Assembly: GCA_030539395.1 (NCBI GenBank) | Contig: JAUNSC010000036.1 | Span: 1 to 33,537, forward strand | DNA from: Eubacteriales bacterium | Lineage (GTDB): Bacteria; Bacillota; Clostridia; Lachnospirales; Lachnospiraceae | DNA length: 33,537 nt | Reading direction: 5' to 3' | In this document: one piece after another, positions 1 through 33,537 of the stretch | Position numbering within the stretch: the first letter of the stretch is position 1 | Layout of the letters: every line of letters begins with the position of its first letter | The notes under the pieces: model-generated | Databases searched by the model: none | Seen by the model: the letters and a program-made list of their open reading frames with translations, nothing else | What the model was told of the DNA's origin: nothing | Program-made: the position numbers and the translations under genes

Positions 1-29
1 GGGCATGTTCGGGACTTTCACCCGTTAGA

Positions 30-46
30 GCGCGCCCATGGCGCGC
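30..46. repeat. short perfect GC-rich inverted repeat at left edge
   Basis: Seven-base arms, GCGCGCC and GGCGCGC, flank a 3-base loop. No T-run follows on either strand, so it is not a convincing terminator by itself. It lies 10 bases before a better hairpin. It may belong to the 3' end of a gene or RNA left of the window. Confidence 0.4.
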
Positions 47-56
47 AAACAAAAGT

Positions 57-87
57 AAAGACACCTGTCATAGGTGTCTTTCTTTTT
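57..87 (+). terminator. Rho-independent terminator, plus strand
   Basis: A 10-bp perfect stem (AAAGACACCT / AGGTGTCTTT) with loop GTCAT is followed by CTTTTT. It would end a plus-strand transcript coming from left of the window. Read on the minus strand the stem is followed by ACTTTTG, so it could weakly end the 103-381 transcript too. Confidence 0.75.
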
Positions 88-102
88 AATCCAATATAGT
101 TC

Positions 103-381
103 TCACAAACTTGCAAAAAATAATTCGTAAAAATCATCCTGTCCTTCCAGCATCGGTGAATTTTCACCGCCGCCATTTGTACTCCGCTTCATCGCAGCAT
201 GAAATTCTTCTCCCGCCGCAATAAGATCCATTTCATATATGGGATATCCCAGTTCACGGCATTTCCGGCAAAACGCCTGGAGCGGCTCCTCTTCCTTCCT
301 CGTATCAAACAGCGCCTTTCTCAGCACTTTATCCCGCTTTGCTTCGTTTTGCAATTTATCCAGATAGTCAACGACTGTCAT
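103..381 (-). CDS. Nif11-like leader/peptide family protein (92 aa)
   Basis: A small acidic protein of 92 residues. The N-terminal half (about 1-65) is helical and charged and resembles Nif11-like leader domains: LRKAL near 20, then a conserved-looking ELGYPIYEMDL block near 43-53. The C-terminal third is Gly/Asn rich with NGGGENSP at about 69-76 and an acidic/aromatic tail. Nif11-type peptides are often precursors of modified peptides, but no modifying enzyme is visible here, so a precursor role is only a possibility. A Shine-Dalgarno GGAAGGTG lies 7 bases before the ATG. Two still smaller genes precede it on the same strand (stop-to-start gaps of 12 and 63 bases), suggesting one small transcript. 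The family call is from memory of the motif pattern. Confidence 0.6.
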   Translation of the reverse strand: MTVVDYLDKLQNEAKRDKVLRKALFDTRKEEEPLQAFCRKCRELGYPIYEMDLIAAGEEFHAAMKRSTNGGGENSPMLEGQDDFYELFFASL

Positions 382-444
382 CTATATCACCTTCCATTAA
401 TAAGTGTACCACTTGTCATTTCAGCCGTCAACGAAATCCAGCCC

Positions 445-588
445 TTAAAAATCATATTTATCCGGATCAAGTCCGGCCGCCTTTATTACCTTTCTGCGCT
501 CTGTCCTGCTCATTCGTTCAAGTTCATCCGCATTCAGACCCGACTTTTCAAATTCTGTTCTTTCGTCTTTCACTAAACTGTCCTTCAT
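445..588 (-). CDS. uncharacterised 47-residue microprotein
   Basis: An ATG preceded by AAGGAGGAGCGGGC, an ideal ribosome site, opens a 47-codon frame ending at TAA. The protein is highly charged. Its C-terminal half contains LNADELERMSRTERRK and ends in AGLDPDKYDF, a tail style I have met in short clostridial proteins of unknown function. No membrane segment, signal peptide or cysteine is present. The start lies 12 bases after the stop of the 35-residue gene upstream, so the two are probably co-transcribed. I do not know its function. The good ribosome site, the spacing and the protein-like composition argue that it is real. Confidence 0.6.
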   Translation of the reverse strand: MKDSLVKDERTEFEKSGLNADELERMSRTERRKVIKAAGLDPDKYDF

Positions 589-600
589 GCCCGCTCCTCC

Positions 601-708
601 TTATGCCGCTTCCAGATATTCCTTATAATCCGTCTCATCCGCAAATAGAATGTACGCGCCATCTACAAATCCCATGTAGCCTTCTGTTACAAAATATCCT
701 TTCATCAT
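601..708 (-). CDS. uncharacterised 35-residue microprotein
   Basis: The frame starts at a tandem ATG ATG after AAAAAAGGGGGATTGG, a usable G-rich ribosome site, and ends in TAA, which sits directly against the AAGGAGGAG site of the next gene. The product begins MMKGYFVTEGYMGFVDG and continues with an acidic, tyrosine-rich half (FADETDYKEYLEAA). Pattern and length resemble short conserved Lachnospiraceae proteins of unknown function. It has no hydrophobic segment long enough to be a toxin-like membrane peptide. It is probably the first gene of the small cluster at 103-708. Confidence 0.6.
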   Translation of the reverse strand: MMKGYFVTEGYMGFVDGAYILFADETDYKEYLEAA

Positions 709-741
709 CCAATCCCCCTTTTTTGTTTCCGGTTCCTTGAT

Positions 742-771
742 TTTCTACAGTTTAACAAACCGTAAGTCCAA
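742..771 (-). promoter_or_regulatory. possible sigma-A promoter of the microprotein cluster
   Basis: On the minus strand TTGGAC is followed after 18 bases by TAGAAA, upstream of the 35-residue gene. The -10 box matches only four of six consensus bases, so this is a weak candidate. Confidence 0.3.
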
Positions 772-790
772 TAAATGGGGATGACTCTGT

Positions 791-1579
791 TTACGCAATA
801 TCTTTCTTCGAATATTTCACATATGCAATGATAATACCGATCACACCGTATGCCATTCCAAGTATCACAAGTGTTCTGTCAAGACTGACATTTGCCACAA
901 TGTCAGAGCCTTCCGCATACCCAAAAGGCGTGATATATTTTAAAAAGTCGGCGCTCTCCGATATATTTGCAATCAGATTCAGAAAGTACATAATAGTCGC
1001 AACGCCAAGGCCGATTCCCATACTTCCCCGTCTGAGAAATGCGGATATTCCAAAACAGATTCCCGCAATCTCAATTTGCAGAAGCAGATATGCCAAATGA
1101 AGAAGATTTATTTCTTTCCACGGGATTTCTTCTTTAATTATTGCGGCAGATCCGATTGTAAATCCATATACCACAATGTTCAGGACAATAATCTGAAACA
1201 TGACGGCAATCAGTTTTTCTGTTATGATGCGGACACGGCCGACCGGGTGAGTCAGCAAAAATTCCGCTGTATGGTCTTTTTCTTCTTTTGCCAGAGCGCC
1301 CACTGCGCACAGTGCCGCAAAAAGGGCCCCGCCAAGTCCCAGTATATTACCGCACTCCACACTGTAAAATCCCGAAAATGTACCAAAATTGACTTTATCC
1401 ATTCCAAAAGCATCCGTAAAACTGCCCATGGAGCCAAACACCCGGTTGATTCCGTTCATTTCTTCCTTCATTTCAGGAAACATAAATACACAGACTGCTA
1501 TCAAAATGCCTATGGCTATCGACCATGCGGCCATGGAAACTCTGCTTTGCTTCAGTTCATGCCTTACCACTACCATCAC
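791..1579 (-). CDS. ABC-2 type transporter permease
   Basis: A 262-residue membrane protein with about six hydrophobic segments (near 20-35, 80-100, 115-140, 160-180, 185-205, 235-255), the usual layout of ABC-2 export permeases. A charged stretch at about 100-118 (KEEKDHTAEFLLTHPVGR) is the cytoplasmic loop typical of this family, which docks on the ATPase. The start overlaps the 3' end of the ATPase gene by 4 bases (ATGA), so the two are translationally coupled and surely form one exporter. The substrate is unknown; such pairs move drugs, bacteriocins or lipids outward. No regulator is encoded beside them. Confidence 0.85.
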   Translation of the reverse strand: MMVVVRHELKQSRVSMAAWSIAIGILIAVCVFMFPEMKEEMNGINRVFGSMGSFTDAFGMDKVNFGTFSGFYSVECGNILGLGGALFAALCAVGALAKEEKDHTAEFLLTHPVGRVRIITEKLIAVMFQIIVLNIVVYGFTIGSAAIIKEEIPWKEINLLHLAYLLLQIEIAGICFGISAFLRRGSMGIGLGVATIMYFLNLIANISESADFLKYITPFGYAEGSDIVANVSLDRTLVILGMAYGVIGIIIAYVKYSKKDIA

Positions 1580-2454
1580 GCTTCACCTCCATCTTCATAA
1601 TAGTGCATAAAGATTTCTTCCAGATCCGGTTCCGAAACTGAAAGATCGTTTATGTGATATTTAGACAATACTGCCAGCAGATCATTGATATCGCCTCCAT
1701 ATAAGAAATCAATGCCACTCTCCGTCTGGCGCATATCACGGGTAGAGGAAAGCTCTGTCACATCTACATGACCCTGAATATGAATTCTCTTCGCTTTTGT
1801 CCTGGAAAGCGATTCCACACTGTCGCATGCAATCAATCTTCCTTCTCTTATGATAGCCGCTCTGGTACAGTTTCTCTGAACCTCAGAAAGCACATGAGAA
1901 GATAAAAATACCGTTGTCCCCTGCGCATTGCGCTCCTTTAATATCTCAAAAAATTCGTGCTGCATCAGAGGATCAAGGCCGCTGGTGGGCTCATCCAGAA
2001 TGCAAAGCCGCGGCTTATGCTGAAGGGCACACACGATAGCCACCTTCTTGCGGTTTCCAAAAGATAATTCCTCAACCCTTTTGGACGTATCAAGTTCAAG
2101 CCTGTCGCACAGTTCCCGGGCTTCGTTCCTGCAATTAGTTCTCCTTAAATCAGCCGAAAGCTTTATCACTTCCTTTACCCGCATTCCTGAATAAAATACT
2201 GCCTCTGAAGGGAGATAGCCCACCTGGGCCAGTATTGCCTTTTTTTCCGAAACAATATCTTTTCCCAGAACCCTGGCACTGCCTCTGCTCTTTTGGATCA
2301 GTCCCAGCAGTGTACGGATGGTCGTACTTTTTCCGGCGCCGTTGGGCCCGATAAATCCAAAAAATTCCCCTTCCTGCACGGTCAGATCCAGATTAATAAT
2401 TCCTCTTGCTTTGCCGTAATATTTGGTAAGGCCCTTTGTCTCAATTACATTCAT
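1576..2454 (-). CDS. ABC transporter ATP-binding protein
   Basis: A 292-residue nucleotide-binding subunit. Walker A is GPNGAGKST at 36-44, the signature is LSFGN at 130-134 (variant of LSGGQ) and Walker B is CILDEPTSGLD at 151-161, with the switch histidine in SSHVLSE about 30 residues later. The last 80 or so residues form the C-terminal extension common in exporter ATPases of the CcmA/drug-export type. It pairs with the permease that overlaps its end. The start follows GGGAAG by 4 bases. The transported molecule cannot be told from sequence. Confidence 0.9.
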   Translation of the reverse strand: MNVIETKGLTKYYGKARGIINLDLTVQEGEFFGFIGPNGAGKSTTIRTLLGLIQKSRGSARVLGKDIVSEKKAILAQVGYLPSEAVFYSGMRVKEVIKLSADLRRTNCRNEARELCDRLELDTSKRVEELSFGNRKKVAIVCALQHKPRLCILDEPTSGLDPLMQHEFFEILKERNAQGTTVFLSSHVLSEVQRNCTRAAIIREGRLIACDSVESLSRTKAKRIHIQGHVDVTELSSTRDMRQTESGIDFLYGGDINDLLAVLSKYHINDLSVSEPDLEEIFMHYYEDGGEA

Positions 2455-2531
2455 CTTTCTTCCCTTTCTGCACTATTTTTGAAAAAACCCTTTACTTCCT
2501 TAAAATCCTCATATTTTTATCCACTCTTCAT

Positions 2532-3203
2532 CTACAGTCCCAATCTGCGTAAAATTCCATCCGCCCCCACACCGGGATGAGTCAGATACATGCGATTAAT
2601 CTGCTCTGACAACTCCTCCGAAATATGATGCTTTGCAGCAATCTGCTTTACGGTTTTCCCCGCATCAATCTCCTGCATGACAGCAGGGATCATATCCGCC
2701 AGATCTGCCGGCACTGCCGTTTCTTCCGTCTGTTTGCCCTTTTTCGGAGAATGAGGAATCAACACCTTTTCAACCCTGATACTTCTATCCTCTTCAATGT
2801 ACAGAAGTGCAAGAGTAATTTCCTGATTAAAACGTCTCGGTCCGCAGCTTCCCGGATTTAAGTATTGTACAGAATCTGCTTTCCTTTCCTCATATTTATG
2901 GGAATGTCCGTAAATAACCAGATCTGCATCTGATAAATCTTTGGGAATATATTTTCTGTTATGAATCATAAATACACGAATCCCGAAAATTTCCAGCGTT
3001 AACGTTTCCGGAATGTGCGCAGCCCATTCCTTATCGTTATTTCCACGGACAACATGAACGGGAGATATCTTCCCTAATTCATCCAGTATTTTCTGTTTAT
3101 TGATATCGCCGCCGTGGAGGATCAGCTCACATCCCCGAAGCGCTTCTGTCACCTCTGGTCTGAGCATCCCGTGAGTATCTGACAAAACACCGATTTTATG
3201 CAC
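2532..3203 (-). CDS. YfcE/MJ0936-family metallophosphoesterase with C-terminal helical extension
   Basis: Starting at GTG (3203), 223 residues. The motifs of the calcineurin-like fold are present: SDTH (D9, H11), GGD (D33), RGNND (N56) and GHSH (H100, H102), which bind the two metals. The family hydrolyses phosphodiesters. Residues about 165-223 are an added helical tail (GKTVKQIAAKHHISEE) that looks helix-turn-helix-like and is not part of the catalytic core. GTG was chosen because AGAGAGGTGATTTT is a proper ribosome site and the fold begins right after it; the frame stays open 22 codons further, but that part looks non-coding. It stands alone between the exporter and the sugar locus. Confidence 0.8.
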   Translation of the reverse strand: MHKIGVLSDTHGMLRPEVTEALRGCELILHGGDINKQKILDELGKISPVHVVRGNNDKEWAAHIPETLTLEIFGIRVFMIHNRKYIPKDLSDADLVIYGHSHKYEERKADSVQYLNPGSCGPRRFNQEITLALLYIEEDRSIRVEKVLIPHSPKKGKQTEETAVPADLADMIPAVMQEIDAGKTVKQIAAKHHISEELSEQINRMYLTHPGVGADGILRRLGL

Positions 3204-3343
3204 AAAATCACCTCTCTCATTACATTTTATCACACAATGACTGCTGCTTCTACTTAATTCTTTTCTCATTCAGAACTTACCAGCGTCTGCTGCTTCCTCG
3301 ATGGTCACTGTAATCAGCTTTTTCTTTCACAATGCGGGCAATA

Positions 3344-3375
3344 AAAAACGTATTCTGTAATCAGAATACGTTTTT
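3344..3375 (-). terminator. terminator of the sugar operon
   Basis: A perfect 14-bp stem (AAAAACGTATTCTG and complement) with loop TAAT. On the minus strand it ends in a T-run and lies 30 bases after the stop of the aldolase at 3405. It is symmetric, so it could also work on the other strand. Confidence 0.8.
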
Positions 3376-3404
3376 GTGAAATTATATAGAAAACAATGAT
3401 GGCC

Positions 3405-4268
3405 TCAGTCTCTCTGACCGGTTTTAACCCTGAAATGCGTAAGCAGATCCAGTTTTTGAATTGCCGTCTTCTCCACTGCATCTCTTGCATAAGCAAAAGC
3501 ATCCGCTATATCGCAATGCGTCGTATGCTCCCTGTAAAATGCAGCCATCGCATCGTTATAAGCATTAAAGAAATCTGTCCCCACATTTAACTTTGCAATA
3601 CCCATCTCCACCATTTTAAGTACATCTTCATCCGGTGTCCCTGAGCCCCCATGCACAACAACAGGGCAGCCTGCAGTATCAAGGAGTTCCTGAAGCAGTT
3701 CAAAATTAATTACCGGCTCATAAGCATATGTGCCATGAGCAGTTCCAATCGATACCGCCAGACAGTCAATTCCTGTATCAGCCACAAATTTCCGCGCAAT
3801 AACAGGATCTGTATACCCTTTTGCGATCTCCTCAGGAGTCTGGTCCGCATCTACAATCGTTCCCAGTTCAGCCTCAACAGAAACACCTTTCTGATGAGCT
3901 ATCTCTACTACCCTTTTTGTCTCCCTTACGTTATAGTCATAATCCGCAGAAGCAAGGTCGATCATCACTCCGCTGTACCCCGCATCCACACATAATTTTG
4001 CCTGTTCAAAAGAACGTCCGTGATCCAGCCCCAAAGCAATTTTTACGTTTGAATGGTCAGACGCCACGCCGGCAATAGCCCGCATATAATCGGCCCCGGC
4101 AAAATCCACATGTTTGTGATAAGTCTGAACAATGATCGGGGCATCCTTTTTATTGGCCGCTGATACCAGCGCCTGAAGAGTTTCCATATTAAGTGAGTTA
4201 AATGCACCTATTGTGATATGATTTTCTTTAGCATATGCCAAAAGTTTATTATAATTCACTAATGCCAT
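3405..4268 (-). CDS. class II (zinc) ketose-bisphosphate aldolase, first paralogue
   Basis: A 287-residue member of the FbaA/GatY/KbaY family, which splits ketose bisphosphates into dihydroxyacetone phosphate and an aldehyde. Visible active-site residues: catalytic Asp82 and zinc ligand His83 in GLDHG, Glu132/Glu134 in VEAELG, zinc ligands His178 (GTAHG) and His206 (VVHGGSG), then the phosphate-binding KLNVGTD. It is the last gene of the operon, 26 bases after the RpiR gene and just before a strong terminator. Whether it prefers fructose-, tagatose- or another bisphosphate cannot be told from the motifs. Two other paralogues lie nearby. Confidence 0.9.
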   Translation of the reverse strand: MALVNYNKLLAYAKENHITIGAFNSLNMETLQALVSAANKKDAPIIVQTYHKHVDFAGADYMRAIAGVASDHSNVKIALGLDHGRSFEQAKLCVDAGYSGVMIDLASADYDYNVRETKRVVEIAHQKGVSVEAELGTIVDADQTPEEIAKGYTDPVIARKFVADTGIDCLAVSIGTAHGTYAYEPVINFELLQELLDTAGCPVVVHGGSGTPDEDVLKMVEMGIAKLNVGTDFFNAYNDAMAAFYREHTTHCDIADAFAYARDAVEKTAIQKLDLLTHFRVKTGQRD

Positions 4269-4294
4269 TATTCTTCTCCTTATAGTTAAAATTG

Positions 4295-5134
4295 TCAGAT
4301 TTTCAAGTCTGACATTCTGATCTCCAAATAGTCCTCTGCCCGCTTTTCCTCTCTCTCAAATTTTTTTGAAACCAATGTCATTAAAGCATCGATTACCGCC
4401 GTCTCACACAACTGTGCATGACTTCGAAAATACTCAAATTTGTTAGCATTCGCATTAGAAAGCAGCACATGATCCGAGCATTTGGCTGCTTCCGAATAAT
4501 TATATTCCGTGATTGTAATTACCTTCAGTCCCTTTTCTTTTGCCAATTTAATGCCATCCACTACAATTTTAGTACTTCCTGATCTGGTAATTGCTACTAT
4601 GACATCATCTTCCTCAGCAAGATTAATCTGATTCATATAATACTCAGGCGCCGCATGAAAGGTAGCTCTGATTCCAAGTCTTTCCAGCCTGAATCCCATA
4701 TAACTGGCAAGCGAACTTGTATTCCCGGCCGCAATAATATGTACCCATTTACAATTATGGAGTAGTTCTGCACTCTTTTCCATCTCGGATACGCTTATAT
4801 TCTTTGCCAGCCCCAGCATGGTATCCGCATACTGGCGGAACAGCTTTTCCGTGGAGTATTCATACTGTTTATCTGTAACATCATTATTTCTGTTGATCCA
4901 TTCCAGTTCCCGTGCCAGCATAATGCGAAACTGGTAATATCCCTTATATCCAAGATGTTTGCACATTCTGACCACTGTGGCATCACTGGCGCCGCTCTTT
5001 TCTGCCAGTTCTGCTACCGTGCACTCCACCGTATCCATAGGATCCTTTATAACATAGTCAGCCACTTTCTTTTCGGCGCTGAAAAATTTCTCATAGTGAT
5101 CATAAATGTTTTCCATCACGGTTTTGCTTTTCAT
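4295..5134 (-). CDS. MurR/RpiR family transcriptional regulator
   Basis: A 279-residue protein with the two-domain family layout. Residues about 1-77 form the HTH_6 DNA-binding domain (KVADYVIKDP, then VAELAEKSGASDATVVRMCKH, the helix-turn-helix). Residues about 110-245 form an SIS domain (VHIIAAGNTSSLASYM, and VIVAITRSGSTKIVVDG with the sugar-phosphate-binding SGST). RpiR proteins usually sense a sugar phosphate of the pathway they control. Lying between the kinase and an aldolase, it is the natural candidate for binding the four motif copies at 10564-10787. Gap to the kinase gene is 21 bases. Confidence 0.9.
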   Translation of the reverse strand: MKSKTVMENIYDHYEKFFSAEKKVADYVIKDPMDTVECTVAELAEKSGASDATVVRMCKHLGYKGYYQFRIMLARELEWINRNNDVTDKQYEYSTEKLFRQYADTMLGLAKNISVSEMEKSAELLHNCKWVHIIAAGNTSSLASYMGFRLERLGIRATFHAAPEYYMNQINLAEEDDVIVAITRSGSTKIVVDGIKLAKEKGLKVITITEYNYSEAAKCSDHVLLSNANANKFEYFRSHAQLCETAVIDALMTLVSKKFEREEKRAEDYLEIRMSDLKI

Positions 5135-5155
5135 AAGGGATAATCTCCTTGTCTT

Positions 5156-6355
5156 TTATTTCTTTTTTATCAGGTCAATCAGAAGCCCTCCGCAAAAAGA
5201 ATCGCCCAGACCAACGCTCGTTGGATGTTTTACAAAACTCATATCTTTACACGGCACACAGTACAACTGCGGACACTTTTCCATGATTTCCCTGCTGAAA
5301 TCCACATTTGCTTTCGCTGGAGCAATGTTTTTTACTTCGTTAAACTCCTCTATTCCGTAATCATCACCGTACCGGAACCGGGTCGATGCCATGGTAATCC
5401 CGCTTTCCAGTGTACTGTAATATTTCTGTGCATCTTTTCCATAAGCGATTGCCCATGCAGACGAATGCACAAACAATACCGGCACTTTCAGCTTTTCATA
5501 TATTTCTTTTATCGCTTTCAAAACCGCATCCGGGTCCATCACATCAATTTTGCAGCCCGTGTAATCCATCATTTCATCTTCATTCATACTGAGGATATCA
5601 ATATATTCATGAAGCTGGTCATTTACATACTTTCTAAGATTCTGTTTTACGTAGCATGCATCTTCAAAAACGACAAACGTACCATTTTGGCGCATTTTCC
5701 CCAGCATTTTACGGCACTTAGCCATTCTGTCCTTCATTACTTCTTCATCCAGCACCTCGCAAAAACTGCTGAGCAGGAAAACCTCTGCGTCAGGCGCATA
5801 ATCGGCAAAATTTTCCAGAACCGGCAGATGAAAACTTTCAAGATCATGGGAATAGAGCACACGATTCTCTCTCGGAGTTATAAAATCAAGATTTTCTGTT
5901 TTTAGGTGATATCCTTTCGGATAGCTGACTGACACATGTGGATATATCTTCTCTTCACAATTGGGATTTGCCGGAATTCCATGTATCAGATCCGGCAGTA
6001 ATTTTCTCATGGTATCATTGCATGTACTCATCTGAAGCAGGCTGCCAACCCCAATTTTCGCCAAAGCAATAGCTGCCCTGGCCGCCGTTCCGCCTATTGT
6101 AACTTTATATTGGAATTTTTTTGCAAAAGATTCTACAATTTCATCCGATACCGGAAACAGTTCTGCACCGGCACCATGTTTCATATAATACAATACGGCA
6201 CACAAAAGTTTCCTTTCCGAATCGATATTATCCGGCAGCGCAATCTCTGATTCTTTTATATCGTACTCTTCCACAAGACCGCGCAGCACATCGGCATCCC
6301 ATTTTCCTTCCCAGTCTACCACTGCATGAATACCAAGGGCTATTTTTTCTTTCAT
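5156..6355 (-). CDS. ADP-dependent phosphofructokinase/glucokinase-like sugar kinase
   Basis: A 399-residue enzyme of the ribokinase superfamily. Its length and layout fit the ADP-dependent glucokinase/phosphofructokinase branch better than 300-residue PfkB kinases: a substrate-side motif TIGGTAARAAIALAKIGV at about 86-103, NEDE at 258-261 (branch Mg motif NxxE), and GLGDSFCGG at 382-390 with the catalytic base Asp385. The first ATG with a good ribosome site (GAGGAAG, 5 bases) is at 6355; an in-frame ATG 18 codons earlier is less likely. It lies between two aldolase genes, so it probably makes the bisphosphate they cleave. The family call is from motifs and length; nucleotide donor and sugar are inferred, not seen. 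Confidence 0.65.
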   Translation of the reverse strand: MKEKIALGIHAVVDWEGKWDADVLRGLVEEYDIKESEIALPDNIDSERKLLCAVLYYMKHGAGAELFPVSDEIVESFAKKFQYKVTIGGTAARAAIALAKIGVGSLLQMSTCNDTMRKLLPDLIHGIPANPNCEEKIYPHVSVSYPKGYHLKTENLDFITPRENRVLYSHDLESFHLPVLENFADYAPDAEVFLLSSFCEVLDEEVMKDRMAKCRKMLGKMRQNGTFVVFEDACYVKQNLRKYVNDQLHEYIDILSMNEDEMMDYTGCKIDVMDPDAVLKAIKEIYEKLKVPVLFVHSSAWAIAYGKDAQKYYSTLESGITMASTRFRYGDDYGIEEFNEVKNIAPAKANVDFSREIMEKCPQLYCVPCKDMSFVKHPTSVGLGDSFCGGLLIDLIKKK

Positions 6356-6414
6356 ACTTTCTTCCTCTTCCAGTCGAATTATGCAAGGAGTACTGGAAAA
6401 AATACCCATCGCAT

Positions 6415-6443
6415 ATTATAACACAAATCCATATCAAACGCAA
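6415..6443 (-). promoter_or_regulatory. internal promoter of the kinase-regulator-aldolase genes
   Basis: On the minus strand TTGCGT, 17 bases, then a perfect TATAAT, about 60 bases before the kinase start. The -35 box directly abuts the stop codon of the upstream aldolase. It would let the kinase, RpiR and last aldolase be made independently of the importer promoter. No copy of the 10564-10787 motif lies on it. Confidence 0.6.
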
Positions 6444-6444
6444 C

Positions 6445-7308
6445 TTAATATAAGTGTGCTTTCCCATCCGCATGAAATAATCGGATTTTATGCGCGGCCA
6501 CTTCTTTCATGGCTTCCACACACGGCGGCTGGATATCTCCCGGTTCACGAAGAGCTTTATTTTTCAGCACTTCTCTCATTTTATTAAAATACGCCGCTTT
6601 GATATCGCTGGAAATATTAATCTTGTTTACGCCCAATTCCACAGACTGTTCAATTTCATCGTCAGGATTCGATGAGCCTCCGTGCAGCACCAGCGGAGTG
6701 TCCGGAATCTTCGCCTTAATTTCTTTTAAGATATCCAGCCTCAGCTTAGGATCTACTCCTTTTGGATAAATTCCATGACATGTGCCTATTGCAATTGCCA
6801 GACAATCCACGCCCGTTTCCTCAATAAATTTTTTTGCATCTTCCGGATCTGTATATTTGATAACCTTCGATCCTGCTTCTCCAAAATCATCTGCCGTACC
6901 GATGGTTCCCAGTTCTCCTTCCACAGAAACATTTACCGCATGAGCCGTCTTAACAACCTTTTTACAAATATCAGCATTTTCCTCAAAAGGCAGAGAAGAA
7001 GCATCTATCATTACTGATGTGTATCCTGTCTGGATTGCCCAAATCACCTGCTCGTAAGACGCACCATGGTCAAGATGTATCGTCACTGGCACTGTGGATT
7101 TGTGGGCCCTTTCAATGACCGCTTTTATCATCTCCTGACCTACGTGAGCAAGTTCATCCGGATGAATGGCAATAATAACAGGTGCATCCAACGACTCAGT
7201 GACCTCCATCAGGCCCTTAAACATGGAGTAATCTGCCACATTAAATGCCGGAACAGCGAAATTATTCTCATTTGCAATTTTCAGCAGTTCTTTCATATTC
7301 ATTAACAT
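6445..7308 (-). CDS. class II ketose-bisphosphate aldolase, second paralogue
   Basis: From the ATG at 7308, 287 residues. Active-site residues are intact: Asp80-His81 (LDHG), Glu130/Glu132 (VEGELG), His178 (GTCHG), His209 (LHGGSS) and KINISSD for the phosphate. The site AAAAGGAG lies 11 bases before this ATG and only 2 bases before an alternative ATG at 7317, so 7308 is preferred. It lies 34 bases after the permease gene. It shares the general motifs of the paralogue at 3405-4268 but differs from it over most of its length, so this is not a recent duplication. Confidence 0.9.
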   Translation of the reverse strand: MLMNMKELLKIANENNFAVPAFNVADYSMFKGLMEVTESLDAPVIIAIHPDELAHVGQEMIKAVIERAHKSTVPVTIHLDHGASYEQVIWAIQTGYTSVMIDASSLPFEENADICKKVVKTAHAVNVSVEGELGTIGTADDFGEAGSKVIKYTDPEDAKKFIEETGVDCLAIAIGTCHGIYPKGVDPKLRLDILKEIKAKIPDTPLVLHGGSSNPDDEIEQSVELGVNKINISSDIKAAYFNKMREVLKNKALREPGDIQPPCVEAMKEVAAHKIRLFHADGKAHLY

Positions 7309-7342
7309 AAGTATCATTTCTCCTTTTTCATAGATATTTCTG

Positions 7343-8179
7343 TTATCCCTTAATTGCACCCGAAGACATTCCTGCGATAAAATATTTCTGGAAGAAAATA
7401 AACAGGATTAAAACCGGAAGAGAGCCCAGGCAGCTCATGGCCATCATCTGTCCCCAGTCATATGTGTGCTGTCCCATCAGCAGGTTGATTCCTACCGGCA
7501 CCGTTCTCATATCATTTGTCTTTGTCAAAATCAATGCAAACAGATATTCATTCCACGCCTGCATAAACGTATACATTCCAACAGAAATAATTCCCGGAAT
7601 TGAAATTGGTACAAGTATCCGCCAACATACCCTCCATCGGGACCCGCCATCGATCAAAACCGCCTCGTCCAATGTAGTTGATATCGTATTAAAATATCCT
7701 GTCATCATAAGAATACAGTACGGTAAAGTAAATACCATATAAGTCAGCAGTAATGCGAAATAAGTATTAAAAATTCTCAAAGTCACAATAAGGCTCATAT
7801 AGGGAATCAGAAGAACAATGGGCGGTATGGCCTGCACACTGACAATTATCGTATTTATAATTTCTTTAAACGGGAAATCAAATCTGCTAAACGCATACGC
7901 TGCCATGATTCCAATAAAAAGTGTAAACAAAACCACCAGGCCGGAAATAGTATAGCTGTTTATGAAAAATCTAATCTTTTCAGAATCTCTCAATACTGCA
8001 ATATAATTATTCAGACTAAAACCGGCATCAATAAATTTCGGCGGCCACGCAAAAATTTCCGTATTTGATTTCAGAGATGATATAAACATCCACAGTACAG
8101 GAAAACCGGCAAATACCCCACCCAGCACCAGAAGGATACTTACGATTACTTTCGTTGACCTTTTATGCCTGCCTACCAT
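7343..8179 (-). CDS. carbohydrate ABC transporter permease, MalG type
   Basis: A 278-residue inner-membrane subunit with six predicted helices. The CUT1 EAA loop is EAVLIDGGSRWRVCWRILVP at about 170-190, which docks onto the ATPase. The C-terminus ends GAIKG, typical of MalG-like subunits. It starts 1 base after the stop of the MalF-type gene. Together with that permease and the binding protein it forms one sugar importer. No ATPase is encoded in the locus, so it must borrow a shared MsmX/UgpC-like ATPase. Confidence 0.9.
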   Translation of the reverse strand: MVGRHKRSTKVIVSILLVLGGVFAGFPVLWMFISSLKSNTEIFAWPPKFIDAGFSLNNYIAVLRDSEKIRFFINSYTISGLVVLFTLFIGIMAAYAFSRFDFPFKEIINTIIVSVQAIPPIVLLIPYMSLIVTLRIFNTYFALLLTYMVFTLPYCILMMTGYFNTISTTLDEAVLIDGGSRWRVCWRILVPISIPGIISVGMYTFMQAWNEYLFALILTKTNDMRTVPVGINLLMGQHTYDWGQMMAMSCLGSLPVLILFIFFQKYFIAGMSSGAIKG

Positions 8180-8180
8180 A

Positions 8181-9062
8181 TTAATCCCTCGCTTTCTTCT
8201 GCTGTCTTACATAGAAAATAGCTACAATAATACATATTATCAGAACAATCACCGACGCTGCCGACGCAAGAGCATATTTGCTGCTGTTAAAAGCGAATTT
8301 ATAGATATAGATGCTCAGCGTCTCCGTTGTCTTCGCCGGTCCTCCTCCCGTCAGCATCCAGATAACCGCAAATGATTGGATACTCCAGACAAAATCTAAC
8401 ATGGAAATACTGATTATAATGGGTTTTAACTGTGGTATCGTAATATGCAGAAACTGCTGCAGCGAATCCGCCCCATCCAAAGCAGAACATTCATACAGAT
8501 CACCCGAAATACCCTGCAGCCCCGCGAGAAGGCTGATCATATAAAACGGATATCCGCACCAGATATTTACAAATGTAATCGTATATAGAGCTATCGACCT
8601 GTCACTGAGCCATTCACTGTCTTTTGTGGCAAGATGGACAAAGGACAGCAGATAATCTATGATCCCCTGCGGCTGGAGCATTAATTTCCATAAAATTGCA
8701 ATAACGGAGGCCGTAAACATCCATGGAAGCACGTAAATAACTCTGGCTATCGTTTTTGTTCTTCTCGCAAAATAGGAAGAATTCAACAGCATGGCAAACC
8801 CCATGCCCAGTCCCATGTGAGCAACCACACTTACAAGCACAAAAAATATGGTATTTCGAACCGCATTCCAAAAAGCCTTATCCCCAAGTATTTTGGAATA
8901 ATTTTTAAATCCAACTATTTCAGGATTTTTTTCTACAATTGCATTGTTAAGAAAAGAATACTGAAAAATCATACAGATCGGGATTACCAGCAATACTACC
9001 ATTAAAATAATTGTAGGCGCGAGAAACAAATAGGGAGTCGCCGCTTTTTTTACTTTCCTCAT
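8181..9062 (-). CDS. sugar ABC transporter permease, MalF/UgpA type
   Basis: From the ATG at 9062, 293 residues, six helices, with the FLAPTII start common in MalF/UgpA subunits and the EAA loop ECSALDGADSLQQFLHITIP at about 188-207. The start was chosen because GAAGGGAAGGACAATTTT supplies a ribosome site and the preceding 15 in-frame residues look untranslated. It is the first permease after the binding protein, from which it is separated by 160 bases containing a hairpin. Confidence 0.9.
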   Translation of the reverse strand: MRKVKKAATPYLFLAPTIILMVVLLVIPICMIFQYSFLNNAIVEKNPEIVGFKNYSKILGDKAFWNAVRNTIFFVLVSVVAHMGLGMGFAMLLNSSYFARRTKTIARVIYVLPWMFTASVIAILWKLMLQPQGIIDYLLSFVHLATKDSEWLSDRSIALYTITFVNIWCGYPFYMISLLAGLQGISGDLYECSALDGADSLQQFLHITIPQLKPIIISISMLDFVWSIQSFAVIWMLTGGGPAKTTETLSIYIYKFAFNSSKYALASAASVIVLIICIIVAIFYVRQQKKARD

Positions 9063-9173
9063 AAAATTGTCCTTCCCTTCTGTTATTGGACGACAAAACC
9101 GGGCCATTCCATATTCCGCAGAACCTTTAGAAACTTAATTTTGTCATCACTTCCGTTTTGATTCATTTTAATA

Positions 9174-9197
9174 ATGCATGCCCTTCCGGGCATGCAT
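9174..9197 (-). other. intercistronic hairpin after the binding-protein gene
   Basis: Ten-base perfect arms (ATGCATGCCC / GGGCATGCAT) with a 4-base loop, 26 bases after the binding-protein stop. On the minus strand it is followed by TATTAAAATG, too poor in T for a full terminator. It likely protects or partly ends the upstream message so that more binding protein than permease is made. Confidence 0.6.
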
Positions 9198-9222
9198 CTA
9201 TTTGCCTGTAAAAACACAGATA

Positions 9223-10491
9223 TTACTCCGCATCCAGCCCGTCTCTGATCTCCTGCACATTCTGAAGGAATGTCTCTGTATCTGTATCTCCATCCATATA
9301 AGTAACAACTTCATCAATGTATGCCGGCATAAATTCATTCGCGCTCTTCATACCCGTGAATTCATTATAAGGAGTTCCTGCCATGTACATCTCATAAATA
9401 TCCGGGAATACCGGATCGCCGCCGGAGTAATCCGGCTCAGCCAAAGTACTGCCCGGAATAGCAGACTGCGTTACCGCCAGATCAGCATTGATATCCGCAT
9501 TATACAGATACTCAATGAACTTCAGAGCCTCTTCTTTATTTTCGCTGTTCTCAGTAATTCCAAGAGCCCAGTTTGCAGTACAGTTTTTACTTGTGCCTTC
9601 AAATCCATCTCTGACAGGAATTGCACAAACACCAATATTCAGGTCCGGAGCTTCCTGTCTGAAAGATGTAAGAACAGCCGCAGAGTTAATGATAAATGCC
9701 AGTTCGCCGCTTGCAAATTTTGATGTCATATCAGTCTCTGTAAGAGAACTCATACCCGGATAAATATACCCCTGATCATTCAGGTTCTTCATAAATTCTG
9801 CATACTCTGCAAGATCCGGGTTTCCGGCAATTGAATATTTACCTTCCTCGTTTAACATGGTAATATCAGATGCCCACGCAAATCCGCTCCACACATTCTG
9901 AATACCGGAAGGTGAAGATGCGTCCAGATTGATCGCATATGCATAATATCCATTTTCTGTAATAGTTTTACATACCTCTTCAAACTCACTCCATGTCCTG
10001 GGAACTTCTTCGATTCCACACGCCTCTAAAATATCAAGATTCACAAACATCGGATATGGGAAATTGATAACCGGAAGGGCATATGTTGAGCCCATAGCTG
10101 TCCACTGACTCATGAATACAGACTGATCAAAACCGTCTGCATCAAGAAGCGTACTGATATTTGTCAAAATTCCCTGATCAGCGAAATCATATACCCAGCT
10201 GCCATCCACGCTGACAATATCCGCCACCGTTCCTGTTGACGCACCCGAAACAATGGCTGTTTTGGTATCTGCGAAAGGAGCACTCAGAAGCTCTACCTTC
10301 ACTCCCGTTTCTTCATAATACCGGTCACAGATTGCCTGAACATAACCCTCCGGACACTCTACTGCCCACCACTGCTGCCATTCAAGGGTAATTCCTGCAT
10401 CGTCTGCCGCATTTACATTCATTCCGCCGAGCAAAGCGGCGAGAGCCATAGCTGATGCCAAAGAAACAGATACGCTTTTTTTCTTCATCAT
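9223..10491 (-). CDS. extracellular sugar-binding protein of ABC importer
   Basis: A 422-residue family 1 solute-binding protein. The start is the tandem ATG ATG at 10491, 9 bases after AAAGGAG. The N-terminus is an export signal (MMKKK, then a hydrophobic core to about residue 25) with a likely signal peptidase I cut after VNA. There is no lipobox cysteine, which is unusual for a Gram-positive binding protein. The mature part begins ITLEWQQWW and has tryptophan/tyrosine-rich sugar-contact regions. It is the first gene of the operon and has a strong promoter. The ligand is unknown; the two permeases, kinase and aldolases downstream point to a sugar or sugar derivative. Confidence 0.88.
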   Translation of the reverse strand: MMKKKSVSVSLASAMALAALLGGMNVNAADDAGITLEWQQWWAVECPEGYVQAICDRYYEETGVKVELLSAPFADTKTAIVSGASTGTVADIVSVDGSWVYDFADQGILTNISTLLDADGFDQSVFMSQWTAMGSTYALPVINFPYPMFVNLDILEACGIEEVPRTWSEFEEVCKTITENGYYAYAINLDASSPSGIQNVWSGFAWASDITMLNEEGKYSIAGNPDLAEYAEFMKNLNDQGYIYPGMSSLTETDMTSKFASGELAFIINSAAVLTSFRQEAPDLNIGVCAIPVRDGFEGTSKNCTANWALGITENSENKEEALKFIEYLYNADINADLAVTQSAIPGSTLAEPDYSGGDPVFPDIYEMYMAGTPYNEFTGMKSANEFMPAYIDEVVTYMDGDTDTETFLQNVQEIRDGLDAE

Positions 10492-10555
10492 AATACACAT
10501 CTCCTTTTCATTAGTATTTAATACGTTCCTATTGCTCAAACATGTTTGTAACCAG

Positions 10556-10584
10556 ATTATACAAAACATTTTATTTCATGTAAA
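10556..10584 (-). promoter_or_regulatory. promoter of the sugar importer operon
   Basis: On the minus strand TTTACA, 17 bases, then TATAAT, about 65 bases before the binding-protein start. The spacer is entirely occupied by one copy of the repeated TGAAATAAAATTTCA-like motif, the place where a repressor would block RNA polymerase. Confidence 0.7.
10564..10578. promoter_or_regulatory. candidate RpiR operator, copy 1
   Basis: Matches 12 of 15 bases of the near-palindrome TGAAATTTTATTTCA. It sits exactly between the -35 and -10 boxes of the importer promoter. Confidence 0.5.
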
Positions 10585-10598
10585 GCTACATTGTGACA

Positions 10599-10613
10599 TA
10601 AAATTTTATTTCT
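10599..10613. promoter_or_regulatory. candidate RpiR operator, copy 2
   Basis: TAAAATTTTATTTCT matches the 15-base motif at 13 positions. It lies just upstream of the importer promoter, 35 bases from copy 1. Confidence 0.45.
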
Positions 10614-10643
10614 CCTTTTTACCCAATTTGCCTCCTTGTTTTT

Positions 10644-10658
10644 TGTGCATTTTGCACA
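10644..10658. promoter_or_regulatory. perfect palindrome in the divergent region, unassigned operator
   Basis: TGTGCA-TTT-TGCACA is an exact 6-3-6 inverted repeat roughly midway between the two divergent promoters. It differs from the four A/T-rich motif copies and does not fit the CcpA cre consensus. It may bind a second regulator. Confidence 0.4.
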
Positions 10659-10707
10659 TTTTAAACAATATTATTCCCATATTAATAAATATATTGCACT
10701 ATTTTTA

Positions 10708-10722
10708 AAAAATTTTATTTCA
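10708..10722. promoter_or_regulatory. candidate RpiR operator, copy 3
   Basis: AAAAATTTTATTTCA matches the 15-base motif at 13 positions. It ends 7 bases before the -35 box of the plus-strand aldolase promoter. Confidence 0.45.
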
Positions 10723-10729
10723 CATTTTC

Positions 10730-10758
10730 TTGACTTAGCTCTCTTCTGATGATATATT
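10730..10758 (+). promoter_or_regulatory. promoter of the divergent aldolase gene
   Basis: TTGACT, 17 bases, then TATATT: close to the sigma-A consensus. The start codon is 45 bases downstream, preceded by AAGGAG at 10791-10796. Motif copies flank it on both sides. Confidence 0.75.
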
Positions 10759-10772
10759 CATTTTATAATTCA

Positions 10773-10787
10773 TAAAATAAAATTTCA
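10773..10787. promoter_or_regulatory. candidate RpiR operator, copy 4
   Basis: TAAAATAAAATTTCA matches 14 of 15 bases of TGAAATAAAATTTCA and is the best copy. It lies just downstream of the expected transcription start of the plus-strand aldolase, ending 3 bases before the ribosome site. Confidence 0.5.
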
Positions 10788-10803
10788 CGGAAGGAGAATT
10801 TTT

Positions 10804-11649
10804 ATGCTAACACCAGTAAAAGAAATATTACAGATAGCTGACCAGGCAAACACTGCAGTGATTGGTTTCAACTGCATTGATTACAATCAAATTTACGCTA
10901 TGGTACACGCTGCCGAAGAAGTAAAAAAACCAGTAATTTGCATGCTCTATCCAGAGCACACCGCGTTAAAAAACATGACCTCTCCCGAAATCTTCGCTGA
11001 AATTGTAAAAAATGCGGCAAAAGAGGTCAGCGTCCCTGTTGGTCTCCATATGGATCACTGCCAGGATATCGATTACATTAACCGTGCCCTGAAAGCTGGT
11101 TTCTCCTGCGTTATGTATGACGGCTCCATGCTCCCTTTTGAAGAAAATATTGCAAATACCAAAAAGGTAGCCGATACCGCCCACGCTCTCGGCGCTGCAG
11201 TAGAGGCAGAGCTCGGGCACGTTGGCCTGGCAGAAACTGTTTCTGATCAGGATAATTGTGACCTTTACACACAGCCTGATATTGCAGCACAGTTCGTAGA
11301 AAGAAGTTCCTGTGACGCTCTCGCCGTTGCTATCGGAAGCGCCCACGGTTTTTATAAACAGACTCCCCATCTGGATATTAAACGCCTTACCGAAATCAAT
11401 GCTGCTACTTCTATCCCTCTCGTCCTTCACGGCGGAACCGGAATACCAGATGATCAACTTGATCAGGCCTTTACTCACGGAATCAATAAATTTAATGTTG
11501 GAACAGAGTTTTTCAAACTCTATCTTGATCTTCACAGAGAATATTATTTAGACAAAAGAAGTGATTCAGGAATTTTTGATTTTTCAAAATATGCGCAAGA
11601 TGAGCTTATGAAATACCTTACAAACAAATTGCAGCTCAGCAAATTCTAA
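10804..11649 (+). CDS. class II ketose-bisphosphate aldolase, third paralogue, divergent
   Basis: A 281-residue class II aldolase read in the opposite direction to its neighbours. The active site is kept but with its own flavour: Asp84-His85 in HMDHC (the others have LDHG), Glu134/Glu136 in VEAELG, His181 (GSAHG), His210 (LHGGTG) and KFNVGTE. AAGGAG lies 7 bases before the ATG, with a near-consensus promoter. It shares its upstream region, and the repeated motif, with the importer operon, so it is probably controlled by the same regulator. Three non-identical aldolases in one locus suggest different stereoisomers or a mixed substrate. Confidence 0.9.
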   Translation: MLTPVKEILQIADQANTAVIGFNCIDYNQIYAMVHAAEEVKKPVICMLYPEHTALKNMTSPEIFAEIVKNAAKEVSVPVGLHMDHCQDIDYINRALKAGFSCVMYDGSMLPFEENIANTKKVADTAHALGAAVEAELGHVGLAETVSDQDNCDLYTQPDIAAQFVERSSCDALAVAIGSAHGFYKQTPHLDIKRLTEINAATSIPLVLHGGTGIPDDQLDQAFTHGINKFNVGTEFFKLYLDLHREYYLDKRSDSGIFDFSKYAQDELMKYLTNKLQLSKF

Positions 11650-11665
11650 ATATAACAGCCTTCTA

Positions 11666-11702
11666 AAAAACTGCAGGTGTTACATACACACCCGCAGTTT
11701 TT
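11666..11702. terminator. bidirectional terminator between the two sugar loci
   Basis: Stem AAAAACTGC-a-GGTGT paired with ACACC-c-GCAGTTTTT (one A/C mismatch) around a 7-base loop. T-runs occur on both strands, so it can end both the plus-strand aldolase and the minus-strand GH30 operon, whose stop is 14 bases away. Confidence 0.8.
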
Positions 11703-11715
11703 GTCTGCCTGTCGC

Positions 11716-13074
11716 TCATTTTTCCGTCATATTTCTGATTCCCGCCGTCATAATCGCTGCTCCGGGAATTTGAATCTCCGCTGTTTCACCTTCCAGACGC
11801 AGAACTATTTTCTTTTCATGCCCACCACGGTTCAAAATTACCACCTGGATAGAATGATCAGGATTTTCAAACGCTGTTACATCTATTTCATCTGTATACC
11901 GGCTGCATCCAAGCCGTACAGCTCCGGGCTGAATAAAATGGCTGAAATGGCGGATATACGCAAGGCTGTTTCGCTCCATCAGCTCTTTATTCTTTGTATC
12001 ATAAAGGTACGGTGCATCACAGAAGTTCCCCACATGATTCGGCCCTCCGACTTCGTCCAGCACTAAATTCCAGTCATAAAAAGCCGTCATTCCATTATTC
12101 AGATTGCCGATAATGTCATGTGCATATTTTTGTGCATTTGCCAGATAATCATCCGCACTATACTTACTGTATTCAATACATGCCTCGGATAAGATCATTT
12201 TCTTATCCGGAAATTTCTTTCGCAGATAATCCAATGATTCAAAATGATCCCCGCTGTACCAGTGAAATGCCACTCCGGCTATCATGTGATCTGTTGTTGC
12301 GTCAATAATTTCGCAGGCTCTCTCAAAAACCCGTTCCTTATTATGATCCCATATAAAAATTTCTATTTCATTTAACCCGTTTTTCACCATTTCCGGATAA
12401 AGGAAATCCCGCAAAAAGACTTTTTCCTGCCCGGCCGTATAGACACAGGAATCCCATGTCTGCACTGCAGCCGGCTCATTCTGCAGAGAAATACGGTTTA
12501 CGATGCACCCTTTCTCCCTCAGTTTTCTAATATAGAGACAAATATATTCTGCCCACTTCTTTCGAAATTCTTCCTTCAGCTCTCCGCCCCGGCTTCTCTG
12601 TCCATTTGTTTTCATAAATGCCGGCGGTGACCACGGAGAAAGCATCAATTCAATTTTTTTGCCTGCCGCTTTTTCTGCATCCTGAAGAAGGGGCAGAACA
12701 TATTTCATTCCACGCTCAATGGAGAAGCCCTTCATCTCCACATCGTTTACATCGCTCAGGGCTTCATATTGTTCCATAGAAAAATCACAACTGTCCAAAT
12801 GTATACGCCCGAAGCGGTAATTCATTTCATTTTTGTCAAAATATGTATGAAGCATCTGCTGACGCTGTTCTTTACTCATTTGTGAATATATATATCCGGC
12901 CGAATCTGTAAAAGCACCGCCGAAGCCCTCAAATACCTGTCCTCTCACGGAAGGATAAATATTTACCGTCCGGTTTTCTACGCCATTATCTTTTACAAAA
13001 ACCGCCTCGCCCGCTTCTGTTTGTTTTACATTTTCTCTAAACGTTGTTGTTTCAAAGTGTAATAGCCTTCCCAT
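11716..13074 (-). CDS. intracellular GH30 glycosidase (glucosylceramidase/beta-glucanase-like)
   Basis: A 452-residue TIM-barrel glycosidase plus a C-terminal beta domain (about 375-452), the usual GH30 layout. Family landmarks: FEGFGGAFTDSA at 48-59, LSPWSPPAFMKTNG at 145-158, acid/base Glu200 in SLQNEP, and nucleophile Glu297 in ILSEA. There is no signal peptide, so it should act in the cytoplasm on an imported oligosaccharide or glycoside. The family includes beta-glucosidases, beta-1,6-glucanases, xylosidases and fucosidases; the exact bond is open. It is the last gene of the operon, with its AAGGAG site overlapping the end of the response-regulator gene. Confidence 0.88.
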   Translation of the reverse strand: MGRLLHFETTTFRENVKQTEAGEAVFVKDNGVENRTVNIYPSVRGQVFEGFGGAFTDSAGYIYSQMSKEQRQQMLHTYFDKNEMNYRFGRIHLDSCDFSMEQYEALSDVNDVEMKGFSIERGMKYVLPLLQDAEKAAGKKIELMLSPWSPPAFMKTNGQRSRGGELKEEFRKKWAEYICLYIRKLREKGCIVNRISLQNEPAAVQTWDSCVYTAGQEKVFLRDFLYPEMVKNGLNEIEIFIWDHNKERVFERACEIIDATTDHMIAGVAFHWYSGDHFESLDYLRKKFPDKKMILSEACIEYSKYSADDYLANAQKYAHDIIGNLNNGMTAFYDWNLVLDEVGGPNHVGNFCDAPYLYDTKNKELMERNSLAYIRHFSHFIQPGAVRLGCSRYTDEIDVTAFENPDHSIQVVILNRGGHEKKIVLRLEGETAEIQIPGAAIMTAGIRNMTEK

Positions 13075-13085
13075 ATCCTGCTCCT

Positions 13086-13805
13086 TCAGAAATTCTTTTT
13101 ATATTCGCTCGGCGTAATTCCCATAATTTTCTTGAAAACACGCGTAAAATACTTTTCGTCCTGAAATCCCACTTTATAAGCGATCTCGTATGTCTTAAAA
13201 TACCGCTGCTTCAGATAGGCGCACGCATGCTCAATGCGAATCTGGTTCAGATAATCCACAAAACCTGTTCCCAGACACTGAGAAAAAATAGTAGATAAAT
13301 AACCCGGGGAAATTCCAACTACATCAGCAACACGCTGCAAGGTCAATTCCTCATTATAATATTCTTCCATATATTCTTTTGCAAGCTCCACAAGATTAGA
13401 ATGTGTACTGTCAACTTCCGTTTTCTGCGTCGTTCCCGATATTTCGTCAGCAATCTCAAGGATCTGCTTTAAAATATCCGAAGAGCGGCTGGGCTTAAGC
13501 AGATAGCAGCGGGCACCATAACGCAAAGCCTGCTGCGCATATCTGAATTCTTCATAGCCGCTTAAAATAATTGTTGCAGGAAAGATCCCTGCATTCTTAG
13601 CCTCCTTCATGACGGCAATGCCATCCCTGACCGGCATCTGAATGTCGAGCAGCATTATTTCCGGGCGGTTTTTGAATATGATATCAATCGCTTCCTGTCC
13701 GTTTCGGGCAAGATAGATCCGGTCAAACCTGTCTGTATGGAGCCGGATATATTTTTCCATCCCTTTGCGAATCATATCCTCATCTTCTGCTATTAATAAT
13801 TTCAT
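13086..13805 (-). CDS. AraC-type response regulator (YesN-like)
   Basis: A 239-residue protein from the ATG at 13805. Residues 1-120 are a receiver domain: acidic pocket AEDED at 6-10, phospho-acceptor Asp54 in LLDIQMP, and the KPS lysine near 105. Residues about 140-239 are an AraC/XylS double helix-turn-helix (LQRVADVVGISPGYLSTIF, then AYKVGFQDEKYFTRVFKK). The start was chosen by the site GGAG 7 bases upstream; the TAA stop of the kinase gene lies inside that spacing, so translation is coupled. It is expected to activate the upstream importer genes when the sensor detects sugar. Confidence 0.9.
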   Translation of the reverse strand: MKLLIAEDEDMIRKGMEKYIRLHTDRFDRIYLARNGQEAIDIIFKNRPEIMLLDIQMPVRDGIAVMKEAKNAGIFPATIILSGYEEFRYAQQALRYGARCYLLKPSRSSDILKQILEIADEISGTTQKTEVDSTHSNLVELAKEYMEEYYNEELTLQRVADVVGISPGYLSTIFSQCLGTGFVDYLNQIRIEHACAYLKQRYFKTYEIAYKVGFQDEKYFTRVFKKIMGITPSEYKKNF

Positions 13806-13809
13806 CTTC

Positions 13810-15609
13810 TTACTCCTCTTCTGATTCCAGCGGTACACGTACAGTTACCAGAGTCCCCTCGCCAACGCAGCTTTCAATATTCAGTTTAAAACGTTGTCCG
13901 TATTTTAACATCAACCGTTCTTTGACATTTTTTATTGCATATCTTCCGATTCGCTGACCGGAATAAACCTTGTCGAGATCTTCATCCCATATTCGCCGCA
14001 GCTGTGCTTCATCCATTCCCACACCAGTATCACGAATCAAAAATTCTATATAATCATCCACAGAATGTACCGATACCGTGATCACAAAATCTTTCGTGTT
14101 GTTCTGCATCCCATGAATTACAGCATTCTCCACAAACGGCTGTAAAATCAATTTCGGGATCTTCTGTGTCCGGACCGACGGGTCCACATCAAATTTGTAC
14201 TCCATTTGTTCATGGAAGCGAAGTTTCTGAATCTCAAGGTATCGTTCCAACAGCTGAATCTCCATCTCGACAGTCACCATACTTTTACCCTGCCCCAGCA
14301 CAAGACGGAACAACTGTGCCAGCTCATAGATACTCTCAGCCGTCTCCTCGTTTCCCTCCCCGATTGCCTGCCAGTAAATGCTGTCAAGGGCATTATACAG
14401 AAAGTGGGGATTTATCTGTGCCTGAAGAACAGCAAGTTCACTTTCGCGCTCCTTCAGCACCATAATATAATTTTTATTGATCAGTTCACGTATATCCGTT
14501 ACCATCTGGTTAAAACATGCTGCCACTTCACCAATCTCATCCTTTGTGCGGATCGTAACCTGCTGTTCAAAATCCCCCTGACGGAATTTGCCCATGGCTA
14601 TACAGACATGTTCCAGCGGCTTACTGATGATATTTGAAGTCAGAATCAGTAAAGGCAGTACCCCCAAAGAAATCCCCATCAGCAACAGAACCGGAATATA
14701 GGCAATTTCCTCCAGTATATCAAAAAAACCTTTTTTCGGCACAATCTTACAGATCCTCCATTGTTCTCCCGTAACATTGCCTCCGTAAATTTCCCAATGC
14801 CTATATGTATTCTGGAGATCATTCTTTACCATTTCTGTATTCTCGCCCATATACCTCCGCACTTCCTCATCCACAGTTCCGCAGACAAGCAATTCTTCAC
14901 CTTCCCGCTCATACAGAATGATGCTCTCATCATCCGACTGCAGCGTATTTCTGCAAAGATTCTCAATTATTTCCCGGGAGATGCCGATGGTGATATAGCC
15001 AAGAATCTGTGTCTTCGCGCCATTGCAAATTACTCTGCACAGCGCCAGCTTATCCGTACGGCTGGCCTGGTAAATTCCTCCGCCTCCCCGCGGCGCAGAT
15101 ACCCACATGCCTTTTCCAAGGAGCTTCTTTGCCTTTCGATACACTTCCGTCTCCCGAACACTCTCCAAATCAGAAATATAGGAACTTGCATCCATACAGC
15201 GCAGATAAGGCATCACACCATTCTCGGGATAAATGGAAAGCGTTTTAATATAACCCTTTAACGCGATATTATCTTCCACCATACGCATCGGTGCAATATT
15301 TTGCCAGAGTTTAACATCCTGATTCAGCTCCCGGGGGCTGTCCGACAGCAGAATATTTCGTATGTCCTCATTGATTGCCAGGTTCAGGGACAGATTCCTC
15401 ACATCTTCTTCAATGATATCAAGTGAGGCCTGGAGGCTGTTAACACTCTGCTTCTGCAGCTGCTCATACTCTTTCTTCGATATCTTATAACGATAGGATG
15501 TCACTGCAATGCAGATGCAAAGCAGAATCGGAATGAGTACGACATACATATAAAAGACAATCTTTCTTCTGATTGACATATTTCGTATCCGTTCTCTGAT
15601 TCTTCCCAC
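13810..15609 (-). CDS. sensor histidine kinase (YesM-like, LytS/His_kinase family)
   Basis: A 599-residue sensor with GTG start (GGAGGTG, 4 bases). It has membrane helix 1 at about 17-38, an extracellular sensor region of about 260 residues, helix 2 at about 303-325, a HAMP linker at about 326-378, and the kinase core with phospho-acceptor His402 in INPHFLYNALDSI. The ATP-binding N box (PFVENAVIHG) and G boxes (DTGVGM, GIG-like turns) follow. YesM-type kinases beside CUT1 importers usually sense extracellular oligosaccharides, sometimes together with the binding protein. The stop lies 4 bases before the response-regulator start. Confidence 0.92.
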   Translation of the reverse strand: MGRIRERIRNMSIRRKIVFYMYVVLIPILLCICIAVTSYRYKISKKEYEQLQKQSVNSLQASLDIIEEDVRNLSLNLAINEDIRNILLSDSPRELNQDVKLWQNIAPMRMVEDNIALKGYIKTLSIYPENGVMPYLRCMDASSYISDLESVRETEVYRKAKKLLGKGMWVSAPRGGGGIYQASRTDKLALCRVICNGAKTQILGYITIGISREIIENLCRNTLQSDDESIILYEREGEELLVCGTVDEEVRRYMGENTEMVKNDLQNTYRHWEIYGGNVTGEQWRICKIVPKKGFFDILEEIAYIPVLLLMGISLGVLPLLILTSNIISKPLEHVCIAMGKFRQGDFEQQVTIRTKDEIGEVAACFNQMVTDIRELINKNYIMVLKERESELAVLQAQINPHFLYNALDSIYWQAIGEGNEETAESIYELAQLFRLVLGQGKSMVTVEMEIQLLERYLEIQKLRFHEQMEYKFDVDPSVRTQKIPKLILQPFVENAVIHGMQNNTKDFVITVSVHSVDDYIEFLIRDTGVGMDEAQLRRIWDEDLDKVYSGQRIGRYAIKNVKERLMLKYGQRFKLNIESCVGEGTLVTVRVPLESEEE

Positions 15610-15695
15610 AATGCACCTCCATTATCAGCTGACTTTGTTTCAAAGCTTCTTTATTTATATTTCCGCCTGCATAAAATGGTCCTCTGGAATCTATT

Positions 15696-16541
15696 TTACC
15701 CCTTTACGGCTCCCATTGCCACACCTTTTGTGATATGTTTGTTCAATACAATGTAAATAAGAACCGCCGGCGCAGCCGTCAAAGCCATAACTGCAAATTG
15801 TACCGCATAATTGGAAGAATACTGACCGGTGAACTCCAGCACGGAGAACGGAAGCGTCTTCCACTTCGGGGAACTCAGATAAGTACTTGCCATCATAAAT
15901 TCATTCCAGTTGTTTAAGAACGTCATGATAGATACAGTTGCAATGGATGCCTTCAGCATTGGTGTAATGATCTGGAAAATAATGCGGTAAATACCGCAGC
16001 CATCCATAACGGCAGCCTCTTCAAGCTCCACCGGAATCGCGCTCATAAAACTCGTCATCAGGAACAGTCCCTGAGGAAGGGAAAATGCCACGTACGGAAT
16101 CAGCAGTGCCCAGATCGTATCTGTCATATGCAGTGTGCTGTAAATTTTATAATTGGGAAGCAGCGTTGCATGAATCGGAATCATCATTCCCATCAGCAAC
16201 AGTGTTTTCACGAGGCCGTTCAGCTTCCAGTGCATTCTCAGGCAGGCAAATGCCGCCATGATCGAGATCAGAACCACCAGCACCACAGCCAGGCCATTGA
16301 TCAAAAGGCTGTTTTTCAGATAGTGGATAAAATTCCCATCAACAAATGCTTTTACATAATTGCCCCACTGAATCTTTTCCGGAATAATCAGCAATCCGTT
16401 TGTAAACATCTCATTGCTGCTTGCCAGAGAGAAATCCAGCAGCCAGATCAGCGGGAAAATCTGGATGATTGCCACGAAGATCAGTGCGATCCAGAGGATT
16501 ATTTTACCAATGGGAGTCTTTTTCTTTCCTGTTATTTCCAT
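15696..16541 (-). CDS. carbohydrate ABC transporter permease, MalG type (second importer)
   Basis: A 281-residue six-helix permease with EAA loop EEAAVMDGCGIYRIIFQIIT at about 176-195 and the GAVKG end usual for MalG-type subunits. Its ATG overlaps the stop of the preceding permease by one base (TAATG), so translation is coupled. An 86-base gap follows before the histidine kinase gene. The importer lacks its own ATPase. Confidence 0.9.
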   Translation of the reverse strand: MEITGKKKTPIGKIILWIALIFVAIIQIFPLIWLLDFSLASSNEMFTNGLLIIPEKIQWGNYVKAFVDGNFIHYLKNSLLINGLAVVLVVLISIMAAFACLRMHWKLNGLVKTLLLMGMMIPIHATLLPNYKIYSTLHMTDTIWALLIPYVAFSLPQGLFLMTSFMSAIPVELEEAAVMDGCGIYRIIFQIITPMLKASIATVSIMTFLNNWNEFMMASTYLSSPKWKTLPFSVLEFTGQYSSNYAVQFAVMALTAAPAVLIYIVLNKHITKGVAMGAVKG

Positions 16542-17428
16542 TACTGCACCCTCCTTTTAGGCTCTCGCTCTTCGAAAATCTTGTTCAGAACTACCGTTGC
16601 CAGCAGACAGATAATGATAAATACAACGCTGATTGCGTTACCATAGCCATATTTGAAGGCTTTAAACGCCTGCTGGTATAAATAGGTTGCCGTGAACTGG
16701 GTTGCATTGCCCGGACCTCCATTGGTCAGCAGGTATACTGTTTCCATCTGTTTTAACGCAGAGATGACCGCCATCGTTACGTTAACCTGAATGACCGGCT
16801 TCATCAGCGGAAGTGTCACGCGCAGGAAAGTCTGCCTCGGGTTGGCCCCATCGATGGCCGCCGCCTCGTAAAGAGTCGGATCAATATTTTTGATACCCGA
16901 ATAGTAAATCAGCATACCCCAGCCGAATCCGTGCCAGATCAGTACAACAAGTACGGACCATATGGCCATCTGAGGACTGAACCAGTTAATATTGCCCTTA
17001 TGCCCGAACAGCTTCAGAATATTGTTGAGAAGTCCAAAATTGGGGTTATAGATAAATTTCCACAGGTAGGCAATAACCGCCACAGAAATAACATTCGGTA
17101 TAAAATAAACACACCGGAAAAAGGATTCTCCTCTCCCTCCCTTTTTATCAAGAATTGCCGCCACAATGATTGCCAGCGGATGCTGGATACAGATAAATCC
17201 GATTGCCAGAAACAGTGAGTTGCGAAGTGCCGTAAAAAATGCCTCATCATGTGCCAGCGTCTTATAGTTCTCAAGGCCAATCATATCCCAGGAGCCCATG
17301 CCCGAGTAATTGGTCAGAGAATAATAAACGCTCAGACAGATCGGTGCCAGAATCGCAAACACAAAGAGAAGAAGTCCCGGCAGCACAAGGCTCGTTATTA
17401 CCAGCTTATTACTATACATTTTTTTCAT
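16541..17428 (-). CDS. sugar ABC transporter permease, MalF type (second importer)
   Basis: A 295-residue permease. It has a first helix at about 10-32 (LVLPGLLLFVFAILAPICLS), five more helices, and the EAA loop EAAAIDGANPRQTFLRVTLP at about 189-208. The N-terminal Lys-rich start MKKMYSNK follows AAAGGAATGCTATT, an acceptable ribosome site. It pairs with the MalG-type subunit that overlaps its stop. Confidence 0.9.
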   Translation of the reverse strand: MKKMYSNKLVITSLVLPGLLLFVFAILAPICLSVYYSLTNYSGMGSWDMIGLENYKTLAHDEAFFTALRNSLFLAIGFICIQHPLAIIVAAILDKKGGRGESFFRCVYFIPNVISVAVIAYLWKFIYNPNFGLLNNILKLFGHKGNINWFSPQMAIWSVLVVLIWHGFGWGMLIYYSGIKNIDPTLYEAAAIDGANPRQTFLRVTLPLMKPVIQVNVTMAVISALKQMETVYLLTNGGPGNATQFTATYLYQQAFKAFKYGYGNAISVVFIIICLLATVVLNKIFEEREPKRRVQ

Positions 17429-17463
17429 AATAGCATTCCTTTCTCAATTATGCCATAATATAA

Positions 17464-17491
17464 GAGCGGCCCCCGCGAAGGGCAGCCGCTC
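17464..17491 (-). other. intercistronic hairpin after the second binding-protein gene
   Basis: GAGCGGC and GCCGCTC arms with an inner CCC/GGG pairing. On the minus strand it is followed by TTATATTATGG, not a proper T-run. It lies 24 bases after the binding-protein stop, in the same place as the 9174-9197 hairpin of the other importer operon. Likely role: mRNA protection or partial termination. Confidence 0.55.
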
Positions 17492-17514
17492 CATCATATT
17501 ATTCTCTGCGTTGC

Positions 17515-18798
17515 CTATTTGCAGGCTGTTCCAATATTACCAAGGAATGTATCTACATCAATTGTTCCATTAGATACGCTCTGGATTTCGCTCTCGATGC
17601 TTGTCTTAAACGCTGACGGTCCGCAGTCGTTTACCGGAGTTCCTGAAACGCTTGTTGCATTTGTAACAATTTCAACAATCTGTTTCATCAGCTCTGTCTC
17701 CTCGCCAGTCATATAATCCGTCTGATCCTGTGCTGACATACCTACACCATTTTCCCAACCGTATTTCGAAAGTTTATCCGGCTGGTACATGAAGTTCAGG
17801 AACTTGATTGCTTCATCTTTTACTTCTGAGCTTGCAGATACTGCATATCCGCCGCCGTTCCATGCTTCAATATCAGTTGCAGAAGCTGCGCCGTCTGTTA
17901 CAGTCGGCATTGTAAATACTCGAATATTTGTACGGATTTCCTCCGGGATATCCTCGTTAAGTGCCATAGATGTTTCCCAGCTTCCCATATAGAACATGGC
18001 TGCCTGTCCGTTTGTAAACAGATTCATCGCTGTTCCATAATCCTGTGAATCGTAACCCACCTGGAACAATCCTGCATCTGCAGCATCTTTCAGCAACTGT
18101 GTAGCCTGTGCAAATGCTTCATCTGAGAAATCACCGTTTGCAACTGCATTTGCAACAGTTTCTTTGTAGTCACCTGTAATTTTGTAGAGAAGGTCTGAAA
18201 GATAAACTGCCATCGGCCATCCGTCTCCGCCGTCCATTGCCACCGGTGTCATACCTGCTTCTGTGATTGTTTTTCCAAGTTCCAGCAGCTCATCGTATGT
18301 AGATGGTACGCTCCAGCCGTTATCTTCAAACATCTTCTGATTGTAGTAGAATACTGCCACGTCCGTATTTCTCGGGAGTCCATAAAGTTTGCCGTCTTTC
18401 TTGAAACCTTCCAGAGAACCTTCGATAAATTTGTAGTCTGCGTAATCATCCTCGTTCAATTCAGCAAGCACACCTGCTTCCAGAACCTCATCAAGGAAAG
18501 ATGGCTGTCCCCAGATGTTGACTACATCCGGCATTCCTTCCATTGCATACGCTTTAAATTTTGTCTTGTAGGCTTCCTCATCAAGGGCTTCTACTTCAAT
18601 CGTAACATTTGGATTTTCTTCCATGTACTCGTCAATAATCATCTGTTCCACAAGGCCCTGACCATTTTTCCGATCCGGCAGATTGGAAAAGACCTTCAAT
18701 GTTACCGGTTCCTCTGCACTTGCATAAATTGTTGCGCCTGACATAAGACCTGTTACCATTGCTGCTGTCAACGCCACTGACCACCATTTTGCTTTCAT
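17515..18798 (-). CDS. extracellular sugar-binding protein of the second ABC importer
   Basis: A 427-residue family 1 binding protein from the ATG at 18798, 7 bases after CAGGAGG. The signal peptide is MKAKWW plus a hydrophobic core with likely cleavage after ASA at about residue 27. As in the first importer there is no lipobox cysteine. The mature protein starts EEPVTLKVFSNLP. A 45-codon in-frame extension upstream crosses the promoter region and is rejected. It is the first gene of an operon with two permeases, a two-component system and GH30, so the ligand is probably an oligosaccharide or glycoside later cut by that enzyme. Confidence 0.88.
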   Translation of the reverse strand: MKAKWWSVALTAAMVTGLMSGATIYASAEEPVTLKVFSNLPDRKNGQGLVEQMIIDEYMEENPNVTIEVEALDEEAYKTKFKAYAMEGMPDVVNIWGQPSFLDEVLEAGVLAELNEDDYADYKFIEGSLEGFKKDGKLYGLPRNTDVAVFYYNQKMFEDNGWSVPSTYDELLELGKTITEAGMTPVAMDGGDGWPMAVYLSDLLYKITGDYKETVANAVANGDFSDEAFAQATQLLKDAADAGLFQVGYDSQDYGTAMNLFTNGQAAMFYMGSWETSMALNEDIPEEIRTNIRVFTMPTVTDGAASATDIEAWNGGGYAVSASSEVKDEAIKFLNFMYQPDKLSKYGWENGVGMSAQDQTDYMTGEETELMKQIVEIVTNATSVSGTPVNDCGPSAFKTSIESEIQSVSNGTIDVDTFLGNIGTACK

Positions 18799-18869
18799 TC
18801 TGATACCCTCCTGTTTCCTTTTCCTGACCACCGTTTTCTTTATTCGGTGCGTTTCTTTTTGATGAAGAA

Positions 18870-18898
18870 AGTATATCACCTTCCCCGAGTCCGTTACA
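18870..18898 (-). promoter_or_regulatory. activator-dependent promoter candidate of the second importer
   Basis: A -10 box TATACT on the minus strand, 72 bases before the start codon, with only TGTAAC 17 bases upstream, a poor -35 box. That fits a promoter that needs the AraC-type regulator encoded in the operon. Confidence 0.45.
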
Positions 18899-18912
18899 GG
18901 TAGCAATCTTTC

Positions 18913-18930
18913 AAAATAGTGGACTATTTT
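18913..18930. promoter_or_regulatory. perfect palindrome upstream of the second importer promoter
   Basis: AAAATAGTGGACTATTTT is an exact 8-2-8 inverted repeat ending 14 bases upstream of the putative -35 box, where an activator would bind. A second inverted repeat, TCAGA-TATT-TCTGA, lies at 18938-18951. The binder is unknown; the operon's own response regulator is the first candidate. Confidence 0.45.
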
Positions 18931-19008
18931 CATTTTTTCAGATATTTCTGATAAATATTCTTATCCGGTTACTTCAAAATTATCATCATTTTCACAGTTC
19001 TTTTCTCA

Positions 19009-19037
19009 TTGCGTAAAAGGCAAAAAAAAACTATAAT
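19009..19037 (+). promoter_or_regulatory. promoter of the 19082 gene
   Basis: TTGCGT, 17 bases, then perfect TATAAT; start codon 44 bases downstream with AAGGAG at 19067-19072. The spacer contains a run of nine A residues. Confidence 0.65.
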
Positions 19038-19081
19038 TGTAATAGCATTTTAAGAATTATAATTATAAGGAGAGGCCCTTT

Positions 19082-20074
19082 ATGTACAAAAGAAAATCTT
19101 TGATTATCATTTTATCGGTCATTGCTCTTTGCGCAATCGCTGCATTCTTTTATCACTCAACTGCAAAACCTTCCTGGCTCCGAAAATCAGAACCTGTAGA
19201 TCCATCTGTTTCATCTGCCTCCGGCCAGTACAACACTTACAAGCACTTAAAGGTTCCCACATGCGTCGCTAAAATTGATAAGACTTATTTTATCTCAGAC
19301 TGCTATCATAACCAGATTATCTACAGCGACTCTCTTGAAACGCCGCTGACCGAATGGAAAATCATGGCTGATAACATCAATCTGGGCCATACGCTTGCCA
19401 GCGATGGTATCGTTTATCTGGCCGATGATACAGACAACCACAGCATTCTCGTATATGAAAAAAAGGAGGAAAAGTTCCTGCTCACTCAGAAATTTTCCTC
19501 AATTGGGATCCGTCCTCATTATGTAGTTTATGATGATTCTACTTCGCGTTTCTATGCCCTGAGCTCCATGACCGGCGAAATTTATGTTTTTAAAAGGCTG
19601 GAGAACTCCACTGAAGTAGTCCTTGAAGAAATCCGGTCTATGGAAGAACTCAGCGAAAGTTACATACGTTCTTTCACCATTATGGATGATGAAATCTACT
19701 TCGTATCCGGTCCCAATGCCATTGTCCGGGCACGGCTTTCTGATTTGACCTTTTTGGAAGAATACCCGGTAGGACCGGAACTGAGCGGAATGGTACAGCT
19801 TGAAAAAATACAGGATTGGTACTATATCACCATATCCACAGATATAGACGGCAATCAGGATGCCGCTACCATTATTCGCACTCAGGATTTGCACGGACTT
19901 ATTGACGGTGATTACGAAGATATTTATTCTCTTTTCGGAGAAGGCGGTACCCCCTATTATATGACCACTTTTGACGGGCACTGGTATCTCACCGAGCACC
20001 GAAAGAAAAAAAGAGGTCTCTGGCAGTTCGATGTGATAGATAACGAAATAGTAAATATCAAATTGCTCTATTAA
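19082..20074 (+). CDS. membrane-anchored or secreted protein with beta-propeller-like repeats, unknown function
   Basis: A 330-residue protein with an N-terminal membrane anchor or signal (MYKRK followed by hydrophobic residues to about 24) and a polar spacer rich in Ser/Pro to about 48. The rest is made of short beta-strand-like segments with recurring aromatic-Val/Leu patterns (TYFISDCYHNQIIYSD, GIVYLADDTDNHSILVYEK, SRFYALSSMTGEIYVFKR), resembling NHL/six-bladed propeller folds. No catalytic motif is evident. It has its own promoter and points toward the sigma-factor operon; the two stop codons overlap. Confidence 0.75.
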   Translation: MYKRKSLIIILSVIALCAIAAFFYHSTAKPSWLRKSEPVDPSVSSASGQYNTYKHLKVPTCVAKIDKTYFISDCYHNQIIYSDSLETPLTEWKIMADNINLGHTLASDGIVYLADDTDNHSILVYEKKEEKFLLTQKFSSIGIRPHYVVYDDSTSRFYALSSMTGEIYVFKRLENSTEVVLEEIRSMEELSESYIRSFTIMDDEIYFVSGPNAIVRARLSDLTFLEEYPVGPELSGMVQLEKIQDWYYITISTDIDGNQDAATIIRTQDLHGLIDGDYEDIYSLFGEGGTPYYMTTFDGHWYLTEHRKKKRGLWQFDVIDNEIVNIKLLY

Positions 20075-20856
20075 ATATCTGTATTTATATTTGCCGATGC
20101 CACATTCCCTGACTCGATCATATTCTCCCTTACTTCATCATAAGTACCGTTTTCCGGAGTAAGTGTCACGTTATAATATGCCATCGGCATTTCGTTTGCC
20201 TCCATTATGTTTTTAATCTGACCGAGCACCTTTTGCAGATCTTCTTCCGTTGGAGTCCCTCTCCACGAAATCGCTGCCATACACCGTGCCGAAACATTTT
20301 TTAAAATTGATGAGTCAAAATCCTGATCTAAAATCAAATATTCACTATATTTCATTGAAGATTCATACCTTTCAACATTTTCTTCCGAGAAACAGAGATC
20401 AATTTCCACTGTATTTTGGTCAATCCCATAATACAGTGGTATGAATTCGAGCTCCGGAAGCTCATTTTGCAGTATAAGTTCTGCCTGTCCGGCCGCTTCT
20501 GCTCCCAGCCGATAACAGGTATTCCACCGGCTCTCAACAAGCCTCTCATGTTCCGGCAATGCGTCTTCCGATAATTTATCTGAAGTATCTGTCCAGTACC
20601 GTGTCACAATCTCAAAATGAGTATCACGGCTTTCTTCCGACTGGACTTGCATCCGATAAACAAATGGCGAATCATATAAAACACCTGTAACCTTAAAAGT
20701 TTGTCCCGGATAGAGTTTTTCGGCATATGTAACGGCCTGCCGTTTTGCATATGCTTTGCTGACAGGATCACCGCATGCCCCATCATAAACTGCCAGCAGC
20801 CCAAATATAATCACAAATCCCATAATACCGGCAATCATTCTTTTCATTTTTCTCAT
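20071..20856 (-). CDS. YfjL-like membrane-anchored protein of the sigma operon
   Basis: A 261-residue protein with one N-terminal membrane segment (about 8-24) and a soluble outside part. It includes GDPVSKAYAKRQAVTYAEK and GVLYDSPFVYRMQVQS, a pattern I associate with YfjL-like proteins of Firmicutes; the function of that family is unknown. Its ATG overlaps the anti-sigma stop by one base (TAATG). Position and topology suggest a sensor or output of the ECF system. Its stop overlaps that of the convergent plus-strand gene by 4 bases, with no terminator between. Confidence 0.65.
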   Translation of the reverse strand: MRKMKRMIAGIMGFVIIFGLLAVYDGACGDPVSKAYAKRQAVTYAEKLYPGQTFKVTGVLYDSPFVYRMQVQSEESRDTHFEIVTRYWTDTSDKLSEDALPEHERLVESRWNTCYRLGAEAAGQAELILQNELPELEFIPLYYGIDQNTVEIDLCFSEENVERYESSMKYSEYLILDQDFDSSILKNVSARCMAAISWRGTPTEEDLQKVLGQIKNIMEANEMPMAYYNVTLTPENGTYDEVRENMIESGNVASANINTDI

Positions 20857-21422
20857 TAGATTTCCCCCTTAAATGCATATTTTAGTAATACTGCTGCCAG
20901 TGCTCCGATATAAGAAAATACCAACGGAAATACTGCACTTATTACAGAATCCCAGATCGCTGTTTTCCAGCTGCACGTATTTCCTATACCCATAAGGAGG
21001 GCAATAATAATCCACAATACAGCAGCAATCAGCGGTACATATCTCCACGTCCGGCCCCCAATCAGATACACAAATCCACTGACAAACGGAAAAACCAGAA
21101 CCATCAGCCAGGGAGACGATGAACTTGTTATCACAATCAGCACACCAGCCATCAGACTCACGCAGATGCCTGTCAGCAGCCAAATTGATATTTTTTCACG
21201 GATATCCATTAATATCCGTCTATCGTCTTTTTCATTGCATAAAAAAGAATCTCTTTTTGTAATTTCCTTTTCTTCCAGATTCGAATATTTATTTCTGCAT
21301 TTTGCACATCCTGCAATATGAGAAAGGACAGCCTTTTTACTTTCCTCTGCTGCGATTCCATCTTCCACAAGAGGAATCAGGTCTTCACATATTCCGCATG
21401 TTATCCTGATACTGTCATCCAT
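20856..21422 (-). CDS. anti-sigma factor with zf-HC2 domain
   Basis: A 188-residue membrane protein. The N-terminal zinc-binding anti-sigma domain has Cys9, Cys12 and the H-x3-C-x2-C core His35, Cys39, Cys42. About four hydrophobic segments follow between 78 and 180, so the zinc domain faces the cytoplasm where it would hold the sigma factor. It overlaps the sigma gene by 8 bases, the standard arrangement for a cognate pair. A multi-pass C-terminal part, rather than a single helix, hints that it may sense membrane state. Confidence 0.82.
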   Translation of the reverse strand: MDDSIRITCGICEDLIPLVEDGIAAEESKKAVLSHIAGCAKCRNKYSNLEEKEITKRDSFLCNEKDDRRILMDIREKISIWLLTGICVSLMAGVLIVITSSSSPWLMVLVFPFVSGFVYLIGGRTWRYVPLIAAVLWIIIALLMGIGNTCSWKTAIWDSVISAVFPLVFSYIGALAAVLLKYAFKGEI

Positions 21423-21915
21423 CTATAAATCCCTCCCTTATAAGCAATTCCTTCAGTTTCTTCTTTGTGCGATGTTCTATGACGCGCGCTGAATTCGATG
21501 TTATCTGCAGCTTTCCGGAAATCTCGTCGTAGCTGTACCCCTCACTTCTCATAAGAACAACCTTTTGTGCACGTTCATCCATATTCATCAGATGTAACCT
21601 GACACGTTCTGCAAGCATGCTGTTCGAAACAGCATCTAAAATACTGTCATCAATATAAACTTCCAACATATCATCCAGATTTAATGCATCACGTGATTTT
21701 CTGATAAATTCAAACCATACATTTCTCGCTATAGAATACAGCCAGGTCCGTACACTGCTGTCACCCCTGAAAGAAGGAAGTTTCTTCAGCGCTCGTATAA
21801 AAGTTTCACTGAGCAGATCCTCCGCATCTGTCGAACTGTGTGTTAAAGAAAGGAAGTATCTGTATAATTCCGTGCTGTATTCTATATAGATTTTTTCTGC
21901 TTCATGAACTGCCAT
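21415..21915 (-). CDS. ECF RNA polymerase sigma factor
   Basis: A 166-residue sigma-70 family protein lacking regions 1 and 3, as ECF factors do. Region 2 is at about 15-75 (DAEDLLSETFIRALKKLPSF and WLYSIARNVWFEFIRK) and region 4 at about 108-158 (VVLMRSEGYSYDEISGKLQI with the helix-turn-helix). The start follows AAAGGAATTGATTC. The anti-sigma gene overlaps its 3' end. ECF systems normally autoregulate; a candidate site is listed upstream. Confidence 0.88.
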   Translation of the reverse strand: MAVHEAEKIYIEYSTELYRYFLSLTHSSTDAEDLLSETFIRALKKLPSFRGDSSVRTWLYSIARNVWFEFIRKSRDALNLDDMLEVYIDDSILDAVSNSMLAERVRLHLMNMDERAQKVVLMRSEGYSYDEISGKLQITSNSARVIEHRTKKKLKELLIREGFIDG

Positions 21916-21960
21916 GAATCAATTCCTTTCTTTATATTTTTAAATGCTTACATAAAGTTA

Positions 21961-21986
21961 GTGTCTTTTCCGGATAAAATGTTACA
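21961..21986 (-). promoter_or_regulatory. possible ECF-type autoregulatory promoter
   Basis: On the minus strand TGTAACATTTT (AAC is the hallmark of ECF -35 boxes) is followed 15 bases after TGTAAC by GACACT, about 50 bases before the sigma gene. Only one site is visible, so no motif can be built. Confidence 0.3.
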
Positions 21987-22019
21987 GCTCATTTTGATAC
22001 AATTAAACTAAAAGGAATC

Positions 22020-22046
22020 AAAAAAAGAGCCTCTTCAGGCCCTTTT
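22020..22046 (-). terminator. terminator of the decayed lipoprotein gene
   Basis: Stem AAAAGAGCCT / AGGCCCTTTT with one mismatch and loop CTTC; on the minus strand a seven-T run follows. It is just downstream of the remnant at 22057-22355. Confidence 0.7.
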
Positions 22047-22056
22047 ATATTATTTC

Positions 22057-22355
22057 TTATCCAAGCGCTCCCCTTTCCTGCCGGAAATAATTTTCCTTTT
22101 CCTCATCAGATGCCTCCCAAACGGTTATCTCCGTTCCGTCCGGTTCGACATACATTGCTTTAATCATATCTTTTTTTATGAATGTAACAACATGATCAAA
22201 AGGATGGAAACGCCATCCAATATATCTGTCCCGCAGCTTTCTTCGCCAGACAATACAGCCGTTTCTCTTTCCGTCTCATTATTTTGTGTCTGATTGCATC
22301 CCGCCAGTCCCATAATGAGCGAAAACATTACGAACTTCCCAAACACTTTTTTCCA
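22057..22355 (-). pseudogene. frameshifted small lipoprotein remnant
   Basis: Reading the minus strand, ATG at 22355 opens the wrong frame. One base over, the frame reads KKVFGKFVMFSLIMGLAGCN, a lipoprotein signal with lipobox LAGC (Cys codon 22296-22298), followed by a polar NQTQNNETERET spacer that soon runs to a stop. A third frame from about 22270 carries a plausible C-terminal part (RYIGWRFHPFDHVV, MYVEPDGTEITVWEASDEE), ending at TAA 22057. So two frameshifts separate the signal and body of one former gene of about 95 codons. No ribosome site is visible. A sequencing error could explain one shift but less likely both. Confidence 0.55.
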
Positions 22356-22403
22356 TTCTAATCACGATCTTAAATACTGGAAATATCATCGTGTACCAAA
22401 TGA

Positions 22404-22474
22404 TTTTTCGGATTTTAGGAGCGCGAAACGCGGAAAAATCCGAAGACATCATGGGGTCAAATACTTTTAACCCC
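22404..22474. repeat. double-hairpin element, REP/MITE-like
   Basis: The first hairpin has arms TTCGGATTTT (22407-22416) and AAAATCCGAA (22435-22444) with an inner CGCG-AAA-CGCG. The second is GGGGT...ACCCC (22453-22457 and 22470-22474) with a mismatched A/T part. Such paired stems in a gene-free stretch beside a restriction cassette look like a dispersed repeat. It directly follows the vsr stop and may also help end that transcript, though no T-run follows. Only one copy is in this window. Confidence 0.45.
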
Positions 22475-22483
22475 GGCATCTTT

Positions 22484-22933
22484 TTATATTTCTACATGAT
22501 TTTCCTGTGACTCCAAAAATTTCTGAACATAACTTATGACTCTCTCCTGCATATCTTCGTCTTTATTCATCTGGCGTATTGTACATTCCCATACAATGAT
22601 GTACCTTACTCCTTTTTCATCCAGTTCTTTTTGAACTGCACAATCTCTCTTTTTATTTGCTTCGAACTTTTTCTGCCAGAACTCAATTCTGGATTTTGGC
22701 ATATACGCATATTTACATCCCCCATGTCTGTGCCAGAAACAGCCATGGATAAACACCGCCGTATTATACTTTCTTAAATATATATCCGGATGCCCCGGTA
22801 CTGTTTTTGAGTTCAGACTGTATCTGTATCCTTTCGCAAACAGCAGCTTGCGAAAATAAATTTCCGGTTTCGTATCTTTTGACCGAATAGCCGCCATATT
22901 TTTACTTCGCTGTTCCGGTGTCACTATATCCAT
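22484..22933 (-). CDS. vsr: very short patch repair (Vsr) endonuclease
   Basis: A 149-residue enzyme that nicks beside T:G mismatches arising when 5-methylcytosine deaminates. The N-terminal signature TPEQRSKNMAAIRSKDTKPE at 5-24 and the catalytic core GHPDIYL (Asp50) with FIHGCFWHRHGGC (His63, His68) match E. coli Vsr residues D51, H64 and H69 almost one to one. Zinc ligands are in the GCFWH...GGCKY segment. The gap to the endonuclease gene is one base, so it is part of the same operon. Its presence fits a cytosine-5 methylase. Confidence 0.93.
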   Translation of the reverse strand: MDIVTPEQRSKNMAAIRSKDTKPEIYFRKLLFAKGYRYSLNSKTVPGHPDIYLRKYNTAVFIHGCFWHRHGGCKYAYMPKSRIEFWQKKFEANKKRDCAVQKELDEKGVRYIIVWECTIRQMNKDEDMQERVISYVQKFLESQENHVEI

Positions 22934-22934
22934 T

Positions 22935-24113
22935 TTACTTTCCCTCTATTGTCTTTACATACTGCACAAATCTTGACAATGTCCAGATTCTGTCCCGCCT
23001 GTCGGAAGGATATGTTTTAATATAAGGCTGCGGAACCACAAGAATTACATTTTCTGCCTGCATTTCATCCATCTGGGCACCGGATATGCCCTGCTGAAGC
23101 GTACATAAATATTTCGGTCTGTCTTTTAATCTGTCGGCCTCATTAAGCACCTGTCTCCACCGGTCTTTACATGTAGTCTTTGCCGCCAGTGAGAGCAGTT
23201 TTTCTACTGAAAATCCTCCGTTATGATAGGCCTCTTTGGATGGAAAGATAAAATCCGGCTTTTTGTTTCCTTCTGTTACAGCCTGAGCTGAATACTCCAG
23301 TTCATTCCCGTCAAATATGGCAGCAAGATGGTGTTCCAGACTTTTTCCGGCTCTGCTCTTTCTTCTGTTTAACACAATATTCGCCAATTTTACGAACTCA
23401 TCAACAGAAGTAAATCCCTTTGTAATTATGTCGCTGTATCGATCATACTCCAATGCACGGAAGAGTGCATATTCCATGTTTGTCCATTCAATAATCTTTC
23501 TGTCAGGATTCGTTTGTATGTATTCCATATGACCGTATGCTCTGTTCTGGATATCTCTTGCCGCTGACGACATAATCTCCGAAGCCGGAAAATCAACCTC
23601 CAGACTGCTGATAAATTCCTGAATGGCAATTTGTTCATGCGTTTCCGGCTGAACTTTCCCCGTATCAATTAAACAGTTTGTCTCTGCCGGACTGAGTCCA
23701 AATGCGCTTAAAAATGTTTCTATATCATCATCAGAATTCAATACATATCCCAGATAATTTTCTTCCTCTGCTTTCACAAAAACAAACAGGGCTCCCGTAT
23801 ACTCTGCCATTAAAAACGGAAACTCTCTTCCAAAATTTGTAATGCGATATTCATTTCTTGTTCCTTTTCCATAGTAAATGAAACGGGTATCTGTCACAAA
23901 ATCATCCTGCCACTTTACTTTTACCCATTTGTCCTTATTTTCTCCTTTTTGCCCGGGTTCCGAAAACAAGATTTCCACAGATGATTTTGGAATATATATG
24001 CCTGCCTGATGTCCTCCCGTTGCACCGGTATCATTTGCTGAAAGAAATTTGCAAAATCCCATCTGACCATTTAACACTGCCTTAATTGCCTGATTAGAAT
24101 ATTCCGTCAACAT
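22935..24113 (-). CDS. EcoRII-like type II restriction endonuclease
   Basis: A 392-residue enzyme from the ATG at 24113 (GGAAGGTG, 6 bases); length close to EcoRII. The N-terminal effector-DNA-binding domain has the EcoRII-N style motif SANDTGATGGHQAGIYIPK at about 25-43. The C-terminal PD-(D/E)xK nuclease has Glu260 (SLEHH), Asp287 (KPDFIFPS) and Lys312 in AAKTTCKDRWRQ, the EcoRII-C hallmark. By homology it should cut near CCWGG-type sites and may need two sites, as EcoRII does, but specificity is inferred. Order methylase, endonuclease, vsr with 1- to 4-base gaps makes one cassette. Confidence 0.88.
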   Translation of the reverse strand: MLTEYSNQAIKAVLNGQMGFCKFLSANDTGATGGHQAGIYIPKSSVEILFSEPGQKGENKDKWVKVKWQDDFVTDTRFIYYGKGTRNEYRITNFGREFPFLMAEYTGALFVFVKAEEENYLGYVLNSDDDIETFLSAFGLSPAETNCLIDTGKVQPETHEQIAIQEFISSLEVDFPASEIMSSAARDIQNRAYGHMEYIQTNPDRKIIEWTNMEYALFRALEYDRYSDIITKGFTSVDEFVKLANIVLNRRKSRAGKSLEHHLAAIFDGNELEYSAQAVTEGNKKPDFIFPSKEAYHNGGFSVEKLLSLAAKTTCKDRWRQVLNEADRLKDRPKYLCTLQQGISGAQMDEMQAENVILVVPQPYIKTYPSDRRDRIWTLSRFVQYVKTIEGK

Positions 24114-24117
24114 CAAA

Positions 24118-25260
24118 TCACCTTCCCCGCATTTTATCCGCTATTCTCGCATCCATATATTCAAGTTTTTCAACCATTAATTTCGCAACATTTTCCATCA
24201 ATGGAACAACAACAGAATTGCCAAACTGCTTATATGCCTGTGTATCTGATACCGGAATTTTAAAACTGTCCGGAAATCCCTGTAATCTTGCACACTCTCT
24301 TGGAGTAAGTCTTCTTGGATTCTTTCCATCCTGTGCGATCAGTATTTCTGAGCCATCTTTATAATACCTTGCACTTATTGTTCTTGACGCCCCATCCAAC
24401 GGAGCGATTCCATATCCGAAGCCATTACCGGCTGCTCTATGCTTTGCAGCATAATTTTGCAGATATGTCCACAGTTTATCGGACAAAGTATATTTTGCTT
24501 CAACTTCCTTATCCAGAATATCTCTCATAACCGGCTTTGGATTTTCAGGTGTCAGCTTAAACTCAAATTTAACATCTTTCCCATATCTTTCTCTGTCAAA
24601 TCCAACTATGATAATTCTTTCTCTGTGCTGCGGTACATAATTCTGACCATCCAGAATATCGTGAAATACCTCATAATCCAGCTCGTCCAGAGATTCTTTA
24701 ATTACCTGGAAAGTCCGTCCCTTATCATGGCTGCAAAGATTTTTGACATTTTCCAGCAGAAACGCTTTCGGACGTTTTTCTTTTAAAATTCTGCAAACAT
24801 CAAAAAACAGCGTTCCCTGGGTTTTATCGGCAAATCCGGTTTCCCTGCCCAGACTGTTCTTTTTGGAAACTCCGGCAATCGAAAATGGCTGACACGGGAA
24901 CCCCGCAACCAGGATATCGTGATCCGGTATATCCTTCTCATTCACCTGTGTAATATCTCCATCCGGCTGCTCACCAAAATTTGCAAAATACGTCTGCTGA
25001 CTATATTTATTCCATTCATTGGAATATACGCAATGTCCGCCAGCCCTGTCAAAAGCGATTCTCATACCCCCAATTCCCGCAAACAGATCGATAAAAGAAA
25101 ATTGTTTATTTGATACATTTTTCTGCTTTCTTCTCATATCTGTAATATAATAAGCTGCTGCTTCTCTCAGGCAATCCTGTATGCTCTGTCCGCTCTGCAA
25201 AGAATACGTATTCAGCTCTTCATATAATTCATCTTCTATTCTTACATGCACCTGTTTCAT
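24118..25260 (-). CDS. DNA (cytosine-5) methyltransferase with N-terminal ribbon-helix-helix-like domain
   Basis: A 380-residue methylase. Motif I is FIDLFAGIGGMR, motif IV GFPCQPFS with catalytic Cys123, motif VI LLENVKNL, motif VIII QHRERIIIVGF, motif X FGNSVVVPL; the stretch before motif IX (about 240-290) holds the target-recognition region. Residues 1-45 read MKQVHVRIEDELYEELNTYS, an RHH/CopG-like strand-helix-helix, which could bind the operon's own promoter as HTH-bearing methylases such as M.SsoII do. The ATG at 25260 is 9 bases from AGGAG; an ATG at 25266 is only 3 bases away. It is the first gene of the cassette. Confidence 0.92.
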   Translation of the reverse strand: MKQVHVRIEDELYEELNTYSLQSGQSIQDCLREAAAYYITDMRRKQKNVSNKQFSFIDLFAGIGGMRIAFDRAGGHCVYSNEWNKYSQQTYFANFGEQPDGDITQVNEKDIPDHDILVAGFPCQPFSIAGVSKKNSLGRETGFADKTQGTLFFDVCRILKEKRPKAFLLENVKNLCSHDKGRTFQVIKESLDELDYEVFHDILDGQNYVPQHRERIIIVGFDRERYGKDVKFEFKLTPENPKPVMRDILDKEVEAKYTLSDKLWTYLQNYAAKHRAAGNGFGYGIAPLDGASRTISARYYKDGSEILIAQDGKNPRRLTPRECARLQGFPDSFKIPVSDTQAYKQFGNSVVVPLMENVAKLMVEKLEYMDARIADKMRGR

Positions 25261-25303
25261 TCTCATTCGCTCCTGGGAATAATCTTATACCTGATTTTTC
25301 CCT

Positions 25304-25332
25304 ATTATACTCTCAAAGCGCAAAAAAAGCAA
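25304..25332 (-). promoter_or_regulatory. promoter of the restriction-modification operon
   Basis: On the minus strand TTGCTT, 17 bases, then TATAAT, about 44 bases before the methylase ATG. The -35 box overlaps the stem base and T-run of the upstream operon's terminator. Confidence 0.6.
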
Positions 25333-25361
25333 GCGAAATTATCGAACATATTTTCGCCTGC
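25322..25361 (-). terminator. terminator of the phosphosignalling operon
   Basis: On the minus strand a stem of about 10 bp (GCAGGCGAAA with TTTCGCTTGC, one G-T pair) around a loop of about 13 bases is followed by seven T residues. It lies about 65 bases after the kinase stop. Confidence 0.7.
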
Positions 25362-25425
25362 CTTTTCAGTTCCTATTTTAACCGTATTTGCATTGCACAA
25401 GGATAAGTCACTACATGATGCCATT

Positions 25426-28400
25426 CTACTCCAGCAACGGGCAATTTGCAAACGCATTTTCTGCTATTTCCGGCTTCTCGCCTTTGTACGTTACCGTTTC
25501 CAGCGAATCACAGCTATAGAATGCAAACTCTCCAATGGAAGTTACGCCAGACGGTATCTCAATGCTGCGCAGCGTATCACACCAGGAGAACGCATGTCTT
25601 CCAATCGTCTCCACCGTGTCCGGAAGCATCACCTGTTCCAAATTATCATTGGACTCAAATGCAAATGCACCTATTTCCACTGTGCCATCCAACACGGTAT
25701 ACCCGGTACCCTGTTTTGCAATCGGATAACGTACAAGGCAGGTCTGGTCTGCCGTATACAGCACTCCATCCACACTGATGTAATGTTTATTCTTTTCATT
25801 CACCGTAATGTTGGAAAGTTTTATCATATCAGCAAATTGCTTTCCCAAACTGCTGACTTTCTCCGGAATATAAAGCGATTCCACATTATTGACATTAAAA
25901 AATGCACAAGCGCCAATCTTTGTTACCTCTCCCCCTATCTTGATTTCCGTAATACTGTCACGGTACTCGTCCCAGGGCGGGGGATTTTCAGAATAATCCT
26001 CCATGTCTCCTGAGCCGGATATGGTCAGCTTCCCTGTTTCTGACAATGACCAGGTCAGTTTTTCTCCGCAGGTCCCCTCCGCTAAAATCTTTTCCTCTGC
26101 CAGCAACGGGCAATTTGCAAACGCATTTTCTGCTATTTCCGGCTTCTCGCCTTTGTACGTTACCGTTTCCAACAAATCACAGTCATTAAATGCCCACTCT
26201 CCAATAGAAGTTACACCGGACGGTATCTCAATGCTGCGCAGCGCATCACACCATGAAAACGCCTTTCTTCCAATCGTCTCCACCGTGTCCGGAAGCATCA
26301 CCTGTTCCAGATTTCTGCACTCCGTAAATGCACTTGACCCTATTTCTACTGTGCCGTCCAACACGGTGTACTCATTACCCTCTTTCGCCATTGGATACCT
26401 CTCAAGGCTTGTCCGGTCTGCCGTATACAGCACTCCATCCATGCTGATGTAATCCTTATTCTTTTCATCCACCGTAATGTTGGAAAGTTTCCTCATACCA
26501 GCAAACTGAAGTCCCAAACGCTTGACCTGCTCCGGGACATAAAGCGATTCTACCTGATTGACATTAAAAAATGCAAAGTCACCGATTCCGGTTACCTCCT
26601 TCCCTATCTCGATTTCCGTAATACTGTCACAATACCCGTACCAGGGCGGACGGTTATCATCATTCGTTGAATAATCCTCCATGTCACCGGAGCCGGATAT
26701 GGTCAGCTTCCCTGTTTCTGACAATGACCAGGTCAGGTTTTCTCCGCAGGTCCCCTCCGCTAAAATCTCTTCCTCTGCCAGCAACGGACAATTTTCAAAC
26801 GCATTTTCTGCTATTTCCGGCTCCTCGCCCTTATACGTTACCGTTTCCAATGCAGAGCAATTGGAAAATGCATTTCCCCCAATGGCCGTCACACTGGCCG
26901 GTATCTCTATACTGCTCAGACTGCTGCAATAAGAAAACGTATAGGGTTCAATAGTAGTTACACCATCCGGTATCCGGATGCTGCTCAAACCAGGGCAATC
27001 ATAAAATGCCAACCATCCAATAGCTCCCACCGTATCCGGAAGCTCTACCTGTTCCAGATACCGGCACTTTGCAAAGGCACTCGTCTCTACCGTCAATGTC
27101 CCGTCCGGCACAGTATAGACTGTATCTGATTTTGCCGGAGGATATCGTACAAGACTGGTATGATCTGATGTATACAGTACTCCATCCTCTGCTTTATAAT
27201 ATTCATTTTTCGCATCTACTTCAATTTCAGCAAGATCAATTATATTAAGGCATTCACTGCCCAGACTGCTGATCTTCTCCGGAATATAAAGCGTTTTTAC
27301 ATTCATAACATACCAAAATGCATAATCACCAATTCCCGTTACCTTTTCTCCTATCTCAATTTCCGTAATGCTGTCACGGTACCTGTACCAGGGAGCACAG
27401 TTTTCATCATTTCCTGAATAATCCTCCATGTCGCCGGAGCCGGATATGACCAGTTCACCTGTTTCCGACAATGACCATGTCAGATTCTCTCCGCAGTCGC
27501 CCTTTGCCACAGGAGCCGGGCCAGACAGACGGCCGGCTGCGAACACACCCCCCGCTGTTAAAACGACAATGCCGGCAGCAATCGCCGCTTTTTTTAACCA
27601 TTTCGGTTTGCGTTTCCGTTTTAGCGCCGCCTCCAGTTCCTCCATGGTCTGTATCCGCTTCTCCGGCCTGAGCGCCAGGCCCTTTTTCAAAGCTTTCAGG
27701 ATCTCCTCCGGAATCTTTTTTCTCTGTGCTTCCGTCAGCTGCAATTCTTCCTGCTGCATACGGCTCAGAGAAGATGGCAGCACCTTTCCTGTGATACAGT
27801 AATAAATTGTGGCGCACATGGCGTATACGTCCGTCCACGGTCCAATGTGCCCTGTCTCTGAATACTGTTCCAGGGGGCTGAATCCATTAGACACAACCCG
27901 CTGAGTCGGCGGCAGTTCTCCATCATTGTTTTTTCCTCCGGAATCTCTTTTTTTCAGGTCAAGTTCCTTGGCGGCCCCCAAATCCAGCAGGCGGATGTTT
28001 CCGTCCTTCTGAATCATGATGTTGTCAGGCTTGATATCCCGGTGGATCATATTCTGCTTATGTATTGTGTCCATGCCTTTGATAATGGGCATCAGCAGAC
28101 TGATACACTTCTTTGCTTCCATTGGACCTTCCCGCTTCAGCCTGTCCTTCAGTGTTTCCCCTTCTACAAAATCCATGACAATGTATGCCGTTTCATTTTC
28201 CATAAAGACATCCCTGACGCGGACAATCTCCGGAATCCGATCAATTTTGGCCATTTTCTGCGCTTCTCTGATAAAACTTCTGCATCCTGCATCCTGATCT
28301 GCAACGGAACTGTTCCAGGAAACATCATTCACATGCGCCGCATCCCGGTTCACCGCTCCATCCGGAAAATACTCCTTGACCGCCACTTTAATATTCAGCA

Positions 28401-28602
28401 TCAGGTCAAAGCCCACATACGTAATCCCAAAACCGCCCCGTCCCATCACTCTTCCGACCAGGTATCTTCCCTTCAGAATCGTATACTCGCGCAGGGCACA
28501 CTCCGGCTGCGGCACACTGCCGTGCCGGTACCCGCACACCGGACAGCAGGGCCGCTCATCCTCCAGCTCAGACATGCAATTCATACACCGATGTATCTTC
28601 AT
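25426..28602 (-). CDS. membrane Ser/Thr protein kinase with zinc ribbon and extracellular LRR_5 repeats
   Basis: From the ATG at 28602 (GAGGGTG, 6 bases), 1058 residues. Order: a zinc-ribbon-like segment at 1-30 (CMNC, CPVCG); a Hanks kinase at about 45-330 with glycine loop GRGGFG, Lys76 (VAVK), HRDIKPDN with Asp189, and DLG at 207-209 in place of DFG; one membrane helix at about 337-358; then three long repeats, each starting CGENLTWSLSETG or a close variant and followed by BspA-type LRR_5 units (FANCPLLEE, LPDTVETIGRKAF). The repeats should face outside. The protein ends at NCPLLE, inside the motif that joins repeats, so it looks cut at a repeat boundary. It is the last gene of a phosphorylation operon. 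Confidence 0.9.
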   Translation of the reverse strand: MKIHRCMNCMSELEDERPCCPVCGYRHGSVPQPECALREYTILKGRYLVGRVMGRGGFGITYVGFDLMLNIKVAVKEYFPDGAVNRDAAHVNDVSWNSSVADQDAGCRSFIREAQKMAKIDRIPEIVRVRDVFMENETAYIVMDFVEGETLKDRLKREGPMEAKKCISLLMPIIKGMDTIHKQNMIHRDIKPDNIMIQKDGNIRLLDLGAAKELDLKKRDSGGKNNDGELPPTQRVVSNGFSPLEQYSETGHIGPWTDVYAMCATIYYCITGKVLPSSLSRMQQEELQLTEAQRKKIPEEILKALKKGLALRPEKRIQTMEELEAALKRKRKPKWLKKAAIAAGIVVLTAGGVFAAGRLSGPAPVAKGDCGENLTWSLSETGELVISGSGDMEDYSGNDENCAPWYRYRDSITEIEIGEKVTGIGDYAFWYVMNVKTLYIPEKISSLGSECLNIIDLAEIEVDAKNEYYKAEDGVLYTSDHTSLVRYPPAKSDTVYTVPDGTLTVETSAFAKCRYLEQVELPDTVGAIGWLAFYDCPGLSSIRIPDGVTTIEPYTFSYCSSLSSIEIPASVTAIGGNAFSNCSALETVTYKGEEPEIAENAFENCPLLAEEEILAEGTCGENLTWSLSETGKLTISGSGDMEDYSTNDDNRPPWYGYCDSITEIEIGKEVTGIGDFAFFNVNQVESLYVPEQVKRLGLQFAGMRKLSNITVDEKNKDYISMDGVLYTADRTSLERYPMAKEGNEYTVLDGTVEIGSSAFTECRNLEQVMLPDTVETIGRKAFSWCDALRSIEIPSGVTSIGEWAFNDCDLLETVTYKGEKPEIAENAFANCPLLAEEKILAEGTCGEKLTWSLSETGKLTISGSGDMEDYSENPPPWDEYRDSITEIKIGGEVTKIGACAFFNVNNVESLYIPEKVSSLGKQFADMIKLSNITVNEKNKHYISVDGVLYTADQTCLVRYPIAKQGTGYTVLDGTVEIGAFAFESNDNLEQVMLPDTVETIGRHAFSWCDTLRSIEIPSGVTSIGEFAFYSCDSLETVTYKGEKPEIAENAFANCPLLE
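25434..27500. repeat. three tandem DNA repeats of about 670 bp inside the kinase gene
   Basis: Blocks such as CGTTACCGTTTCCA and AACGCATTTTCTGC recur near 25450-25503, 26120-26174 and 26800-26850. Spacing is about 670 then 680 bases, with long near-identical stretches between the first two units. They encode the extracellular LRR modules. The newest-looking pair, toward the C-terminus, is nearly identical, pointing to recent duplication. Recombination between units could change receptor length. Confidence 0.8.
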
Positions 28603-28639
28603 TCTCAACACCCTCTCTTTTTCCCGAACCGTACACAGC

Positions 28640-30016
28640 TCATTTTATAATGAATGATACCTTATCCGAACCCAATGATACTCTGTCTCCCGTATTCAGA
28701 GAATACATCGCCATGGCATTGATCCTGGTTCCATTTACCATGGTGCCATAAGATGAATTCAGATCCTGTAAAATCCATTTTCCGTTCTCATATTGAATCC
28801 TGCAGTGTCTGCGGCTGACACCTCCGGCCTCGGGAATCACCAGGTCACAATCCCGGTTTCTTCCAATACTGGTTGACGAAGCACCTCCGCATTCAAATAC
28901 TTTTCCTCCAAGGGGCCCGCTGACAAACTGCAGCTGAAGTGATGCTTTCCACGCCTGTGATCTTCCCACCATAACTGCCTGTTTCAGGCATTTCCGCAAA
29001 ATGTAAATGCAACTGGTCCACAGAAACACCATGACAAATATTTCCTTAATCAGGCCTATTCGTGAAGCCGTCAGGCTTACTTTATTAATCATTTGTTCCG
29101 ACTGGATGACAGCATTAAACTTCCTCTCATTCATGTGGGCCAGGACAAACAGGTACTCTGATACTCCGCTGTTCCATACAAAATGGCCGGCCACTGAAGC
29201 CAGAAAGGTTACTGCAAAATCTTTGTTGAAGATAGAATCTTTTGTAAACCTGCCACACGGAGAATTCAGTGCAACAGCAGCGGCATAAGGTGCACAGAAC
29301 AGCGCATGTCCACCCACTGCCAGGAAGGCACGAAGCAGTTCCGTCTCTGTTCCATACTCCAGGCCATACGTAATGGATTCAAAACCTCCGAATCCTGCGC
29401 CCACTGCCGCCCCAATCACCAGTCCGGTCAGACCATACATCCTCTTATTTCTGAAAAAGAGGAAAAGAATAATGACCGCAGCTGCAAGTTTGGCCGGCTC
29501 TTCCCGAAATGCCGCCAGGGATGCAAGGGAATATTCTATCCCCTTATATGTAACGCTGCCTGGAATTCCTATAAAAAAAATGCCCGTCACAAAAAAGGAG
29601 AGTATCGCTCCCAATACAAAATACAAAGCAAGCTGATACCACGTAATATTCCTTGGTATGTTAATTTCCCAAAAGAAAATCATCAGACCGACAGGAACAA
29701 ACAAGGAAATTAAAACAGCCATCACATGGTCAGCAGAAACTACTCTGATGAATAACACCTCATTGTCCAGATATTCCAGTACAAGCATTAACAGAACAAC
29801 AACAGCCCCAATCCCTAAAAACCTGAGATACAGCCACGGTTTTCTCCATTTTTGGAGCATGTTCTGCTCCGTTGTTTTATCCATGGAAGTACCTGCCAGC
29901 AGCGCATATTCTAAATCCTCTTTCGTGTGATGTTTCAGACTCTCTGAAAATAAATCCTTCCATTTTATTTGATTCGCATCCTCATCCGCCCTCTTAAAAA
30001 AGGTTGTATTTCCCAT
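28640..30016 (-). CDS. PrsW-like intramembrane protease fused to C-terminal FHA domain
   Basis: From the ATG at 30016, 458 residues. A cytoplasmic N-terminal part of about 60 residues is followed by seven or eight membrane helices (about 66-345). These carry the PrsW pattern: EEPAK (Glu172, Glu173, Lys176), GFGGFES (Glu213), GGHALF (His237) and AGHFVWN (His278), the likely metal-site residues. A C-terminal FHA domain (about 375-458) has GR-x-x-x-C-D, SRRHC and NSSYGTMVNG for phosphothreonine binding. The start is 9 bases after AGGAGG. PrsW cuts anti-sigma factors elsewhere; here the FHA fusion suggests recruitment by phosphorylation. Gap to the previous gene is 13 bases. Confidence 0.8.
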   Translation of the reverse strand: MGNTTFFKRADEDANQIKWKDLFSESLKHHTKEDLEYALLAGTSMDKTTEQNMLQKWRKPWLYLRFLGIGAVVVLLMLVLEYLDNEVLFIRVVSADHVMAVLISLFVPVGLMIFFWEINIPRNITWYQLALYFVLGAILSFFVTGIFFIGIPGSVTYKGIEYSLASLAAFREEPAKLAAAVIILFLFFRNKRMYGLTGLVIGAAVGAGFGGFESITYGLEYGTETELLRAFLAVGGHALFCAPYAAAVALNSPCGRFTKDSIFNKDFAVTFLASVAGHFVWNSGVSEYLFVLAHMNERKFNAVIQSEQMINKVSLTASRIGLIKEIFVMVFLWTSCIYILRKCLKQAVMVGRSQAWKASLQLQFVSGPLGGKVFECGGASSTSIGRNRDCDLVIPEAGGVSRRHCRIQYENGKWILQDLNSSYGTMVNGTRINAMAMYSLNTGDRVSLGSDKVSFIIK

Positions 30017-30029
30017 TTCTTCATTCCTC

Positions 30030-31349
30030 CTATCCTTTCCTGCTGACAAGGAACATATGATTACGGTCTGCCAGGTAAAAGATGTCTCCTTCCTTCAGTT
30101 CATACGGTTCATTTGCTGCCAGCTTTACTCCATCTCCCATATATGTACCGCAGGTAGAACCCACATCCATCAAAAGCAGCTTCCCTTTTTCCGGTATCAC
30201 CTCACAGTGCCGTCCGCTGACTCCCCTTGTATCATCCGGATAACTGATCTGGCAATCCACACTTCTTCCGATCCAGCAAATTCCCCGGATGTCATACGCT
30301 CTTCCTTTCATAACTCCCTCTATGCCGATAAGACAATACTGCGGAATATCGCCGACCGGTTTCGTCCTGTCTTCTCCGCCTTCTGCCGGTTTTGTTTTAT
30401 CAGGGTCCTCTATCTGCCGGACCGATGGCTGAGACTGTTTCTTACTTTGCATTTCCAAAGCAGTATCGTTTTTCTTTAATTTGGCTTTCCGGCGTTTTTC
30501 CTGCTTTTGCTCAGCATAAGCTTTTAATGCCTGTATACGTTTTTTTCTCATTTTCATGCTTAAATACAGGGCTGCAAAAGCCACAATAAAGTAAATCACC
30601 ATCATTATCCAGGTGGAAGCATCTAACGTTGACTTATCTCTTCCTGTGTCTCCGCCCGATTCCTCCGGGATTTGTGCCGTATTTCCCAGCGCCCACTCCG
30701 GATTCAGCTCTGTCTGTGACAAATCAATCATTTCAAGCGAATAATTATACAAATCAGCCGAAAGAATTCCCATTACATGAGAGTTTTCCTTATGCACTAC
30801 CGGACTGCCGCATATCCAAAAATCCTCCAGTTGTGTCCCGCTGTCATACCTGCCCAGATCATTTTTCTGCCATGACTCTATGTCCGCTTCATACTCATAC
30901 ACTCCTTTTTGATAATAAACAAGGATCTGTGCCATATCCATATCCGGTGCGGACGACCTGTCCGCTCCGACAGAAGGATAGTCCCCTGTCTCAGCCGCAC
31001 TTAAAAAGGACAGACCCGACTGATTTCCTGCAACTGTGACTTTCTCCTGAAAGTCTCCCTGCAGGAGATATAAATCATAACCGCCCTCTTCCAGCACCCC
31101 TGCCATATCACACGAAACAAGCCAGAAACATCCTGTCTCCAAATCCTTAATCTTTGTTGCAGAAAGAGTTACTGATGTATCCTCATCTTTTATGCAATAA
31201 AGATAGAATATGCTGTGTTTCTCTTCTGATTCCGCCTGTACCGTCTGACCGCAAAAGCTTATGAGAAACAGCAAAAGCAATACTTTTATTTCCCTGCATC
31301 CTGCAGTTTTCCCTCCCATGTCTTTTTCTCTTTTCTCTTTCCTTCTCAT
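30030..31349 (-). CDS. secreted-domain membrane protein with cytoplasmic FHA domain
   Basis: From the ATG at 31349 (GGGAGG, 5 bases), 439 residues. The signal peptide has a charged start and hydrophobic core at about 22-34, with cleavage likely after VQA (residue 39). An outside domain (about 40-245) follows, then a membrane helix at about 246-268 followed by KMRKKR, a charged linker, and a cytoplasmic FHA domain at about 352-436 (WIGRSVDCQI, VSGRHCEV, GSTCGTYMGDG). The outside part has a trypsin-like feel (FWLVSCD, DMDMAQILV, GSPVVHKENSHVMGIL) but no full catalytic triad, so it may be a dead protease fold used for sensing. That fold call is tentative. Confidence 0.8.
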   Translation of the reverse strand: MRRKEKREKDMGGKTAGCREIKVLLLLFLISFCGQTVQAESEEKHSIFYLYCIKDEDTSVTLSATKIKDLETGCFWLVSCDMAGVLEEGGYDLYLLQGDFQEKVTVAGNQSGLSFLSAAETGDYPSVGADRSSAPDMDMAQILVYYQKGVYEYEADIESWQKNDLGRYDSGTQLEDFWICGSPVVHKENSHVMGILSADLYNYSLEMIDLSQTELNPEWALGNTAQIPEESGGDTGRDKSTLDASTWIMMVIYFIVAFAALYLSMKMRKKRIQALKAYAEQKQEKRRKAKLKKNDTALEMQSKKQSQPSVRQIEDPDKTKPAEGGEDRTKPVGDIPQYCLIGIEGVMKGRAYDIRGICWIGRSVDCQISYPDDTRGVSGRHCEVIPEKGKLLLMDVGSTCGTYMGDGVKLAANEPYELKEGDIFYLADRNHMFLVSRKG

Positions 31350-31365
31350 ACGTTCCTCCCTGGCT

Positions 31366-32874
31366 TCATTCGTTATATTCCAAAATAACTGCAGTATAGT
31401 TATCCTGATGCGGCCTGTTTGATGTCCCGATCGTATCATGAATGGACTGTGCAGCGCTTTGTGCCGGCTGCTTCAGAAGCTGTTCCAGTTTCCGTTCATC
31501 AATGGTACCAAAAACACCGTCTGATGTCAGCAGCACCTTATCTCCTTTTTTCAGGAGGATGCCGCCTGTATTCCGATCCACATATTTTATCATCCCCTGC
31601 CCCACATAACTGGTCAGGTTCCTTCTCTGCGGATCCAGATGCACGCTATGCAGGTCGCCCTGGTTATTTATAACCTTCAATGCCAGTTCTTCCTGATAAT
31701 TGTGCTCTCTGTTCAACTGAATCAGTCCCCCGCTGCGCCACAGCCAGATCCTGCTGTCACCAATCGTCAGAAAATACAGCATTCCCTGCCAGATCACGCC
31801 TATTACCATCGTCGAACCGCTTCTTTCCGTATTCTGCAAAATACGGTTCACTTCTTTATTTACATTAAGCGCCATTTCCAATATGGCATCCGTGGGATCC
31901 ATCGTTTCAATGCTCTGATAAAAAGTATCTACACATACTTTTACAACGGTATTGCTGACTATTGCCCCATTTTGCAGTCCGCCCATTCCATCTGCAACAA
32001 TTGCCAGCATATCTCCCGGCTTTGCATTTTTCACATCCGTAAGCTCATCTGCATAAAAGCTGTCCTGCTGATCGTTTCTTGCGCCAATCCCATGTATTTT
32101 TCCGATTCTGCTCTTTTCACTTTGCACAATTTTTTCTTCTTCTACCACTCTTATGCGGGATTTTTCCGAATTGTTCCTCTTGTTTTTTCTTCGGCCTTTC
32201 ATAAACAAAGCGATGGCTGCCGCCACGAACAGTCCGGCAGCGAACCCGATTCCCTGCTTCAAAAGCTGTCCTGTGATTACCGTCAGCACCGAAGTTTCCG
32301 TCTCGGATTCGCTTTCTGTCTCCGCTCCGGTTTCCGTTTCTGCTTCTGTTTCCGTCTCCATTCCGGTTTCCGATGTTCCCAGTCCTGTCTTCCCTTCCCC
32401 AGTTTCCGTTTCCGTCATTCTTTCGTCTGCTTCCGTTTGCTGTGTTTCCTGCTCTGTCTCAGATTCCGGAACTTTGATTTCATCCTGCAATGTCTCGGAA
32501 ACTGTCACGGAAAATCCGGCGTTTCGTCTCTCTTCGGCATTTCCCCCCTGTTCTCCTTTCACATCAATTACCAGATAATATGTCTGTCCCGCTTCCATTT
32601 CATAATACATGCTGAAATTAAAATCCATCTCCCCGCAGTTATCATTTTCCTGCAGCAAATGCTGCTCACTGTCAAACAAATATCCGTGCAGATCCAGCGC
32701 TTCGGTACTTCCCTGTGACCACAGGGTATACGTACCACTTTGTTCCGGGGTAAAACTATAACAGTAATTTTCACGAACCTCCATACTGCTGTTTAAATTC
32801 ATCTTTTCACATTCTGTGGTAAATATGGCAGCCACATCCCCGGAAACTGCCGCATCCGTTCTCTCATCTCCCAT
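31366..32874 (-). CDS. membrane PP2C-type Ser/Thr phosphatase with PPC-like domain
   Basis: A 502-residue protein. Residues about 25-127 resemble a PPC/pre-peptidase beta domain (YSFTPEQSGTYTLWSQG, LEAGQTYY-like pattern). A Glu/Thr-rich linker is at about 132-195, one membrane helix at 206-226 followed by KGRRKNKR, and a PP2C phosphatase at about 255-500 with metal-site motifs GARNDQQDSF (Asp271), ADGMGG (Asp295), GDSR, TSDGVFG and QDNYTAVIL. It would reverse kinase action on cytoplasmic targets. The strong site GGGGAGG supports the start, yet no N-terminal signal peptide exists, so topology of the first 200 residues is uncertain. Confidence 0.88.
   Translation of the reverse strand: MGDERTDAAVSGDVAAIFTTECEKMNLNSSMEVRENYCYSFTPEQSGTYTLWSQGSTEALDLHGYLFDSEQHLLQENDNCGEMDFNFSMYYEMEAGQTYYLVIDVKGEQGGNAEERRNAGFSVTVSETLQDEIKVPESETEQETQQTEADERMTETETGEGKTGLGTSETGMETETEAETETGAETESESETETSVLTVITGQLLKQGIGFAAGLFVAAAIALFMKGRRKNKRNNSEKSRIRVVEEEKIVQSEKSRIGKIHGIGARNDQQDSFYADELTDVKNAKPGDMLAIVADGMGGLQNGAIVSNTVVKVCVDTFYQSIETMDPTDAILEMALNVNKEVNRILQNTERSGSTMVIGVIWQGMLYFLTIGDSRIWLWRSGGLIQLNREHNYQEELALKVINNQGDLHSVHLDPQRRNLTSYVGQGMIKYVDRNTGGILLKKGDKVLLTSDGVFGTIDERKLEQLLKQPAQSAAQSIHDTIGTSNRPHQDNYTAVILEYNE
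32280..32450. repeat. low-complexity Glu/Thr-coding repeat in the phosphatase gene
   Basis: Short degenerate repeats such as TTCCGTTTC and TTCTGTTTCCG encode alternating Thr-Glu units of the linker before the membrane helix. Slippage could vary linker length. Confidence 0.6.
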
Positions 32875-32918
32875 ACGCTTCCTCCCCTGACCCTTTCTGC
32901 AAATTCATCCTGAGTTTA

Positions 32919-33537
32919 TCACTCTGCCGCTTCCATTATGGAAATACGGTACTCATAACTGCCGACTCTGATTTTCCCCTGATTTTCCACATATCCTGAA
33001 ATGCCCCGTTCCACCGGTACCCCATTTAAAAAGGTTCCGTTTCTAGATCCTGCATCCCATATCTCTATGCGGTCTTTTTGGCAGCGCATTTTACAATGCA
33101 CTCCTGATAACTTAGAATCATCCGGATTTAGAATAAGCTGTGCGTTTATTGTTCTGCCGACAGTCATCACCGCATCTTCTTTCATACGGAGTACCACACT
33201 TCTCTTCTCATGGCCAATTACCGTAAACGTTACATCATAAAACTTTCCCTGCGGTGCTGCTGCCATCGTCTCATTCGGTTTTGTTTCCCCCGCTTCGGCA
33301 ACTTTCTCCGATACTCCATCCTCTGCGCTGTCCCTGATATCTGTCTGATCCCGATCCGACTCCGCCTGACGCTTCTCTTCCCTTTGCTTTTTGCGCTTCT
33401 TTTCAGCCAAAACTGCAGCAATCACAAGAAACACTGCGGCAATTCCTCCAAAAACAAACCACTGATTACCAATTGTCCCCGGCTCTGGACCCGGTTCAGT
33501 CTCAGACTCTGCCGGATTACTTTCCTGCTCTGCCGGA
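32919..33537 (-). CDS. membrane FHA-domain protein, N-terminus outside the window
   Basis: The frame is open to the right edge, so the true start lies beyond it; about 205 residues are visible. The visible order is an acidic Pro/Glu-rich stretch (PAESETEPGPEPG), a membrane helix (WFVFGGIAAVFLVIAAVLA) with a following KKRKK, a charged linker, and an FHA domain in the last 95 residues (VGRTINAQLIL, LSGVHCKM, DAGSRNGTFLNG). The layout parallels the 30030-31349 protein: outside part, helix, cytoplasmic FHA. It lies 44 bases before the phosphatase gene and belongs to the same operon. Confidence 0.82.
   Translation of the reverse strand, partial: PAEQESNPAESETEPGPEPGTIGNQWFVFGGIAAVFLVIAAVLAEKKRKKQREEKRQAESDRDQTDIRDSAEDGVSEKVAEAGETKPNETMAAAPQGKFYDVTFTVIGHEKRSVVLRMKEDAVMTVGRTINAQLILNPDDSKLSGVHCKMRCQKDRIEIWDAGSRNGTFLNGVPVERGISGYVENQGKIRVGSYEYRISIMEAAE

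Follow-up and report, generated by a model that had tools for sequence, protein, structure and literature searches.

A receptor-kinase, phosphatase and FHA gene cluster with a PrsW-FHA fusion in a Lachnospiraceae genome

What might a bacterium do with a membrane Ser/Thr kinase, a PP2C phosphatase and FHA proteins encoded beside a predicted intramembrane protease? The question is raised by the window analyzed here, the 33,537 nucleotides that make up the entire contig C47 (JAUNSC010000036.1) of a Lachnospiraceae genome. ORF inspection and Pfam profile search yielded five minus-strand ORFs (Table 1), and the gene set recurs in relatives, confirming the five-gene operon claimed in an earlier note. 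With likely start codons, picked by us at codon 31 of the 30030-31439 ORF and codon 12 of the 28640-30049 ORF, the intergenic gaps are 44, 16, 13, and 28 bases, as in the claimed range of 13-44 bases.

Table 1. Features of the operon in the window.
Position	Strand	Feature	Evidence
32919..33537	-	TM-FHA protein truncated by the contig end (C-terminal part only)	FHA at 32994-33164 over cut-off; Pfam ORF 32919-33536
31366..32874	-	PP2C phosphatase linked to the membrane: about 200 N-terminal residues with no known fold, one TM, cytoplasmic PP2C	PP2C_2 over cut-off
30030..31349 (ORF reaches 31439)	-	Degenerate HtrA/trypsin-like ectodomain, TM, cytoplasmic FHA	FHA 30072-30275, alignment, structure model
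28640..30016 (ORF reaches 30049)	-	Multi-pass PrsW-type intramembrane protease with C-terminal FHA fusion	PF13367 and PF00498 over cut-off
25426..28611	-	Receptor kinase with N-terminal cysteine pairs resembling a zinc ribbon, then Ser/Thr kinase, TM, C-terminal BspA-type LRR ectodomain	Pkinase, LRR_5
27634..28458	-	Ser/Thr kinase domain of the receptor kinase	PF00069, 129.1 bits
28670..28873	-	FHA domain of the PrsW-FHA protein	PF00498, 82.2 bits

The operon had been presented as a whole, but the contig end severs a cluster of eight modules, of which the operon makes up the 3' half. Four modules lie in the window and a fifth is partly present; together with contig C26, all eight are accounted for. 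The other half, comprising a zinc-ribbon-FHA adaptor, a kinase-FHA, a soluble PP2C, and a vWA gene, is very probably on C26. We consider the two contigs adjacent because their ends resemble repeats, their gene halves complement each other, and their gene content fits; both ends lie within a similar Glu/Pro/Ser repeat, with no exact sequence overlap between them. Among the FHA proteins of the relatives' clusters, the three best matches of the truncated window protein are C-terminal parts of vWA-TM-FHA proteins. By these matches, the cut gene is very probably the remainder of the vWA gene at the C26 end, and its previously unseen N-terminus very probably a vWA domain.

Twelve more clusters contain the gene set, in varied order; two of these belong to other families within the class. 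Kinase and PP2C genes are present in all 13 clusters, our own included, zinc-ribbon FHA and other TM-FHA genes in 12/13 each, kinase-FHA in 8/13, and vWA-FHA in 7/13, several of the counted clusters (L009 and G1058 among these) being cut by contig ends. The table behind these counts excludes plain PrsW loci lacking FHA (L053-L056, L076-L079, L082), and the class-level PrsW matches in G758, G785, G835, G985, and G1056 were left unmapped. Gene content is conserved in relatives, but gene order only in blocks, so that unconserved gene order, a counter-argument offered in the earlier note, does not clearly apply. Several clusters carry 3-5 receptor kinases with differing ectodomains: LRR, solute-binding (SBP_bac_3), beta-lactamase-like, and DUF5050/YARHG. 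PrsW-FHA clusters are rare, found in 9 of the 397 genomes of the family sample; all nine are among the 57 genomes with adaptor-profile matches (hypergeometric 1.5e-8, uncorrected for kinship). The recurrence in 12 clusters and the adaptor match in 9/9 PrsW-FHA genomes place the gene set beyond chance. In the adaptor tree (34 rows, 113 columns, midpoint root), 11 of 31 inner branches are strong. We rejected the idea that the PrsW variant arose only once, as the PrsW-associated rows do not form one clade and PrsW-less rows are mixed among them. Three of the four rows associated with type VII secretion (T7SS) cluster together; the remaining one sits on a very long branch.

The catalytic K, HRD, N, and DxG of the receptor kinase are visible in the sequence, and the PP2C metal-site residues are intact in those PP2C-TM rows that cover them. 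The claimed pairing of outside parts with inside domains is supported for the kinase, whose LRR repeats match BspA-type LRR_5 in Pfam, and for the trypsin-like protein. It lacks support for the PPC-like ectodomain ascribed to the PP2C protein, a part that matched nothing significantly in Pfam or among PDB sequences, and this domain was rejected (model pLDDT about 26-38 from a 3-row alignment). Even the outside location of this N-terminal part is uncertain, as no N-terminal hydrophobic signal was seen by eye.

The PrsW domain matches PF13367 with 52.6 bits (cut-off 23.5), although the fusion does not reach the NCBIfam PrsW equivalog (32.3 of 225). It has the EExxK motif, second Glu, and two His motifs that we take to be the PrsW protease signature: E183, E184, K187, E224, H248, and H289 are invariant in 11/11 proteins, as are G396, R397, S412, H415, and T436 of the FHA part. 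Judging by these intact active-site residues, PrsW-FHA is the likeliest enzymatic output of the cluster. Such a fusion has been noted as a probable signalling peptidase (Zhang et al. 2012, PMC3482391); the cluster and the partners of the fusion have no description in the available part of that paper. The suggestion of a trypsin-like remnant in the neighboring protein is supported: relatives match HtrA/DegS, the structure model of the window protein matches DegS and HTRA1 as well as FHA structures, and the trypsin fold of HtrA/DegS is present. In the alignment, the window copy has lost both the catalytic His and the GNSGGP motif, which L041, L045, and L047 retain, as does one of the two L043 copies; the window's domain is a degenerate HtrA fold.

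As phosphothreonine-binding residues of FHA domains we considered G-R, S..H, and then the T loop. They are present in all three window FHA domains and in most relatives, so that the earlier note's own counter-argument, FHA domains devoid of these residues, does not clearly apply. PrsW-FHA proteins keep them in 14/14 cases, and vWA-FHA proteins keep R in 3/6 and S in 3/6. The adaptor FHA has the YGT threonine in 0/13 rows and the His in 9/13, and for this reason may not bind phosphothreonine itself.

The adaptor linker has a different peculiarity. In 12 adaptor linkers, T.P[VILM] was observed 33 times versus 1.36 expected by shuffling, with 0/10,000 shuffles as high, while S.P[VILM] did not occur. 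The copies are partly tandem duplicates (31 distinct contexts of 33); F and I in place of the Thr are likewise commoner than in shuffles (5 and 6 versus 0.4), and the motif in reverse was observed 4 times versus 1.4 expected. The held-out set covered the 21 genomes, out of the 48 other adaptor genomes, that had loci (L092-L112), and provided 18 linkers, as the GWLV landmark was not found in L101, L108, and L112. There, the motif occurred 16 times versus 1.76 expected and its S version twice versus 1.56, only 10 of the 18 linkers having the motif at all; the rows are related rather than independent, L097 and L099 being nearly identical. PrsW-FHA, kinase-FHA, and soluble PP2C proteins contain no T.P[VILM]. 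Still, the motif is not confined to the adaptor, as its density in TM-FHA proteins is 1.09 per 1000 aa versus 0.46 in unrelated ORFs.

Among solved structures, GarA provides the four entries most closely related to the adaptor, followed by FhaA and OdhI. The adaptor has one Thr just N-terminal to its FHA, aligned by MAFFT in 29/30 proteins. By comparison with GarA/OdhI, as far as the accessible part of PMC12321487 describes them, it carries in addition a zinc ribbon and the T-x-P-[VILM] sites, and lacks the YGT loop and the ETTS motif, having KTVSYY, QTIAV, TLPM, and similar instead; moreover, it is Clostridia-like, not from Actinobacteria. New here are the Thr-x-Pro-[VILM] array and the pre-FHA Thr, the latter reminiscent of GarA/OdhI.

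We consider the gene set and its recurrence, the conserved catalytic and FHA residues, and the motif statistics to be best explained by a receptor-kinase switch whose outputs carry FHA tags, and hold this to be somewhat more probable than its negation. Receptor kinases, with the kinase inside and an LRR or other ectodomain outside, would sense a putative ligand and, together with the soluble kinase-FHA, phosphorylate threonines of the adaptor linker, the candidate targets being the Thr-x-Pro-[VILM] sites and the conserved Thr just before the FHA. The adaptor phosphothreonines would then dock the cytoplasmic FHA domains of the PrsW-FHA, HtrA-like-FHA, and vWA-FHA membrane proteins, so that a signal would gather or release FHA-tagged proteins at the membrane, and the soluble and the membrane PP2C would reset the switch. 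Gated in this manner, PrsW-FHA may cut a membrane regulator, its presumed substrate; none was seen in the clusters. Envelope sensing and a proteolytic output, both proposed in the earlier note, remain an inference here as well. Its label "phosphorelay" is a misnomer, as there is no sign of phosphate passing from one protein to another.

An output through transcription would be expected if the kinase were an envelope or cell-wall stress kinase of the PrkC/PknB kind acting via PrsW cleavage of an anti-sigma factor. The prototype PrsW does cleave RsiW at site-1 (PMC3482391, in the part available), one receptor kinase has a beta-lactamase-like ectodomain, and in G114 the vWA-FHA gene shares its end with an overlapping ECF sigma gene that matches SigW at 97 bits. 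However, among the seven clusters whose 10 neighbor genes were scanned, G114 is the only one with a sigma gene, and a conserved sigma/anti-sigma partner was rejected; the genome has a separate kinase-PP2C pair on contig C8; and the window kinase, which has LRR_5 and no PASTA match, scores 145.6 against the cut-off of 450 of the PASTA-kinase model NF033483. We regard this explanation as unlikely. A kinase-based anti-phage or conflict system adjoining a restriction-modification locus is very improbable. Genes for a Dcm-type methylase, an EcoRII-type endonuclease, and Vsr are immediately downstream, and the window kinase matches the MAD6 and PD-T4-6 models of PADLOC, but these generic matches, which place the defence reading low, span the kinase domain only, while none of the other four operon proteins matches a PADLOC model; nor was any restriction-modification gene present among the 10 scanned neighbors, a minority, of the seven other clusters.

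The cluster could also be a detached or degenerate T7SS regulator normally controlling secretion, which we find quite improbable. Clusters of T7SSc, T7SSe, and T7SSf share with ours a membrane Ser/Thr kinase, a PPM phosphatase, and FHA proteins, and T7SSc also vWA; phosphothreonine control has been proposed for these variants (Garrett, Higginson and Palmer 2024, PMC11217815). The consulted portion of that paper lists no zinc-ribbon FHA adaptor as a component. In 4 of the 48 other adaptor-bearing genomes the adaptor core lies 4-13 kb from EssC: the core of two PP2C, zinc-ribbon FHA, and zinc-ribbon kinases is 8.6 and 8.8 kb away in G012 and G017, where WXG100 genes intervene, and the same PP2C/zinc-ribbon FHA/zinc-ribbon kinase core 12.5 and 4 kb away in G109 and G332. 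G095 has the PrsW cluster and a T7SS locus on one contig, but there the T7SS adjoins its own kinase/PP2C/FHA genes. WXG100 is present in only 4/11 PrsW-FHA genomes (the T7SS search covered genomes other than the L009 and L010 MAGs). In the window's own genome, 94% complete, the best match to the EssC type b model is FtsK-level (100.8 bits versus the cut-off of 778.4) and WXG100 has no match at E 0.001; none of the six FHA matches in this genome lies in a frame over 526 aa. T7SS was not found as a partner there, although one may lie in the unassembled part, and PrsW-FHA, HtrA-like-FHA, and vWA-TM-FHA are found instead of EssC/TsxC and WXG100. The earlier remark that no secretion gene is visible extends to the assembled genome for these two models, but not to the four relatives. 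The only T6SS model searched, TagH/Fha TIGR03354, gave at best 55 of 120.25 bits.

The receptor-kinase switch also has partial parallels elsewhere. The TerY-P triad brings together vWA, PP2C, and kinase; here, vWA is followed by TM and FHA. In the ArnA-ArnB system of Sulfolobus (PMC6509490), compared by description only, a zinc-finger FHA and a vWA protein are likewise under kinases, but the phosphosites are mapped on the vWA protein ArnB, while ours are predicted on the FHA adaptor; our vWA protein is tethered to the membrane and carries an FHA itself, and the part of that source at hand mentions no FHA on ArnB. Both PrsW-FHA fusions and kinase-PP2C-FHA sets accompanying T7SS variants have been published before. 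The T7SS-free, protease-bearing assembly was not found described in the literature searched, mostly outside subscription journals.

Because the same core is near EssC in 4/48 genomes, it may act as a portable phospho-switch whose outputs can be exchanged. Tentatively, at somewhat under even odds, we suggest a module in which an expandable set of receptor kinases writes on the adaptor T-x-P-[VILM] array and interchangeable FHA-tagged machines read it (protease, HtrA-like, vWA; elsewhere, the T7SS ATPase). If true, this would be a bacterial receptor-kinase-like pathway with a multi-site adaptor, in which many receptors converge on one adaptor serving several FHA-tagged effectors, and the shared core would help to explain the kinase, phosphatase, and FHA genes of T7SS variants. 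It would also imply a testable phosphosite code, provide a use for BspA-type LRR ectodomains, and offer a way for threonine phosphorylation to switch an intramembrane protease.

The five minus-strand ORFs of the earlier note are all present; taken from the likely starts, the gaps between them measure 44, 16, 13, and 28 bases. In agreement with the domain content proposed there, Pfam gave kinase with BspA-type LRR, PrsW with FHA, transmembrane (TM) segment with FHA, PP2C, and an FHA fragment. TM segments were called by a hydropathy window in relatives and by eye in the window proteins. The contig, C47, is one of 77 in a 3.37 Mb genome that is 94% complete; as the window is the whole contig (33,537 bases), its right end is a break in the assembly. 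The source organism is taken to be Lachnospiraceae-like, from matches in two Lachnospiraceae MAGs.

The genome yields six FHA, six kinase, and three PP2C matches, and four, two, and two of these, respectively, are on C47 or on C26, a contig of 10,269 bases. In the direction of transcription, C26 encodes a zinc-ribbon-FHA protein (the adaptor), a kinase-FHA protein, a soluble PP2C, and a vWA protein, whose minus-strand gene is cut by the first bases of the contig. The vWA piece aligns with the N-terminal part of vWA-TM-FHA proteins of relatives (residues 61-325 of 519 in G817), and the C47 fragment with their C-terminal part (419-515); compared with the relatives' cluster FHA proteins, the fragment has vWA-FHA as its best three matches. 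Both contigs end in a similar Glu/Pro/Ser repeat, a common cause of a contig break, and their ends share no exact overlap. Jointly, they carry each of the eight modules once, with vWA-FHA split in two pieces. By eye, C26 also has EF-Tu-, EF-G-, and S7-like genes. The cluster may be located in an inserted stretch.

Features noted in and around the cluster and its relatives
Location	Position	Feature
Window	791-18933	Among genes scanned: ABC-2 transporter, sugar-binding proteins, aldolase, ADP-dependent sugar kinase, GH30, histidine kinase; by appearance an ordinary region for sugar use
Window	22484-25266	Vsr endonuclease, EcoRII-type endonuclease, Dcm-like methylase; immediately downstream of the operon and on its strand
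L002 (C26)	3866-4501	Resolvase-type recombinase close to the adaptor gene
L003 (C5, same genome)	8279-9763	Further TM-FHA protein near the contig end, outside the cluster
L009 (Lachnospiraceae MAG)	3716-4519	267-aa ORF between PrsW-FHA and kinase; hydrophobic N-terminal stretch; no Pfam or NCBIfam match
L042 (G114)	1539-2333	Gene for an ECF sigma factor (97 bits to SigW) overlapping the vWA-FHA end; a TM protein and an ABC ATPase come next
L049 (G343)	13379-14925	Three successive short kinase-like frames, as from break-up of one receptor kinase gene

A PrsW-FHA search of 397 family genomes, with at most a few candidates scored per genome and hence lower-bound counts, gave matches in 256, mostly to FHA only. 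Among the matches listed, the PrsW part was matched in 14 genomes: nine, including our own, have clusters of the same kind, and five (G216, G124, G287, G234, and G098) have no FHA beside PrsW. In partly overlapping samples of the order, class, and phylum, searched with the alignment at E 1e-30, matches were found in 3/392 genomes (own, G454, and G098), 13/391 (own, two more PrsW-FHA clusters from other families, and ten matches that stop short of the FHA part), and 1/299 (own), respectively. Counting in two Lachnospiraceae MAG contigs, there are 13 clusters. All contain kinase and PP2C; zinc-ribbon FHA and other TM-FHA are each present in 12, kinase-FHA in eight, and vWA-FHA in seven. The gene order recurs in blocks, namely kinase-FHA, PP2C, vWA (own, G316, G373, G817) and PP2C-TM, HtrA-like-FHA, PrsW-FHA (own, L009, G130); the overall order varies.

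Receptor kinases form tandems of five in G316 and in G373 and of three in G250 and in G147, with four plus one on the opposite strand in G130; some copies are broken or degenerate, and among 29 rows that cover the HRD aspartate, 27 have kept it. Ten scanned ectodomains comprised LRR_4 or LRR_5 (five), SBP_bac_3, beta-lactamase-like, and DUF5050 with YARHG (one each); two had no named domain. The PrsW active-site residues and FHA G, R, S, H, and T are invariant in 11/11 aligned PrsW-FHA proteins, and the FHA set in 14/14, with N of the last loop in 10/14. TM-FHA proteins (n=19) retain R in 18, S in 18, and T in 19, and kinase-FHA proteins the kinase residues in 8/8 and FHA R in 7/8. PP2C metal residues are present wherever the alignment covers them. 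In vWA-FHA, R and S are each kept in 3/6, and the adaptor FHA lacks the YGT threonine in 13/13 rows.

The trypsin-like remnant of the earlier note is supported, as an HtrA-like domain. Its profile matches HtrA1, HtrA2, and DegS; the His and GNSGGP motifs are intact in L041, L045, L047, and one of two copies in L043, and both motif-keeping relatives scanned matched Trypsin_2. The model of the window protein (block pLDDT 71-90 over residues 71-180, 39-85 beyond) has FHA structures as top matches; among the best 50, DegS ranks 44th and HTRA1 50th (target TM 0.56 and 0.62). Both motifs are gone from the window copy, which is a pseudo-protease, or at least no classical serine protease.

No NCBIfam model matches the own-genome adaptor at E 0.01, and it scores under the Pfam FHA cut-off; among solved structures, its profile comes closest to GarA entries, followed by FhaA and OdhI (E 2e-5 to 9e-4). 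FHA domains frequently prefer a given residue at pThr+3. In 12 adaptor linkers, which are low-complexity stretches, T-x-P-[VILM] occurs 33 times against 1.36 expected (0/10,000 shuffles as high), at least once in 11, and S-x-P-[VILM] is absent. In 18 held-out linkers, from genomes without PrsW-FHA clusters and not used in defining the motif, the Thr version occurs 16 times against 1.76 expected (in 10/18), and the Ser version twice against 1.56. A purely Thr-driven reading is weakened by F and I, which in place of Thr are likewise more frequent than in shuffles, and by a mild excess of the reverse motif; T-x-P-[VILM] is somewhat above background in TM-FHA proteins too.

Kinase-PP2C-FHA sets with type VII secretion (T7SS) are already published; PMC11217815 describes variants with kinase, PPM phosphatase, FHA, and vWA components. 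The window set has parts in common with these, yet is itself, as far as found, no T7SS. The earlier note saw no secretion gene, and our searches of the 94% complete genome likewise gave neither WXG100 nor EssC over the cut-off. Among 11 PrsW-FHA genomes searched, four have WXG100 and three EssC over the cut-off, and G095 has two EssC pieces under it. The adaptor profile matches 57/397 family genomes at E 1e-20, some in the FHA half only. Of these, 48 lack the PrsW-FHA cluster; EssC is present at E 1e-60 in 14 of the 48 and lies on the adaptor contig, 4-13 kb off, in G012, G017, G109, and G332. Two PP2C genes adjoin the adaptor in all four and zinc-ribbon receptor kinases occur in three, the fourth locus stopping at a contig edge; G012 was confirmed to have WXG100 and an FtsK-type ATPase with FHA. 

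PrsW-FHA fusions are already in print (PMC3482391). Neither the assembly free of T7SS nor the zinc-ribbon adaptor family nor its motif array was met in a literature search that had most subscription papers beyond its reach. The term phosphorelay, used earlier, is to be dropped. Beyond the gene anatomy, residues, and motif statistics shown here, we infer a switch in which the receptor kinases would, as the likeliest view, phosphorylate the adaptor, FHA-tagged membrane proteins would dock on its phosphorylated form, the phosphatases would reset the switch, and PrsW would cleave some membrane protein.
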